A stretch of 64,000 nucleotides of DNA from Ecytonucleospora hepatopenaei (Eukaryota > Microsporidia > Enterocytozoonidae): the NCBI GenBank assembly GCA_026692725.1, contig JAPMUG010000002.1:303388-367387 (forward strand). The letters run 5' to 3'. The notes beneath the pieces were generated by a model. That model saw nothing but the letters and a program-made list of their open reading frames with translations, was not told the origin of the DNA and ran no database searches. Of this stretch, positions 1-64,000 are shown piece by piece; position 1 is the stretch's first letter, and each line of letters opens with the position of its first letter. The position numbers and the translations under genes were made by a program.

Positions 1-516
1 AACAGTTGCAAATGATGGTGCTTTTGAATTCAAAACTATTCCCATAATAAAACCAATTAATCCTACACTTGCTGGTATTATTTCTAAAACTACAATTTTA
101 TAAAATAAACTTGGATCCTTTGCATCCATCATGGATATAACAGCACATAGTAAACCTGTTGCTACGCTTGAAAAATAGTTGCACATTCCTACAAAAAGCC
201 CTGAACAAAAATAAATATAATGTGCTTTATCTGGTAATTTTTGGTGCATGGTATTGTTAAGCATAACACACGTAATTATTCCCGTTAAAAAGTTGGCTTC
301 ACAGACCACCGTTCCCAAAATAGATTTGGTTCCAATACGTGGGCTCTTTATGGATGCACCACTAACATAATTTGCTATGCTTAGAATACCTTTGGCAGTA
401 CCAAGTGCACTAAGTAAAAAGCATAAAAATATACCAATATATCCCAATACATTTACAGGAGAGTATATTAGTGTTATAATAGTAAATAGTACGGTAAATA
501 GAAGTACATATTGCAT
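1..516 (-). CDS. VMA16: V-type ATPase proteolipid subunit c'' (3' end beyond window)
   Basis: The minus strand from the ATG at 516 stays open to the window edge (172 codons), so the last residues are missing. The product is a very hydrophobic four-helix proteolipid. Residues 57-80 carry the c'' signature (lysine-serine-proline-arginine, then a CEAN-type helix with Glu73), and a second helix has Glu145 in a LEIIPAS context. These match the VMA16 family, which is about 200 residues long and forms part of the proton-carrying rotor ring of the vacuolar ATPase. The first ATG is preceded in frame by a TAA at 535-537, so this start is the only one. There are no Asn-rich inserts, unlike the genes that follow up to 12.5 kb. 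Subunit c is the alternative, but the KSPRIGTK context favours c''. Confidence 0.85.
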   Translation of the reverse strand, partial: MQYVLLFTVLFTIITLIYSPVNVLGYIGIFLCFLLSALGTAKGILSIANYVSGASIKSPRIGTKSILGTVVCEANFLTGIITCVMLNNTMHQKLPDKAHYIYFCSGLFVGMCNYFSSVATGLLCAVISMMDAKDPSLFYKIVVLEIIPASVGLIGFIMGIVLNSKAPSFATV

Positions 517-786
517 TTGATATTTTATTATTGTTTATGTTTCATTATATTTTTTTATTTATAAAAATTATCTTATAAAATTACTTTATAACATAAATTT
601 GTTTTATAAATATATCTTATTGTATACTATTATCTTATAAAATTACTTTATTGTATACTATTACCTAATAAAAAAATATAAAATATAAAATATATAATTT
701 ATTTTTTAAATAAGATAATAATTATTTACTTAAATAATTGTAATAAAGTATATATTAGTTTATAATAATACATTGTATTAAATGTA

Positions 787-859
787 GCCTTTGTAGCTCA
801 GTGGTTAGAGCGTTTGTTTAGTAAACAAAAGGTCGTGGATTCGATTCCCACCTGAGGCT
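787..859 (+). tRNA. tRNA-Thr (AGU anticodon)
   Basis: A 73-nt cloverleaf: acceptor GCCTTTG pairs with CTGAGGC with one mismatch, the D arm reads GCTC-AGTGGTTA-GAGC, the anticodon stem is TTTGT/ACAAA around loop TTAGTAA (anticodon AGT), and the T arm is GTGGA-TTCGATT-CCCAC. A T6 run at 859-864 follows and would serve as the RNA polymerase III terminator. There is no intron. Confidence 0.93.
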
Positions 860-1066
860 TTTTTGTTTTTTATAAATTTTTTACAATAGCATACAACAAT
901 CTCTAATAAATTTAATTTATAATAATTTATATTAATTTTGTTTTTAATATTTATTTATTTATGTATTTATAAATTTTCTAATTAAATAAAATTATTTTTT
1001 AATATTTTTTAAATTAAACTGGTTTTTAATTTTTCTAATAAAATAAAATTATTTTTTTAATTTATT

Positions 1067-2371
1067 TTAATTATTATCTATACGTTTTGAATAGAAATAT
1101 ACACATATTATAATACATAATAATATAAATGATACGATTGACATAATTATAATAATTACTTTTTTAGATTTCTTACTTTTTTCTTTTACTGTTTCTTCTT
1201 CTTCTATAGTTTCACCCTCAAATTCTTCTAAAAATATAAAATATGTTTTATTATTAGATGTTTTTAAATCAATATGAGTCTTATATATAAAATTATCATT
1301 ATTAGTATTGTTTGTATTATATATTATATTGGTATTAGCATTATTTATATCATTAATATCTATTTCATTAATATTATTTTTATTTATAAATTTAAAATGA
1401 TCTAATTTCTTAAAAAATAATCTATTTATAAATATAAAATCACTATTATATTCCTTTAGAAATGATGGATAAACATTATCCCTCAATACAATGTCATTTA
1501 TAAAATGAGAGTATTTCATAGGGATGTCAGTTTTATTTTCATCTTTTACTCTTTCTCTAACATAAAAAGACATATCATTATAATCATCATCATCAACAAA
1601 ATATACATTATCATTGATAATATCATCAATATTTAAATTATTAATATTTAAATTATTAATGTTTAAATCATTAATATTTAAATTATTTATATTTAAATCA
1701 TTTATATTTTTAATATTTATATCAGTATTTTTACTCATAATATTATTTTTACAATGTATATGAAATTTACACATCTTATTAATGTTAATACATATCAGTA
1801 TATTATTACCTAATGTTTCATTAGGTTTATTAGGATATTTAATTTCCATATTGCATGGTAAAACATTACATATTAAATATTCTTCATTAATATTGATATT
1901 TCTCTTTTCTAACATGCCATGTAATAATTTAACCTTAATATCCTTAGTAAGCTTAACATTATAAAATACATTACTATTATTAGTATTATTACAAATATTA
2001 GTATTATTAGTATTATTACAAATATTAGTATTATTACTATTATTACATATATTTATATTACTACTATGTATTTTTATAATACTACCCTTACTTATACTAT
2101 AATCATATGTATATTTAATAAGTAAATCTTCATTATGTGCAGTATAATTTAAATTATTCTGTATAGATGGATAATAAGGAATAACAAAGTATTTAATATC
2201 ACTGATATTACAATCATCTGGTATAATCTGATCATATAATATCTTATATTCACCAAAAAAATCAACAAATACGTCATTATCAGCAATACCAATGGTATTT
2301 TTATTAAATTTTATAATATTAGCAAATATACATAATATATTAAAAATACTAAATACAAATAAATATAACAT
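1067..2371 (-). CDS. predicted type I membrane protein, family member A (Asn-rich)
   Basis: 434 residues. An N-terminal signal-like helix (about 1-22) and a C-terminal transmembrane helix (about 403-425), preceded by an acidic stretch and followed by a short basic tail, predict a surface or secretory protein with a large luminal domain. It shares short blocks with the genes at 23195 and 52691: a KYF-x-IP-x-Y block, a K-G-T/S-x-I block, and an L-x-D-x-KVK block followed by a conserved Cys-Val/Asn-Val. Poly-Asn tracts (repeats of NNTNIC and NLNIND types) interrupt it. I do not recognise the family. No CCC motif lies close upstream, unlike member B. A function at the spore or parasite surface is inference only. 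Confidence 0.75.
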   Translation of the reverse strand: MLYLFVFSIFNILCIFANIIKFNKNTIGIADNDVFVDFFGEYKILYDQIIPDDCNISDIKYFVIPYYPSIQNNLNYTAHNEDLLIKYTYDYSISKGSIIKIHSSNINICNNSNNTNICNNTNNTNICNNTNNSNVFYNVKLTKDIKVKLLHGMLEKRNININEEYLICNVLPCNMEIKYPNKPNETLGNNILICININKMCKFHIHCKNNIMSKNTDINIKNINDLNINNLNINDLNINNLNINNLNIDDIINDNVYFVDDDDYNDMSFYVRERVKDENKTDIPMKYSHFINDIVLRDNVYPSFLKEYNSDFIFINRLFFKKLDHFKFINKNNINEIDINDINNANTNIIYNTNNTNNDNFIYKTHIDLKTSNNKTYFIFLEEFEGETIEEEETVKEKSKKSKKVIIIIMSIVSFILLCIIICVYFYSKRIDNN

Positions 2372-2612
2372 ATTAAAATAAATTAATATTTATAGTTGTA
2401 ATATACTACGTATTATAATCTATACTTATAATATACTTATAATATACTTATAATCTATACTATTATAATCTATACTATTATATAATATACTACTTATTAT
2501 ACTTTACAATTTATAACTTATAATATTTTAAGGGTTATATATTAAATTTTATATTAATTTATTTATAATAATATATATAAATAACATAATCAGTATAATA
2601 CTATATATAATA
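2372..2612. other. AT-rich intergenic spacer with short direct repeats
   Basis: Simple AT-rich DNA between two minus-strand genes. It contains several copies of a TATACTTATAA-like unit at about 2420-2510. A single CCC (as GGG on the plus strand, near 2530) lies about 160 bp upstream of the ATG at 2371. No RNA gene or conserved ORF is visible. Confidence 0.5.
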
Positions 2613-3371
2613 CTATATATTACATTTAGTATTACATTTAGTATTACATTCCTTATGTCTCTTACTATTTTCTGATATTATCCCACATATATCACACTCA
2701 TAATATTTATTAGGGTTAATTTCATATAGTTGATCAGAAAAAGATAATAGACATTTCTTAGTAAAATATAACTTACCATTAAATATATTATTACATTTAT
2801 TATTATCTAATATATTATTATTACATTTATTATTATTTAAAACATTACTGTTATTTATATTATTATCTAATATATTAGTATTACTGTTATTTATATTATT
2901 ATTTACTGTTTGTAACCATCCCTGTTTAATAAAAAACTTAACTGACGTATAATCATCAATAGGTTCATTCTTAGCTATCTGCATGAATATCTTATGAAAT
3001 GCTTCAGTCCTTTTATATGTCCATGGATATATAATTTTATATTTGTTACTATTATATGTATTTAATATATTACTGTTATTTATACTATTATATGTATTTA
3101 ATATATTACTGTTATTTATACTATTAGATATGTTACTATTAGATATATTATCTATTAAATATATTTCATTAGTATTAGGCCATTGTATTGCTTTATATTC
3201 TATCTTTTCTAAATATTCATTAATATCTTTAATACATATATTACTATTATATATAACACCATTAGATAATAACATATGTATATTATTATATAGATTATTA
3301 GATATATTAGATATATTAGTATTATTAGGATTATTGTTTATATTATTTATATTGTTTATATTGTTAATCAT
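2613..3371 (-). CDS. NSE1-like protein (SMC5/6 complex candidate)
   Basis: 252 residues. After an Asn-rich leader the protein has a short helical region, a wing-like segment with the order helix-GWLQ-insert-GKLYFTKKCLLSF, and a C-terminal CDICG plus Cys-x3-Cys-x3-Cys cluster. This order (winged helix, 'G-x-Y/L-x-x-T/K-R/K-x-L' strand, then a zinc-binding CxxC) resembles NSE1, the RING-like subunit of the SMC5/6 DNA-repair complex, but the zinc module here is short. Asn inserts of the NNSNIL type separate the blocks. The call rests on overall layout, so it is tentative; a generic zinc-ribbon protein is the alternative. The antisense frame at 3043-3417 is a shadow. Confidence 0.45.
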   Translation of the reverse strand: MINNINNINNINNNPNNTNISNISNNLYNNIHMLLSNGVIYNSNICIKDINEYLEKIEYKAIQWPNTNEIYLIDNISNSNISNSINNSNILNTYNSINNSNILNTYNSNKYKIIYPWTYKRTEAFHKIFMQIAKNEPIDDYTSVKFFIKQGWLQTVNNNINNSNTNILDNNINNSNVLNNNKCNNNILDNNKCNNIFNGKLYFTKKCLLSFSDQLYEINPNKYYECDICGIISENSKRHKECNTKCNTKCNI

Positions 3372-3539
3372 TTATATAAATAATATACCCATAAAAGAAA
3401 ATAAAAAAATAAAATAAAATAAAAAATATAATAAAATATTATATATAAAGTATAAAATAAAAGAAAATAATAAAATATAATAAAATATAACACATATTAG
3501 TAATACAATATAATAATATATAATATAATAATATAATAT

Positions 3540-5339
3540 ATGTCTTCTAATAATATATTTTCTAATAACAATATAATACATAATGATATTAAATCTATAT
3601 TACATGATAACAATTATATCAATATGACTGACATACAGTATAATACATTAAATGATAAGTCACACTATATGGGTGATAGGCTGATACATGCACCAACAGG
3701 GAGTGGTAAGACATTATGTTATGTAATACCAATAATAAATTATATATATAACAGTAATATATGTAATAATAGTAAAATATGTAATAACAGTAATATATAT
3801 AACAGTAATATATGTAATAACAGTAATACTAATATATATAACAATAATACTAATATATGTAATATATATAATTATACTGCTATAATTATAATACCTACAC
3901 GTGAATTAGCAATACAGATTAATAATATATTTAATATGTTTAATATAAATACAACAATATTAATAGGTGGTAATAATACTAATACTAATATATGTAATAC
4001 TAATATATATACTAATACTAATATATATAATAATACTAATATATTAATATCAACACCAGGTAAATTATTATCAATAATAAACAATAATACTAATATATAT
4101 AATAATATATGTAATAATATAAACAATAATATATGTAATTATACTAAATATATTATATTTGATGAAGCTGATAAACTACTCTCTAATGATTTCTATTCTA
4201 GTTATGTTACCATCACTAATAAAATATATAATAAACACAGTATAATACAATATTATAGTGCAACTATTAATGATGATATAATACATAAGATAAATATAAC
4301 AATAAAGAAGAATATAGATATAATACATAATAATATATTAAATAATGATAATATATTAAATAATAATAGTAATAATGATAATACATTAAATAATGATAAT
4401 AATAGTAATATATTAAATTATAATAATATATTACCTAATAATCTTATTATCAATTATATTTATATTAATAATGCTATTGATAAATTATATATTGTTAATG
4501 ATATTATTAATAAATATAATAAAGTAATAATATTTTATAATACATGTGCAGAGGTAGAATATTTTTATAATTATTATAATAATAACAGTAATATATTAAA
4601 TATATTATATAATGATAATAACAGTAATATATTAAATATATCAAATAATGATAATAACAATTTATTCTTACATGGTAAATTAGACCAATCTATCAGATCT
4701 AACACTTATAACACTCTTATGCATAGTGACTCATATACTCTCCATGCCACTGATGTGTGTGCCAGGGGATATGACTTTAAGGGAGTGGATGCAGTGGTGC
4801 ACTTTGACGTGGCCAAGGAACCTGCTACTCTCATACACCGCAGCGGCAGGACAGGGAGAAATGGTGCAGGTGGTATAAGCATAATACTGCTAATGAAGAA
4901 TGAACATGCATATGTTAAGTATATGAATATAGCATATGATAAGATAGAGATGGTAAATAAGACAGAGGAATATTACAGTAATATAAATAACAGTAATATA
5001 AATATAAATTTATATAACAGTAATATATCAAATAATACTAATATATGTAATATAAATAAAATAAATAACAGTAATGTATGTAATATAAATAAAATAAATA
5101 ACAGTAAAGCTTTTGTTAGTTATATTAGATCATATAAAGAACATATACTTAATTATATCTTGAATTATAAAGAATTAGACATGAATGACATAATACAATT
5201 ATATAACTTAAAACATATACCACCTATGGTAGATTATAGTAAGAGTAAAGGTAGATTTAAGAAAGAAAGCAGTAATATTAAAAATAGGAAGAATAATAGT
5301 AGGAATAACACTTATAAAAATAAAAAGAATAAAAAATAA
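3540..5339 (+). CDS. SPB4: DEAD-box RNA helicase, SPB4/DDX55-like
   Basis: 599 residues with the helicase motifs in order: Q motif around Gln33, motif I APTGSGKT (51-58), Ia PTREL, Ib TPGK, motif II DEAD, motif III SAT, and HRSGRTGRNG (motif VI) at 4843-4863. The C-terminal extension contains a KAFVSYIRSYKEH block, as in SPB4/DDX55, the helicase needed for 60S subunit maturation, and ends in a basic tail. HAS1/DDX18 is the nearest alternative. Long Asn-rich inserts (repeats of NNSNI) lie between motifs but never inside them. Motifs V-VI (about 4740-4870) are in conspicuously GC-richer DNA than the rest. The start is the first ATG, in an AT-rich leader without a CCC motif. Confidence 0.75.
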   Translation: MSSNNIFSNNNIIHNDIKSILHDNNYINMTDIQYNTLNDKSHYMGDRLIHAPTGSGKTLCYVIPIINYIYNSNICNNSKICNNSNIYNSNICNNSNTNIYNNNTNICNIYNYTAIIIIPTRELAIQINNIFNMFNINTTILIGGNNTNTNICNTNIYTNTNIYNNTNILISTPGKLLSIINNNTNIYNNICNNINNNICNYTKYIIFDEADKLLSNDFYSSYVTITNKIYNKHSIIQYYSATINDDIIHKINITIKKNIDIIHNNILNNDNILNNNSNNDNTLNNDNNSNILNYNNILPNNLIINYIYINNAIDKLYIVNDIINKYNKVIIFYNTCAEVEYFYNYYNNNSNILNILYNDNNSNILNISNNDNNNLFLHGKLDQSIRSNTYNTLMHSDSYTLHATDVCARGYDFKGVDAVVHFDVAKEPATLIHRSGRTGRNGAGGISIILLMKNEHAYVKYMNIAYDKIEMVNKTEEYYSNINNSNININLYNSNISNNTNICNINKINNSNVCNINKINNSKAFVSYIRSYKEHILNYILNYKELDMNDIIQLYNLKHIPPMVDYSKSKGRFKKESSNIKNRKNNSRNNTYKNKKNKK

Positions 5340-5494
5340 ATTATTACCCATATTTATAACCATATATTGGTATATTATAGTATAATTTATTTATAACAAT
5401 ATATTAGTATATTTATAGTATAATAGTATAATTTATTTATAACAATATATTAGTATATTTATATCAAATAATAAACAATAAACAATAGTATTTT

Positions 5495-6367
5495 ATGAAT
5501 AGATTTGTTAGAAACTCCTTTCTTATCAAACAAGTCAAGTCCAGAAGGAAATACACCCTACCATCCAACTACAAGGTCATTTTTGAAGCTGACATAAATG
5601 GGTGCATGCAGAGGATAGAGGCATACAAGGGTGAGTCAATCCTACTGACAGGCAGCAATGGGGCAGGAAAGACACAGTTGCTATTAAGCTTATTTAATGA
5701 TTATAAGGCACAGGTAATATTAGAAGATTTAAGCAATATAAATAACAGTAATATAACATATAATGATAATATAAATAACAGTAATATAACAAATAATGAT
5801 AACAATATAAATAACAGTAATATAACATATAATACTAATACTATTAACACTATTTTATTAACACATGATGAATTTCTATCTGTTATATCATTTTTAGACC
5901 AAGAACATAATATAATGCCAGGTACAATATATGATAATTTATTTATAAATAACAATATATCAAATACTAATATAAGTAATACCAATAATACCAATAATAC
6001 TAATATATTAAATAATATTTATATTAAATATCCTATATTATATAATAAATTACATAAATATATTACTGGTAACTATTACTTCTATAATGATACTACTCCA
6101 TACCATATTAAGAAAGACATATGCTTATTACGTGCATTATACCTAGCAGAGCATAGAGACATATTACTGTTAGATGGAGTGGATATAGAATATGTAGAGG
6201 AGATATTAAAGAGTAATAGAGATAAGGTAATATTAATGGTAATATCAAATAGTAGTAATACAAATACAAATATATTATATAATGATAATAACAGTAATAT
6301 ATTATATAATGATAATAATATATATAATTTATTTACTAAAACATATAACATAAAGAATAAAGAATAA
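5495..6367 (+). CDS. stand-alone, degenerate ABC-type ATPase domain
   Basis: 290 residues, a single nucleotide-binding domain with no membrane segments. Walker A GSNGAGKT lies at 53-60, a Q-loop-like LDQEHNIMPGTIYDNL follows, then an ICLLRALY helix and Walker B DILLLDG. The ABC signature LSGGQ cannot be found where expected, and the residue after the Walker B Asp is Gly instead of the catalytic Glu, so hydrolysis may be weak or absent. The Q-loop style (PGTIYDNL) resembles exporter-type ABC domains. Two Asn-rich inserts sit between Walker A and the Q loop and after it. No transporter half is adjacent. It may be a regulatory or partner ATPase; function unknown. Confidence 0.65.
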   Translation: MNRFVRNSFLIKQVKSRRKYTLPSNYKVIFEADINGCMQRIEAYKGESILLTGSNGAGKTQLLLSLFNDYKAQVILEDLSNINNSNITYNDNINNSNITNNDNNINNSNITYNTNTINTILLTHDEFLSVISFLDQEHNIMPGTIYDNLFINNNISNTNISNTNNTNNTNILNNIYIKYPILYNKLHKYITGNYYFYNDTTPYHIKKDICLLRALYLAEHRDILLLDGVDIEYVEEILKSNRDKVILMVISNSSNTNTNILYNDNNSNILYNDNNIYNLFTKTYNIKNKE

Positions 6368-6549
6368 AGAATAAAATAATTTTATAAAAATTTTAACCAT
6401 TTATTATAATTTATATTATATAGTTATAGTTATATTTATAGTATTATATTATATTTATATATTATATTTACATTATATACTATTTATTATCGTATTCTTT
6501 TAAATTATAGTATTATATTGTATTCTTTTAAATTATAGTATTCTTTTAG

Positions 6550-9500
6550 ATGACAGATGATTATGCCATTGATAAAATTGAATTTAAGCTTATTACTGAC
6601 GGTGACATAAATAAAATGGCGGTGGTGGACATAAGCAACAAGCTCATCCACGACGTAGAGAGCAGGAAGCCCTTGGCTGGGGCGTGCTGGACCTGCGCCT
6701 GGGCGTGTCCACGGCAGACAACACGTGCCAGACCTGCAAGGGAGGGATGGCAGAGTGTCCTGGCCACTGGGGCAGAATTAAGCTTACCCTTCCACTATTC
6801 CATGTGTCACTAATAAAAGAAACAATGTTAGTCTTATCATGTATATGTAAGAAATGTTCATCAATATTACTGGATAAGAATATAAATAATAATAATTTAT
6901 ATAGTAATATAAATAATGATAATAATACTAATTTATACAATAATATAAATAATGATAATAATTTATATAGTAATGAATATATTAATAATATTAGAGAATT
7001 ATGTAAAAAACAAAAATATTGTTATAAATGTAAAAGTATACAAGGATCAATAAAAAAAGGTAATGGATTTAAAATATTTCATTATTATAAAAATACAACA
7101 ATTAATAGTAATAATAACAATTTATCAAATAATAATAATAACAATATATTAAATAATACATCAAATAATAATACATCAAATAATACTAACAATATGATAA
7201 CTGATGAATTAAATCCTCTTACTGTATTAAATCTTTTTAATAATATTTCTGATGATGACAAATTGCTATTAGGTGCTACCAACTGCATTAGCTACTTGAT
7301 ACAGACTCTACTGGTACCGCCCAGCTGCATACGTCCCAGCGTAGACATGAAGGAAGAGGGATTTAATGAGGATGATCTGACGGTCAAACTGAGTGAAATA
7401 GTAAATTGCAACAATCTGCTGGAGGAGAGTATACGAAAGGGAGCATCACTAAATAGCATATCAGATGACTGGGACTACTTGAACATACAGGTGGCAACAT
7501 ACATAAATGCAGATTTACCAGGCATAATTACATCTATCAATAGTAACACTTCTAGTAACACTTCTAATAGTAAAGGGAAAATAAGATCATTGACACATCG
7601 TATTAAAGGAAAGCAAGGAAGGTTCCGTATGAATTTAAGTGGTAAAAGAGTGGATTTCAGTGGTAGAACAGTGATATCACCCGATCCAAACCTATCAGTA
7701 GAGGAGGTGGGGATACCAATGGAAATATGTAGAGAGCTAACAGTACCAGAAAAGGTAAATAGGTATAATAGGGAATATTTACAAAGGATAGTAGATGAGG
7801 ATAGAGCAAATTACATAATTAGAGAAAAAAATACAACTACTACTAATAATACTAATAATATTTTAAACAGTAATATTTCAAATAATACTAATAATATTTT
7901 AAACACTAATATTTCTAATAATACTAATAATATTTTAAACAATAACACTAATATTTCAAATAATACTAATAATAACAAATTTAAAATATTCCTTAAGTAT
8001 GCTAAAAGTCATAAAGTAAGATTACTAAGAATTGGTGATATTGTGGAAAGACACCTCATGGATGGTGATACTGTCCTCTTCAACAGACAGCCATCCCTCC
8101 ACCGCATGAGCATCATGGCCCACCGTGTCAAGACCCACTCCCACCGCACCCTCCGCTTCAACGTGTCAGTCTGTGCCCCGTACAACGCAGACTTCGACGG
8201 AGACGAGATGAACATCCACGTGCCGCAAACCAAGGAAGCAGCAGCAGAGGCGCAGGAGCTGATGGGGGTGCGCCACAACATCCGCACAGTGAAAAGCGAC
8301 GAGCCCCTGATATCCCCCACCCAAGACATAATAACAGGGATGTATATGTTGACGCAGATAGATAAGTATTTTACAAGACAAGAGTATAATGATATAATAA
8401 TACATATAACTAACAGTAACAGTAATATATATAACAGTAATAATCTATATAACAGTAATATAATACCATCTATATCATATAATAATATTAATTTATATAC
8501 TGGTAAACAAATAGTAGAATATATATTATATAATATACCAATAGATAAGTTTATTAGTAAGAATAGAAAGAATGAGTTATTTATGATAGTGAAGAATAGA
8601 TATGTGTGTGGTACGATGGATAAGAATATAATAGGGGGAGAGAATAAAAATACAAGTATAATAGAATATATATTAAATAATACTAATACTGATATATTAA
8701 ATAATACTAATAATAATACTAATTTATATAATAATACTGATATATTAAATAACAATATATTAAATAATAATAACAATATATTAAATAATATATTAAATAA
8801 CAATATATTATTAAGTAATAAAGATATGTGTATTATGTTTATTAATAATATTAGTAAAATATCAGTCAGATACTTAATGGAAATAGGATTTAGTATAGGA
8901 TTGGATGATATAGAAATGACTAATAAAGTATTGGATAAAAAGAATATATTATATAATGATATAATAGATAATATATTAAATAATACTGATAGTACTGACA
9001 TATTAAATAATAGTAATATCACTACTTTACTTAATAAAGTTAGAGAAGAATGTGGTATATATTGTATCAATAATCTATCCAGGTATAATGCAGCAGTGGT
9101 AATGAGTGACTGTGGGAGTAAAGGAAGTAAAATAAATGTAGGGCAGATGGTAGCATGTGTGGGACAGCAGGTAGTACAGGGCAAGAGGATAAAAGGAGGG
9201 ATGGTAGGGAGGACATTACCACATTCAATGATATTATATAATAATAACATATATAATGATAATAACAGTAATATATTATATAATGATAATATACATAATG
9301 TTATTATTGATAATATCATATTTGGTGGATTTGTATATAACTCATTCTACAGTGGACTGAATGCACATGAATTCTTCTTCCACGCTGTGAGTGGGAGGGA
9401 AGGACTGGTGGACACGGCAGTAAAGACAGCTGAAACAGGATACATGCAGAGGAGACTGATGAAGTCATTAGAAGACTTGAGTGTGAAGTATGATGGAACA

Positions 9501-10832
9501 GTAAGGAATAGTCATAATAATATAATAAGTTATACATATGATAATATACATAACAATAATATATATGATAATATAAATAACAGTAATTTATATAACAGTA
9601 ATTTATATAATAATATATATAACAGTAAAATAGATAATAACAATAATTTATATAATATTGCTGCTGGTGCTATCACTGCCCAATCCATTGGTGAACCTGG
9701 CACCCAAATGACCCTTAAGACTTTCCACTTTGCTGGTGTTGCCTCCATGAACATCACACAGGGTGTCCCCCGCCTCAAGGAAATAATCAATGCCACTCCA
9801 TGCATATCTACCCCAGTAGTAAGCATAACAAACATAGCACATGAAGAAGCAATGCTACTGAGGAATAGCATAGAGAGGAAATATTTATATGAGATAATAG
9901 AAAAGATAGAATATAATATAAATACATATGATAATATATATAATAATTTATTATATGATAATATATTATATAATAATATAAACAGTAATATAAATAATAT
10001 ATTATATAATAACAGTAATATTTTATATAATAATATAAACAGTAATAATATAAACAGTAATAATAATCTATTCTATCATATTAAATTATATTTATTATAT
10101 AATAATATATATAATTATACTGATATATATAACACTATTATTAATAGTAGTATATTTATTGATCATAATATATTATATAATATTAACAATAATGTTATTG
10201 ATATTATATATAAATATAATACATATACATATAATAATATTAAAAACATGATATTAAATATAAAGGTAAAAGGATATGATAAAGTAAATAAAGTGATAAT
10301 AAAAGAAATAACTAATAGTAATAATACTAATAATAGTTATAATAATAAATTAAATAATAATAATTTAAATAATAATAATAGTAAGTATAATATGTTTATT
10401 AGTAGTAATGATAACTTATTAAATATTTTTAATAACTTATACTCTAATAACCATATCAATAGCATTATCACCAGCAACAGCATATTAGAGGTGTATCGGG
10501 TACTGGGCATAGAGGCAGGCAGGGCATGCATTGTCAGGGAAATCAAGGAGACCATGTCATCCCACGGCATTGAAATATCTGACAGACACATACAAATACT
10601 GGCTGACACCATGTGCAGCAGCGGAGAGGTGGCAGGCATCACCAGGCACGGGATGAAGAGCAAGGAGAAGAGCACCCTGATGCTGGCGTCCTTTGAGCAG
10701 TCATCAGACTTTCTGTTTAGTGCAGCAGTGGAGGAGAGGGTGAACAAGGTGAGAGGAGTAAGTGAGTGTGTGATATTAGGGAAGAGGATAAATATAGGGA
10801 CAGGGGAAGTAGAGATAATAACAAATATATAA
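6550..10832 (+). CDS. RPC1: RNA polymerase III largest subunit, with one apparent frameshift
   Basis: The catalytic subunit of Pol III (C160 in yeast). The N-terminal zinc region CQTC...CPGH, the clamp-core KGKQGRFRMNLSGKRVDFSGR block, PEKVNRYNR, the active-site NADFDGDEMNIH motif (8188-8223), the bridge-helix/trigger-loop block GEPGTQMTLKTFHFAG (9691-9738) and the C-terminal GITRHG block all match RPC1 better than RPA1 or RPB1. The first 44 residues are in the frame of ATG 6550; the rest is in another frame entered at a G4 run (6679-6682), where one missing G would join the two. Six or more Asn-rich inserts separate the conserved blocks. Conserved blocks are GC-richer than inserts. Whether the frameshift is a sequencing error, a mutation or recoding is open. 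Confidence 0.85.
6679..6682 (+). other. frameshift site in RPC1 (G4 homopolymer)
   Basis: Reading from ATG 6550 the frame gives ESRKPLAG and then departs from the family. Reading one base back (as if the run were G5) gives GVLDLRLGVS, which continues the expected RPC1 sequence into the zinc-binding CQTC. The site lacks an obvious slippery heptamer and downstream pseudoknot. Confidence 0.8.
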
Positions 10833-11326
10833 AACTAAACTGTTGTTAATATAATACTATTATTATAATAAATTTATTATTGAAATATAATGTTTATTAT
10901 AATATTTTATTTTATTATTAAAATATAATGTTTATTATAATATTTTATAACCCTAATAAAATAACAATAGAATAATATAAAATAAAATAACAATAGAATA
11001 ATATAATATAAAATAACAATAGAATAATATAATATAATATAACAATAGAATAATATAATATAAAATAATAAAACATATTTTATACTATAATAAAATAATA
11101 AAATAATATAATAATATAATAATATAATAATATAATAATATAATAATATAATAATATAATAATATAATAATATAATAATATAATAATATAATAATATAAT
11201 AATATAATAATATAATAATATAATAATATAATAATATAATAATATAATAATATAATAATATAATAATATAACAATAGAATAATATAATATAAAATAACAA
11301 TATAATAATATAATAATATTATCAGT
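10833..11326. repeat. AT-rich spacer with an octamer tandem repeat
   Basis: The spacer starts with a direct repeat of about 27 bp (10883-10909 and 10921-10947), then several copies of an AACAATAGAATAATATAAT-like unit (10965-11060). From about 11099 to 11270 it is a pure octamer array, unit ATAATATA, roughly 20 copies. The array translates as a YYYIIILL pattern in both strands, which explains long but meaningless ORFs there. No gene is supported. Confidence 0.85.
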
Positions 11327-12508
11327 ATGACTACTAATAACACTTTCTTTGATATTAACTATATGAGAGGCACTGATAGCCAGTTCAACAGACTAGTAAA
11401 GTGTTCTGACGAGTGCATTGAACAGCTCACCAGTGCACAGAAACTTAACTTCATAGACTTTATATTCCAAAGAAGCAAGCAAGACAAAGCCAGTCTCATA
11501 TGCAACTACAAGTGCGTAAGAGAGCTGAACTATTACAACTGCAAGTTCAAGGGCAGGTGGATATTTATGTATATATTGGGGTTCACAGAGATATTTAGTT
11601 CATTATGTGCATTAAGTAAGTTAGTGATAAATATAACATATATAAAGGAAATAAAGAAGAAATTATTATATAATACTAATAATAATATTTTAAAAAACAG
11701 TAATATTTTAAATAATACTAACAATAATATTTTATATAATAAAAATATATATTTATATAACAGTAATATACGTAATACTATTGCTATTGAATATATTATA
11801 CATTTTATTGCTATGTCACTTGCTTTCTTTAGTTCTTTTCTATTCCACCTACATGAAACTATCATAACCAGGAATATGGATTATTTTACTGCTATTTTTA
11901 GTATAGCTATGAATGCATGTGTAACAACACATAGAAATATAATAATATTATATTATAACATTATATTAAAAAATAATAATATTTTATATAATACTAATAA
12001 TATAAATAACAATATAAATAACACTAATATTTTATATAATACTAATAACAATATATATAATAATAATTTATTTTGTATATATATTCTATACTTCTGCATT
12101 AAATACCATATTGCTCTATTTGCCTTTACCTCTTTCTTTGCTTACCACGTGTATAGGATGGCTTATGTTGACTTCAACTATGTTTATAACATGACTGCGT
12201 GTGCTGTGCTCATCCTCATCATTCAGGCCAACTACTTTCTTACTGTCTACAACTACAGGGACAACAGGCTGAAGAGGAGGGTGGTCATCCTTACCAACTT
12301 GTCTATTGTCAGTGCACTTTTTGAACTGAGTGACTTTCCTCCTGTTTTCTACTTGCTTGACTCTCACTTTTTATGGCACGTGGGGTTGTTATTAAGCATA
12401 AAACCATTTTATAAATTTACATTTTATGAGGCAAAGCTATTTAGAAGGAAATATTTAGGTAAATATATAGGTAATAAAGAGAGAGTTAAGGTAATAAATA
12501 AAAAATAA
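11327..12508 (+). CDS. PER1: PER1/PGAP3-like GPI-anchor lipid remodelling protein
   Basis: 393 residues, polytopic. A Cys-containing luminal N-terminus precedes KGRWIFMYILGFTEIFSSL, then FHLHETIITRNMDYF (the family HTRD-type motif followed by Asp-Tyr) and FYLLDSHFLWH (the family LLDAHALWH motif, with two conserved His/Asp). These are hallmarks of the Per1-like hydrolase family, which removes or remodels fatty acids on GPI anchors in the ER. About seven membrane segments can be read. Two Asn-rich inserts lie in loops between helices. A classical signal peptide is not evident at this ATG. The gene is the last in the window with frequent Asn-rich inserts. GPI remodelling would support GPI-linked surface proteins of the parasite. 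Confidence 0.8.
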   Translation: MTTNNTFFDINYMRGTDSQFNRLVKCSDECIEQLTSAQKLNFIDFIFQRSKQDKASLICNYKCVRELNYYNCKFKGRWIFMYILGFTEIFSSLCALSKLVINITYIKEIKKKLLYNTNNNILKNSNILNNTNNNILYNKNIYLYNSNIRNTIAIEYIIHFIAMSLAFFSSFLFHLHETIITRNMDYFTAIFSIAMNACVTTHRNIIILYYNIILKNNNILYNTNNINNNINNTNILYNTNNNIYNNNLFCIYILYFCIKYHIALFAFTSFFAYHVYRMAYVDFNYVYNMTACAVLILIIQANYFLTVYNYRDNRLKRRVVILTNLSIVSALFELSDFPPVFYLLDSHFLWHVGLLLSIKPFYKFTFYEAKLFRRKYLGKYIGNKERVKVINKK

Positions 12509-12697
12509 AATAATAAATAAATATAAATTTATAATATATTTATAAAATATTTATAAAATATTTATAAAGTAACCCTTATAATATTTATATTTATATTTAT
12601 AATATATTTATAATATTTATAATATTTATAATATTTATATTTATAATATAATTATAATTTTGTTATATACAATATATTAATTTATAATTTATTTATT

Positions 12698-12841
12698 ATG
12701 AATAATAATTTTTTTAATCATAATAAAATGGTACTTGATATTTATAATGATAATAGTGATACATGTAAACAACTTATAAAATATTGGAATAAAAATTATG
12801 ATATAAATTGGAATGAATTAAAGAGGAAATATGATAAGTAA
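12698..12841 (+). CDS. possible small ORF (47 residues)
   Basis: An ATG-to-TAA frame with a non-repetitive composition (a KQLIKYWNKNY segment, then WNELKRKYDK), in the gap after PER1. No homology is recognised and the upstream CCC is far away (about 12576). Its mixed residues make it more gene-like than the surrounding simple DNA, but chance is possible. Confidence 0.3.
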   Translation: MNNNFFNHNKMVLDIYNDNSDTCKQLIKYWNKNYDINWNELKRKYDK

Positions 12842-13330
12842 CTTAAAAATATTATTAGTATATATATAATAAATTTATAATAATAAAATAAATTTATAAT
12901 AATATAATACAATTTATATAAAATATTATAATAATAATAAAATAATAAATATAATAGTATATTATTTTTTTTAATTTATTTAAAATGTTTCACACTGTAA
13001 TTAGTATATTATATTAACATATACTTAGTGGATGTGGATTATATCACAGTTGTAACAGAACTTTACATTAATATAATTCTTGACTATCTGCGATGGGTAA
13101 ATTTATAAAATTTTTTAAAAATACTTTTTTATTTTTTTAAATATTTATATATAATGTTATAATATACACTGATCAATACAATTAATGATACATATTATAA
13201 AGGATACTATAATTTATTTAAAATGATATGTTTATTGGTTCTATAACTATACATATTCTTATAAAAGATATATATTCTCTTAGAACAGGGTAAAAATTAT
13301 CATATTTTATAAATTTATTTTTGTTGCTAA
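12842..13330. other. intergenic spacer, possible structured RNA around 13010-13100
   Basis: Mostly simple AT-rich DNA. A stretch at about 13015-13100 is less repetitive and has more G and C than its flanks, containing a TGGATGTGGATTATATCAC segment and a GACTATCTGCGATGGG segment, and is followed by T-rich runs. It does not translate. It could be a small noncoding RNA, but no known family is recognised. This spacer also marks the change between the two compositional regimes. Confidence 0.3.
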
Positions 13331-13969
13331 TCATAATATTTTTATTATTATATACATAACTATAAATATACCTACTGACTTTCCTAGATATCCCCAGGTA
13401 TTCATTTTCTCTATTTCTACAAGGGTTTTATTGGCTTTGGTTGTTGCTGCTGTGTTTCTTTCTATGTCTGTCTTTGTTTTATCCACGACATTCTTGTCAT
13501 ATTCTAATGTTTTTGTAAACTTTCCTGTCATCTCCTCTAGTTTTTTACTGTTTTTATACATTTCTTCTTCAATTAGCATTTTATTATTTGTTAATTCATT
13601 TTTTGAATTGTTTGTTTTATTTTTAACATCTCTATTTATATTGTTACTGTTATTTTTATTGTTTTTTAATTTATTAAGTTCTTTAAAACTATTCATATTA
13701 TTTTTCTTTTTAAAAAATGAATCATATAATTCACTTTTTAAAGAATCATCCTTAACATTATCTAAAAATTCTTTTACTTGTTTAATAAGATTGTTTTTTG
13801 ATTCATCTGTTTCTAATTTGTTTAGTATACTTTTTAATATTTTTATGTTACATAAAATTGTAAATGCATCTTCTTCATCAAATTCAGGTAAATTGTTGTT
13901 TTTGTTTAATAAACTATAATTTTCTTCTAATAAAAGATTCATTTGTTTGATATTGTTGTTTACACGCAT
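13331..13969 (-). CDS. USE1-like SNARE, tail-anchored
   Basis: 212 residues. The C-terminus has a single transmembrane helix of about 18 residues and no luminal tail, preceded by a heptad-like SNARE region (about 130-190: MLIEEEMYKNSKKLEEM onward). A helical N-terminal domain and an Asn/Lys-rich linker precede it. The layout and the LIEEEM...LE/F...L spacing resemble USE1, the Qc-type SNARE for Golgi-to-ER retrograde transport; SEC20 or another divergent SNARE is possible. The start is ATG 13969. It is the first gene to the right of the compositional boundary and shows only a short Asn-rich linker. Confidence 0.55.
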   Translation of the reverse strand: MRVNNNIKQMNLLLEENYSLLNKNNNLPEFDEEDAFTILCNIKILKSILNKLETDESKNNLIKQVKEFLDNVKDDSLKSELYDSFFKKKNNMNSFKELNKLKNNKNNSNNINRDVKNKTNNSKNELTNNKMLIEEEMYKNSKKLEEMTGKFTKTLEYDKNVVDKTKTDIERNTAATTKANKTLVEIEKMNTWGYLGKSVGIFIVMYIIIKIL

Positions 13970-14181
13970 TTATTTTTATAATACAATATTAAAACAACAA
14001 TATAATAATATAATATAAGAACTATGTTAAAATAATATACTAATTATCTTAAAATGGGGGTTGTTTTTTATAAATATTTTAAATTAATAAATCTTTAAAC
14101 AATAATATTAATGAAATAGATTATCTTATTGTGACTTTATTTTGATAAATATTTTCTTGTTTAAAAAAACATTAGATTTCT

Positions 14182-15726
14182 TCATATAAATGTATGGTTT
14201 TCTTTTTCTTTATTTTCATTTATTTTGTTGTTTAAATCTAAAATCGTCTTTTCATACAACTTGATTTGCATTGTGTGTTTTCTTTTTAAATCGGTAATTT
14301 GCTTCTTTTGATTTTCAATTGTTTTCTGCAAATTATTCATTTTATTGCTTTTACTTTGATTAATTTCTTTATAGTGTTCTAATATATTTAATAGCAAGTT
14401 TTTTATCATATTTATTTGTTCATTATTTTCAAAATCATTAATTTTTTTCATAATTATCTGTTTGTTTTTAATTATGTTTTTATATTTATATAGAATTTCA
14501 TTTTTAACTAATAAAGAAATCTCCTTTATATTTGGTTTGTTTATTTCTCTCTTTATATGTAAAATTTCTTGTTTGTAAAACAACAATAATTTTGAATATT
14601 TTAAATTTTTTGAGTGAATTTTTAATACTTCAGGTTCAATAATGTGTTTTTTAAGATCTGAGATATCTGCCTCTAAAGCATCCAGGTTTCTTAAAATTAT
14701 TTTCTTTTCTTCTACAAAAAAATTAGATTTCTTTTTTAAAATATCTTGTTTTAAGATTAAATCACTGTTAATAGTTTTGTATTTAATATTTTCTTTTATT
14801 AGATTTGTGTTTTCATTTTTCATTTTTAGTGTTTCTGTTTCCATTAATATTTTTTCTTTTTTAAAAGCATCTACATATCCAGAAAGTTCTTTTTTCTGTA
14901 GTTTAAAGTTTTCTACTTCATTTGTAAGCAATTTTTGTGAATAAGTTAAAGAAGTATGCTCGTTTTGTAGCTCATTAAGTTGAAATTGGTATTTTTCTAT
15001 GTTTTTCTTTAATTCTTGAATAAATTCGACTTGTAAGTTAAAATTATTTAAAGTTACATTATATTTATTATAAATGAGATTGTATTCTTCATATATTTTA
15101 TCAATAAACGTTGGAAATTCTAAGAATCTTTCTTTTATTTCCTTGAGTTTAACTAAAAAATAATCATTTTTGCTAATTTTTGTTCCTAATTCATTTTCAT
15201 TATAGATTTTAGAAATATTCTTAGAATTATCTATTTGTACGCTAGATTCTTTAATTGTAGAATCCTTAATTTTTTCATAGCTTACTTTTAAATCATTTGT
15301 ATTTTCTTTTTTATTTTCACAAATTTCTTCTAATAGTTCAGAAGTATTGTTATGATAGGAAGTTGTAAAAGAAATTGTGCATTCTTTTACATCAGTTTGT
15401 ATGGGGACAATTCGAGTGTTTGATAACTTTCTTTCTTTACTTTTTTCATTATATAGTTGAACTACATTATTCTTACTGCTTACTTTTTTAAAATTGTTTA
15501 AAGATGAATCTCTTTTTATGTTTGTAACTTTAGTTGAGAATACAGGCAAGCTTCTTTTATTTGGTACATCTTTTCTGGAAATTATAGAAGAATCCAAAAG
15601 ATTATAATTGTTGCGATTGTCATTAATTACAGTATTCTCCTGATCTTCAAAACTGTTAAGAGCATCCTTTATTCTACTCACAATTGTTTTATTGTTTGTT
15701 CTTGTCTTTTTGTTTTTCATTTGCAT
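14182..15726 (-). CDS. long coiled-coil protein
   Basis: 514 residues. The first 160 are basic, Ser/Asn-rich and probably disordered; residues about 190-505 are nearly continuous heptad-type coiled coil rich in Lys, Glu, Asn and Leu. There are no membrane segments and no recognisable domain. Coiled-coil proteins of this kind in compact fungi-like genomes often belong to spindle poles, kinetochores or vesicle tethers, but nothing here selects among them. ATGs at 15726 and 15720 are both possible starts. Confidence 0.7.
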   Translation of the reverse strand: MQMKNKKTRTNNKTIVSRIKDALNSFEDQENTVINDNRNNYNLLDSSIISRKDVPNKRSLPVFSTKVTNIKRDSSLNNFKKVSSKNNVVQLYNEKSKERKLSNTRIVPIQTDVKECTISFTTSYHNNTSELLEEICENKKENTNDLKVSYEKIKDSTIKESSVQIDNSKNISKIYNENELGTKISKNDYFLVKLKEIKERFLEFPTFIDKIYEEYNLIYNKYNVTLNNFNLQVEFIQELKKNIEKYQFQLNELQNEHTSLTYSQKLLTNEVENFKLQKKELSGYVDAFKKEKILMETETLKMKNENTNLIKENIKYKTINSDLILKQDILKKKSNFFVEEKKIILRNLDALEADISDLKKHIIEPEVLKIHSKNLKYSKLLLFYKQEILHIKREINKPNIKEISLLVKNEILYKYKNIIKNKQIIMKKINDFENNEQINMIKNLLLNILEHYKEINQSKSNKMNNLQKTIENQKKQITDLKRKHTMQIKLYEKTILDLNNKINENKEKENHTFI

Positions 15727-15819
15727 AAAACAAACAATCTTTTTATGCTTTTAAATTAAGCGTAAATTTTAATTTTTAGTCTAAGTAATTTATTAATTCA
15801 TATAAATAGTCTGAAATAT

Positions 15820-16740
15820 TTAACTATAATCTATTGCACGATAGTGACCAGGAACATAATCAACAAATATACTTTTAGCATAATTTGTTTGATTATGTTC
15901 CATGGGTAAGTAAAGACTGGTTTTTGTTTTTTTCTCAATAAATTTCCATTCTTCTTTTTCATCAGATTTATTTGTAAGATTTAACAAACTGACATTATTT
16001 GACACCACAATCAAATTATACTCAAATGCTTTCTGAAATCCTCCGTAAACGTACATATCTACCATTTCGAAAATATCTAAGACATATGTAAGAAAAGGCA
16101 AAAATTCCTTAATGTCTTTATAAGCCCCTTTGAAAGTTTCTGCTGCATTTTCTATTCCACTGCACCAGATAATCATCTTGAAGTAAAACATAAAAATAAT
16201 GGATTCTTTATATGGAACATCTACATATCTGTCATATTTTTGAATAATTTCCAGTGCTCTGTTTCTCCAATAAGTGTCTATGTCTTTATGAAACCAATTT
16301 TTAACCTTATTGTTGCTTAAGATAGACATTTTTTCTCTTTTTATGATGCTAAAGAAGCTGTAAAGAACTGCGTGGTAAAAACATGCTCCATCTCCTCTTA
16401 CATCTTTAATGATCAGAGGCTCCTTTAAAATATACTTTCTTAGAGATGTTACAAAATCGTTCTTTTTAAGATCATTTTTTATTACGTTAAATGTTGTTTT
16501 TGAAGTTGATAACCCACTAAATATATTTTCATATGTATTGTTAAACACTTCAGCAAAAGCGGGATCATCATGCAAAAGTTTAAATTTGTCTTCATTTAGA
16601 ATTTTCTTTTTTAAGTCATCAGCAACATAAACGTTTGTTTTTGATTTGAAATGATAAACCATAAGACTAATGACTGCCGCTGTCGATAATGAAAATAAAA
16701 AAACTAAGAGTGATGCTAACCACTTTGTTTGTTTTTTCAT
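15820..16740 (-). CDS. membrane-anchored OTU-like cysteine protease, copy 1
   Basis: 306 residues. A single hydrophobic helix at about 8-29 anchors the N-terminus. A DGACFYHAV block gives Asp117, Cys120 and His123, matching the OTU pattern D-G-x-C-x-x-x-A, and the C-terminal GHYRAID gives the expected catalytic His299 with Asp304 close behind. OTU enzymes cleave ubiquitin or related chains. It lies 109 bp downstream of a paralogue (16850-17824) on the same strand; both share an AFAE-(V/M)-FN block after the membrane segment. With a lead anchor the catalytic domain could face the secretory lumen or the cytosol; orientation is not determined. No CCC motif is close to this start. Confidence 0.75.
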   Translation of the reverse strand: MKKQTKWLASLLVFLFSLSTAAVISLMVYHFKSKTNVYVADDLKKKILNEDKFKLLHDDPAFAEVFNNTYENIFSGLSTSKTTFNVIKNDLKKNDFVTSLRKYILKEPLIIKDVRGDGACFYHAVLYSFFSIIKREKMSILSNNKVKNWFHKDIDTYWRNRALEIIQKYDRYVDVPYKESIIFMFYFKMIIWCSGIENAAETFKGAYKDIKEFLPFLTYVLDIFEMVDMYVYGGFQKAFEYNLIVVSNNVSLLNLTNKSDEKEEWKFIEKKTKTSLYLPMEHNQTNYAKSIFVDYVPGHYRAIDYS

Positions 16741-16849
16741 TTTAAAATAAAGCGATAAATATAGATATTAAAAAGAAAAATATAAAATCTATTTTTATTA
16801 AAAATAATTTGTAATTAATATTCTTTTCAACATATAATACATGATAAAA

Positions 16850-17824
16850 TTAATCCGTATTTTTCAATTTGATTATCTCCCAGTGATTATTTGAAAGCAG
16901 GAGGGTCATTCTATTTTGAGAATTTTCAGAACCAACGAAAACATTGCCGTATGTTTCATTTGGTAACGTTGATATGTTTATAAATGCTATGTCTATATTA
17001 AAATATTCGCTCAAGACATTCATGCACGAGTGATCAAACCACTGATCTATATCCAAAACAAAAGAAAAAATATAACTATATGTCTTTTTTCCCTCATCAA
17101 AAACAAAAGTTTCTCTGTTTTTGTAAATTAGGCATGAAATTAGCATTCTGAGATAAAATATTATAACAAACATTTCTATAGCTGTGCAAGAATAATATTC
17201 TTTTCTTGAATTTAAAATCGATATGACTTTTTGGTGCCAAAAATCAATGATTTTAATGCTATAAACACCTGAAAAAATACTTTTGTCCAAAAATTTCTCT
17301 TTTAAATCTGAATTTATGCGCATTAAATCATAAAATTCTATTAAAAACGCATGGAAGCCACAACTGTTATCTTTGGATATTTCTGTGACTTCAAATTTAC
17401 TGTAAAAGTTGTTTGAATTTTGTTTGTTTTTTGTTTTATTTTTTTCTATTTCCATTTCAAAATAGTCTCTATATCCTATATCACATAATATCTTTTCGGT
17501 ATTTTGATATTCATATGGGTGCTTTTTCTTTTTGCATTTTCCATACCATAATGCATGTCTTCTAAGTCTGTTATAAAATTGTTCGTTAAACATCTCAGCA
17601 AATGCGCTATTTGATCGCATTTTATCAAGAAACGTTCTACTTGATTTGTTTGTTTTAAATACCATCTCTGCATTTAAACTGTGTATGTACTTTTTAAACA
17701 TAAAACGAAATAATAAAGTAAATAAACCTAGTGAAAATAAAAATATTAACATAATGTTAATCGCAATTCTCCAACCAGGTAGAGTTGGGTCGTTTATACT
17801 TTGGAACAATAATCCAAAAAACAT
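16850..17824 (-). CDS. membrane-anchored OTU-like cysteine protease, copy 2
   Basis: 324 residues. One transmembrane helix (about 19-42), then an AFAEMFN block shared with copy 1, a Lys/Asn-rich linker, and the OTU core DNSCGFHAF with Asp152, Cys155 and His158. The C-terminal NNHWEII provides the catalytic His314. The G of the usual D-G-x-C is Asn here, a conservative OTU variant. The start is well supported by a CCC motif 3-6 bases before the ATG. Copy 2 is upstream of copy 1 and both may be transcribed independently. Divergence between the copies is high, so the duplication is old or fast-evolving. Confidence 0.75.
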   Translation of the reverse strand: MFFGLLFQSINDPTLPGWRIAINIMLIFLFSLGLFTLLFRFMFKKYIHSLNAEMVFKTNKSSRTFLDKMRSNSAFAEMFNEQFYNRLRRHALWYGKCKKKKHPYEYQNTEKILCDIGYRDYFEMEIEKNKTKNKQNSNNFYSKFEVTEISKDNSCGFHAFLIEFYDLMRINSDLKEKFLDKSIFSGVYSIKIIDFWHQKVISILNSRKEYYSCTAIEMFVIIFYLRMLISCLIYKNRETFVFDEGKKTYSYIFSFVLDIDQWFDHSCMNVLSEYFNIDIAFINISTLPNETYGNVFVGSENSQNRMTLLLSNNHWEIIKLKNTD

Positions 17825-17831
17825 TAAGGGA
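17825..17831 (-). promoter_or_regulatory. CCC start-proximal motif of OTU copy 2
   Basis: Minus strand reads GTCCCTTA directly before the ATG at 17824. It implies a very short 5' leader, as described for microsporidian genes, and fixes the start. Confidence 0.6.
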
Positions 17832-18094
17832 CAATAAAAAGGAAGAATATTTTGTTAGGAAAATTAAAATAAGCTGAAAAGAAGGTTACAATAATTTGTA
17901 CATAACCAACATAAATAAATTAAAAATACTAAAAACAACTGTTTAAATAAGCATTTACCTATTTTGAAATTATAAAAAATTACGGATATAAATTTTAAAA
18001 TTTTTAAAGGCTTAAAATTTAAATCATATAATTTTAAACTTAAATAGTAAACTTTCTTATTCAAATCATATATTAGAAATTTATAACTTATATA

Positions 18095-21000
18095 ATGGAA
18101 AAAGAAAAGAAAAAATCCAGTAAAATAGGTGATTTACACATTAAACAATATAATGCTCTTTTTAAAAACAATATTATAGATAATTTAGTATTTAACATAG
18201 AAAATTTAAATTATAAAAAGTTTGTGGTTTCATTTGAAAAAATTGAGATTCACAAGGCATATGATACAGAGAAGGTAATGGATAATTTGCTGTTCCCTTA
18301 TGAGTTTAGAGAAAGTTGTTCTACCTATGCAGGAAACATGTTTGTAAAAGTTAAGCTCATGTATGAAAATCAAGTTCTTTTCAACGAATTTAAACATTCA
18401 GGAAAGTTTCCTATAATGGTTAGGTCCGACATGTGCCACTTAAAGGATACACCAGAAAAAGATTTTTATAAATACAAAGAAGATTACAATGAAAATGGCG
18501 GATATTTTATTGTAGGTGGTTATGATAAGTTAGTTCGTTTTCACATTGCATACAAAAGAAACTGGTGGTTTGCTTCCTTTTCAAAATCCAAAGATTCTCT
18601 TTATAGCGGGTTTAGCTGCTTTATTAGAGCAGTTGGTAATGATGAAATTGGGCAGAAATATACATTAATTTATACAGCAGATGGAAATGTGCTATTTAAA
18701 TGTTATTTTTATAAAAAGGCGTATTTAATTCCTGTTGTTTTTGTTCTGAAGGCTTTAAAAAATGTGACTGATGAGGAAATTTATAAAAAACTAGGCAAAA
18801 ACCAAAAGGCACTACATTTTTTGGAAAGAACCGTAGAAAGCATGACAAAAGAAAATGTTAACACTAGAAACAAAGCACAGGCATATCTTGGAGGACGATT
18901 TAAGTTTATTTTTAAGACAGAAACCAATATTGAATCTGGTAGAATATTTTGTGAAAAAATTCTACAGCATCTTCCCGGTTTTGAGGATAAATTTGAGTCA
19001 ATTTTATATGGAATAAGAAAATTATTTTATTTAGTAGATGGGCATATAAATGCAGATAATATAGATTTGCCCTCAAATCACGAACTATATACAGAAGCAC
19101 AGCTAATTCCTCTTTGTATTAAAGAAAGGATAGAGGAAATTAAAAAAATATTTAAAATAAAATTGCAGAAGATAATCCAAAAAGAACTGAACAAAAAAGA
19201 TCATGTTGAGGAACAAGTCAGTGAAGATACAACAAACATTTCATCAACTATGATGTCCAAAACCAACAATACACAAACTCTTCTGGAAAATACCACCGTT
19301 TTAGATGATTTGATAAAAAACGGGGATGTTTTAGCCAAGGTAAAAAGTGCATTTGAAAAATTGGATTTCAACATTGGTGTAAAAATAGAGCGTTTTTTGT
19401 CATCTGGAAATTTAACCACAATGACATGTTCTGATATGCTTCAAACAAGTGGATTTACCATAATTGCAGAAAGAATTAATTATTGGAGATTTGCTTCCCA
19501 CTTTGAATCTGTTTCAAGGGGATCTTTTTTTAGTACTTTAAAAATTACAACAATAAGAAAATTAAGGCCAGAGGGTTTTGGATTTTTTTGTCCTGTTAAT
19601 ACACCTGATGGATCTCCATGTGGTCTTTTAACCCACTTGACTAAAAATTGTGAGTTGATAGAGGAACCAGGTTGTTTTGATCCTAATGTTTTGTATGAGC
19701 TAGGGTGCTTATATTTGACAGAAGAAAATGATTATTCTCCTATACTAAAGAATGGAAATAAAAATCAAAACCCTAAAGCACAACATAAAACCGTACAGGT
19801 GTTTTACAACGGTAAATTGATGGGATTTGTTGAAAATGCTCATGAATTCGTTGGTAATTTGAGGTTTTTTAGAAATAAAAATATGCATAAAATTGAAATT
19901 GTGCATGAATTTGGTGAAAATGTTGATGAGGTAATTGCAGTGGTTGATGAATTAGGAGCTTTTGTAAGAAAAGTTATAAATAAAAAGACAGGAACAATAG
20001 AATATGTTGGAATAAAAGAACAAGTGTTTTTAGGAATTGACTTACAAACAAATAAGGAAGAAAATATTTATGCAGAAATAAATACAGAAAATATGTTCAG
20101 CACTCTTGCAAATTGCATTTCGTTTGGTGATCACAACCCATCTCCAAGAAATATGTATCAGTGTCAAATGGCAAAACAAGCCATGGGTCTTCCTGCTTAT
20201 AATCAGTTTTCAAGAACGGATAACAAGGCATACACCATAAATTATTTACAAGAACCTTTTATAAGGACAAAAGGATATGAAAAAGTTGAAAAATGGCCCA
20301 TAGGTTTTAACTGTATTGTTGCAGTACTTTCTTATACTGCATACGATATGGAAGATGCAGTTATTTTAAATAAGGCAAGCGTTGATAAGGGAATGTTTAG
20401 CGGTTACGTCATAAAAAACGAAAAAGTGGAAAATGTAGAAAAAATCATTTATACGGCACCAATAAATGTTCCACTTAAGGAAGGTGATATTTACTGCATT
20501 TATAAAGAAGAGGGAATAATAAAGAAGTTGTTGTACAAGGATAAAGAAAATGCAATTTTAGACAGGGTGAGAATTTATGACATGAATGCAAAAACAAACA
20601 ATTTAAAATTGGGCATGGTTTTGACATGGAGAATTTTGAGAATTCCAGTGATTGGTGATAAGTTTTGCAGCAGACACGGTCAAAAAGGAGTGTGTTCTTT
20701 TTTGTGGAGTCAAATTGATATGCCATTTACTGAGGAAGGTTTACAGCCTGACATTATAATAAATCCCCATGCATTTCCAAGTAGAATGACCATAGGAATG
20801 TTGATAGAGTCTATGTGTGGTAAAGTAGCAGCTAAAAGTGGTGAGTTTGCAGATGCAACGATGTTTTCCATGGATGTGGCTAATGAAAACAACAAGTTTA
20901 ATGTTACAGAAAAGTTAAAAGAATGTGGATTTAATTATCATGGAAATGAGCCTATGTATTCAGGTATTACAGGTACAGAGTTTAAAACGGATATTTTTAT

Positions 21001-21373
21001 AGGTGTTGTATATTATCAGAGGCTAAGGCACATGGTTTCAGATAAATTCCAGGTAAGGACTAGTGGTGCAATCGTATCTACAACTCATCAACCAGTTAAA
21101 GGAAGAAAAAACAAGGGAGGTATACGTTTTGGTGAAATGGAAAAAGACGCTTTGATTGGCCATGGAGTTTCCAAACTAATAAGGGATAGACTTATGAATT
21201 GTTCAGACCGTACTGAATTTAAACTGTGTGTAAAATGTAAAAGTATTTTGTTCACATTTGGTGAAGAATGTAAGTGTGGAAGTAAAACAATAAAAAAGGT
21301 ATATATGCCATATGTTTTTAAGTATCTGTGTGTAGAATTAGCAGCAATGGGTTTAAAAGTAGAATATCAATAA
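18095..21373 (+). CDS. RPA2: RNA polymerase I second-largest subunit
   Basis: 1092 residues, close to the family length of about 1,130-1,200. FPYEFRESCSTYAG, GKFPIMVRSDMCHL and GGYFIVGGYDKLVR near the N-terminus are Pol I type (RPA135). RGSFFSTLKITTIRKLRPEG and CPVNTPDGSPCGLL (19516-19630), the hybrid-binding GDKFCSRHGQKG block (20656-20691) and the C-terminal zinc ribbon CVKC...CKCG (21226-21276) follow in order. It acts in the nucleolus on rDNA transcription. It contains no Asn-rich inserts, in contrast to RPC1 in the same window. A divergent intergenic region with OTU copy 2 precedes it. RPB2 and RPC2 are less likely because of the N-terminal signatures. Confidence 0.9.
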   Translation: MEKEKKKSSKIGDLHIKQYNALFKNNIIDNLVFNIENLNYKKFVVSFEKIEIHKAYDTEKVMDNLLFPYEFRESCSTYAGNMFVKVKLMYENQVLFNEFKHSGKFPIMVRSDMCHLKDTPEKDFYKYKEDYNENGGYFIVGGYDKLVRFHIAYKRNWWFASFSKSKDSLYSGFSCFIRAVGNDEIGQKYTLIYTADGNVLFKCYFYKKAYLIPVVFVLKALKNVTDEEIYKKLGKNQKALHFLERTVESMTKENVNTRNKAQAYLGGRFKFIFKTETNIESGRIFCEKILQHLPGFEDKFESILYGIRKLFYLVDGHINADNIDLPSNHELYTEAQLIPLCIKERIEEIKKIFKIKLQKIIQKELNKKDHVEEQVSEDTTNISSTMMSKTNNTQTLLENTTVLDDLIKNGDVLAKVKSAFEKLDFNIGVKIERFLSSGNLTTMTCSDMLQTSGFTIIAERINYWRFASHFESVSRGSFFSTLKITTIRKLRPEGFGFFCPVNTPDGSPCGLLTHLTKNCELIEEPGCFDPNVLYELGCLYLTEENDYSPILKNGNKNQNPKAQHKTVQVFYNGKLMGFVENAHEFVGNLRFFRNKNMHKIEIVHEFGENVDEVIAVVDELGAFVRKVINKKTGTIEYVGIKEQVFLGIDLQTNKEENIYAEINTENMFSTLANCISFGDHNPSPRNMYQCQMAKQAMGLPAYNQFSRTDNKAYTINYLQEPFIRTKGYEKVEKWPIGFNCIVAVLSYTAYDMEDAVILNKASVDKGMFSGYVIKNEKVENVEKIIYTAPINVPLKEGDIYCIYKEEGIIKKLLYKDKENAILDRVRIYDMNAKTNNLKLGMVLTWRILRIPVIGDKFCSRHGQKGVCSFLWSQIDMPFTEEGLQPDIIINPHAFPSRMTIGMLIESMCGKVAAKSGEFADATMFSMDVANENNKFNVTEKLKECGFNYHGNEPMYSGITGTEFKTDIFIGVVYYQRLRHMVSDKFQVRTSGAIVSTTHQPVKGRKNKGGIRFGEMEKDALIGHGVSKLIRDRLMNCSDRTEFKLCVKCKSILFTFGEECKCGSKTIKKVYMPYVFKYLCVELAAMGLKVEYQ

Positions 21374-21452
21374 AATATTATAAAATATTTGTTAAAAAGA
21401 CAGTGTATAAAAAATTAATTTAAAAAAAACTTTATGTGGTAAAAACAAAAAA

Positions 21453-21524
21453 TGGAGCTAGCAGGGGTCGAACCCACGACCTGGCGCTTGCAAAGCGTCC
21501 GCTCTACCACTGAGCTATAGCCCC
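21453..21524 (-). tRNA. tRNA-Ala (UGC anticodon)
   Basis: A 72-nt cloverleaf on the minus strand: acceptor GGGGCTA/TAGCTCC with A discriminator, D arm GCTC-AGTGGTA-GAGC, anticodon loop TTTGCAA (anticodon TGC) and T arm GTGGG-TTCGACC-CCTGC with one mismatch. Downstream on the minus strand is a TTTTTTGTTTTT run suited to Pol III termination. No intron. Confidence 0.95.
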
Positions 21525-21596
21525 GATGAGTAATCGTCAAAAAATATATAATGTATTTTAATATACTAATTACAAAATTTTGCGATTTATTTCCTT

Positions 21597-22832
21597 ATGT
21601 CTCATTTACTGGTAAAATTAGAAAGTGTTTCTGATTTAGAAAATATTTCTGTTAATGAAGATATAACACAAGTTCCTAGTAATATAACATGCAAACAGTT
21701 AAAATCACTGTTTAACTTATCAGAAAGTGTTTCGTTATATGTAAATGGAAACATGATTATAAATACATTAGAAGAAAGTTTGAATAATGTAATTGATTCT
21801 GAGAATATTAAAATTATAAAAGTTGTTGAGACCAAAGGAAGTGCACCTGCTTCTTATTGTTCCAGCGTCATATCTGGTCATAATGGTCCCATTTTGAAAA
21901 GTATTTTTTATAAACATAAAAACAAGACATTTTTGTGTACGGCAGGGGCAGACAAAACAGTGCGTTTTTGGGATTTACTGACTAAAACGCAATTTAAGGT
22001 CAATCAACAGCATAACCATTGGGTAATGACACTTTGTGAGTTGGATGATTATATAGTCAGTGGTTCAATGGATTCTTCTATTTGTGTGTTTGATAAGGAT
22101 GGAAAGTATATTAGAAATATTAATAAACAGAAGAAAGGAATAGTTAAGATTATAAAGGTAAAAGATAATGAATTTATATGTGGAGCAAGAGATGGTTCAG
22201 TAGTTCATTATTCAATAGAAAAAAATATAGAAGCACATGTGCATATAATTAGCAAATACCAGCATAAAGACAGTGTTAGTGATGTATGTGTGTATAAAAA
22301 TTTGTTATGCTCTTCTTCGATCAAAGGAGTCGTAAAAGTTTTTGAATTACATAACTTTGTTTATGTTTGTGATTTGAACGACAATCAAACACGAATAAAT
22401 TGCGTTTCTATGGGTGAAAATAGCATAATAACAGGGGATGATTTAGGTAATGTGGTTGTGTATCAAATAAGTGGGAAAGGGGCTAAAGTAAAATACAGGG
22501 TTAAGCATAAAAGAGAGGTAATTTCCATCTGCATAGATCCAAATGGGATAAACTTTGCAAGTGCTTCTTTTGATAAAACAGTGAAAGGATGGAATTTAGC
22601 AACAGGAGAGTGTTTATTTACAGTCCACCACGTAAAGGAAGTTTATACAGTGAAATATCTTAATGATCTTGTGATTTCTGCAGGGAAGGACAGACTGGTA
22701 AAAACGTATAGACCGTCAACAAAAGAGCATTTAAATTCTTTTGTAACTGGAGATGAGGTGTATGATGTTTGTTATGAAAATAAAAAGTTGGTGGCAGTAG
22801 GTAAAGATTCAAATGTGTATTTCTTTAGTTAA
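21597..22832 (+). CDS. RSA4: RSA4/Notchless-like WD40 ribosome assembly factor
   Basis: 411 residues, shorter than yeast Rsa4 (515). Residues 1-80 form a ubiquitin-like NLE domain (LYVNG...SLNNVI...IIKVV), followed by a linker and then SGHNGPILKSIFY, TAGADKTVRFWDLLTKT, WVMTLCELDDYIVSGSMD and further WD repeats to the end. The fusion of an NLE-type N-terminus and a WD40 propeller with the TVR-x-WDL-x-T-x-T signature is diagnostic of RSA4/NLE1, which docks the AAA ATPase Rea1/Midasin onto pre-60S particles. The start is the first ATG. It complements the SPB4-like helicase and ribosomal protein genes in the window. Confidence 0.82.
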   Translation: MSHLLVKLESVSDLENISVNEDITQVPSNITCKQLKSLFNLSESVSLYVNGNMIINTLEESLNNVIDSENIKIIKVVETKGSAPASYCSSVISGHNGPILKSIFYKHKNKTFLCTAGADKTVRFWDLLTKTQFKVNQQHNHWVMTLCELDDYIVSGSMDSSICVFDKDGKYIRNINKQKKGIVKIIKVKDNEFICGARDGSVVHYSIEKNIEAHVHIISKYQHKDSVSDVCVYKNLLCSSSIKGVVKVFELHNFVYVCDLNDNQTRINCVSMGENSIITGDDLGNVVVYQISGKGAKVKYRVKHKREVISICIDPNGINFASASFDKTVKGWNLATGECLFTVHHVKEVYTVKYLNDLVISAGKDRLVKTYRPSTKEHLNSFVTGDEVYDVCYENKKLVAVGKDSNVYFFS

Positions 22833-23194
22833 AAATGATTATAGATTTATAGAATAATTAAATAATAACAAAATATAAATAAATCTATTGTAAAAAAACA
22901 TTGGTAAGCTATAAATACACTAATTTATGGCCAATCTTAATATTCTGTGTATACTTTTAGATCTACTTAAAGTATAATCTTTAGTATTTTTTTACTTTTT
23001 AATGTTTTGAAAGGGTAGTTTAAATATTTTTAAATATAAAAATGAAATTTAAAAATACGGGTGTTTTGTGTTTTAACTGAATAATGCTGTTAAATAACAA
23101 TTTGATAGAATACTGTTAGATAACAGTCTGATAGCTTTATATTGATAGAATAATCAATTTGAAATTTTTTAAAATTTAATTTAATTATCCCTCA
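22833..23194. other. intergenic region, AT-rich
   Basis: 362 bp without a gene. It contains short imperfect repeats of TGATAGAATA and CTGTTAGATAACAG type near 23100-23150, the latter an inverted repeat. The CCC motif for the next gene lies at its end. Nothing else is supported. Confidence 0.5.
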
Positions 23195-24274
23195 ATGTTT
23201 TTTAAAAGCTTGAGTGTTTTTAGCTTTATAAAACACTCAAACTTTGTTTGTTGCTCTACGAATGAATACCAAACCATTGATAAAGAAATAATAAATGGTT
23301 TATTTCTTCCAGTTGGTTTTAAGTTGCTTATAAAAAATAAAATTAAGCAAGTTTTATCCTCGGAAGTACAAAAATGTACAGCTGATAATTTTAAGTATTT
23401 TTTGATTCCACTTTATATGAGAAAGACTTACAAAAATCAAGATTTAGAGCATTCTTTAGTTATGGAATATGACCAAAAATATTTTATTCCAAAAGGTACA
23501 GAAATAACACATAATTCAGAAAAATTGAAACTCATGGAAGATGTTGAAGTAAAAATAAACAGCGGAGCATTTGAACTAGATGATGCCTCTGCATTTGTTT
23601 GTGTAGTTGGAGGTGAAGAAATAACCACAATGAATTCCGACTATATAGTTTCGAACAGAGCAAAAAATCAACTTTACCAAATACCAACAATAGATCATCA
23701 AAAACCAGTTTTGACGTTTTCACATGGAAATATTTCAATTACAGATGCATCAATTGATAAAACTGAAAAATTTGGTTTATTCAGAAAAAAATTTAAATCC
23801 TCTACAGCAGAAATGAAACCGCAACTAATAAGTTTTGAATGTAATGATCTCGAAAAAAATGAAATTTTAAATAACAAAGACGCTCTTTTATTTTTTAAAA
23901 GTGATTTTGATGATGTCACTTTAATAAAATTAATCGGTCATGTTGGTGATCCATTAACGTTAAATTTCAAATTTGATGCTACTGTAACAAATGAATTATC
24001 TTTTGATATTTTACACAAGTTTAAATTAGACCTTGGTATTGCAAAAAAGCCTTCAGATCCAAAGAAACCTGAAAAACCAGATACTGCTCTTAAAACTAAA
24101 GAAGAAGAAAAAGAAAAAACTGTTGCAAAAAAAATGTCTGCTGTGAAACTTTCCTTGATTATAATTTTGCCTATTGTCTTTATTATTTTAGCTGGTATAT
24201 GTGCATTTATTTATTACAAAAAAGCACGTGAATATAAGCAGCGCCTTTTATTTAAAAATAATATCTTTTTTTAA
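23195..24274 (+). CDS. predicted type I membrane protein, family member B
   Basis: 359 residues with an N-terminal hydrophobic/Cys segment and a C-terminal transmembrane helix (about 319-342, LSLIIILPIVFIILAGICAF) followed by a short basic tail. It shares with member A (1067-2371): FKYFLIPLY, a KYFIPKGTEI block, and a LMEDVEVKINSGAFEL block ending in FVCVV. It lacks the Asn inserts of A, so it is the cleanest copy for defining the family. A Pro/Lys/Glu-rich stalk precedes the membrane. A CCC motif at 23189-23191 lies 4 bases before the ATG and fixes the start. Function unknown. Confidence 0.78.
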   Translation: MFFKSLSVFSFIKHSNFVCCSTNEYQTIDKEIINGLFLPVGFKLLIKNKIKQVLSSEVQKCTADNFKYFLIPLYMRKTYKNQDLEHSLVMEYDQKYFIPKGTEITHNSEKLKLMEDVEVKINSGAFELDDASAFVCVVGGEEITTMNSDYIVSNRAKNQLYQIPTIDHQKPVLTFSHGNISITDASIDKTEKFGLFRKKFKSSTAEMKPQLISFECNDLEKNEILNNKDALLFFKSDFDDVTLIKLIGHVGDPLTLNFKFDATVTNELSFDILHKFKLDLGIAKKPSDPKKPEKPDTALKTKEEEKEKTVAKKMSAVKLSLIIILPIVFIILAGICAFIYYKKAREYKQRLLFKNNIFF

Positions 24275-24402
24275 GGTAATATTTAAATTAAAATTTTCAT
24301 CAAATATTTATTGATTTTAATATATTATAAACATTAATATAATAAATATTTCTTAATTTATTTTTATGAAAATAAAAATGATTTAATTTAATTATTATTT
24401 CC

Positions 24403-26886
24403 TTAATGTTTCCTCTTTTTTGGTCTCTCTGACTCATAACTACTATCACTTTCGGCAAATGAACTTGTTTCATCACTTTCTCCGCTAAAACTCTCACTGC
24501 TTTCATCTGTACTCATGTCACTGTCCTCTTCTGTCGAACTTTCTGCACTGGAAATCGAAGATTCTGATGCTGTTTGGCTTGAAATCTCTTCTTCTGGGCT
24601 TTCAATCAAAAGTTCTGACCATCCTCCTCCGTTGTAAAATCCAAGAGGATCCTTCATTATGGTTATCATCAAATTGTTCCAGTTAATGCTTATCTTCGTC
24701 TCCATAAACACCTTGTTAAGACTGTCCAGTGTTGTTTTCATGTAATTTAACTTTGTTGTTTCAATTGATCCAATTACCTTTGGTGCTCTCTTTTTGTCTT
24801 TAAATACAAAAACACAGTCAAACGTTTTTGTCGCGTATGTCACCCTTTCAAAGTTCACAATCTCAACATCATCCAAATACAAGATAAAAAATGGTGTTTC
24901 ATTTACTGATACCAAACTGTTTTCAGTCACTGAGATTGCTGTGCTTTCTTTGTGGTAAACACCATAAAATCCTTTTTGCAAAAGCTGCGGTCTAAATGAT
25001 GTTTCATTTTCAATGCGATCAATAAATGCAGTAAAATCCCTATTTACCCTGTAAAGCTCATCTTCCTCTTCCTGCTGTCTGAGAAGGGCAAGATGCTCAT
25101 TTTCCCTTCTTCCTGTGTCGTGGTAATTTACCCCTTGTTTTTTATGGAACTGAAGGTTTCTCGTAGGCTTATCGTTCACCAAAATAGGCTCCTTAAAGTT
25201 AAAATGAACCAAACTAACCACGTCAAAATCTCCCATCTGATAGAATATCGACTTTATGTTTGAAAACAAAAAATGTGTGTCGATATACTTAAATCCATTC
25301 TCATGCAATTCCAAATTGCCTGTTACCTTTTTGCTTGCTATCTTTTGGTCTGTTTTCATAAGAAGCGCATTTAACTTGTATGGATTTGGAGAAGTTTTTA
25401 GCTCTCCCTGTTTTTTAACCTCGATCTTTGGTTTATTGTATTCTCTCTTCATGTCATTAATCTGCGCAAGGATTTCATCTGCATTTTCAAGTGTTACGCT
25501 TATTGACTTCAAAACAGTGCTAAATGGAGCATTTCCTGAAATTTCTCTCACTTCTTTGCTTTCCTTCAAATTTATTCTTAGCTTGTTACTTGCACTTACA
25601 GCCACATTCTTTATGTTTGAAATATGAAATGGTACCGCGTAACATAAGATTGGAACTATAACGTACAAATTTTCAAAATCACAAACAACTTTTTTATTAC
25701 GAGGAACAGACGCATCATCTGGATAAACAGAAACTTTACTGTTTTCTTTTGTTTCTACCACTTCTTCATTATTTGAATAGTATTTGATCATTTCTGCTGT
25801 TAAATCATCAAGTAGTTCTTTTTGGTGTTCTTTTAGTTTGTTTCTTGTTTCAATTTCAGTTGTTTTATTTCTGAACTTCATTTTTGCAACGCTGTACATT
25901 TCAGCACTGTCCCGGAGGGTAAGAAGCTTGTCACCTGAAAAGGTATTAGCAAAATATTCACCCACCTTCAAAACAAAAACAGTGTTCATGTTGATGTCAA
26001 AATTTTCTTCAAAAGAAAGTTCCTTTTCAAGCATTCCTGTTGTGTACATTTCAATTTTTTTGTTTATGCCTTTTTCTGCAAAAAAATTTTTTGCTGCCTC
26101 TAAAATTTCCAGTGAGTTTATTTTTCCCTCTGTTAAAATTGAACCGGATAACTTTTTTTGAATTAAAGCCTGTAGAGCATATTCAGCACTTACATCACAC
26201 AAAAAAGATCTTCCTATTTCCACAGAATATCCCTTATACCTTACTGAAAATCTCACTCCCATGGTACTGTATACGTAACTGTCTGGAAACTCTATGTATG
26301 CTGGTTCTATTCCTGCAATCCTTTCATTCATTAGCCTTTCCATGGATTCCTTGTTAAATGTTTCGTCTCTACACATGTCAATCGCTTTCTTTAATAAATT
26401 ATTTGTTACAATTGCTGCCTTGTTAATTGATGTTAATTCTTCTGCTTCTTTACTTGAAAAGAGTCTAAATACATCTTTAGTAACGTCTGTATACCTAGTA
26501 CTGCTTAAAATTTTATTACAAAACTCACCTTTTATGTTGGTTTTATCAACAATTCCATATGTTTCAACTAATGTGGACATAAAATCATTTAAAGATTGTG
26601 GGTTTTCCTTTGTTGTGTTTCTCACTATTTTAACCCCTGTTCCTAGTTGTTCCAAAATCATTGCTTTTTTGGGAGAAGTGTAAAATACAGGCTGATCCTT
26701 GATAATTATAACTGTCTCTGAAAATTCAAAACCTAATAGATAGTTGAAAATAGCAGAATTCATGCAATAATCCTCTACGTCTGCCCTTTTTCCTAGCATA
26801 AAAAGCAATGGATTTTCAAATGCACCTGATAGCTTTTTGCATCTTTTATAAAAAAGTTCTCTATCTAAAATAACTTCATTGTTCAT
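24403..26886 (-). CDS. SPT16: FACT complex subunit SPT16
   Basis: 827 residues from the ATG at 26886 (the open frame extends six bases further to a TTG). Order: an aminopeptidase-like N-terminal domain (LLFMLGKRADVEDYCMNSAIF, then SMGVRF-type pita-bread blocks), a middle linker, tandem PH-like domains (VDDVEIVNFERV, FKDKKRAPKVI), and NLMITIMKDPLGFYNGGGW before a Ser/Glu/Asp-rich acidic tail (about 770-815) ending in a basic PKKRKH. This is SPT16, the nucleosome reorganising subunit of FACT. It is about 200 residues shorter than in yeast. A CCC motif 11 bases upstream supports the start. Confidence 0.93.
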   Translation of the reverse strand: MNNEVILDRELFYKRCKKLSGAFENPLLFMLGKRADVEDYCMNSAIFNYLLGFEFSETVIIIKDQPVFYTSPKKAMILEQLGTGVKIVRNTTKENPQSLNDFMSTLVETYGIVDKTNIKGEFCNKILSSTRYTDVTKDVFRLFSSKEAEELTSINKAAIVTNNLLKKAIDMCRDETFNKESMERLMNERIAGIEPAYIEFPDSYVYSTMGVRFSVRYKGYSVEIGRSFLCDVSAEYALQALIQKKLSGSILTEGKINSLEILEAAKNFFAEKGINKKIEMYTTGMLEKELSFEENFDINMNTVFVLKVGEYFANTFSGDKLLTLRDSAEMYSVAKMKFRNKTTEIETRNKLKEHQKELLDDLTAEMIKYYSNNEEVVETKENSKVSVYPDDASVPRNKKVVCDFENLYVIVPILCYAVPFHISNIKNVAVSASNKLRINLKESKEVREISGNAPFSTVLKSISVTLENADEILAQINDMKREYNKPKIEVKKQGELKTSPNPYKLNALLMKTDQKIASKKVTGNLELHENGFKYIDTHFLFSNIKSIFYQMGDFDVVSLVHFNFKEPILVNDKPTRNLQFHKKQGVNYHDTGRRENEHLALLRQQEEEDELYRVNRDFTAFIDRIENETSFRPQLLQKGFYGVYHKESTAISVTENSLVSVNETPFFILYLDDVEIVNFERVTYATKTFDCVFVFKDKKRAPKVIGSIETTKLNYMKTTLDSLNKVFMETKISINWNNLMITIMKDPLGFYNGGGWSELLIESPEEEISSQTASESSISSAESSTEEDSDMSTDESSESFSGESDETSSFAESDSSYESERPKKRKH

Positions 26887-26900
26887 GTGCAAAAGATGGG
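26887..26900 (-). promoter_or_regulatory. CCC start-proximal motif of SPT16
   Basis: The minus strand reads TAACCCATCTTTTGCAC and then ATG at 26886, which favours that ATG over the upstream TTG at 26892. Confidence 0.55.
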
Positions 26901-27158
26901 TTAAAAATTTATAAAAATATTTTCAGTTTTTTAAAAAATAAAATTATAAATGTTGCAATGTTTAGTATTTATCTTAAAATATTTTTGTGTATGATGGTTT
27001 TTTTAGATTATTTTGTGGTTAAATCATGTTTAATTAAGAAAATTGCTTCTTTTTTAAATAAAACAATATATTTTTAGTATATAAATCTAATAATTTTAAA
27101 AACAAAAATTTTTATAAATTTAAAACATCAAAATAAATTTACCAAAACAATTAAAAAA

Positions 27159-28055
27159 ATGTTTTATATTTTTAACTTACTGCTGTTTACCTTAAAAATA
27201 TCTGCTGATACAATCTTATCTGAGACAGAAACTAATTTAGCAAAGGTAGCATTGGGTGTTAGAGATTCCATTATTGATTATGAGGATGTTGTAAGGGTAA
27301 AAGGTATTTTGCTTTCAGTAGGAACAAAAGAATTTGCTATTTTGTTTGGCTCTTTATGGCTTGTTTATAACCTCACTTTTCACGGCACACACTTTGAAAG
27401 AATTCCTGTCTGTTTTTTTGTGTCTGTCATTTTTTACTCGTGTCTGAGCAGATTCTTCAAGTGGGTTGCATGGCTGGCAAGGTTCATTCCAATTAGCGTT
27501 TTGTTTCAAATATGGAAAATAGTAAGCATGGTGGTAGGGGCAATATTCTTTTTATTTTACGATTTGCTCAAGCCATTTACGCTTCTTTTTATTGTTTTTA
27601 TGTTTTTTGACATGATTGACGATCTGGTGGAAAAAGGGATAATTGCACTACTGGGAGAAAGTCAAGTTTCACTGTGGATGGTAAGATTATTTTGTTTACT
27701 TTCCTTAGTAATGACATTTTACATCATGTATAAGTTTTATAGGTGGTTAAAAGGAGGATATGAAGTATTTTTCTGTCTGGTTTTTGCACTTTACGGAGGG
27801 TTAGTTTTAGACCTGGCAATTTCTGAATTGTTTGGGATTCTTACAGATTTCAACGAGTATATAGTATACATAGCAAACTATGGGTTGTATGAAGTGTTTG
27901 GAATGAATGCAGACACGGTTATATGGATGGGAACAGCACTGGGTGCATTTATTTATCAAAGTCACCACATAAATGAAGACTATCTTAACGACAAAAAAGA
28001 TCCAAAGGAAGAAAAAAGTGAAAAAATAAACGAAAACGATCAAAACAAAGATTAA
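27159..28055 (+). CDS. multi-pass membrane protein, tandem pair copy 1
   Basis: 298 residues: an N-terminal signal-like helix, about seven further hydrophobic segments and a charged Lys/Glu/Asp C-terminal tail. It aligns loosely with the next gene: KPFTLLFIVFMFFD with KPVFMAMIIFLVFN, and CLVFALYGGLVLDL with IGMFALYGSLILLS, then an N-G/E-YI block. The pair is therefore a tandem duplication, 171 bp apart. I do not recognise the family; a TMEM198-like fold is only a suggestion. A few runs of pyrimidine-ending codons are seen. Probably a membrane protein of the parasite surface or secretory pathway. Confidence 0.75.
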   Translation: MFYIFNLLLFTLKISADTILSETETNLAKVALGVRDSIIDYEDVVRVKGILLSVGTKEFAILFGSLWLVYNLTFHGTHFERIPVCFFVSVIFYSCLSRFFKWVAWLARFIPISVLFQIWKIVSMVVGAIFFLFYDLLKPFTLLFIVFMFFDMIDDLVEKGIIALLGESQVSLWMVRLFCLLSLVMTFYIMYKFYRWLKGGYEVFFCLVFALYGGLVLDLAISELFGILTDFNEYIVYIANYGLYEVFGMNADTVIWMGTALGAFIYQSHHINEDYLNDKKDPKEEKSEKINENDQNKD

Positions 28056-28226
28056 ACATATTTTTATTATTTATTAAAAAATTAATTGATAAAATGATTA
28101 ATAAGTAAATATTGTTTATTTTTATTTTATAAAATATGATGTAATATATACTCAAAATGATCAATAATTAACCAATATGTTTTACTGTTTCATGTTTAAT
28201 TTAAAACAAAAAATGTTTCTATTTTT

Positions 28227-29063
28227 ATGTTGTTTAACTTTGTAAATTTAGTAGCAGCAGCTGATGATAACAGTGAAGGATCGTATTTCTTTGGTAACTT
28301 TGAAATTGCAATTATGAACATTGCAAGTGCATCCCTAAACGCAGGTGCAAATATTGCAGATGCATCTGGAATATGGAAAGTCATCAACCTAAATGTTCTT
28401 TACTTATTGATCATGATAAATGCAGCCAGTGCACTTACCTTTGCTGGTATCGTATACGAAAGGGTTGGGGTTATCTTCTTTATGACTGTTTTTGTTTATA
28501 CTTTCTTTGGAATGTTTGGAAGTGTTTTCGACACCATTGGAGACTGGATCAATGTAGATGGTAAACTTATAAGCAGTATATTTGCATTCCTTATATGTGC
28601 TTCATTTTTAGTGTTTTATGCAATAGTAAAGCCTGTGTTTATGGCAATGATAATATTTTTGGTGTTCAACGCAATTGCAGGAAATATCGGTGCAGTTCCA
28701 TTTTGGGTGCACATTCTTGTCTTTGTGGGCATAATCATAGCAGTAAAGATGTTATTTAAGGTGCTGTCCAAGGCATACAAATACGTTGTAATAGGAATGT
28801 TTGCATTGTACGGGTCCTTAATTTTGCTGTCTTCCACCTATGGACTGGTGTATTTACCACTTAACTGGGGAGAATACATTAACGAATTTATTGACCAGGG
28901 ATCGGTTTGGGGTCCACTGGTTGAAAGTTGGAACAGCCTAATTTGGCTTTTGTTTATAATTGGTGGTTGTGGTGCACAATTCAAGTTATTAGACAAGAGA
29001 TACGAAAGTGAAGATGAAACTACCAGCAGCAGTGCAGAAGAAACACCAGCTGAGTCAAAATAA
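28227..29063 (+). CDS. multi-pass membrane protein, tandem pair copy 2
   Basis: 278 residues: a short hydrophobic leader ending in AAADD that looks cleavable, then about seven membrane helices and a Glu/Ser/Thr-rich tail. FALYG and the Lys-Pro helix motif are shared with copy 1. An ATG at 28213 is out of frame, so the first in-frame ATG is used. Copy 2 is richer in Ala/Gly within helices than copy 1, suggesting different packing. Function unknown. Confidence 0.75.
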   Translation: MLFNFVNLVAAADDNSEGSYFFGNFEIAIMNIASASLNAGANIADASGIWKVINLNVLYLLIMINAASALTFAGIVYERVGVIFFMTVFVYTFFGMFGSVFDTIGDWINVDGKLISSIFAFLICASFLVFYAIVKPVFMAMIIFLVFNAIAGNIGAVPFWVHILVFVGIIIAVKMLFKVLSKAYKYVVIGMFALYGSLILLSSTYGLVYLPLNWGEYINEFIDQGSVWGPLVESWNSLIWLLFIIGGCGAQFKLLDKRYESEDETTSSSAEETPAESK

Positions 29064-29264
29064 ATAATAAAAATAAATTTGAATAATTTAATTAATCAAT
29101 TTATATTTTTTATTTATTTGATTTATATTTGATATTTTATAATTAATCAATTTATAATTAATAGTTGAAAGTTTATAACTAATAATAAAATGCAATCAAT
29201 TTAAGATAAAAAATAATAAAATCTAATAGTTTATAAAAATGCAAATTTAAATAGTAAAATAAAT

Positions 29265-29753
29265 TTAATAATTTTTTATTTCTGCTGCACTAACTAACTG
29301 CACCTCTGGATTCTTCTTTGTCAGTGGCATAATTGTTCCTCTGTATTGCTTTGCGCCTGCTGCTCTTGCTTCCTTGTAATTTTTATAAACCGTCACCTTT
29401 GACTGGTATTCTTTAAGCCTTTGAACATTTTGATCAAATGCTTCCTGGTTCATGTTTCTTCTTCTAAAATCAACCGCAACCCCTATGGTTTTTGCATACT
29501 GATAATCCATTCCTGCTGCCTTGCACTCTTCTGGTGTAAATCCTCTTCCTAATCTTTCTTTTTTGTTGTATCTTATGGACTGGCATCTGACAACGGGTCT
29601 GAGTTTATCGGTAGGGAGAGGTGCCATTTTTTTGGCCTTTTCTTCTCTATTTTTCCTTCTTCTCAACTTGTTTGCAGGCTGGTCAAACCATGTCTTTATT
29701 CTCTTTGCAGTCTTCTTAAAGTGGTTATTTGGTAACTGGTTGTTTCTCTTCAT
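29265..29753 (-). CDS. RPL13: 60S ribosomal protein eL13
   Basis: 162 residues. TWFDQPANKLRRRKNREEKA, LRPVVRCQSIRYNKKERLGRGF, TIGVAVDFRRRN and NVQRLKEYQSKV follow the eL13 family in order; the C-terminal extension of larger eukaryotes is short here. CCC at 29772-29774 (minus strand) lies about 20 bases upstream of the ATG. Its start region faces uS9, and the two divergent ribosomal genes share a 99-bp spacer. Confidence 0.95.
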   Translation of the reverse strand: MKRNNQLPNNHFKKTAKRIKTWFDQPANKLRRRKNREEKAKKMAPLPTDKLRPVVRCQSIRYNKKERLGRGFTPEECKAAGMDYQYAKTIGVAVDFRRRNMNQEAFDQNVQRLKEYQSKVTVYKNYKEARAAGAKQYRGTIMPLTKKNPEVQLVSAAEIKNY

Positions 29754-29852
29754 TGGTAAATTTCAAATGGTGGGATAAAAAATAAAAATTTGTAAAAAAG
29801 TAAAATATTTTTAAAAAAATTTTAGCCCATTTTCCAATAAGTTAAGTTATAA

Positions 29853-30284
29853 ATGTCAACTAAAATAATAGCAAAGGGACAAAAGAAAACATCAACAGCT
29901 GTGTGCGAATGCTCTAAAACAGGTGATTTTGAAATTAGAGTCAACAAAGTACCACTTAATATTTATAGCGATTACCTCATGCAATCAAAGCTAAATGAAG
30001 TGGTAGAGGTGATTGGAATGAAGTGCTTGGGTGGTTTGGATTTTGATATTACGCTGGCAAAGAACTGTGGCTTTACAGGAAGAGTGTATGCAGCAAGACA
30101 GGCATTTTGCAGGGCAGTACTAGCATATTACGGAACATATGCAGAAGAGTGTAAAAAGCAGGAGATCCACAAAAGACTCATGGCATTTGACAGATTTGCA
30201 GTGGTAACAGACACGAGAGTAAAGGAGCCAAAGAAATATGGAGGACCAGGAGCAAGGGCAAGGTATCAGAAGTCATACAGGTGA
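29853..30284 (+). CDS. RPS16: 40S ribosomal protein uS9
   Basis: 143 residues with GQKKTSTAVCECSKTG at the start, GRVYAARQAFCRAVLAYYG in the middle and the C-terminal GGPGARARYQKSYR whose terminal Arg reaches the P-site tRNA. The length and order match eukaryotic uS9 (RPS16). CCC at 29826-29828 lies about 25 bases before the ATG. Divergent partner of eL13, an arrangement that would allow shared regulation. Confidence 0.96.
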   Translation: MSTKIIAKGQKKTSTAVCECSKTGDFEIRVNKVPLNIYSDYLMQSKLNEVVEVIGMKCLGGLDFDITLAKNCGFTGRVYAARQAFCRAVLAYYGTYAEECKKQEIHKRLMAFDRFAVVTDTRVKEPKKYGGPGARARYQKSYR

Positions 30285-30495
30285 ATTTATAAATTTATTT
30301 TTATTTTTAAAAAAATAAGCTTTTTTAAAATTATTTTATTAAAACATTTAACTATTTGCATTTAAATATTAAAACTACATTTATTTTTAAACCATTAATC
30401 TTATTTTTTATTATAATAAACAATATTTTAAAAATAATATTTTTAAAATAATATTATAAAATAATTATAAAATAATTATAAAATATTATAAAATG

Positions 30496-30720
30496 CTAAT
30501 AAATATCTATGGATTGAATTTGTATACCCCTTACATGACAGTATTTTAACTTTGTTTCTCCCACCACTGCTTCTTCTAGAATTGCATTTAAATATCCATC
30601 TATAGACTTTAGTGTTCCAACTATTTCTATTCCTTCTCCATACTTTACTATAACTTTCTTGTTTAAAAATGCTTCCATTATATTGCTGGTTTTAATCATG
30701 TTATTGTCTTCAACAAACAT
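30496..30720 (-). CDS. LSM6: LSM6-like Sm-fold protein
   Basis: 74 residues, a single Sm fold: strand 1 with KKVIVKYGEGIEIVGTL, then SIDGYLNAILEEA (Sm1 motif) and HVRGIQIQSI (Sm2). The D-G-Y-(L/M)-N pattern and short length are LSM6/SmF type; SmF and LSM2 are alternatives. LSM6 belongs to the LSM1-7 decay and LSM2-8 U6 complexes. Confidence 0.65.
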   Translation of the reverse strand: MFVEDNNMIKTSNIMEAFLNKKVIVKYGEGIEIVGTLKSIDGYLNAILEEAVVGETKLKYCHVRGIQIQSIDIY

Positions 30721-30839
30721 TTTATAAGGATTAAAATATTTAAAGCAATTTAAATTTTAAATTAACCTAAGATTTAATAAACATAAATAGTATAAATATT
30801 TATTTAATATTAGTAATCATATAAAATAAATATAAATAT

Positions 30840-31271
30840 TTAATACATTTTTATTTCTTCAGTACCATTTGTTTCTAACAACAAATCTGATAGCTTCTTA
30901 CATGCAACTTCCAAAAGATACGGATATTCTATATAAATCAACAACTTGCATATATCCACCATGCTTTGGGGTGTCCACTTGTCAAAAAACAACAGTGCTT
31001 TCTCTGTTATCTCTACTTTCGTATCTTCGGCATCTCTTTGAATATCCACTCTTATATCAATAAAATCATTGTTTGTACAGAAAAAATGAATTTCTTTAAA
31101 TAATTCATTGCTGCAGTCTATATCAAATGTTTGTGTCTTAAATAAATCCATTTGGTTTTTAAAGTATTTAATTTTCTTTATTTGATCAGTTGTAAATATA
31201 TACGTGTGTGTATTTTGATCAGTATTTACATCAAATAAATCTCTAACATAAACCTTACAAATATCATCCAT
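30840..31271 (-). CDS. SKP1-like protein
   Basis: 143 residues from the ATG at 31271; the open frame extends upstream without support and a CCC motif (31277-31279, minus strand) is 5 bases before this ATG. The C-terminal part has FDKWTPQSMVDICKLLIYIEYPYLLEVACKKLSDLL, resembling the SKP1 block where helices precede a LLELTCKTVA-type helix. The N-terminal BTB-like half is divergent. SKP1 bridges cullin and F-box proteins in ubiquitin ligases; an elongin-C type is an alternative. Confidence 0.6.
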   Translation of the reverse strand: MDDICKVYVRDLFDVNTDQNTHTYIFTTDQIKKIKYFKNQMDLFKTQTFDIDCSNELFKEIHFFCTNNDFIDIRVDIQRDAEDTKVEITEKALLFFDKWTPQSMVDICKLLIYIEYPYLLEVACKKLSDLLLETNGTEEIKMY

Positions 31272-31280
31272 TCTAAGGGT
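31272..31280 (-). promoter_or_regulatory. CCC motif deciding the SKP1-like start
   Basis: The minus strand reads ACCCTTAGA directly before the ATG at 31271, 45 bases downstream of the farthest in-frame ATG (31316). The motif argues for the shorter protein. Confidence 0.55.
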
Positions 31281-31436
31281 GTAAAATATTATAAAATAAT
31301 AAAAGATATAATACAATAGAGTGACTTGAAATATATTCAGTTTTTTTGTTTTAATTTAATTAACGCAATAAATTACACAAATTTGCAATTTAATTTTCCT
31401 CCTTATTTTTTAAAAAATTTTCCTTTTTATTTTTTT

Positions 31437-31826
31437 ATGAAAGTTAATGTTTTGGATTTGACCTTGGCGCAGGATTGCTCGTTTATTCTGTTTCAATATG
31501 TATCCATTTTAAAAAATGACAAGAACTTCAATAGAAAGGAAATATCTGGAAAGATTATTCCATTTTATGTATACTCTACTCTTTTTTGGATACCTTTTGT
31601 ATACACTTCTGTAATAACAATAAATGTATATTGGTTTTTGCTACTTATGGCCACAATACCTTTGATTGTTTTGTTTTTTGTTTTGCTTGCTCCAAAATAC
31701 AGAGAAACTAATCCAAATAATTTAGAAAAAAAGGTAATAACAAAAAATGATGATTTAAATGATAAAAAAGAGAACAATAATGACAAAATAAATAATGATG
31801 AAGTGATTAATATAAATATAAATTAA
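31437..31826 (+). CDS. small protein with two membrane helices
   Basis: 129 residues from the only in-frame ATG; the frame extends upstream through a TTG without support. Two adjacent hydrophobic segments (about residues 43-60 and 64-83) form a hairpin, followed by an Asn/Asp/Lys-rich tail. No family recognised. It ends 48 bp before the next membrane protein gene on the same strand. Confidence 0.6.
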   Translation: MKVNVLDLTLAQDCSFILFQYVSILKNDKNFNRKEISGKIIPFYVYSTLFWIPFVYTSVITINVYWFLLLMATIPLIVLFFVLLAPKYRETNPNNLEKKVITKNDDLNDKKENNNDKINNDEVINININ

Positions 31827-31874
31827 AAATCGCATGTAAAGGAAAATAAATTAAAACAAAACATTTCCCTTGCC

Positions 31875-32924
31875 ATGGTAAGACTTGCTTATATTTTAGG
31901 ATCATTTGGAGAATTGGTAAGGCAATTACAAAGAAATGTCCTTACTGCATCTGGTAAGAATGCAAAAGGAAGTGATTCTGTTCTTCTGAAATTGAAGTCA
32001 GAAAGCATAAAATCATTTTCTGCATGGGTTGCACAAGATTTGTTTACATTAACAGAGCAGTATGCAGAAATATACATGTTTTCTATAATTTTGAACAGTG
32101 TTTTAATTTGCGTTGCTGCAGCGGGAGATTCGATGAGCAGTAGAGCAAAGAAGCTTACGTTGATGGAAATTTTAAAAGGTGTTTCAACAGGGTTTAAATC
32201 ATTAAACTCTAAACAAGCTGTGAATTTAGCAGCTTCGATAACAAACAGCACTTTAAGGTTATTTTTGGGTCTTTTTAGCAACAGCATTTTGTTGGAAATC
32301 CATTCAAAAACACTTGAAAATAGACTTAATCACAAAAATGAATGCAATGAGGAAAATAGAAAAAAGACATTTAAAGAAAAATGCTATGATGTTTTACAGA
32401 AAATAAACGCATGTTTTAGTTTTTTGATAACCTGCATAACCAGAAGCATTCTTTTTGTAACACGTACACCCATTGTAAAGAATAAAAAGAGTTATTTGGG
32501 AATAGGCTATATTGTTGGTATAGTTAAACTTATGTCAACCCTAACCGCATATTTGATTTCAAAGCTGCTTGAAAAAAACAAAGTGTCTGGGTATTATGCA
32601 ACTTTCTACATTTTCCCTATTCTTTTTCTTGTTTTTATGCTGTTTGTAAGATCAAAGACCGTGCTAATTGCAAATGTGTTTTTCTTTACAACCAGCACAG
32701 TGATGGGAGTGTTGGATGGTTGTCTCAAAGAAACATACATAACAATCAAGAACAAGGAGCTAATAACATGTTTCAGTCTATTTGTAACAGGTGCAATATC
32801 ATCTTCTATCAATGGAATATGTTCATACAGTGATTTTGGAGTTAAAACGAAGTGCTATATTTTCATTTCATTGGGAATTTTTAGTTACACGTTGTTTTTC
32901 TTAGTAAGTTTAATAAAGGTATAA
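31875..32924 (+). CDS. polytopic membrane protein, possible MFS-type
   Basis: 349 residues with about eight hydrophobic segments, separated by a Lys/Asn/Glu-rich central loop (about 150-170). The layout resembles a shortened major-facilitator-type transporter, but no signature motif is clear. CCC at 31867-31869 lies 5 bases before the ATG. Substrate unknown. Confidence 0.6.
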   Translation: MVRLAYILGSFGELVRQLQRNVLTASGKNAKGSDSVLLKLKSESIKSFSAWVAQDLFTLTEQYAEIYMFSIILNSVLICVAAAGDSMSSRAKKLTLMEILKGVSTGFKSLNSKQAVNLAASITNSTLRLFLGLFSNSILLEIHSKTLENRLNHKNECNEENRKKTFKEKCYDVLQKINACFSFLITCITRSILFVTRTPIVKNKKSYLGIGYIVGIVKLMSTLTAYLISKLLEKNKVSGYYATFYIFPILFLVFMLFVRSKTVLIANVFFFTTSTVMGVLDGCLKETYITIKNKELITCFSLFVTGAISSSINGICSYSDFGVKTKCYIFISLGIFSYTLFFLVSLIKV

Positions 32925-32968
32925 ATTAAAAATATTTTAAACATATTTAAAATAAATTAAAAAATAAT

Positions 32969-35900
32969 TTACTTTTTTTCACTTGATGATTCTTCCTTAT
33001 ATTCTGTGCTTTCATTTTCATAATTTGATACCGCATATGCATCATGTTTTTCACTGTACTGTCCTGATCCTACGCTATATGCATTATAATATGCATTGCC
33101 TGGTTTCATAGAAGCACTTCCTGCCTGTCCTGATCCCATGTATGAACCCAGACCCGAACCTGGCTGATACGCAGTTGTATTTTGGGTATAATAACCCTGA
33201 CTTCCTGCGCCCTGAAAAAAGGTCGACCCTCCAAAGGTACTACCCGGAGCATAGGAATTGCTTCCTGGGCTTGAAAACATTGCACCCGATCCTGGTGAAC
33301 TGTATAAAACACCACTGCCCGGTGTCATGTTAAATTCAGCAACTCTTGAAGCAACAACCTCAGCATGCTCATACTCAGGTGAAAATTCTCCACGGTCTTC
33401 CTGGATCTTCCCAATTATTTCATTTTCAACTACATCACTATCGCTGGTATATGCTGGAGAATTCAAGACAACTGAATTTGCTATTGTTGTTGTTTTTGTA
33501 ACGTTAAGAGTTGCTAACTTTTCTTTATCAAGCAAAAGTTGTACATTTCCAGTTCCAAGCGGTGCAATCTGTCCCATCATGATGTTTTCTGTTATTCCAT
33601 ATGACGGATCAGATTCTGCGTTTACCGCTGCCTCTAACAAAATATCGACTGTTTCCTCAAATGACGCTCTTTTAAGCGCACCTGCCTTTACTTCCCTATT
33701 CACACCGTGTCTGGTGATTCCTGCAGGATATCCGCAAACAGTCATTACATCTGCCAAAAGACCTATGTGTCTTAGATTAACATACGATCCATTTCCCTCA
33801 ATTACGGCACGCAATTCCGTTATAATTGTTTCTCTCAGTGCTTCTACACCCAATGTTTCATAAATAACATGTAGATCATTTGCTATGGTTTTGTATGCAT
33901 CTACGTTTTCATGTGATAAAATCTGTGAAAATGATACACCATCTGTTTGAAGATAAAAACTATTCTCATTAGCATCCAGTGAAGAAATATGGGCCTTTTT
34001 TATCCCATCAATACCCTGAACGTGTATAAACAAAATATTTTTTGAAACTGATTTAAAGTGCTCTAATGTATCGACTCCACTCTCTGAGAAATCATCCAAA
34101 ATCAGTCTTATTCTTATGATTAACTTTTCATCTGACATTGCCGTGCTTATTACATGTACTTTACGCATAAAATATCTGTTTATTTTTTCAACCACATCCT
34201 CGATTGTGATTCCTTTTCCTATCATTTGATATTTGTCTAGCGTAATCCTAAACAAAAATAAACTACACTTATCATATTCTATATCATCAGGCATTTCAAA
34301 ATATTCAGACACAAAATGTTTGTCTTCCTCCAGTACAGTGCTCATGACATTAGGATCATAAACAACTTGTAGCTTGCTGTATATGTCTTTAATTAGCAAG
34401 TACTCAATTTTATTTCTCATGTTTCTTGCTGTTTCCAGTGCTTGATTTTTCAAAAAGATTTTCATGCTTGGTGTTTTTATGTTTTTTGCTGTGTTGATAA
34501 TTTCATTGACCCTGGGAACACCCATTGTAACCGTTGAAGCAACACCAGCCAGGTGGAACGTATTGAGTGTCATCTGAGTTGCAGGCTCTCCCACGCTCTG
34601 CGCTGCGAGTGTTCCTACAGTTTCATTTGCATCCACCATTGCCCTACTAAATTTTATGCGTATTTCCTCAATAACCTTAAAAAATGCAACCCTGTTCAAA
34701 GTAAGCAAACACTTTCTAACATTTAACGAAAGTCTAAGGTAAAAGTTCCAAAGGGTGTTCTTGGTCTCAAGTTTCTCAATTTCTTCAAACACAGTCCAAG
34801 GACTAAGTGGAACATTTTTATGTGTATTTCTGTTTGTAACGTTTAAAATAATCCTTTCAATGTTAACAGGAGTGGTGTATGTCAAGACAACGCTGTTTTT
34901 TACCAATGAACTGTATGTTTTTTCTAAAAAATTCCATTCGGCGTCCATTCTTTTTTGTAGCTCCATATCACTTCTTAACATTTCTATTACCTTGTGGTCC
35001 AACAATTCTGATTGGATACCATATTTTTCCTTTTCTATAAACATATCAATATAGCATTCTTCTTTTTTAGGCTTTGGTAAATTCAATGTTTCCAAATATT
35101 TTGCATCAAACCCATCTTCACCATACAAAAATTGGTATATTTTACCAAACCCATTTCTTACAGATTTGTCTTCTTTTATAATAGCATCTTCCATGGCTTT
35201 TATCAGTCTTCTTTGTATGTAACCAGTTTCTGCTGTTTTAATTGCTGTGTCTATCAAACCTTCTCTTCCTCCCATGGCGTGAAAGTAAAATTCCTGTGGT
35301 GTCATTCCACTAAGGTATGAATTTGCAACAAATCCCCTGCTCTGTGCTGAAAAATCATATTTTAAATTGTGGGGCAAGCTTCTTTTTTCAAACCCGAATG
35401 GAATTCTCTTTCCCTCCACGTTTTGTTGTCCAACGCATGAAGTCATTTGTGCAATATTAATTTTGCTTCCCTTAGAACCTGCTTCTATCATAGCATTCAT
35501 ATTGTTGCACATGCTAATTTCACCATTATAATTTCTTGCTTTATTTAAAATAACATTAACCTTGGATTCAAAAGTAGCAGAAATGTCCAACCCTGGAGAT
35601 TTTTCCATTAATCCTGATTTGGCCTCTTTAATGACAGTGTCAACCTGTGAAATGGCGTTTCCTATGTTTGTCTTGCATTCTTCAATTATTGAGTTGCTGA
35701 CAATAGTGTCACCCACTCCAACCGTAAAAGTATTAATAAAATACATAAAGTGTCTTATAAGTTTCTGAACATTGTTTATAAGTTTGGTAGCAATAATTGT
35801 TCCATAATCGTTACATGCTATGTGAATAAGACCGCCTGCTACAAATGCCTTTTTGTTCAAAAATCCCCTAATAATTTTTCCATTTTGCACATAAACAGAA

Positions 35901-37597
35901 GAATTTTTTAAACAAATGCCCTCCGGTAAAATTGCACCCATCACAGACTTTCCAGACCACAAAGAAAACCCCTGGTTTTCAATCGTAGGATTTTCCATAA
36001 CGCCACTTACGACCTGTGCTGGTAAATCACATGCGAAAAGCAATCCCATTGTCTCTCCCTTTGTAAAAAAACAATTGTTAAGTGTAAAAAGTCTCACCCC
36101 TACCAAAGTGTCCTGTACAATTCCTATGACTGGCTTGTTAGACTGAGGTGAAATAATATTTTTGGTAACAGAAGCCAAATTCATGAGCTCGCTCTTAGCA
36201 TTGTATGACTGAGGCATATGAAGGTTCATTTCGTCACCGTCAAAATCGGCGTTATACGGCGTGGTTACTGACAAATTGAGCCTAAATGTTTTGTTTTTCA
36301 TAACTTTGGCCCTGTGTCCCATCATAGACATTTTGTGCAAGGACGGCTGACGATTAAAAAGAACAATGTCATCGTCCAAAATATGTCTTTCCACTATAAA
36401 CCCTTGCTCAAGTCTCAAATTAAACTTGTTGTATCTTAAGTCTATTCTTTGTCCATCATTCCTTATCACATAATTTGCCCCTGGATAATCATTGGGTCCT
36501 TTATTTACCAAATTTTGTAAAAAATTAACATTTGCTCTTGTCACTTTTTCAGGAAAAGTGTGGATCATTGCAATTGACAGAGGAACTCCGACCTGATCCA
36601 ATTCAAGACACGCGTCTGGTGAAATTACACTTCTTGCTGAAAAATCAACACGTTTACCCATCAAATTTCCTCTTACTCTTCCTTCTTTTCCTTTTAAACG
36701 CGCTGAAATGGACTTAATTGGTCTTCCTGACTTTTGCATTGCTATAGGTTGTCCTGCCATTTCATTGTTAATGAGTGTAGCCAAGTGAAATTGCAACAAT
36801 TGCTCATAATCCCTGACAATGTGCGCTGGAGCACCTTCCTGCTCGTATTTTTTAAGACACGCATTGCTTTTTACAATATCTGCATATTTATGTGTAATGT
36901 CATCCTCTGCCCTTAGTCCGTCTGTTAGGATACTTGGACGCATACATGGAGGTGCTACCAATAAAACTGTTAAAAGCATGTTTTCTGGTCTTGTGCTGTA
37001 AAATGAGCCTTTATTGAAACCAAGAATTTTCAAATCTTCGTCCTCGATTTTTCTAAATATATTATATACCTTTTCTCCATTTAGTATCATTTTACCGTCT
37101 TCATCGCTTCCTTTTACAAATGCGATTAAGTTTAGACCTTCTTTTTTTATGACTGGCTGTTTGTTGCAACAACCTATCTTTTCTCCATTTATGCCTTCGC
37201 TTGCACAAACCGTTTTTGTCTTTAAAGCGTTCCAAGCATCTTCTAAGCTCATTGCGGACTTTACCGCCTTATTATCTTTAATTTTAGAACAATAAAAACA
37301 TACACACTCTAAAAGTTTTTTTATTTTTGAAATATAACCTATATGGAACATTGGTTTACAAAGTTCTATGTGCCCAAAGTGACCGACGCAGTCAAACATA
37401 TTATTGTTGCACGTTAAGCAATTTAAATTTTTTTCAATTGTACCCATCCTTAAATCGATCAGCCCACTTTCTTTCGGCAAACCATTTTCAATTGATTCAG
37501 GGTGTATGACATGCACTACAGAACATTTTTTTATTTCCTCTGGAGAAAAAAGACCAAAATCTAATTCAACAATTTTCTTATTTTGTTCACCGAGCAT
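32969..37597 (-). CDS. RPB1: RNA polymerase II largest subunit with a non-heptad tail
   Basis: 1542 residues. N-terminal DFGLFSPEEIKKCSV, zinc cluster CLTC...CVGH, clamp KGKEGRVRGNLMGKRVDFSAR, the catalytic NADFDGDEMNLHMPQ (around residue 452), the trigger-loop block GEPATQMTLNTFHLAG and the C-terminal GITRHG are all RPB1-type. The tail (about residues 1422-1542) would be the CTD, but it has no YSPTSPS repeats; instead Gly/Ser/Tyr-rich sequence with SPGS-type units, ending in an acidic Lys/Glu stretch. CCC at 37605-37607 (minus strand) precedes the ATG by 7 bases. No Asn-rich inserts, unlike RPC1. Confidence 0.93.
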   Translation of the reverse strand: MLGEQNKKIVELDFGLFSPEEIKKCSVVHVIHPESIENGLPKESGLIDLRMGTIEKNLNCLTCNNNMFDCVGHFGHIELCKPMFHIGYISKIKKLLECVCFYCSKIKDNKAVKSAMSLEDAWNALKTKTVCASEGINGEKIGCCNKQPVIKKEGLNLIAFVKGSDEDGKMILNGEKVYNIFRKIEDEDLKILGFNKGSFYSTRPENMLLTVLLVAPPCMRPSILTDGLRAEDDITHKYADIVKSNACLKKYEQEGAPAHIVRDYEQLLQFHLATLINNEMAGQPIAMQKSGRPIKSISARLKGKEGRVRGNLMGKRVDFSARSVISPDACLELDQVGVPLSIAMIHTFPEKVTRANVNFLQNLVNKGPNDYPGANYVIRNDGQRIDLRYNKFNLRLEQGFIVERHILDDDIVLFNRQPSLHKMSMMGHRAKVMKNKTFRLNLSVTTPYNADFDGDEMNLHMPQSYNAKSELMNLASVTKNIISPQSNKPVIGIVQDTLVGVRLFTLNNCFFTKGETMGLLFACDLPAQVVSGVMENPTIENQGFSLWSGKSVMGAILPEGICLKNSSVYVQNGKIIRGFLNKKAFVAGGLIHIACNDYGTIIATKLINNVQKLIRHFMYFINTFTVGVGDTIVSNSIIEECKTNIGNAISQVDTVIKEAKSGLMEKSPGLDISATFESKVNVILNKARNYNGEISMCNNMNAMIEAGSKGSKINIAQMTSCVGQQNVEGKRIPFGFEKRSLPHNLKYDFSAQSRGFVANSYLSGMTPQEFYFHAMGGREGLIDTAIKTAETGYIQRRLIKAMEDAIIKEDKSVRNGFGKIYQFLYGEDGFDAKYLETLNLPKPKKEECYIDMFIEKEKYGIQSELLDHKVIEMLRSDMELQKRMDAEWNFLEKTYSSLVKNSVVLTYTTPVNIERIILNVTNRNTHKNVPLSPWTVFEEIEKLETKNTLWNFYLRLSLNVRKCLLTLNRVAFFKVIEEIRIKFSRAMVDANETVGTLAAQSVGEPATQMTLNTFHLAGVASTVTMGVPRVNEIINTAKNIKTPSMKIFLKNQALETARNMRNKIEYLLIKDIYSKLQVVYDPNVMSTVLEEDKHFVSEYFEMPDDIEYDKCSLFLFRITLDKYQMIGKGITIEDVVEKINRYFMRKVHVISTAMSDEKLIIRIRLILDDFSESGVDTLEHFKSVSKNILFIHVQGIDGIKKAHISSLDANENSFYLQTDGVSFSQILSHENVDAYKTIANDLHVIYETLGVEALRETIITELRAVIEGNGSYVNLRHIGLLADVMTVCGYPAGITRHGVNREVKAGALKRASFEETVDILLEAAVNAESDPSYGITENIMMGQIAPLGTGNVQLLLDKEKLATLNVTKTTTIANSVVLNSPAYTSDSDVVENEIIGKIQEDRGEFSPEYEHAEVVASRVAEFNMTPGSGVLYSSPGSGAMFSSPGSNSYAPGSTFGGSTFFQGAGSQGYYTQNTTAYQPGSGLGSYMGSGQAGSASMKPGNAYYNAYSVGSGQYSEKHDAYAVSNYENESTEYKEESSSEKK

Positions 37598-37775
37598 ATA
37601 AGTAGGGCAAAATTTTTACAAATGATTTAAGGGTTTTTCCATAATTGCTTTTTCACTTTAAAATTAAATTACCACAATTACTTCTCATATTAAAATGAGT
37701 GTTTTATTAACTTCTTTTTTATAAAAATTATTTTATACCGCCAAAAATAAAAAATTTTACCTTTATTTCTGGCAA

Positions 37776-38558
37776 ATGGATTTTTGTAAAAATTTATCAA
37801 AAAATCAAGAAAGGCGAATGTATAAAGTTAAACATAAGGCAATTTGTGTTAGTAAGAATGAAATTAATAATTATATAGAATATAAATGCACTCATTTTTA
37901 CCTGAAGAAGATTAAGCAGCTCGATTCGGACAATTTTTTAATTTTGATTTCTAAAAATTTTGAAAAAGAATTTTTGCTCGTGGACGTGCCTGCATTTCAG
38001 CCAGAAACAAAAGAACAAATAGAAGCTGCTGCTAAAATATGGCCTTGTATATACAAAAAAGAGCAAAAAGACGTGATTAGTACAGAAAAAATACAAATTA
38101 TAAAAAGAGAGGGAAATATCTTTTTAAATAAGTCAGAGAAATATTTTGATAAAAATTCAGAATGTGTTTGTAAGTGCGTATTTTTAAATTTTAAAGACAA
38201 TATTTTTGATAATTCTATGGAAACTAACACAATTAATCTAAAAGATTCCATAGAACAAGAAAAAATCAATCAAAAGTATGAAAAATTTGAATTTTATGCA
38301 AACAAAGATTTTTTTAGCAGGCATCCTTTACTAAGGGCTATTTCAGAAATATCAAAAAGCACGTCAAATTATTTGTGTACAGGAATGTCACTAATTTTAG
38401 ATAGAGAACCTTGTTACAGCTGTGCAATGGCATTAGTGCATGGTAGAATCTTGGATGTTTTTATTTTAAGAAAAAACAAGAATGGAATTTTTAGCAAATA
38501 CAAATTTAATTTCAATAAGCATATAAATCATAGATTTGATGTGTATTTTTCATGTTAA
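37776..38558 (+). CDS. TAD3: TAD3-like tRNA adenosine deaminase non-catalytic subunit
   Basis: 260 residues. The deaminase core at the C-terminus has RHPLLRAI (residues 182-189), LCTGMSLILDREPCYSCAMALVHGRI with Cys213 and Cys216, and HRFDV at the end, matching ADAT3/TAD3, which pairs with TAD2 to make inosine at the tRNA wobble position. The zinc ligand expected as His in the HAV/HAE position is Arg187 here, while the Cys pair is kept. ADAT3 normally lacks the catalytic Glu. The N-terminal 170 residues are divergent and lysine-rich. Confidence 0.75.
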   Translation: MDFCKNLSKNQERRMYKVKHKAICVSKNEINNYIEYKCTHFYLKKIKQLDSDNFLILISKNFEKEFLLVDVPAFQPETKEQIEAAAKIWPCIYKKEQKDVISTEKIQIIKREGNIFLNKSEKYFDKNSECVCKCVFLNFKDNIFDNSMETNTINLKDSIEQEKINQKYEKFEFYANKDFFSRHPLLRAISEISKSTSNYLCTGMSLILDREPCYSCAMALVHGRILDVFILRKNKNGIFSKYKFNFNKHINHRFDVYFSC

Positions 38559-38611
38559 ACGGTATATTATAAAACATTTGTAAATATTTATTTAAAATGT
38601 ATAAAAACGCA

Positions 38612-39445
38612 TTATTGAAATTTAAATTCCAAACATTCTATCTCAAAGTCACAGGTACTCAACCAGTATTTGTGGTACATTATTACCATTAAAGTGTTAA
38701 ATATTGTAAAAAAGAAAAAGTTATCTAAATTTTTTTCAGTGACAAGTGCTATGATATCAGCACCTACAACCGTCATTAAAATACTCATCATGTATAACGT
38801 AAATAAAATTCCAAGTATTCCATAAGCCCAAACATCTGATTTTATCCGTTTTAGCTTTTTTATTTGATTTAAAACATAAAATATGATGTTAAATGTGTTT
38901 ATACTTAAGATAATCACAAAAAGATAGTAATTATAGATAAACAACCCTATCAGACAGAAACCTAAAATTATAAAGCTAAAACAAAATGTAGCAGCAGCTA
39001 AAAAAGAATGACTGGACATTCTCATTATGCCGTGAATTCGATCTATGGTTATTCCTGAAGCAAAAATTGCAAAGAAAAATGTTGCAAAGGCTGTCATTTG
39101 GAACGCTGAAAGCACAGTGTAGAACAATTCCGTTTTCATAAGCAGAAAAAATTGGAAGTTAATGACGGGTATAGTTAAAAAGTTAAAGATTACAAAAAGC
39201 AACAAAATTATTTTAACTTCACCCTTTCCTATACAGGCATGCATACTACTTGTATTTTGATACATGCGCAAACACTGTAATATTCCAATTATAAGCAATA
39301 AAAACGTATATGGTGCATTTATTTGAACCCCAAAAATTGTACCTGATTTGCTTAGGTAAGTCGTAGTATCCAAACGCAATGGACCACAACTTGGCTCATT
39401 TATTTGATCGCATATATGTTGTGGAAGCTCATGGGTTGTAGGCAT
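38612..39445 (-). CDS. CHS7: CHS7-like chitin synthase export chaperone
   Basis: 277 residues. An N-terminal Cys-containing luminal segment (C-x-Q/D..PSCGPL) precedes seven membrane helices; the last carries FFFTIFNTLMVIMYHKYW followed by an E-LEF tail, matching the CHS7 C-terminus FFATICNLLAVMMVYKFWD. CHS7 chaperones chitin synthase out of the ER; the microsporidian spore has a chitin endospore. CCC (39450-39452, minus strand) lies 4 bases before the ATG. Based on topology and the terminal motif only. Confidence 0.6.
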   Translation of the reverse strand: MPTTHELPQHICDQINEPSCGPLRLDTTTYLSKSGTIFGVQINAPYTFLLLIIGILQCLRMYQNTSSMHACIGKGEVKIILLLFVIFNFLTIPVINFQFFLLMKTELFYTVLSAFQMTAFATFFFAIFASGITIDRIHGIMRMSSHSFLAAATFCFSFIILGFCLIGLFIYNYYLFVIILSINTFNIIFYVLNQIKKLKRIKSDVWAYGILGILFTLYMMSILMTVVGADIIALVTEKNLDNFFFFTIFNTLMVIMYHKYWLSTCDFEIECLEFKFQ

Positions 39446-39655
39446 TAAAGGGTTTGTTTTGTTTACTAAACAGAAATATTTGTTTATTTTTTAAACTTTT
39501 AAACTTTTTGTTATTAATAATTTATCGTTTAGATTATTTTTGTTAGAAAAGTTTTTTTAGGTTAATTAAAAGTTTAGCATTCCTTACAAATTTATTATAA
39601 AATTCTTTTTATCCCCAATTTTTTCTTTTTGTATTCAATCCTCTTTAAAATATAA

Positions 39656-40543
39656 ATGGAACAAATAGAAAAAACACAGTCTAATTTAGATGATGTTGAA
39701 TTAGGTAAATTAGAAGCCGAGTTTGAGGCTTTAACAGAATATTTTACAAATGTAAAATTTGCTTACAGGGAAAGAGAATCGAAATTATATTTTTATGAAA
39801 AGTTAGAAAATAATGAAGAATGTGCGCTGGATTCAAAAGTTTTGGAACAAGCAAAAAATAACCTGCATGAAGTTAAAGAGGCGTATGAAAAGAGAGAAGA
39901 AAACATGAAAGTTTTAAGCGGTGAAATTTTTGACTTACAAAGCAAGCTTCAGCTTTCCGAGACAAAGAAAAAAGAATTAAAGAGAGAAGTTGATGCAATG
40001 AAGATGAACAGAGACAGATTAAAAGTTATAAAAAATAATTTAAAAAATCAAAACAGTATAAAAGAACAGTTAGAGAAGGCAAAAGTGGCAAACGCCGAAA
40101 AAATAAAAAGCATAAATTTTATGCAGGCAAAATTGGAGGGAAATGATTTACAGGAGTTATTACAAGAGGAAACTAAATTACAAGAAAAGAAGAAATCGCT
40201 AATATCAAGGGTTAAAAGAATGACAATTGTAAACACTGAGAATAACATGGAGGATATTTATTTTTGGCAAAAAGCACTCCTCAGTTTTAACAAAAAATTA
40301 TTTGGAGAAATAAAACACGAAATTTCATCTGATGGAAACACATTAACAATTTCGTGTCTGACCGAGAGTGAAGAAATAAGCAGAGTTGAAATAAAAATAA
40401 AAAAACAAAAATTAACAGACATTCAAATTTATGGAGAAAACATACAAAAATACATGGAAGAATATGTAAAAATTAAAGAAACATGTTTATTGCTTAATGA
40501 TCCAAAGTTAATTTTATTGTTTGTTGCAAATCACAATAAATGA
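39656..40543 (+). CDS. coiled-coil protein with a C-terminal globular domain
   Basis: 295 residues. Residues about 15-200 are coiled coil; the last 90 form an alternating strand/helix segment (ISSDGNTLTISCL, VEIKIKKQKLTDIQIY) with the look of the RWD domains of kinetochore proteins such as SPC24/SPC25 or MAD1. The layout fits a kinetochore subunit but no specific family is proved. CCC at about 39613-39616 upstream. Confidence 0.6.
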   Translation: MEQIEKTQSNLDDVELGKLEAEFEALTEYFTNVKFAYRERESKLYFYEKLENNEECALDSKVLEQAKNNLHEVKEAYEKREENMKVLSGEIFDLQSKLQLSETKKKELKREVDAMKMNRDRLKVIKNNLKNQNSIKEQLEKAKVANAEKIKSINFMQAKLEGNDLQELLQEETKLQEKKKSLISRVKRMTIVNTENNMEDIYFWQKALLSFNKKLFGEIKHEISSDGNTLTISCLTESEEISRVEIKIKKQKLTDIQIYGENIQKYMEEYVKIKETCLLLNDPKLILLFVANHNK

Positions 40544-40673
40544 CATGCATTTTGTAACTTACAAATAATTTTTGATAAAATAAAATGTAGTTGTTTTTAA
40601 TTTATTAGTTTATTTTTTATTATATTCTGTTTTTATATTGAAACAACTCAAAATATTCAAAATAAACAAATTA

Positions 40674-42137
40674 ATGGAAATTCTTAAATATTCGACTTTA
40701 CTTGACATTGATAATCATAAGGAAAAAAACGAAACTACTCTAAAAACATGCCAAACGGACAATGATTGTCGAATTACAAACATACCTGACTTTAATTCGC
40801 TGTATTGTGTAAATAGCAAGTGTATAAAGCTAAAAGGAGAAGGAATGCCCTGTTATTTTCCAGAAGAATGTGCGTCTTACAATTACCATGGGCCATTTGC
40901 ATGTTCTTCTACATGTAAAGTAGGCAAATTAGAGTGTAAGATACGTTCACAGGACGTAACACAAAACAACAAATTTTGCTGTCGAGGAATTCCTCTAGGC
41001 GGAGAGTGTAATTTTAGCAGACCCGGTCAGCTTTCTGGTTGTAACGGCAGTCAAATATGTACTTTAAAGGGAAACAAAGCAATTTGTGCAGAAAAAAAGG
41101 AACGCAGCTGGATTTTAGCCGTTTTCTGTTCAATCTCAGGAAATGTTTTAATCACCATAGGAATAAATTTACAAAAAAGAAGTTATAAGCAAAATTACAT
41201 GAAAATAACAAATTTTTGGTTTGCAAATTTAATGAGATTGGGTGTAGGCATATATATTGCAGGAAAGCTAGTGTCTTTTAGCGCATATATTTTTGGAAAT
41301 CAAAGTCTTATGGCTGGTCTGAGCGCAATAGGTCTTGTCGCAAATTCAATTTTTGCGCCGTTCATAAACAACGAGATTTTTTCTGTATATGATGCAGTTG
41401 CAATATTTTGTGCAGCAACAGGTTCTACTATTTTGGTTCAAAACACAAAAAAGTCACATACAATTTACACTCTTTGTGAGTTATTTAAAATGTACTATAA
41501 CAGGGCAACTCTCATATGGTTTGCATTTATTCTTTTTATGATTTTATTTTTATACTTAGGGATAAAGTTTGTAGAGGTAAACAGCGACTGGGATTTTTAC
41601 AATGATCCATTTAAGAGATTATTCAAGACAAATAGAATTTATTATGATGAAGATTCCATTACCTGCAAATACCTAATGGTTCTTCCATATGTTTTTTTAT
41701 CTTCATTTATTGCATCTTTTACAACTTTGTTTGTCAAAAGTTTTGGGGAAATTGCAAATAAAGCATTAAACGGTAACAAAATGTTACTGTTGGACAGAAA
41801 CTCATTATTTTTTATATCAGGAACAGTAATATGTACAATAGGACAAATTTATTGGTTGAATAGAGCGTTAAAACACTACGATGCTTTATTAGCAGTTCCT
41901 ATTTTTCACATATCTTGGACTCTTTTAAGCATTTTTACTGCAGGAATTTATTTTAAAGATTTTGACAATTTTAGCACAGAGCAGTTAAAAAAATTTACAT
42001 TTGGGTTACTTGTGATTTTTTGTGGTTCAATTTTCTTAGGTCTACGTGTTTTTAATAAGGCCAGAATTGTAGGAGAGAGAATGGAATTGCCTTCTGAAGA
42101 AATAAACACAGAAATTGAAAGAGAAATTCATGAATAA
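40674..42137 (+). CDS. NIPA-like magnesium transporter with a Cys-rich N-terminal domain
   Basis: 487 residues from ATG 40674 (the frame extends to a TTG at 40638). Residues about 25-140 hold about 14 Cys in CxxDxDC, CxxxxC and CCR contexts, a disulfide-type extracellular module. Nine membrane helices follow, starting AVFCSISGNVLITIGINLQKR and ending LLAVPIFHISWTLLSIFTAGIYFKDF then GLLVIFCGSIFLGL, matching the NIPA family. The large Cys-rich module fused to a NIPA core is unusual. No signal peptide is clear, so the Cys-rich part may depend on N-out insertion. Overlaps the TTG of the HP1 frame but not its likely ATG. Confidence 0.7.
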   Translation: MEILKYSTLLDIDNHKEKNETTLKTCQTDNDCRITNIPDFNSLYCVNSKCIKLKGEGMPCYFPEECASYNYHGPFACSSTCKVGKLECKIRSQDVTQNNKFCCRGIPLGGECNFSRPGQLSGCNGSQICTLKGNKAICAEKKERSWILAVFCSISGNVLITIGINLQKRSYKQNYMKITNFWFANLMRLGVGIYIAGKLVSFSAYIFGNQSLMAGLSAIGLVANSIFAPFINNEIFSVYDAVAIFCAATGSTILVQNTKKSHTIYTLCELFKMYYNRATLIWFAFILFMILFLYLGIKFVEVNSDWDFYNDPFKRLFKTNRIYYDEDSITCKYLMVLPYVFLSSFIASFTTLFVKSFGEIANKALNGNKMLLLDRNSLFFISGTVICTIGQIYWLNRALKHYDALLAVPIFHISWTLLSIFTAGIYFKDFDNFSTEQLKKFTFGLLVIFCGSIFLGLRVFNKARIVGERMELPSEEINTEIEREIHE

Positions 42138-42199
42138 AGTAAATTTAATTATTAGAAATGTCAAACTTCAATTAGTTTATATATTTTTAAATTTTTTAA

Positions 42200-42207
42200 C
42201 CCATCAA
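42200..42207 (+). promoter_or_regulatory. CCC motif deciding the HP1 start
   Basis: TTAACCCATCAA directly precedes ATG 42208. The in-frame upstream codons (TTG 42115, ATG 42130) lie within or next to the previous gene's 3' end and lack a motif. Confidence 0.55.
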
Positions 42208-42672
42208 ATGGGTTCTTCAGATGCAGAGATGTATGATGTAGAAAGAATTGTAGCTGATAGAGTGCATAATCATAAAAAGCAATATCTGATAAAATGGTTA
42301 GGATATTCTCATAGTGAAAACACATGGGAAGATGAGGAAAATATTTTTTGCGAGGAATTAAAAATAGAATATGAGAAAAATAAGGCAAAAAGTGCAGAAG
42401 CAAGGGCTACAAAAAAGAAAATTACAAATGCAACTAAAAAATCAGCAAAAAATACAACATCAGCAGGATTTAAAAGACCAACAGTTACAAACGAATGGGA
42501 CGATTCAATCAAGAAGGTTTTGGGAGTTTCCCAATCAAAGGAAGGAACCCTGGAAGTTGAATATTTGACCAAAGATGGAAAGAAAGGAGTTTGTGATGTT
42601 AAAGAAATACACACCAAAGCACCATTGCGTTTGATTGAGTTTTATGAGGATAATCTTTCATTTTTAGAATAA
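42208..42672 (+). CDS. HP1-like protein with chromodomain and chromoshadow domain
   Basis: 154 residues from ATG 42208, supported by CCC 6-8 bases upstream; the frame extends further back. The chromodomain YDVERIVADRV...YLIKWLGYS..NTWED keeps the three aromatic cage residues (Tyr of YDVE, Trp of IKW, Tyr of LGY) that read methylated H3K9. A Lys/Ala/Thr linker leads to a chromoshadow domain ending KAPLRLIEFYEDNLSFLE, the dimerisation and partner-binding module. This is a full HP1 layout, implying heterochromatin marking. It is convergent with a possible CENP-C gene 113 bp away. Confidence 0.82.
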   Translation: MGSSDAEMYDVERIVADRVHNHKKQYLIKWLGYSHSENTWEDEENIFCEELKIEYEKNKAKSAEARATKKKITNATKKSAKNTTSAGFKRPTVTNEWDDSIKKVLGVSQSKEGTLEVEYLTKDGKKGVCDVKEIHTKAPLRLIEFYEDNLSFLE

Positions 42673-42784
42673 AATATTTAGAGAATTATCATTTTTAAGT
42701 AAATAAATTTAATATAAAAAACAATTTACTTTAAAATATTTTAAAACACAAAATTTCTATAAAAACATACACATATCATTAATT

Positions 42785-44341
42785 TTATTCATAAAATATC
42801 ATTTTTATTCTACTGTTGCTTCTTGCTAAATTTGATATCTGGTACTTTTCATTTTTATTTATATTCACTTTTTCATTTTTATACAGCGTTGTTGCTGCAT
42901 ATTTTTTATTATCTTTCTTAACACCCATTTTAACAGCACCTGATTCACAAATTACTTCTGCTTTTGTCCCTGCCTTTATAGGTAAAGTATACGCACCGTT
43001 TTTTAGTACTAAATATGCTTCTTCAATTCCGTCATATACATTTGTTGTTTGAAATGTATTTTTAGGCAATGACCTGTATACAACACCCACAGTTCTTTTT
43101 TGTAAATTTTTAGGCATAGTTTCTTTTTTTAAATCTTGAACATTTGTTTGATTTGCACTATTTCCAAGCAAATTATCTTCTTCTTTTTTATAGCGGATTG
43201 TTTGTCTTACGTTTACTCTTTTGTTTGTTTTATTTGAAAATGGAATCCTCTTTTTAGGCGTTTCGTATTTATTGTTTAATACGTCTGAAAAATTATCATG
43301 CTCCAATAATTTGCTTTTATTGTTTCTTAGTGCAATTTTATGTGAACTTGTTGACATGATTCTTTTTTTCTTTATTCTCTTATTTTTAGGAGTTTCTTTT
43401 GTTTTGCGTACAGCTTTAAAAGGAGAAAGTTTTAATCCTGACATCTTTTTATTATTTTTGTGTTCTTTTGAATTTTCTTGAGATGATTTAGATTTTTCTA
43501 TTTGTTTACCATCATCTTGTTTATCTTCGTTTTGAATGTCATTTTTATTCAAACATGATTCAGAACTTATTTCATATCCAAAATTAGCCTGAAACCCTTC
43601 AATTTCCTGTTCTAATTGATCATCAAGCAAACTATTATGCTGTTCTTTTATTTTAACAACCAAATTTTGTTTTTTATCGTTTGAATAAGACTCAGAACCA
43701 TGTTTAAATTCAACCTCATCATTAACTTTCTGAACAACTTCTTCATCAAAATTTATAACCTGACCGTTCGTTGCTGTTTTTTGAGTAGAAACAATTTCAA
43801 AATCTTCATGTTCAATTTCGGTGTCATTAAACTCATGACTGACTGGTTTTATATCATTATTTTCAAAATCAGAAAATTCCATTCTTTTTCCACTTTCTGT
43901 AATTTTTCCCTCCTCTTTTTCAATAAAAGATTCTGCTTTGTCAAATTCAATGCTTTCTGATTTTTCAAAATTGGTTGTTGTTAAATCTGCATTTATTTCT
44001 GAATAACTAAAACTTTCCTCTTTTGGTGGTCTAATTTTAGAAACAGTGTTTAAGTCATTTTGCATTTCATTCTCATTATTGCTTTGACTACTTGATAAAT
44101 TTTCTTTATCTTTCAAATTATTTAAATTTGTTAATTTATAATATTCCTCAGTGGTAAATGCTTTCTGTTCATCTTCACTTTTTTTAAAAAGTTCAGACCC
44201 ATGCTTCCAGAATTCATCAATGTCATCCATTCCATTTTCATCTTTTTTTATATTTAAGCCGTCTAATTTGTTATAAGCTTGGCTGTTAGTATTTAATTTA
44301 TTAAAAGCGCGTTGACCAGGCACATTTAAAAACTTTTTCAT
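42785..44341 (-). CDS. possible CENP-C/MIF2-like kinetochore protein with a C-terminal cupin
   Basis: 518 residues. The N-terminus has a DDIDEFWKHGSELF segment like the N-terminal motif of Mif2. A long low-complexity acidic and basic middle follows. The last 90 residues (AYLVLKNGAYTLPIKAGTKAEV, KNEKVNINKNEKYQISN) form a strand-rich domain with the look of a cupin, as in CENP-C. The canonical CENP-C RRS-x-R motif is not seen. The call is a layout-based hypothesis. CCC at 44347-44349 (minus strand) is 5 bases before the ATG. The start is only 30 bp from the divergent TatD ATG. Confidence 0.4.
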   Translation of the reverse strand: MKKFLNVPGQRAFNKLNTNSQAYNKLDGLNIKKDENGMDDIDEFWKHGSELFKKSEDEQKAFTTEEYYKLTNLNNLKDKENLSSSQSNNENEMQNDLNTVSKIRPPKEESFSYSEINADLTTTNFEKSESIEFDKAESFIEKEEGKITESGKRMEFSDFENNDIKPVSHEFNDTEIEHEDFEIVSTQKTATNGQVINFDEEVVQKVNDEVEFKHGSESYSNDKKQNLVVKIKEQHNSLLDDQLEQEIEGFQANFGYEISSESCLNKNDIQNEDKQDDGKQIEKSKSSQENSKEHKNNKKMSGLKLSPFKAVRKTKETPKNKRIKKKRIMSTSSHKIALRNNKSKLLEHDNFSDVLNNKYETPKKRIPFSNKTNKRVNVRQTIRYKKEEDNLLGNSANQTNVQDLKKETMPKNLQKRTVGVVYRSLPKNTFQTTNVYDGIEEAYLVLKNGAYTLPIKAGTKAEVICESGAVKMGVKKDNKKYAATTLYKNEKVNINKNEKYQISNLARSNSRIKMIFYE

Positions 44342-44371
44342 TTGGAGGGATATTTTTTTGTTTCTTAAATT
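44342..44371. promoter_or_regulatory. 30-bp divergent promoter region
   Basis: The two ATGs at 44341 (minus) and 44372 (plus) are separated by only 30 bp, containing one CCC (minus sense) and a T6 run. Transcription start sites of both genes must lie within or inside the opposite gene's first codons. Confidence 0.6.
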
Positions 44372-45316
44372 ATGCTTAAGTTAAATAAAAATTTGGATAG
44401 CAATGTAAATGAAGATTTTAAAAACGTAGTAAATAAGGATGAAGACAATGTATTTTATACAAGTGACTTATTAAATTACTATGAACAAAAAGAATACATC
44501 AAATACACTGAAAAGTTTATTGGTGTTGATATAGCAGTCAATTTAACTTATTTTAAAGAAGATCTACAAAATGAAATAATGATTCGTTCTTTTAGCAAAG
44601 GAATTTTGCCTGTTTTAGTGGGAATGGATAAAGATTCAAATGCAAAAGTAATTGAACTAGCAAAAAAATACAAAACATTTTGCTATGTTGGTTATCACCC
44701 AAATCACATAGAAACATGTGAAATATCACAAGAAAATGTAAATGTAAAAGAGAAAATAAATATCTTAAAAAATCTTATAAAAGAAGATGTTGTTATTGGT
44801 GTTGGAGAGTGTGGTTTGGATTTTTGTAGAAATACAAACAAAGAGGAACAAATAGAATGGTTTAAAGAGCAGTTGAAAATCAATACAAAAAAGCCTTATT
44901 TTTTACATATGCGCGATGCTTTCGAGGATTTTATAAATGTGATAAAACCATACAAAGAAAAACTAAAAAATTCAGTAGTTCACAGTTTTACTGGAACAGT
45001 AGACGAAGCTCGTTATCTGTTAGATTTTGGATTAAAGATAGGAATTAATGGTTGTAGTATGAAAGACAGCGTGGAATTGGTCAAAGAAATTCCATTGGAT
45101 GATTTATTGATAGAAACAGACAGTCCCTTTTGTTTAATCCGTAAAAAATATGCAGCTGCTGACTATTGCCAAATTATAAAGGCAAAAAGTAATGAACCTG
45201 CACTTTTAGAAAATGTGGCAGAAGCAATTTCAAGCATAAAAAATATTTCCAAGGAAAAAGTTTTTGAAAAAGGCAAGGTAAATTTTATAAAGTGTTATTT
45301 ATCACATTTAATTTAA
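44372..45316 (+). CDS. TatD-family metal-dependent DNase
   Basis: 314 residues. GVDIAVNLTY (strand 1, the family D-I-G-x-N-L-T), CYVGYHPNH, GVGECGLDF, FLHMRDA, VHSFTG and LLIETDSPF follow the TatD order, giving the metal-binding His/Glu/His/His/Asp set of the TIM-barrel hydrolase. A 50-residue N-terminal extension precedes the barrel. TatD acts as a 3'-5' exonuclease or DNA-repair/fragmentation nuclease. Confidence 0.85.
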   Translation: MLKLNKNLDSNVNEDFKNVVNKDEDNVFYTSDLLNYYEQKEYIKYTEKFIGVDIAVNLTYFKEDLQNEIMIRSFSKGILPVLVGMDKDSNAKVIELAKKYKTFCYVGYHPNHIETCEISQENVNVKEKINILKNLIKEDVVIGVGECGLDFCRNTNKEEQIEWFKEQLKINTKKPYFLHMRDAFEDFINVIKPYKEKLKNSVVHSFTGTVDEARYLLDFGLKIGINGCSMKDSVELVKEIPLDDLLIETDSPFCLIRKKYAAADYCQIIKAKSNEPALLENVAEAISSIKNISKEKVFEKGKVNFIKCYLSHLI

Positions 45317-45547
45317 ATTAATTCATATATTTTAACAATAAATAAAATTTATAAATTTAACTTTTTTTACCCTCTGAAGAATTATAAAAGAATTATAAAA
45401 GAATTATAAATATTATATAATTTATCATATATAATTTACAAATTATCCAATATACTATAAATATTACATATTTTATTATATTTAACATAATTATCATATT
45501 ATCTAATATTTTTTAATATAATTCAATACTTTATTTAAAGAACAAGA

Positions 45548-46726
45548 ATGGTTAGAGTCAAAATTTTAGTCAATGAAAATATAAAATTTGTATATAATCC
45601 AACACAAAACTTAATATGCGATATGATAAAAGATATAAAACAATTTATAATGGAAGTGTTTAATGTTGAGATTCATAAATTTTATTTAACAACTTTTGAT
45701 GGTTTCTTAATACATAACACTATGCCTATAAGCATTCTTAAAGAAGATGAAGTTTTATGTGTCAATTCTAAAGAGATTTCACACAAAAAAGAGTTACAGG
45801 AAAAAAACAAGTTTAAAATGAGTCGCAAACAAGAAATGAAAGATGTAATTTTACAAAATATTCTATCAAATGCATCAAAAATTAAAGATAGTACTGAATT
45901 TAAACAAGATGTATTGGATAATAAGGAAAAAGAAATATCAACCAAATTAGTACCAAACAAAAATTTTAAACATAAAGAAAATGCAATATCAAAAGAAGAA
46001 TTATCAATTAAAAGAAATATACCAGAAGATTTATCAACAAAAGAGCATCTTAAAAAAGTTTCATCAATAAAAGAAGATTTAAAAGAAGATAAAGAAGTAA
46101 AAAAACAAAAAATCTTCATTAATAACAAGAAAGAAAAAAACATTGAAAATGCAAACAATTTTATAAAACAAGATAAAGAACATATCAATAATAAAAGTAG
46201 AGAAAACGAACTTAATGATTTATTAAACATTTTAAATCAAGAAGTGGCACCTAAGCAAAATAATTTTCAAGAAATTTCTAATGTTAATGTAAATTCTAAT
46301 ACGGTTGATGGCAATAAAAACAATAGAAACACACCAATTGATAATAAAGTTAATAATATTAATGTAGATTTTAATAATAAAGAACTTAATAATAAAGAAC
46401 TTAATATTATTGAAAAGCCAGCGAATAAAAAAACAATCGTGCATGAAAATGTAAAAGAAAAAAACAAAACCATAGAAAAAGAAGTTTTAACCAAAAAACA
46501 AGCAAAAGGGAACAAAAAAGCACTAAAGCCATTTAAATACGAGGATTACAAGCATCTAATAGAAAATGATACCGTTGAAAAGGGTATTGATGTAACACAA
46601 GCAAAACTTACTAAGGAAATTATGGAGGAAATGTCACATCTCAAAGATTTAAAGAAAAAAGAACACAAAGAAAAACAAATTGAATCAATAGATATTAAAA
46701 AGTTGAAAGAAAAACAAAAACAGTAA
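45548..46726 (+). CDS. Lys/Asn-rich protein with a ubiquitin-like N-terminus
   Basis: 392 residues. The first 75 (VRVKILVNENIKFVYNP, IKQFIMEVFNVEIHKFYL, FDGFLIH, ILKEDEVLCV) alternate strands and one helix in the way of ubiquitin-like domains such as coilin's N-terminus. The remaining 320 residues are disordered, Lys/Glu/Asn-rich, and end in a helical basic segment (about 330-390). A coilin or nucleolar protein is possible; not recognised. Confidence 0.55.
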   Translation: MVRVKILVNENIKFVYNPTQNLICDMIKDIKQFIMEVFNVEIHKFYLTTFDGFLIHNTMPISILKEDEVLCVNSKEISHKKELQEKNKFKMSRKQEMKDVILQNILSNASKIKDSTEFKQDVLDNKEKEISTKLVPNKNFKHKENAISKEELSIKRNIPEDLSTKEHLKKVSSIKEDLKEDKEVKKQKIFINNKKEKNIENANNFIKQDKEHINNKSRENELNDLLNILNQEVAPKQNNFQEISNVNVNSNTVDGNKNNRNTPIDNKVNNINVDFNNKELNNKELNIIEKPANKKTIVHENVKEKNKTIEKEVLTKKQAKGNKKALKPFKYEDYKHLIENDTVEKGIDVTQAKLTKEIMEEMSHLKDLKKKEHKEKQIESIDIKKLKEKQKQ

Positions 46727-46894
46727 ATTAAAATATATTTATATTTTTAATATTTATATGTTATATCCTGTCAACATTTCATTATTACATAAAATCAACA
46801 AAACTAAATGTTATATGATGTTTAATCAAAATATTACATATAAACATATAAACATTTAAACATTTAAATATTTACAAACAAACCCATTAAATTT

Positions 46895-47668
46895 ATGTTA
46901 TTGATAAACAAATTACTTAAAAAACGTAATGAAATATTAAATTATGTGTATTTATATGTATATTTGTGTTTTCACCACAAATATTTAACTAAAACATCTG
47001 ATGCTGCACTTTTTGTTTTGGGTGAAATTGATGGAAGTTTTTGTGTTAAAGAATTATTAAGTTTAATCATAAAAGAATATGTTTTTGTAGGTCAAATATG
47101 TTTTTCACTAGTAATTTTAGGTATTTTTCAATTTTTTCTATGGAATTTTTCAAATTTTAGGCGTAAAATATTTCACATTTATTTTTACTTGATATTTGTC
47201 ATATATACAATCAAAAAATTAGATGTATTTTGTGTATTTTTACATGTTTTTTTAATTTTAAGTTGCTTTTGTAGCAAGTATATTCCAGAAACAGAATATT
47301 TTTTATCTTTTTTTGTTAATGAAAATGATGTTTACAAAAAAGTTAAATCACACAACATTTTTATGCTATGTATTTTAGTGATTTATGAAAAGTATAAAAC
47401 AAAATATACTTCTAAAAAGATTTTAATTCAGATGATTTCACCTATTTGTATTTTAGACACATTTACATCAATTTCTAAAGATTTTAAAAAGGTAAAGGAA
47501 AAGACAAAATATGATTTTTTATTAGGTATATGCGCTAATATTTTATTTAATTATATGTTTACAGGAGAAACAAAGTTTCTTTTTGTTGTTTTATGTGGAG
47601 TGATAGAATATTTTGCTAGTTTTTTTGATAATATTGCCTTAACAGCATTTATTTTATTAATGTATTAA
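46895..47668 (+). CDS. dolichol kinase/SEC59-like polytopic protein
   Basis: 257 residues, about eight membrane helices. FRRKIFHIYFYLIFV resembles the RK-x-x-H helix and the C-terminal GVIEYFASFFDNIALTAFI the (I/A)E-x-x-x-x-x-x-DN-x-x-x-P/A helix of dolichol kinase and CTP-dependent diacylglycerol kinases. SEC59 supplies dolichyl phosphate for glycosylation and GPI synthesis. CCC at 46883-46885. Tentative. Confidence 0.5.
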   Translation: MLLINKLLKKRNEILNYVYLYVYLCFHHKYLTKTSDAALFVLGEIDGSFCVKELLSLIIKEYVFVGQICFSLVILGIFQFFLWNFSNFRRKIFHIYFYLIFVIYTIKKLDVFCVFLHVFLILSCFCSKYIPETEYFLSFFVNENDVYKKVKSHNIFMLCILVIYEKYKTKYTSKKILIQMISPICILDTFTSISKDFKKVKEKTKYDFLLGICANILFNYMFTGETKFLFVVLCGVIEYFASFFDNIALTAFILLMY

Positions 47669-47823
47669 ATTTGTATTCTACTCTATTTATTAGTTTATAT
47701 TATAATATATTTATTAGTTTATATTTTATCTTATAATTATTTTCAAAATTATTTTAAGGTCATCCAAAGAAATTTAAGGGGCAAAGTTTCTTTAAATAAT
47801 TTCTTTATGTAAATTTAGTATAA

Positions 47824-48495
47824 ATGGTAAAAAATACCAAATCATATAAAACATGCAAATTTTTTGTCCAGATATTTACAATGATAGGAATAATGACAAA
47901 CATAGGATGTTTTTGTGTAAATTTCTATCATTACAAAATATTGAGAGTAGAAAGCAAGTTGATGATGGCTTATTTTATTACACATAGTGAATTTGGACTG
48001 CTTTTATTGGGATGCAATTTAGTGCTATTGATCTTCTGTAATTGTGGTGTAACAAGTTGTAGCAAAGTGGTTATGAAAATATACAAAAAAGTTGCATTTT
48101 TTTATTCAGTGTTTTTAGCAATTTTGGTTGCATATTTTCTAACACTTTACAAGGTGGAATTTGGAAGCAAGGCAGGAGAGGCAACTTTTTCAGGGAATGC
48201 AGATGGAGGAATGATTTTCAGCTTGTTTACTGGGTTAAGCCAAAATTTAGCAGTCAAAAAAGCAATTGATCAGTTTAATTACATTCTAATTTTAACAAAC
48301 ATCAACAACATTTTAATAATTATCATAAATTTCATAACAATATTTATGGTGAGAATTGTACTAAACATTAAAATTGAGGTAGTACTGCCAGATCCCCCAA
48401 AGATAAAAACATTTGAACATGTTGGAATGAGCACAGCATCACTAAAAAGGAGAAGAATTATTTCACTCGATAATTCTGCAGTTATCCGTATTTAG
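47824..48495 (+). CDS. four-helix membrane protein
   Basis: 223 residues with four hydrophobic segments (about 16-35, 50-70, 86-106, 153-180) and a basic C-terminal tail with KRRR. Not recognised. A generic tetraspan shape without the tetraspanin CCG motif. Confidence 0.6.
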   Translation: MVKNTKSYKTCKFFVQIFTMIGIMTNIGCFCVNFYHYKILRVESKLMMAYFITHSEFGLLLLGCNLVLLIFCNCGVTSCSKVVMKIYKKVAFFYSVFLAILVAYFLTLYKVEFGSKAGEATFSGNADGGMIFSLFTGLSQNLAVKKAIDQFNYILILTNINNILIIIINFITIFMVRIVLNIKIEVVLPDPPKIKTFEHVGMSTASLKRRRIISLDNSAVIRI

Positions 48496-48582
48496 CATAA
48501 AACAGCATTTTTGTAAATAAAAAATTATGATATTTTTTGATTAATTAAGGAGAATATAAATAAAATTTAATTACAACCCTCA

Positions 48583-48783
48583 ATGTCACAGCAATACACA
48601 CAGCAAACAAATCCAAAAAATTGTGGTCACCAAGAAAGGACACTAGTTAAAGATCCAAGAACAAAATGCGATTGTGGACAATACAATACTGAACCATTGC
48701 AGCAGAAACATGAAAATAAGTATAATAAAAATAAAGGCAATGGATATAAAAGAACAGCAAATTCACAAATAGAACAGCAATAA
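48583..48783 (+). CDS. small Cys-containing protein
   Basis: 66 residues, Gln/Asn/Lys-rich with CGHQERTLVKDPRTKCDCG in the middle, possibly a zinc knuckle. A CCC motif 4 bases before the ATG (48577-48579) makes this short frame credible. No family recognised. Confidence 0.6.
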   Translation: MSQQYTQQTNPKNCGHQERTLVKDPRTKCDCGQYNTEPLQQKHENKYNKNKGNGYKRTANSQIEQQ

Positions 48784-48888
48784 GTAAATTAATCAAAAAT
48801 ATTTTTACCAATTATTTTAAAAAAACCTATTAAATATAAAATTCAAATTATTTAAAAATAATATAAAGATATTTAATAAATAAAAAAA

Positions 48889-50226
48889 CTAAATTACATA
48901 CAAATCATTGCATTCATAAAAACTCCTTTCTGCATCATCTGCATATCTATTCATTGATTCAACTGCTTCTTTGTTTATAAAAACATTTTCCTCATCTTCA
49001 CCCAAATCAAATGGAGAAAATGCATAAATTGTACTTTCTGTTCCTGCTGCAAAAATGCGTGGAATTTTTGGATGCATAGCAACGGTGTTTACAACACTTT
49101 TAAACCCATTTAATTGCATGTACATGCTGTTTTTTCTATACTTTTGATTATAAAGATGAACATATGAAAATTTTCTGGAATTTTCTTGGTTTGAAACAAG
49201 ATTATTAAATTCAACTAGTTCAGATTTATTATATTTTGGTGTTATCACTTTACTTAAAGAATATGTGAATACTTCTTGTTTTTTATAAAACTTTTTTAAT
49301 TCCGTGTCTAAGTTTCTTTCAAATATAAAAGGTTCATTGCATAATATGTTTATATTTTCACTTAATTTATCTTGCCATTCTCCATCATATCTTATTTTCC
49401 AATAACACAATTTTTTGTTATCAAATCCACCCAAAATATACTCATCATCTTTCCCTCCAAATCTAAATTGTTTTGCAGTTGCATAATTTTTACCATGCAT
49501 ACAAATAAATTTCATAACAGGTGAGATTTTATTAACATCATACATAACGGGCGTATCATTGCTTAGGCTTAATAATAAAAAATTGCCTTTTTCATTAAAG
49601 CAAACATCATCAAAGCCATATTGAAAATGTTTTGTTTTATACCTAAAAATAGGATGCTTAAAATTTCTATAATCATACATTTCAACCTTCCAATTGCCAT
49701 CTGTAGCAACAAAACATTCAGATGAGCTGTTAGGAACAAAAGCCATTTTAGGATGTGAGCAATATCCGTGAAAAAACTTTTGAACTGGTTTATATCCACA
49801 TTCTCTTAAATCATAAAAATATTGTCCTTTTTCATTTGATACACACATTAAATTCTTTGTATTATTTTCTAGAAGTTTACTGTTATTTTTATTTATACTT
49901 ACTTTTGTACATTGTAAATTTGTTGACACATATTTTCTTATACATGTATTTTTATACAAGTCAAATACACAGGTGTGTCCTTCTTCGCTTGTGGTAACTA
50001 AATTAAATTCATCTTTAAAACATAAAGAAGTAATATTATTAAGATTTGGAGTTTCAAATTTTTCTTTTTGAAAATTTAAACAATCTGTCAAGCATATACA
50101 ACCTAAAATATCTCCACTGGCAAAAAAACTACCACTTGGTGATATTTCAAGTGCATTTACTTCGTCCAAGTGTCCAGAAAGTTTTTTTCTATATCTAAAA
50201 AAGTCATTATATGGATTATTTTTCAT
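48889..50226 (-). CDS. WD40-repeat protein
   Basis: 445 residues. It starts RKKLSGHLDEVNALEISPSGSFFASGDILGCICL, a WD repeat, and holds about six further blades with HPKIPRIFAAGTESTIYAFSPFD near the end. The N-terminal GHxxxVNxLxxSPxG pattern resembles DCAF-type WD proteins that bind DDB1, but no signature is decisive. With a SKP1-like gene in the same window, a role in ubiquitin ligases is possible but unproven. Confidence 0.65.
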   Translation of the reverse strand: MKNNPYNDFFRYRKKLSGHLDEVNALEISPSGSFFASGDILGCICLTDCLNFQKEKFETPNLNNITSLCFKDEFNLVTTSEEGHTCVFDLYKNTCIRKYVSTNLQCTKVSINKNNSKLLENNTKNLMCVSNEKGQYFYDLRECGYKPVQKFFHGYCSHPKMAFVPNSSSECFVATDGNWKVEMYDYRNFKHPIFRYKTKHFQYGFDDVCFNEKGNFLLLSLSNDTPVMYDVNKISPVMKFICMHGKNYATAKQFRFGGKDDEYILGGFDNKKLCYWKIRYDGEWQDKLSENINILCNEPFIFERNLDTELKKFYKKQEVFTYSLSKVITPKYNKSELVEFNNLVSNQENSRKFSYVHLYNQKYRKNSMYMQLNGFKSVVNTVAMHPKIPRIFAAGTESTIYAFSPFDLGEDEENVFINKEAVESMNRYADDAERSFYECNDLYVI

Positions 50227-50373
50227 TTTATGTAGTTTTTTATTTTTAAGGATAAAATAAATGCTTTTAAATTTTATTAATAAAACTTAATGTTTAATTG
50301 TATTTTTTAAAGTATAAAATAAAAATTATTTATCTCATTAAAACAAATAATTTATTTTAAATTTAAATATATT

Positions 50374-51393
50374 TTATATTTCATGACACACTGTCTCTGT
50401 TTTACCTATTTGTTTGTTAAAATTGTTATAAAGAATAATTCTTATAAAAACATATTTATGATCATTATTTACACTATTTGTACAATGTGTTTTATCATTA
50501 AAACTATTCTTAATTTCAGATTCATTTCTGTTAGAAAAAAGACTAAATCTTTTTGTATGTAAATTGTTTGAGGTGTGATTAGATTTTATATTATAAGAAT
50601 TTCTTTTTAATGTATTTGTTTTATTTTTCATTAACTTATTATAATCTTTATATACTGGCACAACCAAACCATCATAAATTATGCCACCATTTTCAAGGAC
50701 AAATTCTTTTTCCTCATTAAAAATATTTTTATATTCCTGATTGATTATTTCACTTAATTTTTTTGTATTATAATTTATTTGCTTAACATTATTTACAATA
50801 TCAATTCCTAAAACCGAAGTGCTATTTCTATGCCTATATAAATACCTATTTATTAAATTGGAAATGTCATAATCACTAATAAAACCATATTTGTTTTCAT
50901 TAAAAACATTCAAACAAGATGTTACTAAAATTTTTTTACATTCATCATCACTAAAATATTCTACTTTATATTTCATTGTGTTAAATATTTGATAACCTTT
51001 AATTTTATAAAAACTAATTATTTTAGATTTATCGAGTACTTTACATATCTTATAATCATTATTTTGCAAGTTGTTACAGGTTGTCTTTCTTTTATTTTCT
51101 TCTTTTTTCAGAGTGTTGTTTTTTGTGTTATTTTTATCTAATGTGTTTAATTTATTGTTATTTACATCATTTTTCTCAATACTTTTTCCTTCATTTAAAT
51201 ACAATTCATTCTTTTTTAACAAAACATTTTCAAATTTATTTTTTGCACTTTCACATAAAATATGTTCTTTATTTTTAAAAATATCAATAGGTGGATTGCT
51301 TCTAATGGTTTTTAACAAATTATTGTCTAAATCTTCACTAGTATTACATACATTACATGTATTTATGTTTAAAATAAAAATATGATAAATCAT
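50374..51393 (-). CDS. predicted secreted Asn/Lys-rich protein
   Basis: 339 residues. A short hydrophobic N-terminus (about 1-13) then TCNVCNTSEDL suggests a signal peptide followed by a Cys pair. The rest is Asn/Lys-rich with a more ordered central part (about 120-245). No membrane helix follows. The ATG is preceded by only a weak CC element. No family recognised; first gene of the lineage-specific right-hand zone. Confidence 0.6.
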   Translation of the reverse strand: MIYHIFILNINTCNVCNTSEDLDNNLLKTIRSNPPIDIFKNKEHILCESAKNKFENVLLKKNELYLNEGKSIEKNDVNNNKLNTLDKNNTKNNTLKKEENKRKTTCNNLQNNDYKICKVLDKSKIISFYKIKGYQIFNTMKYKVEYFSDDECKKILVTSCLNVFNENKYGFISDYDISNLINRYLYRHRNSTSVLGIDIVNNVKQINYNTKKLSEIINQEYKNIFNEEKEFVLENGGIIYDGLVVPVYKDYNKLMKNKTNTLKRNSYNIKSNHTSNNLHTKRFSLFSNRNESEIKNSFNDKTHCTNSVNNDHKYVFIRIILYNNFNKQIGKTETVCHEI

Positions 51394-51820
51394 AAAAGGA
51401 TAATTTATTTTTTGATTTTATAACATTTTTTGACAGGTTTTAAATTGATTTTAACATAATTTAATTACAATCAGTTGTTAATTAAATAAATTATATTTCA
51501 ATAAAAAAATAAACAAAATAAAAAATTATAAATATTATTATAATAATTTATTAACTATGTCATGATCGTGAGGGACAGCTTTATATGTTCTATAAAAAGA
51601 AAGTAAAGATAATTTTGTGTTCCCTAGCATTAAATGTGTAGGGGTAATTTATTCAATTGTTTATATACTTATTAAGGAGTTATAAAGGGTGATAGCTGAT
51701 TAGGATATAACATAATATAATAGTGAACATATATATCTTAATATATTATTATAAGATATATCATATAGTTTAATAGAAACATTATAAAATATAATAGATC
51801 CATTATCATTAATATGGGCA
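51394..51820. other. intergenic region with a possible structured RNA
   Basis: AT-rich flanks enclose a GC-richer stretch at about 51555-51650. It contains a CATGATCGTGAGGGACAGC segment and a CCCTAGC...GTAGGGG hairpin (about 51621-51643). It has no ORF. A small structured RNA is possible; no known family is recognised. Confidence 0.35.
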
Positions 51821-52069
51821 TTATATAATAATTCTATTAATATTGCTCCAATCCCTTCCCTTTGAGCTTTCGTGAATCTGATTTAAATAATGTCCTACTG
51901 TGAATAGCTCCATAGTGCTATAATTGGGCTCGCGCCGTTCAGGTTCCTCCTTTTCTTCCACAGTAGGCGGAAGTTCTTGAAGTGCTTTTTGCCGAACCGA
52001 CTCTTTCTGTTCAAGTGAGTCTAAATAATCAGTGTATACTTTTGGTAATGTATTAGTATAAAATGTCAT
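51821..52069 (-). CDS. small acidic/basic protein (82 residues)
   Basis: Not recognised. Rich in Glu, Leu and Pro in the middle (LPPTVEEKEEPERREP), no membrane segment. Its codons are markedly GC-richer than those of the neighbours. CCC at 52103-52105 (minus strand) lies about 34 bases upstream of the ATG. Confidence 0.55.
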   Translation of the reverse strand: MTFYTNTLPKVYTDYLDSLEQKESVRQKALQELPPTVEEKEEPERREPNYSTMELFTVGHYLNQIHESSKGRDWSNINRIII

Positions 52070-52130
52070 GTTGTAATAAAGTTTAATAAAAATAAAAGTT
52101 AAGGGTAAAACATTTCAAATTTTTAAATAT

Positions 52131-52274
52131 CTAGTCTACTGTCCCGATGGCATAAGCCCGCTTATGACAAATATAATTGGCTAACGCCTCTTGTTCCAGC
52201 TGTTCTAAAAATTTATTTAGTTCATCCTTGAACGTTGAACTCTCAGGTTCATTAATTAATTTGTCTTTAGACAT
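52131..52274 (-). CDS. small protein (47 residues)
   Basis: A complete ATG-to-TAG frame upstream of the 82-residue gene on the same strand: a KLINEPESSTFKDELNK start, a FLEQLEQEALANYIC helix and a KRAYAIGTVD end. GC-richer codons than the flanks, as in its neighbour. A CCC lies about 78 bases upstream. Not recognised, but coding-like. Confidence 0.45.
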   Translation of the reverse strand: MSKDKLINEPESSTFKDELNKFLEQLEQEALANYICHKRAYAIGTVD

Positions 52275-52499
52275 GTATATTAAATATTAGTTATTAAAAT
52301 ATTAAATATAAATATATAAATAAAATAGTTTAAGTGTAGTAAAAAAAGATATGGGTAAATTTTTGTAAAAATTAAATCCCAAATAAAAAATAGTACCTGT
52401 CGTGAACTGACATGAAACGATCTTATGTTTATTTACTGATCCAAAACAATAAACAAAACAAAGTATAAAAACAATCTTAATAAATAAAAAACCCTTTCT

Positions 52500-52625
52500 A
52501 TGACTTATTCTAATTTTAATAATAAACGTTCATGGAACCACTGCATGCTATTATATTATCGTAAACACAAACACCTTCCGGTCGATCACGACAAAATATA
52601 TTATTTTAAAGTTAGTATTTTTTAA
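52500..52625 (+). CDS. small basic protein (41 residues)
   Basis: ATG-to-TAA frame with a KRSWNHCMLLYYRKHKHLP core, basic and aromatic. ACCC at 52491-52494 directly upstream is the usual start signal. The DNA is GC-richer than the flanks and part of the same small island (51.55-52.6 kb). Not recognised. Confidence 0.45.
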   Translation: MTYSNFNNKRSWNHCMLLYYRKHKHLPVDHDKIYYFKVSIF

Positions 52626-52690
52626 TAAATATATTATTTTAAATTAATATTTTTTAATTTACTCCTTAAAAGTAGTTTAATAATTTAGTT

Positions 52691-53757
52691 ATGTTTAACA
52701 ATTTAAAAATGTTATTTATTTTTTTAAATTTTATTTGCTGTTCTGGTAATGATTCTAATAAAAGAGAAATATGCTCTAAAGGTCCATATTCTGACTGTAT
52801 ATTAGCAAAGGGTAATAAAATATTAGTTAGTGTAAACATGCATAATGTTTCACCAAAATATATGGATAATCCTAATGATATTACTTATTTTACAATTAAT
52901 TATTATAAAGGTTTGAAAAATTTACAAGATTTAATTAATTTAAAAGATATGACAGAAGATCCTAATATACATTATAGCTTTAAATGCAATATTACACTAT
53001 CAATACCACATTCCACTGAATTACATGTTGAACACAATAAAATTAAAGAAAATATAAAAACTTCTAATATTTTAGACATAAAAGTAAAAAAGGGTAAAAT
53101 TCAACTTGATACTTTAAATGCATATCCATGTGTTATACTTAATAAGGATATTACTATAAATACGACAAATACTATTAATACTACAAACACTATAGGTAAT
53201 TATAGTATTACATTAAAGAAAAATCACCTGATACAAATACCAATTACAGATTATAAACAAATTATACTGAATGTTAAAAATGATAGCATTTCTATTGATG
53301 AAAGTTTAATAGATATGAAAAAAGAGATTTTACTTTTTAAAATCCACTTTAAACTTCTAACAGGTCATTTTTTATAGAATTACCATTAAACTGTAAAGAA
53401 GTAGAAAAGAAAGAAATTTTAAAAAATAGCAATGGAATTAATTTGATAAAAAGTGATTTTAAAGATAAATTGGATGCTTATAAAAAACTTAAATCAGGTT
53501 CAATTAGTTTTGAATTTGATGCAATTTTACTTGAAAACTTAGTGTATGATGTACCAGAAAGTTTTATAACATGGGGTATTGAATCTAAAACTAAACCAGA
53601 TGGCATAACACCAGATGATACACAACCTGATAAAGATTTATCAAGGAAAACATCTAAACTTAAAATAATTATGCTAATATGTATACCTATACTTAGTATA
53701 ATTTCTATATTAATAATTGGTTATATAATATATAAGAAAAAACGTAATATACGTTGA
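52691..53757 (+). pseudogene. type I membrane protein family member C, interrupted in a T6 run
   Basis: Two frames, 52691-53377 and one continuing to 53757, make one family member when a single T is added to the run at 53368-53373. The first part has a hydrophobic leader ending in CCSGN, then TYFTINYY, an IPHSTELHVEHNK block and a LDIKVKKGKIQLDTLNAYPCVIL block as in members A and B. The second part has a KSDF block as in B and a C-terminal membrane helix (LKIIMLICIPILSIISILIIG) with a basic tail. Either a sequencing error in a homopolymer or a true break; the rest of the frame looks intact and conserved. Confidence 0.7.
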
Positions 53758-54187
53758 AATAAATAAATAAATAAATAAAATTTTATTTATATGTTATTTA
53801 TTTATATTCCTCATTTTTAAATTTTGTTGTGTATATATTTTTTATTATATGATCTTTACTAATATTGTTATAATTATACAATGTTTTTATTTATAATACA
53901 TAATGTATTATATTGTTAAAAATATAAAAAAATTAAGAACAATATCTAATGTAATTTAATTTATTTATGATCATAACTTAGGTAATATAAACTAACTAAA
54001 TATATTAATGAACTAACTTTATGTATTAAAAAGATATATAGAAGTAATACTTAGACGTATTCTATGTTAAACTATTTTGATTTTGTTTTATTCGATTTAT
54101 TCATTTTTAGTAATTATTTGTTATACTTTAATAAGTTATTATATAAATATCTACCAGTAAAATATATAATAAAAATATTATGGCTGA
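53758..54187. other. intergenic, AT-rich
   Basis: Simple AT-rich DNA. A 62-residue hydrophobic frame at 54064-54252 overlaps the 3' end of the next gene on the other strand and lacks a start motif, so it is not called. Confidence 0.5.
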
Positions 54188-54190
54188 AAA

Positions 54191-54790
54191 TCAATCATCA
54201 GAACTGCTATTTTCTCTTTTACGTTTTTTTCGTAAATTATATGAAGTTCTAGTTTCACGTTCCATTGTTGTTGATGTTCCTGGTTCTTCATTGTCTTTTA
54301 ATGGATTTTCTCTAGAAACTTTAATTGCAAGTTCTAATGATTTAAAAATACACAAAGACGAATACTTGCAATTACGAACTAATTCTGGCGGTAGTTCAGA
54401 TTCTGGAACAATTGTTTTTTCTTCATCTTCATAAGGTTTTATTGATATGTATATAGTGTCAGGACCACCAAAATCTTTATCTTTTGGACATATAATTAAA
54501 CATGATCTTCTACATATTTCAGGATTCTTCATCATTTCTAAACACGTGCTTATTTTAATTTTAGAACACCAAAAGCAATCATCAATTACTGTTAATTTAT
54601 TTCCATTATAAATAAACTTGCTATTGACATTATATAAATTACCTATATAACCATCTTCACATGGTTCCTCACTAGAAAATCCTCCCCATATGCTAATAAA
54701 CCCGTCTGATGCACCCCCAAAACGGATAGTAAATCTTTCAATACAAACAGCAAAATTTATAAAAACAGTTGACAATAAAAACATAAACAT
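54191..54790 (-). CDS. predicted secreted Cys-rich protein with a nuclear-localisation-like tail
   Basis: 199 residues. A clear signal peptide (about 1-16, MFMFLLSTVFINFAVC), no membrane helix afterwards, about ten Cys in the mature part (CEDGY, DDCFWC, CLEMM, CRRSC, LIICP, CKYSSLC) and a C-terminal RKKRKRE cluster before a Ser/Asp end. CCC (54796-54798, minus strand) is 5 bases upstream of the ATG. The combination of secretion signal, probable disulfides and a basic nuclear-import-like cluster suggests an effector that could reach host nuclei; this is inference. Not recognised. Confidence 0.65.
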   Translation of the reverse strand: MFMFLLSTVFINFAVCIERFTIRFGGASDGFISIWGGFSSEEPCEDGYIGNLYNVNSKFIYNGNKLTVIDDCFWCSKIKISTCLEMMKNPEICRRSCLIICPKDKDFGGPDTIYISIKPYEDEEKTIVPESELPPELVRNCKYSSLCIFKSLELAIKVSRENPLKDNEEPGTSTTMERETRTSYNLRKKRKRENSSSDD

Positions 54791-55829
54791 TAAAAGGGTT
54801 ATTAAAAAATTTTAATTTTAATAATAAAACTTTTTTAGTTCTTTTATAAATTTTTAAATGCTTGAATCATGATTATTTTGCTACTGGTCATTGATATTTT
54901 TAATTTAATTTTAAAAATTTTAGTTGAATTAATTAAACAAACATTACATAATAATAAATATAAATTTAATTTTTAATAAAATGTTTTTATTTTTCTTCTC
55001 ATGTATTTTATTTATAAAGGCTGTGATTTTTAGAAGTTTAGTTCACTTATTGTTATGTGATTATGTTAATAGAATATAATTCTTTTTATTTAAATTAAAA
55101 TAATAATTTACAATAAACTTATTTTTTCTCATTGTTTAATATTATTCTATTTTAATTTTATTTAGGCAAAACATGATTATTAAATGCATCAAAAGGTAAT
55201 AAAAATTTTATAAGGTTCATATTTTACCATTACTTTAATATAATAAATACATGTTTTAAAAATTCTTATTTTTTACTGTATATAATTAAATTTAAAATAT
55301 TTTAAATACAATTTTAGGATAGAAACATCTATTTGATTTGTTATAGATAAATATATTTTTACAAAACATAAGTATAAAATCCATTAACAACAATTATTTA
55401 ACATCTTACTTTTTACACATATTTTTAGATTCATCATAAAAAAGAATATTAGAGAATTTCTTTTTATTTTGGTAATACATCTGATAAGATTTAACTTTAT
55501 CCTTTGTTTGTCAAAAAAACGTAAAATAAGATTACATAAACATTTTATTAAGTTTAAATAATCCTTTTAGTTATAAGGAAATATTAATAAATTTCCATAG
55601 AACCTGAAAACCCAACCCAAGAAACAAATCTAAAGTAAAATAATCTTAATAAATAGAATGTTTATGAATATTGTAAAAATAGCTTTTATTGTTTTTAAAA
55701 TATTTAATAAAAGCATATAAAAAAGTGTATTTACAATTACTTTGCAATAATATCAAATTATTAATGTAATATTATAAAACAGAAAAAAATTAAAATACAG
55801 TATGTTTTTTGTATTATAAATTAATTTTA
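54791..55829. other. gene-poor spacer with a possible signal-peptide remnant
   Basis: AT-rich. A 32-codon frame at 54981-55079 starts with FLFFFSCILFIKAVIF, like the leader of a secreted protein, and then stops; it may be the 5' end of a decayed gene. Nothing else is supported. Confidence 0.4.
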
Positions 55830-57056
55830 TTAACATTCTAATTCTTCTTTAACAATATCTATATTAACTTCTTGTTTTATTTTATTTTCATTTATATTAG
55901 TAATATTGCTATTATTTTCTTCCTTAATAAATATTTTGTTATCATCATTATTCTTATTACTTTTTGTTACATTTTTAAGGTTATTCTTATATACATCATT
56001 TACATCTTTCATAAACTTTTTTATTTCATTATCAGTATATGCAATATGTTTTAAGTTATATTTAGCACAAAAAAGTTTACGTTTTACTCGCAAAGTATTT
56101 TTGTTTTTAAATATATTATTTTCATCCCAATCTTTATATATAATAGCTAGTTCATTCTTTGTGACAATATTTGTAACATTATTTGTTACATTATTTTGCG
56201 AAAAATCCATGTCTTCCAATATACAAAAATTTTCTAATTGTATAAAATGTTTTTTAAACCTTATCATTTTGTTATATAAAGTATAATCAATAGAAAATAT
56301 TGCTTTTACATTATCTGTATACATATTTAATAGATTTTGAAATTCATCAATTATAGTAAAAGCTTGAATAATATGTGCAACACTAACATGCATATACATG
56401 TCAGTCAACATCATTTTAAACTTTAACTTTTCATTAAAATCTTTATAGTTTGCTATCATAAATTTATTGTATTTATGTGCAGCTAAAATTAGATTAGTAA
56501 TAGAATTTAGAAAAAAACATTAAAATATAATTTTCTATATTCTAAAAAAGTCATTCTAAGTTTTGTAGTTTTACAAAATTTATATATTGTACCTTCATGG
56601 AAAAAATCATCAATTTTTAAATTAGTATTCATTTTAAGATTATAAAAAGGTATAAGATATTTTTTCAAAAAAAAATAAATGGTTGAGCTTAAAGCTTTTG
56701 TTCCTAATGTAAATTTGGTAAAATCAGGCTTTTCCAAATTTATAAGCATGTTTTTGATAAATATATCATATTCATTGTGTTTTGGGCCAGACCAAACTTT
56801 AGAGAATAAATTATATATAAATAAATCTTCTAAAATTTTTTCATTAAATGTTTTAAATAATTCTTCCATATCCTTAAAATATTCATTATCATTAATATTA
56901 TCTAAAAGTGTTTCTGTTGTGTTGTTTATTTCTTTTTCTACACTATTGTGTAAATGTAAAGTTGTAAGATTGTATTCATTTTCTTTTTTTATAATAATAG
57001 CATTATAAAGAACATTAGCAAAAACAAATAAAATTTAAAAATTTAAAATAAATCAT
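55830..57056 (-). pseudogene. predicted secreted protein gene interrupted in homopolymer runs
   Basis: A CCC motif and ATG at 57056 begin a hydrophobic leader (about 12 codons) that stops early. A second frame, with no ATG at its beginning, continues from about 57035 to 56507 (LFVFANVLYNA..., then the EELFKTF block). A third continues to 55830. Small length changes in an A5 run (57020-57024) and an A7 run (56511-56517, T on the coding strand) would join all three into one protein of roughly 400 residues with a signal peptide. The product is not recognised. It may be a real gene with assembly errors or a decaying subtelomeric gene. Confidence 0.55.
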
Positions 57057-59344
57057 AGGGTTTTTTATTATAAAGTTTAAAAAGCATAGACTAACATCTA
57101 ATTAGAAAATTAATATTTCTTTAACAATACAATTAATATGTACAAAAGACATAGTAAAGATGTGTATATATTTATAACAATTTATTCATTAGATTATTTA
57201 ACCTTAAAAGTTTAAAAAAATATAATTATTTATATTTTTACATAAAAACAAAATAATAGCATTATTTAGTAAACTTTTAAACATGTTTTTATTATATATC
57301 AATTTATTAGTAATAGAAAAACAATAAAAACTTATTTATTTATTCATAAAAATAGAAATCAATAGATAAAAAAGTAAGTTTATTTTATAACATAGGAAAA
57401 GGATAAGGTAAGTATAAAAAGTAACTAATAAACATAAAATAACAAATACAAGCAAATATGTAAAAATAATTTTTATCACTATATGGTTAAGAAACAAAGA
57501 TATAAACTAAATATAAAAATACGTTTTTATTACTAATACACATGATACTATTAAAATTTTGAATCATTATAAAATGAACCATATAACTTAATGTATAGTA
57601 AAATAGTATCATTTAAATCAATATTATGTAATACACAAAACAATAGTAATATTTAAACAATTATATAATAACTATACTTAATATGATTAATATACATATT
57701 ACAATAAATAAAATAAATATTAAAGATATTATTTAAACATGTTACTAATTAATAAATTATAAAAACTAAAACATTAGAGATAATATCAGGTAATAAATAT
57801 TATAGCATTATAAAAATATAAACATAAATATAGAAGTAATAATAAAGTAAAAAAGATAAAAAAATACATTAGACACATTTATATTATATTATATTATAGT
57901 ATATTATATAATATTATTTGATTAAAATATATATTATATAATACATCAATATATAACATTATTATAAGATAATATAAAGATGTATTAGTAAAATCAAAAG
58001 AATATAATTTAAAATGATATTTAAAATAAATTTAACTTCAATAACACATAATACAATATAAAAGTGTTAATATAAAATTTAGTAGTTTATTGTATAATTA
58101 TTATATAGGTATTGTTGTATATTGATAAAATATTAGATATAAAAAATACTAACATAAACAGTAATAATAGTAATAATACTTAACAATATAGAATATAATA
58201 TTAAAAACATTAAAAATAAAATATAAGGTAAAATGCATTAAACTAACAATATAAAGAAATATTAAATAAAAAATAGAAAATGTTTAAAAGCATATGTAAT
58301 ATATAAAGAAAATAATAAATATAAAAAATATAAAGAAATATTAGCATGTAATAATAAATGACAATAATAACAATAATAACAAGTATTTGTGTTTTATATA
58401 AAAAAGATAAATGATACTACTAGTAAATTATTAAAGATAGAAATATATTAATTATACTCTTGTTTTAGTATTTTATTACTTAATTGTTTTATTACTTAAT
58501 TATTTTATTACTTAATTATTTAGTTACTTTATTATTTTATTATTTTAGTATTTTAGTATTTTATTAATTGTTAATTTTATAAGTTTTAAACATACTAATA
58601 AATGAATCAAATTTTACATATAAGATAAATATTTATTAAAAACAATATATGTAAGGTTATAAATAAATCTTGTGCTATACCTTATAAAAATATTTTATTA
58701 GTAAAATTATAAACATAAAAAACAGTAGTAAAATTATAAGTATATTTAATAGTATAGGTAAAATTTCAAGGGCAAAAAGTAATGTAAACTTTTTAAAAGT
58801 CAAATTTTATTAGTAAAAAGTTACAAAAATAATTTCAATTTTTTAGGCAAAAATATTTTATAAAGCACAATTAAAACAAGAAAAAGTTAAAAAACTAAAT
58901 TAAACATAATTTTATCAAATTATTTAACACCTCTTTTATTAGATAACATGTTTTTTAAATAAAATTGTTTTTTTATTGTTGTATGCCACATCCTGACAAA
59001 ATTTACAAATAATAGGTGTTTAAAATAAACTTGTGTATTTCTAAGTTTTAGCATATTTATGTAAGTACAAGCATTATAACATTCTTTTACATTTAATTAG
59101 TTTGAAAAGTTTATTTAAACTTTACAGCTTAAAAAACAAGTATTAGATAAAGTCATCCGTAATTATTTATTCAGTGATAAGTTTTTAATCAAAATAGAGT
59201 TTATTAATAAGTAGTGTTAAATAAATAAGAACCTTAATTTTGATAGGTTAAAAAATGTTATTTAGTAAATTAAAAAAGGTTTAATAAATAAATCTCTAAT
59301 TTTCAAACTAATATTTATTTTGTCTCCTTTAACATGAAAGTCAA
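57057..59344. other. gene-free AT-rich subtelomeric DNA
   Basis: About 2.3 kb of low-complexity AT-rich DNA with no frame over 60 codons and no RNA gene seen. TTATTACTTAATTATT-type tandem runs occur near 58470-58560. Confidence 0.6.
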
Positions 59345-59433
59345 TAATGTAATAATGTAATAATGTAATAATGTAATAATGTAATAATGTAATAATGTAA
59401 TAATGTAATAATGTAATAATGTAATAATGTAAT
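59345..59433. repeat. octamer tandem repeat (TAATAATG)
   Basis: About eleven uninterrupted copies of an 8-bp unit. It shares its period with the octamer array at 11099-11270, with a G replacing one base of the unit. Confidence 0.9.
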
Positions 59434-59574
59434 AATTTCTGCGTTGGAAAATCCAACAAATTTTTAATTATCATTAAATATATTTTTAAGTTATCATTGA
59501 TTATTTATTGAAGGAAAATCTTTTGTTTGTTTTTAAATGTGGTTTTTTGTACTCTAAATTTTATTTTTAAAATA

Positions 59575-60230
59575 AAATATGAGCATAATAATGCAGAAAC
59601 AGAAGATTTATGGGAAGAACTTGATAAATCAAGGGATAATAATGAAATAAAGATAAAAGACCTTATTGACAGTTAATTTTCAACTAACAATAAAATGGTA
59701 ACTAACAATAAAATGGTATAACACAAAAAACAATTCTAATAATAGTTTAAGTAATAGTGGAAAAGTAGAAAAAATATTATTTGATAAAACAGAAAGAACA
59801 ATTCATAAATTACTAAACAACTTTATAAGTTTATTTTAAAATATAATTTATTATTTTAAATTAAAAGAATATTTTATAAAATTACTTAGTGATAAATACA
59901 GTTCTTTAAATTTAAACAATGTTGATGCTTTAAATTTAGTAGCAGATTTTTTTGAATTTTCAACAACATTATATAGATAAATCAATTAGAATTGTATATA
60001 GAAAAACAATAATAAATAATAAATGTAGTAGAAAAAGAGACAAATTATGAAGTAATTGAAAATGTATTAATGAATTTGAATTTTTTGAAAAATGCATTTT
60101 AAGATAATAATGTTAAACATTTCAAATTACACTTTAAAGATATGCAAAACAAAATAGTTGAGAATAGATTAAAAAACATAAATTTAATTACTAGTATACA
60201 AGATAAAGACATTAAGTGATTTATGTATTG
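59575..60230 (+). pseudogene. decayed gene remnant
   Basis: A chain of short open segments in shifting frames has protein-like composition: ETEDLWEELDKSRDNNEIK, then SGKVEKILFDKTERTIHKLL, then NNVDALNLVADFFEFSTTL, then NVKHFKLHFKDMQNK, each ended by a stop or frame change. The segments are coding-like and collinear, so a degraded gene fits better than chance. Source family not recognised. Confidence 0.5.
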
Positions 60231-61440
60231 ATAAAATAGCAGTAACCATATGAGTACAGAATAGTATTTTTAAGATAGAGAGTAAATATGTATTGTATTA
60301 TAGTATATAGGAAGAACTATTTAATGTCACTGGTATAAATAATGATTTTTACAAAACAAATATATGAATATATATAATGCAGTAGTAGCTAACAATACTA
60401 ACAAATTTATTATAGTATTACTACTATTATAAAATATTTTGTAATACACAACTATATATTAACTACTAAAAACTTTTTATATGTTTTATAAATAAATAGT
60501 ATAATAACTAAAATTATTAGTGTATATTATATATTAGTAGTTTTAAGATATTTTATGTTAAAATAATTTGAAAAATAAAATATAATAGAAATAAAAAACA
60601 CGTAGGTAAAAAGGAAAAGAAAAAAGATGAAATAAAAGTATATATAGAATGCAATGATATTGAAAATTGAATAGTTTTAGGTAGATGTATTTTTCAATTT
60701 TTTGTATTTGTGAGTATACCCTTTAGTAAAAAATATGGTTAATAAAATTAGTACTAGTAAATATTTTTTAACCCTAATAGTAAAATAGAATAAAAAAGAA
60801 TATAAAAGAATAATAGTAGAAATATAATTTAAATGTATTAATATAAGTGTAAAACATAATATAAATGATAGTAAATAAATTATAAGTATATAAAATGCAT
60901 TAGTTTAGTATATATTACTAAATAAATTATTATTTTAAGAAATTTAAAAAAAATAGAAGAAATATTCTAATAAAATATATAAGTAAAGGTATAAATGATA
61001 AGGTATATGTGTATTTAAATAGTATTAATAATTATAAAAAGATACTTTATTAACTATTTACATGTTTTTAATAAATAAATTATATAAATATATACATTTA
61101 TTAGAAAATATTATAATATTTGTAAAAAAATAGGAATATTTTAAAAGATAATAAAAATAAGAGAAAACAATGAGTGTATTAAATAAAAAAAATATAAAGT
61201 AAAAAAAATAAAAAAACTAAAATAAATACTTAAGTATATTTACATATAAAAAATATAAAACTATTAACAAGTTTATAAACCTAATAATAAAATAAAAATA
61301 ACAATAAAAAATCAAAAGAAATAAATACAAAAAGTTTAATTTAATTTATTAGTACTTAAAAAACATTATAATACTATTTTATGAATAGTAAAAGTAAAAA
61401 CAAAGAAAAGAAAATACGTGAAAACAAAAATTAGATTATG
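60231..61440. other. gene-free AT-rich subtelomeric DNA
   Basis: About 1.2 kb of AT-rich DNA. A short coding-like KKEKKKDEIKVYIECNDIEN segment ends in a stop near 60668; otherwise nothing is visible. Confidence 0.55.
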
Positions 61441-61445
61441 ATTAG

Positions 61446-61497
61446 TAGCGCGAGAAAACTTGACGGAGTGTAACGAAGTTAAAGTTTTGGAGCGCTA
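61446..61497. other. imperfect inverted repeat at the edge of the telomeric block
   Basis: Arms TAGCGC-GAG-AAAACTT (61446-61461) and AAGTTTT-GGA-GCGCTA (61482-61497) pair over 13 of 16 positions around a 20-nt loop containing GGAGTGTAACGA. It is much GC-richer than the surrounding 4 kb and directly precedes the tandem array. Confidence 0.75.
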
Positions 61498-61500
61498 TTG

Positions 61501-61796
61501 ACTAGATATCTTACCTACGGTAAGCTATTGACTAGATATCTTACCTACGGTAAGCTATTGACTAGATATCTTACCTACGGTAAGCTATTGACTAGATATC
61601 TTACCTACGGTAAGCTATTGACTAGATATCTTACCTACGGTAAGCTATTGACTAGATATCTTACCTACGGTAAGCTATTGACTAGATATCTTACCTACGG
61701 TAAGCTATTGACTAGATATCTTACCTACGGTAAGCTATTGACTAGATATCTTACCTACGGTAAGCTATTGACTAGATATCTTACCTACGGTAAGCT
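61501..61796. repeat. 30-bp minisatellite, ten copies
   Basis: Ten near-perfect copies of ACTAGATATCTTACCTACGG plus TAAGCTATTG, the last one truncated. Each unit contains an inverted repeat CTTACC-TAC-GGTAAG (6-bp stem, 3-base loop) and a GATATC palindrome. Being a multiple of 3, the array reads as an open frame but without coding support. Confidence 0.95.
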
Positions 61797-61876
61797 AGCT
61801 AGTATTTACTAGTTAGTATTACTAGTATTTTAGGTAGTATTGCTAGTATCTTTAGTAAGCTATTGTAGTTCTTATA
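61797..61876. repeat. transition from minisatellite to telomeric repeat
   Basis: Degenerate TAGTATT and TAGTA units, containing fragments of the 30-bp unit (GTAAGCTATTG at about 61855-61865) mixed with the first TTAG units. Confidence 0.7.
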
Positions 61877-62032
61877 GTTAGTTTAGTTAGTTAGTTAGTT
61901 AGTAGTTAGTAAGGTAGGTTAAGTTTAGTTAGTTAGTTTAGTTAGTTAGTAGTTAGTTAGTTTAGTTTAGTTTAGTTTTTTTAGTTAGTTAGTTAGTTTA
62001 GTTAGTTTAGTTAGGTTAGTTAGTTTAGTTAG

Positions 62033-62066
<34 letters not shown>

Positions 62067-62124
62067 GTTAGTTAGTTAGTTTAGTTAGTTAGTTTAGTTA
62101 GTTTAGTTAGTTTAGTTAGTTAGT

Positions 62125-62155
<31 letters not shown>

Positions 62156-62180
62156 AGTTAGTTTAGTTAGTTTAGTTAGT

Positions 62181-62211
<31 letters not shown>

Positions 62212-62247
62212 AGTTTAGTTTAGTTAGTTTAGTTTAGTTTAGTTAGT

Positions 62248-62278
<31 letters not shown>

Positions 62279-62285
62279 AGTTAGT

Positions 62286-62316
<31 letters not shown>

Positions 62317-62485
62317 AGTTAGTTAGTTAGTTTAGTTAGTTTAGTTAGTTAGTTTAGTTAGTTAGTTTAGTTTAGTTAGTTAGTTTAGTTAGTTAGTTTA
62401 GTTAGTTTAGTTAGTTAGTTTAGTTAGTTAGTTAGTTTAGTTTAGTTTAGTTAGTTAGTTAGTTTAGTTAGTTTAGTTAGTTAGT

Positions 62486-62524
<39 letters not shown>

Positions 62525-63090
62525 AGTTTAGTTAGTTAGTTTAGTTAGTTTAGTTAGTTTAGTTAGTTTAGTTAGTTAGTTAGTTAGTTAGTTTAGTTAG
62601 TTAGTTAGTTTAGTTAGTTAGTTAGTTAGTTTAGTTAGTTAGTTAGTTAGTTTAGTTAGTTAGTTAGTTTAGTTAGTTTAGTTAGTTAGTTAGTTTAGTT
62701 AGTTTAGTTAGTTTAGTTAGTTAGTTAGTTAGTTTAGTTAGTTAGTTTAGTTAGTTTAGTTAGTTAGTTAGTTAGTTAGTTTAGTTAGTTAGTTAGTTTA
62801 GTTAGTTAGTTAGTTAGTTTAGTTAGTTAGTTAGTTAGTTAGTTTAGTTAGTTAGTTAGTTAGTTAGTTTAGTTAGTTTAGTTAGTTAGTTTAGTTAGTT
62901 TAGTTAGTTAGTTAGTTAGTTAGTTTAGTTTAGTTAGTTAGTTTAGTTAGTTTAGTTAGTTTAGTTAGTTAGTTAGTTAGTTTAGTTAGTTTAGTTAGTT
63001 TAGTTAGTTAGTTTAGTTAGTTTAGTTTAGTTAGTTAGTTAGTTAGTTTAGTTAGTTTAGTTAGTTAGTTAGTTAGTTTAGTTAGTTAGT

Positions 63091-63121
<31 letters not shown>

Positions 63122-63164
63122 AGTTAGTTAGTTTAGTTTAGTTAGTTTAGTTTAGTTAGTTAGT

Positions 63165-63203
<39 letters not shown>

Positions 63204-63935
63204 AGTTAGTTAGTTAGTTTAGTTAGTTTAGTTAGTTTAGTTTAGTTTAGTTTAGTTTAGTTAGTTTAGTTAGTTAGTTTAGTTAGTTTAGTTTAGGTTA
63301 GTTAGTTTAGTTAGTTTAGTTAGTTTAGTTAGTTTAGTTTAGTTAGTTAGTTTAGTTAGTTTAGTTAGTTAGTTAGTTTAGTTAGTTTAGTTAGTTAGTT
63401 TAGTTTAGTTAGTTAGTTAGTTAGTTTAGTTTAGTTAGTTTAGTTAGTTAGTTAGGTTAGTTAGTTTAGTTAGTTAGTTAGTTTAGTTAGTTAGTTAGTT
63501 AGTTTAGTTAGTTAGTTAGTTTAGTTAGTTAGTTAGTTAGTTAGTTTAGTTAGTTTAGTTAGTTAGTTTAGTTAGTTAGTTTAGTTAGTTTAGTTAGTTT
63601 AGTTAGTTTAGTTAGTTAGTTAGTTTAGTTAGTTAGTTAGTTAGTTTAGTTTAGTTAGTTTAGTTAGTTTAGTTAGTTTAGTTAGTTAGTTAGTTTAGTT
63701 TAGTTAGTTTAGTTAGTTTAGTTAGTTAGTTAGTTTTAGTTTAGGTTAGTTAGTTAGTTTAGTTAGTTAGTTTAGTTAGTTTAGTTTAGTTAGTTTAGTT
63801 AGTTAGTTTAGTTAGTTAGTTAGTTTAGTTAGTTAGTTTAGTTAGTTTAGTTAGTTAGTTTAGTTAGTTTAGTTAGTTAGTTAGTTTAGTTTAGTTAGTT
63901 AGTTAGTTAGTTTAGTTAGTTAGTTAGTTAGTAGT

Positions 63936-63966
<31 letters not shown>

Positions 63967-64000
63967 AGTTAGTTAGTTAGTTTAGTTTAGTTAGTTAGTT
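61877..64000 (+). repeat. telomere, irregular TTAG/TTTAG repeats
   Basis: About 2.1 kb of mixed TTAG and TTTAG units in no fixed order, with rare TTAGG and other variants, running to the window end. The G-bearing strand points 5' to 3' outward, as expected for a right chromosome end. Only one G per unit is present, unlike the GG or GGG of most eukaryotic telomeres. Confidence 0.9.

Follow-up and report, generated by a model that had tools for sequence, protein, structure and literature searches.

Asn-rich inserts in the proteins of AT-rich genomes have long raised the question of mutation or selection. In Plasmodium falciparum, according to the available portions of the published accounts, the origin of Asn repeats is sought in unequal crossover and in slippage during replication (PMC3749963, PMC5052046), coding indels keep to multiples of three in 94% of cases, and most STR variants there fall within Asn tracts (PMC5052046). 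The shrimp parasite Ecytonucleospora hepatopenaei (EHP) resembles P. falciparum, and Dictyostelium with its poly-Asn/Gln, in having AAT-based Asn tracts in many kinds of protein in an AT-rich genome. As in P. falciparum, repeat changes in its genes preserve the frame (among arrays counted without overlap, 161 of 166 coding ones and 18 of 73 in spacers have a period of 3n). However, whereas the P. falciparum tracts are described as genome-wide across families, those of EHP are concentrated in islands with a spacer and codon signature. A block whose codon usage departs from the rest of the genome is also described for Lachancea kluyveri (PMC7449078), although there, in the part of that report available to us, it is one large introgression with C/G-ending codons, whereas EHP has 45 unit clusters on 11 contigs among the matches listed, and its islands, unlike the L. 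kluyveri block, hold AT tandem arrays and Asn inserts. Genes of the same class likewise adjoin on yeast chromosomes in clusters of distinct, non-adaptive nucleotide bias; in the available part of that account we noted no counterpart of the EHP protein inserts and spacer repeat signature (PMC9246145). Low-complexity protein lengthening has been discussed for this family, in a study including Nucleospora that describes low-complexity extension of long DNA-damage-response proteins; its main text does not use the word asparagine and, as far as we know, does not mention islands or regional composition (PMC12134460).

The window analysed here is a stretch of 64,000 nucleotides of EHP contig JAPMUG010000002.1 (Table 1). 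Asn makes up 14.2-27.0% of the six ORFs at 1067-12508, each of which has 95-512 residues inside Asn-rich windows (at least 7 Asn per 20 residues), in agreement with the initial annotation, which had described Asn-rich inserts in six genes of this left block. Among the 22 ORFs starting at 15.8-44.4 kb, 20 contain 2.8-8.8% Asn, the two exceptions being those at 31437 (14.0%) and 42785 (11.2%), and an Asn-rich window, 20-30 residues long, is present in three. The earlier statement that genes from 13.3 kb on have none or almost none is mostly correct, but six ORFs (13331, 14182, 31437, 45548, 50374 and 55830) carry short tracts of 21-53 residues; island codon usage is missing from these six.

Table 1. 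Features of the window, with positions counted from its first nucleotide
Feature	Position	Strand	Remarks
Island	1282..13377		two-state DNA model, window left out of training; segment score 1360
ORF with Asn-rich tracts, weak Psg1 match	1067..2371	-	left edge; codon score -0.052, not island-like
ORF with Asn-rich tracts, without Pfam match	2613..3371	-	codon score +0.010
SPB4-like DEAD-box helicase	3540..5339	+	Asn-rich tracts sit between conserved motifs
P-loop ATPase-like ORF	5495..6367	+	three Asn-rich tracts
RPC1, RNA polymerase III largest subunit	6550..10832	+	nine tracts, 409 residues
Spacer tandem array, 8-bp unit TAATAATA	10955..11318		~45 copies
Per1-like membrane protein	11327..12508	+	two Asn-rich tracts
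Right-edge ORF, short Asn-rich tract	13331..13969	-	codon score -0.005 (transition)
RPB1, contrast gene outside island	32969..37597	-	without Asn-rich window; codon usage ordinary

The presence of inserts thus varies with position within one genome, which provides an internal control, and RPC1 and RPB1 are directly comparable; the contrast already drawn between these homologues is borne out. The names SPT16 and RPB1 are confirmed, and the gene at 18095 is confirmed only to Rpb2-type. The left-edge gene called VMA16 matches ATP-synt_C, which makes a V-ATPase proteolipid plausible. RPC1 reads here as ORF 6684-10832 together with an N-terminal piece that starts at 6550 and lies in a different frame. 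In another assembly of the species RPC1 is one protein of 1426 aa, and the two versions, over the 1382 residues that they share, differ at a single one, by one Asn codon inside a tract in this one gene compared. Contamination or a chimeric assembly is therefore unlikely for RPC1, as is also indicated by four equal-scoring SSU rRNA genes and by three Rpb1-family loci with a single RPC1.

Repeat units were counted by strand and codon phase. In the window, 11 exact copies of the unit lie in sense phase 0, with none antisense, none in local spacers (2,583 bp) and none at 13.3-61.4 kb; allowing up to two mismatches gives 43 sense, one antisense, one in a spacer and none in the remainder. The count was then extended to 28 fetched loci, taken together with the window as far as 61.4 kb. 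All 41 exact matches of unit 1 (AATAACAGTAATATA), and all 91 with at most one mismatch, are in sense and in codon phase 0. Unit 2 (AATAATACTAATATA) has this placement in 36 of 40 exact matches and in 106 of 114 with at most one mismatch; its other matches lie in spacers, and none is antisense. The proposed tie to sense strand and frame thus holds over the window and the 28 loci, without exception for unit 1 and never antisense for unit 2, and the equal antisense or intergenic frequency that had been named as its refutation was counted there and not found.

This coupling can be understood from what the arrays encode. The 175 tracts comprise 7049 codons (41.8% Asn, 35.9% AAT), and the bias to periods of 3n is also seen in overlapping TRF rows (574 of 603 in island ORFs, 54 of 196 in island spacers). 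Read in the sense frame, coding arrays have a median Asn content of 45%, a hydropathy of -1.12 and stops in 1%. No frame but the Asn one combines a hydrophilic product with a near-absence of stops: the remaining five are hydrophobic and/or contain stops in 31-97% of arrays. Regional repeats inside genes apparently persist only if the protein stays readable and water-loving. The constrained frame, the rarity of stops and the 3n periods argue against inserts that are excised as introns, bypass elements or inteins. Because the other five frames are hydrophobic and/or stop-containing, the transcription- or mRNA-tied process put forward in the initial annotation is unneeded. Its suggestion of selection on protein stands for selection as a filter but not as the generator. 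Its exclusion of repeat slippage is unsupported, since AT tandem arrays abound in island spacers too, where their periods bear no relation to 3, and these spacers carry the dinucleotide signature of the island.

Island spacers contain 10% GC, as compared with 19% elsewhere, and have few A/T runs and many tandem arrays; spacers and silent sites of islands share a common dinucleotide signature. At the same cut-offs (score at least 110, GC at most 13%), repeats cover 46.8% of island spacers, where a first-order model gives 31.9%, and 4.3% of spacers elsewhere, where the model gives 0%. Dinucleotide composition therefore accounts for much of the spacer repeat coverage, which counts against the explanation we favour below. 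So does the silent-site GC outside tracts, which is higher in islands (0.296 versus 0.223) although their spacers are GC-poorer, a combination not expected from a simple bias of mutation towards AT. Intergenic repeats are indeed of a different type, as had been noted, with 6.8% GC in spacer arrays and 11.8% in coding arrays, and an open frame in which Asn reaches 30% or more exists in only 5 of 73 spacer arrays. The inserts thus probably grow in place, from Asn codons.

Contiguous island genes have their own codon usage, and the shift extends to four conserved genes that lack inserts, those for the small proteins S17e, L15e, L7Ae and RPB9-like. Codon scores of the insert-free conserved island genes (+0.082 to +0.271) exceed those of all 125 non-island genes. 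The score was trained on 31 genes chosen by tract fraction, at least three of which are Asn-rich genes of the window that lie outside the island (31437, 45548 and 55830), and 19 of the 31 lie above the 99th percentile of non-island genes (+0.028). In the right-edge gene and in both left-edge genes, tracts are present but the codon shift is not, which counts against the favoured explanation. So do two high scores outside called islands, one of a transposase ORF in L039 (+0.079) and one of a gene piece at C5:179502 (+0.074), and a low score inside an island, where C7:224137, a hydrophobic AT-only ORF and doubtful gene, scores -0.073. High expression was considered as the cause of the shift and explains part only, since ribosomal genes score higher inside islands (+0.089, +0.181 and +0.271; n=3) than outside (+0.015 and +0.041; n=2). 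As the spacers differ and codons shift even in insert-free genes, the cause of the islands is regional.

The left 12.5-kb block is one of many. The 184 unit matches listed, from which 20 of the 120 exact unit-2 matches are missing, form the clusters mentioned above, where uniform placement would give ~130. The block is recovered as an island by a two-state DNA model whose training used other islands and non-island stretches and left out the window. L016 (which reads N) and L006-L008 (which overlap L005) were left out before counting, and L011, which holds rDNA, was excluded from spacer counts and model training. Five islands were measured, about 7-14 kb each; L040:1-750 has a tract (0.24), yet the model calls no island there, a further point against the favoured explanation. 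Among the clusters, sampled by unit density, island genes include RdRP, Dicer-like, RPC1 and RNA helicase, with inserts also in other kinds of neighbour (Per1, TP-methylase, CDC20-like and Sel1 repeat). Neighbouring genes outside islands have none, so the inserts are not spread genome-wide. The islands and their codon shift are the larger finding, beyond the reach of a single window: codon usage and protein length depend on location in this parasite, which affects gene finding, dating and phylogeny.

We consider it likely that regional repeat expansion combined with purifying selection, Plasmodium-like but confined to tens of such islands in the EHP genome, accounts for these observations. The islands would follow a different DNA-level regime, presumably of local mutation or repair: in genes as well as spacers, tandem arrays grow, long A/T runs disappear and the alternation of AT/TA is favoured. 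AAT-based stretches at length-variable loops of island genes would expand by tandem duplication, and changes that break the frame, read as hydrophobic or contain stops would be lost, presumably through purifying selection. The outcome would be in-frame, sense Asn-rich inserts, probably translated, in proteins whose remaining sequence is conserved, among them RPC1, Dicer-like and RdRP. The 3n periods, sense phase 0 and frame hydropathy are direct observations, as is the near-absence of inserts from relatives; orthologue comparison places the tracts where relatives vary in length, with much shorter segments in the relatives.

A broader reading, which we hold only tentatively, is that a reduced eukaryotic genome contains two interleaved DNA regimes, that the islands are either what ancient hybridisation left of a second lineage's genome or stable domains with a distinct mode of repair or recombination, and that essential genes are re-textured merely by their location; codon usage, spacer grammar and protein texture would then be particular to each regime. 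Somewhat less probable is mosaic ancestry, in which the islands would be remnants of a related lineage's genome left by old hybridisation or introgression, from a donor to which the dinucleotide signature, the codon usage and the Asn-rich proteins already belonged. The contiguity of the blocks, distinct in signature and codon usage, fits this reading, and the same type of signal was used for the L. kluyveri introgression, as far as the available part of that report goes (PMC7449078). Furthermore, EHP RPB1 has a relative (P0122) at 75%, whereas for RPC1 and RdRP identity to the best relatives, on common columns, is ~60%, and the EHP end branch is 0.69 in the RPC1 tree and 0.20 in the RPB1 tree. 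However, the RPC1 and RPB1 trees agree on the clade into which EHP falls, near Enterospora and with a single sister in each tree, tracts are few in the closest relatives for RPC1 and RdRP (58 and 34 residues), and tens of scattered clusters and the graded edges of the window's block are less natural on such an origin. As to a possible faster evolution of island proteins, EHP and P0002 are both further from the outgroups than P0003 in RPC1, but EHP is no further than P0002; in RdRP, EHP is at most slightly further than P0241.

Very improbable is selection of the inserts for a role in particular genes (e.g. RNA-related), or their spread through mRNA/cDNA: the sense-phase coupling of unit 1, the RNA-related genes among those sampled and exact 10-codon words common to different genes (30, against 0.55 or 3.5 expected) speak for it, but other neighbours have inserts too, spacers show the same regime, the frame bias follows from the hydropathy and stops of the alternative frames, shared 4-codon words (604) fall below all three models (733-985), and word sharing is no higher within a locus. 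The same shared words, without excess within a locus (36.9 versus 38.4 per million), led us to reject local gene conversion.

As island landmarks, tRNA genes gave no rule: a tRNA-Thr adjoins the window's island and a tRNA-Leu the RdRP gene, the other 12 island loci scanned have none, and non-island DNA has four. A third pattern was seen in two places, and matches to viral contigs occur at 15 loci (26-45%).

The block of Asn-rich inserts that the initial annotation reported at the left end of the window is present in six ORFs with 14-27% Asn (table), and in the genes to its right (RPB1, the Rpb2-type subunit and SPT16) Asn-rich windows are absent or span no more than 20 residues, in agreement with the contrast it had drawn. 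The unit AATAACAGTAATATA occurs in 11 exact copies, all in sense phase 0 in the island genes, with none elsewhere in the window up to 61.4 kb, as expected from the coupling to strand and frame described there. The RPC1 ORF is 100% identical to RPO31 of Ecytonucleospora hepatopenaei (EHP). In this assembly the RPC1 N-terminus differs in frame from the remainder of the gene; a second EHP assembly has one continuous protein, and the break is probably an assembly indel. A third Rpb1-family locus, on contig C1, has 8% Asn over the 1016 residues fetched.

The island is a property of the DNA. With four other islands and 13 stretches of non-island DNA as its training set, a two-state model (fourth-order, strand-symmetric) calls an island and a second, weak segment in the window (table). 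When each training stretch was left out in turn, all four islands were recovered, one split in two pieces, and no island was called in 12 of the 13 non-island stretches, with 162 bp called in the other. Counting against the model, it calls no island in the fetched locus L040, which has an Asn tract in its first 750 bases. Island spacers (47; 13,463 bp) have 10.0% GC, compared with 19.3% outside (93; 30,772 bp), and differ in the relative abundance of AA (0.74 vs 1.18) and TA (1.32 vs 0.87) and in A/T runs of at least 6 relative to shuffled expectation (0.22 vs 1.81).

Island codons outside the Asn tracts shift in the same direction as the spacers, as seen in the fractions of AAG (0.49 vs 0.24 in non-island genes), GAG (0.38 vs 0.18), ATA (0.65 vs 0.41) and GTT (0.18 vs 0.46). 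Coding A/T runs of at least 5 outside tracts number 4.4 per kb in islands and 17.0 per kb elsewhere (0.89 vs 1.17 relative to synonymous shuffles). Pooled silent-site GC outside tracts is 0.296 in islands vs 0.223 elsewhere, and 0.093 inside tracts. Island genes free of inserts share the shift, with codon scores (positive where usage is island-like) of +0.271 for S17e, +0.181 for L15e, +0.089 for L7Ae and +0.082 for an RPB9-like gene, whereas the maximum among 125 non-island genes is +0.056. Three cases stand against this pattern (table), and two ribosomal genes outside islands score +0.015 and +0.041, indicating that expression contributes. Across the window, from the left-edge gene to that at 14182, scores run -0.063, -0.052, +0.010, +0.103, +0.081, +0.144, +0.099, -0.005 and -0.101, and thus the change at the island edges is gradual, spanning one or two genes. 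Three Asn-rich genes beyond the island have ordinary scores (table), so Asn richness alone is no sign of the island regime.

The initial annotation had proposed, from the sense coupling, either selection on protein or a process tied to transcription or mRNA. That inference was half right: the inserts are probably shaped by protein-level selection, but what generates them is probably a DNA regime of the region. In islands, 64.9% of spacer sequence and 40.3% of ORF sequence consists of tandem arrays (TRF score at least 50), compared with 7.8% and 1.1% outside; after single-base shuffling the values are 24% and 3.1% in islands and 2.4% and 0.2% elsewhere. For spacers of at most 13% GC and scores of at least 110, coverage is 46.8% in islands vs 4.3% elsewhere, and a first-order model per spacer gives 31.9% and 0.0%; most spacer coverage thus follows from AT/TA-rich composition, with an excess of ~15 points in islands vs 4 elsewhere. 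Periods are multiples of three in 161 of 166 non-overlapping arrays in island ORFs vs 18 of 73 in island spacers (574/603 vs 54/196 among overlapping TRF rows). Coding arrays read in sense phase have a median of 45% Asn, a mean hydropathy of -1.12 and stops in 1%, while in other frames stops occur in 31-97%, and the most open of these has a hydropathy of +2.50. A filter on frame and hydropathy would make the sense-phase coupling expected without a strand-specific mechanism, and the constraint on reading frame argues that the inserts are translated. Since only 5 of 73 spacer arrays could serve as inserts, the inserts most likely arise in place from Asn codons.

Tract length differs between relatives. 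EHP RPC1 has nine tracts (409 residues); the same sites hold 196, 145 and 176 residues in the related proteins P0002, P0003 and P0004, 140 in a partial Enterospora canceri protein, 240 in Hepatospora, and 328 and 333, a good part of the latter at one site, in two more distant species. EHP RdRP has 23 tracts (942 residues), and its nearest relative, P0241 (1246 aa), 34 tract residues; three others have 41, 0 and 55. The RPC1 genes of two EHP assemblies differ in a single Asn codon, which lies inside a tract. Mixed ancestry of the islands is possible: RPC1 and RdRP relatives have ~60% identity on common columns, and RPB1 has a relative at 75%. The RPC1 and RPB1 trees each place EHP with one sister protein in a clade with Enterospora; distances to outgroups are similar for EHP and P0002 in RPC1, both exceeding P0003, and for EHP and P0241 in RdRP.

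It is possible, though unproven, that tracts have exchanged sequence. In the 7049 codons of 175 tracts, from 39 genes or fragments, 30 exact 10-codon words are common to different genes, compared with 0.55 (maximum 3) and 3.5 (maximum 9) expected under first- and second-order models. Peptides found in common match at the codon level slightly more often than expected (0.839 vs 0.804), and fully identical pairs number 913 vs 546, a count in which repeated copies enter many times. Word sharing within one locus is not above that between loci, and the 604 shared 4-codon words fall below every model (733-985), a deficit that tandem copying would produce. AAC precedes AGT in 168 of 285 cases in tracts and 26 of 59 in non-island genes; before each other codon of the 16 most frequent following ones, its share in tracts is at most 0.21.

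It was unexpected that a reduced genome (3,094,744 bases in 13 contigs) should contain scattered islands whose spacer grammar and codon usage are their own. Linked at 6 kb, the 84 exact matches of repeat unit 1, together with those of unit 2 that were listed (100 of 120), form 45 clusters, compared with a mean of 130 under uniform placement (minimum 116, 500 draws); among the matches listed, 31 clusters have at least two, and contigs C3 and C4 have none, the one C4 stretch fetched reading N. The sequence covered comprised 20 stretches, taken from the 40 kb upstream of the window, from 12 fixed-offset positions (11 of them readable) and from four dense clusters, plus four flanks. The dense clusters, picked by unit count so that their gene content is no measure of functional enrichment, include RdRP, Dicer-like RNase III, TP-methylase and Sel1 genes. 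EHP thus has RNAi components, with the RdRP and Dicer-like genes both inside islands. A CDC20-like gene lies on C13. Unit matches are in common ~4-6 kb from the starts of C7, C9 and C11, and equal match spacings on C5 and C9 (table) suggest a segmental duplication.

Coordinates of features in the window and in the EHP assembly G000
Feature	Location	Remarks
Window	G000:C6:303388-367387	right end is contig end, of TTAG/TTTAG repeats
Asn-rich ORFs	1067-12508	Pfam, left to right: Psg1-like (weak); no match; SPB4-like DEAD helicase; P-loop ATPase-like (weak matches); RPC1; Per1
Window island (model)	1282-13377	~12.1 kb; score 1360
RPC1 N-terminus	6550-6813	frame differs
Asn-rich gene	31437-31826	codon score -0.121
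Asn-rich gene	45548-46726	codon score -0.103
Asn-rich gene	55830-56459	codon score -0.120
Weak model segment	57528-58756	score 74; gene-poor, before telomere
30-bp unit	61498-61798	~10 perfect copies
Island	C6:109.9-123.5k	~13.7 kb
Island	C5	~9.8 kb with gap
Island	C7	~7.8 kb
Island	C2	at least 6.8 kb
RdRP gene	L026:444-8333	2629 aa
Dicer-like gene	L027:2520-8192	1890 aa
Hydrophobic AT-only ORF (doubtful gene)	C7:224137	in island; codon score -0.073
Partial ORF	C5:179502	outside called islands; +0.074
Tc/mariner-type transposase ORFs	L039:305-1205	beside C2 island, outside called islands; +0.079
Equal unit-match spacings	C5:208253-209003; C9:190944-191694	246 and 504 bp

Among the titles and abstracts listed in the literature searches, none describes such islands; an earlier account may exist, for example in the paper on the EHP genome by Wiredu Boakye et al. 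(2017), which lies outside the text searched. Parallel systems, as far as the accessible parts of these sources go, are the Asn repeats of Plasmodium (PMC3749963, PMC5052046, PMC5762703) and the blocks of distinct codon usage known from yeasts (PMC7449078, PMC9246145).

The 30-bp unit adjoins the TTAG/TTTAG telomere. EHP is a parasite of shrimp. Consistent with this host, crustaceans are named in the accessible text of PMC5857377, and that of PMC13174016 records telomeres with the 4-mer TTAG repeat in the clade.
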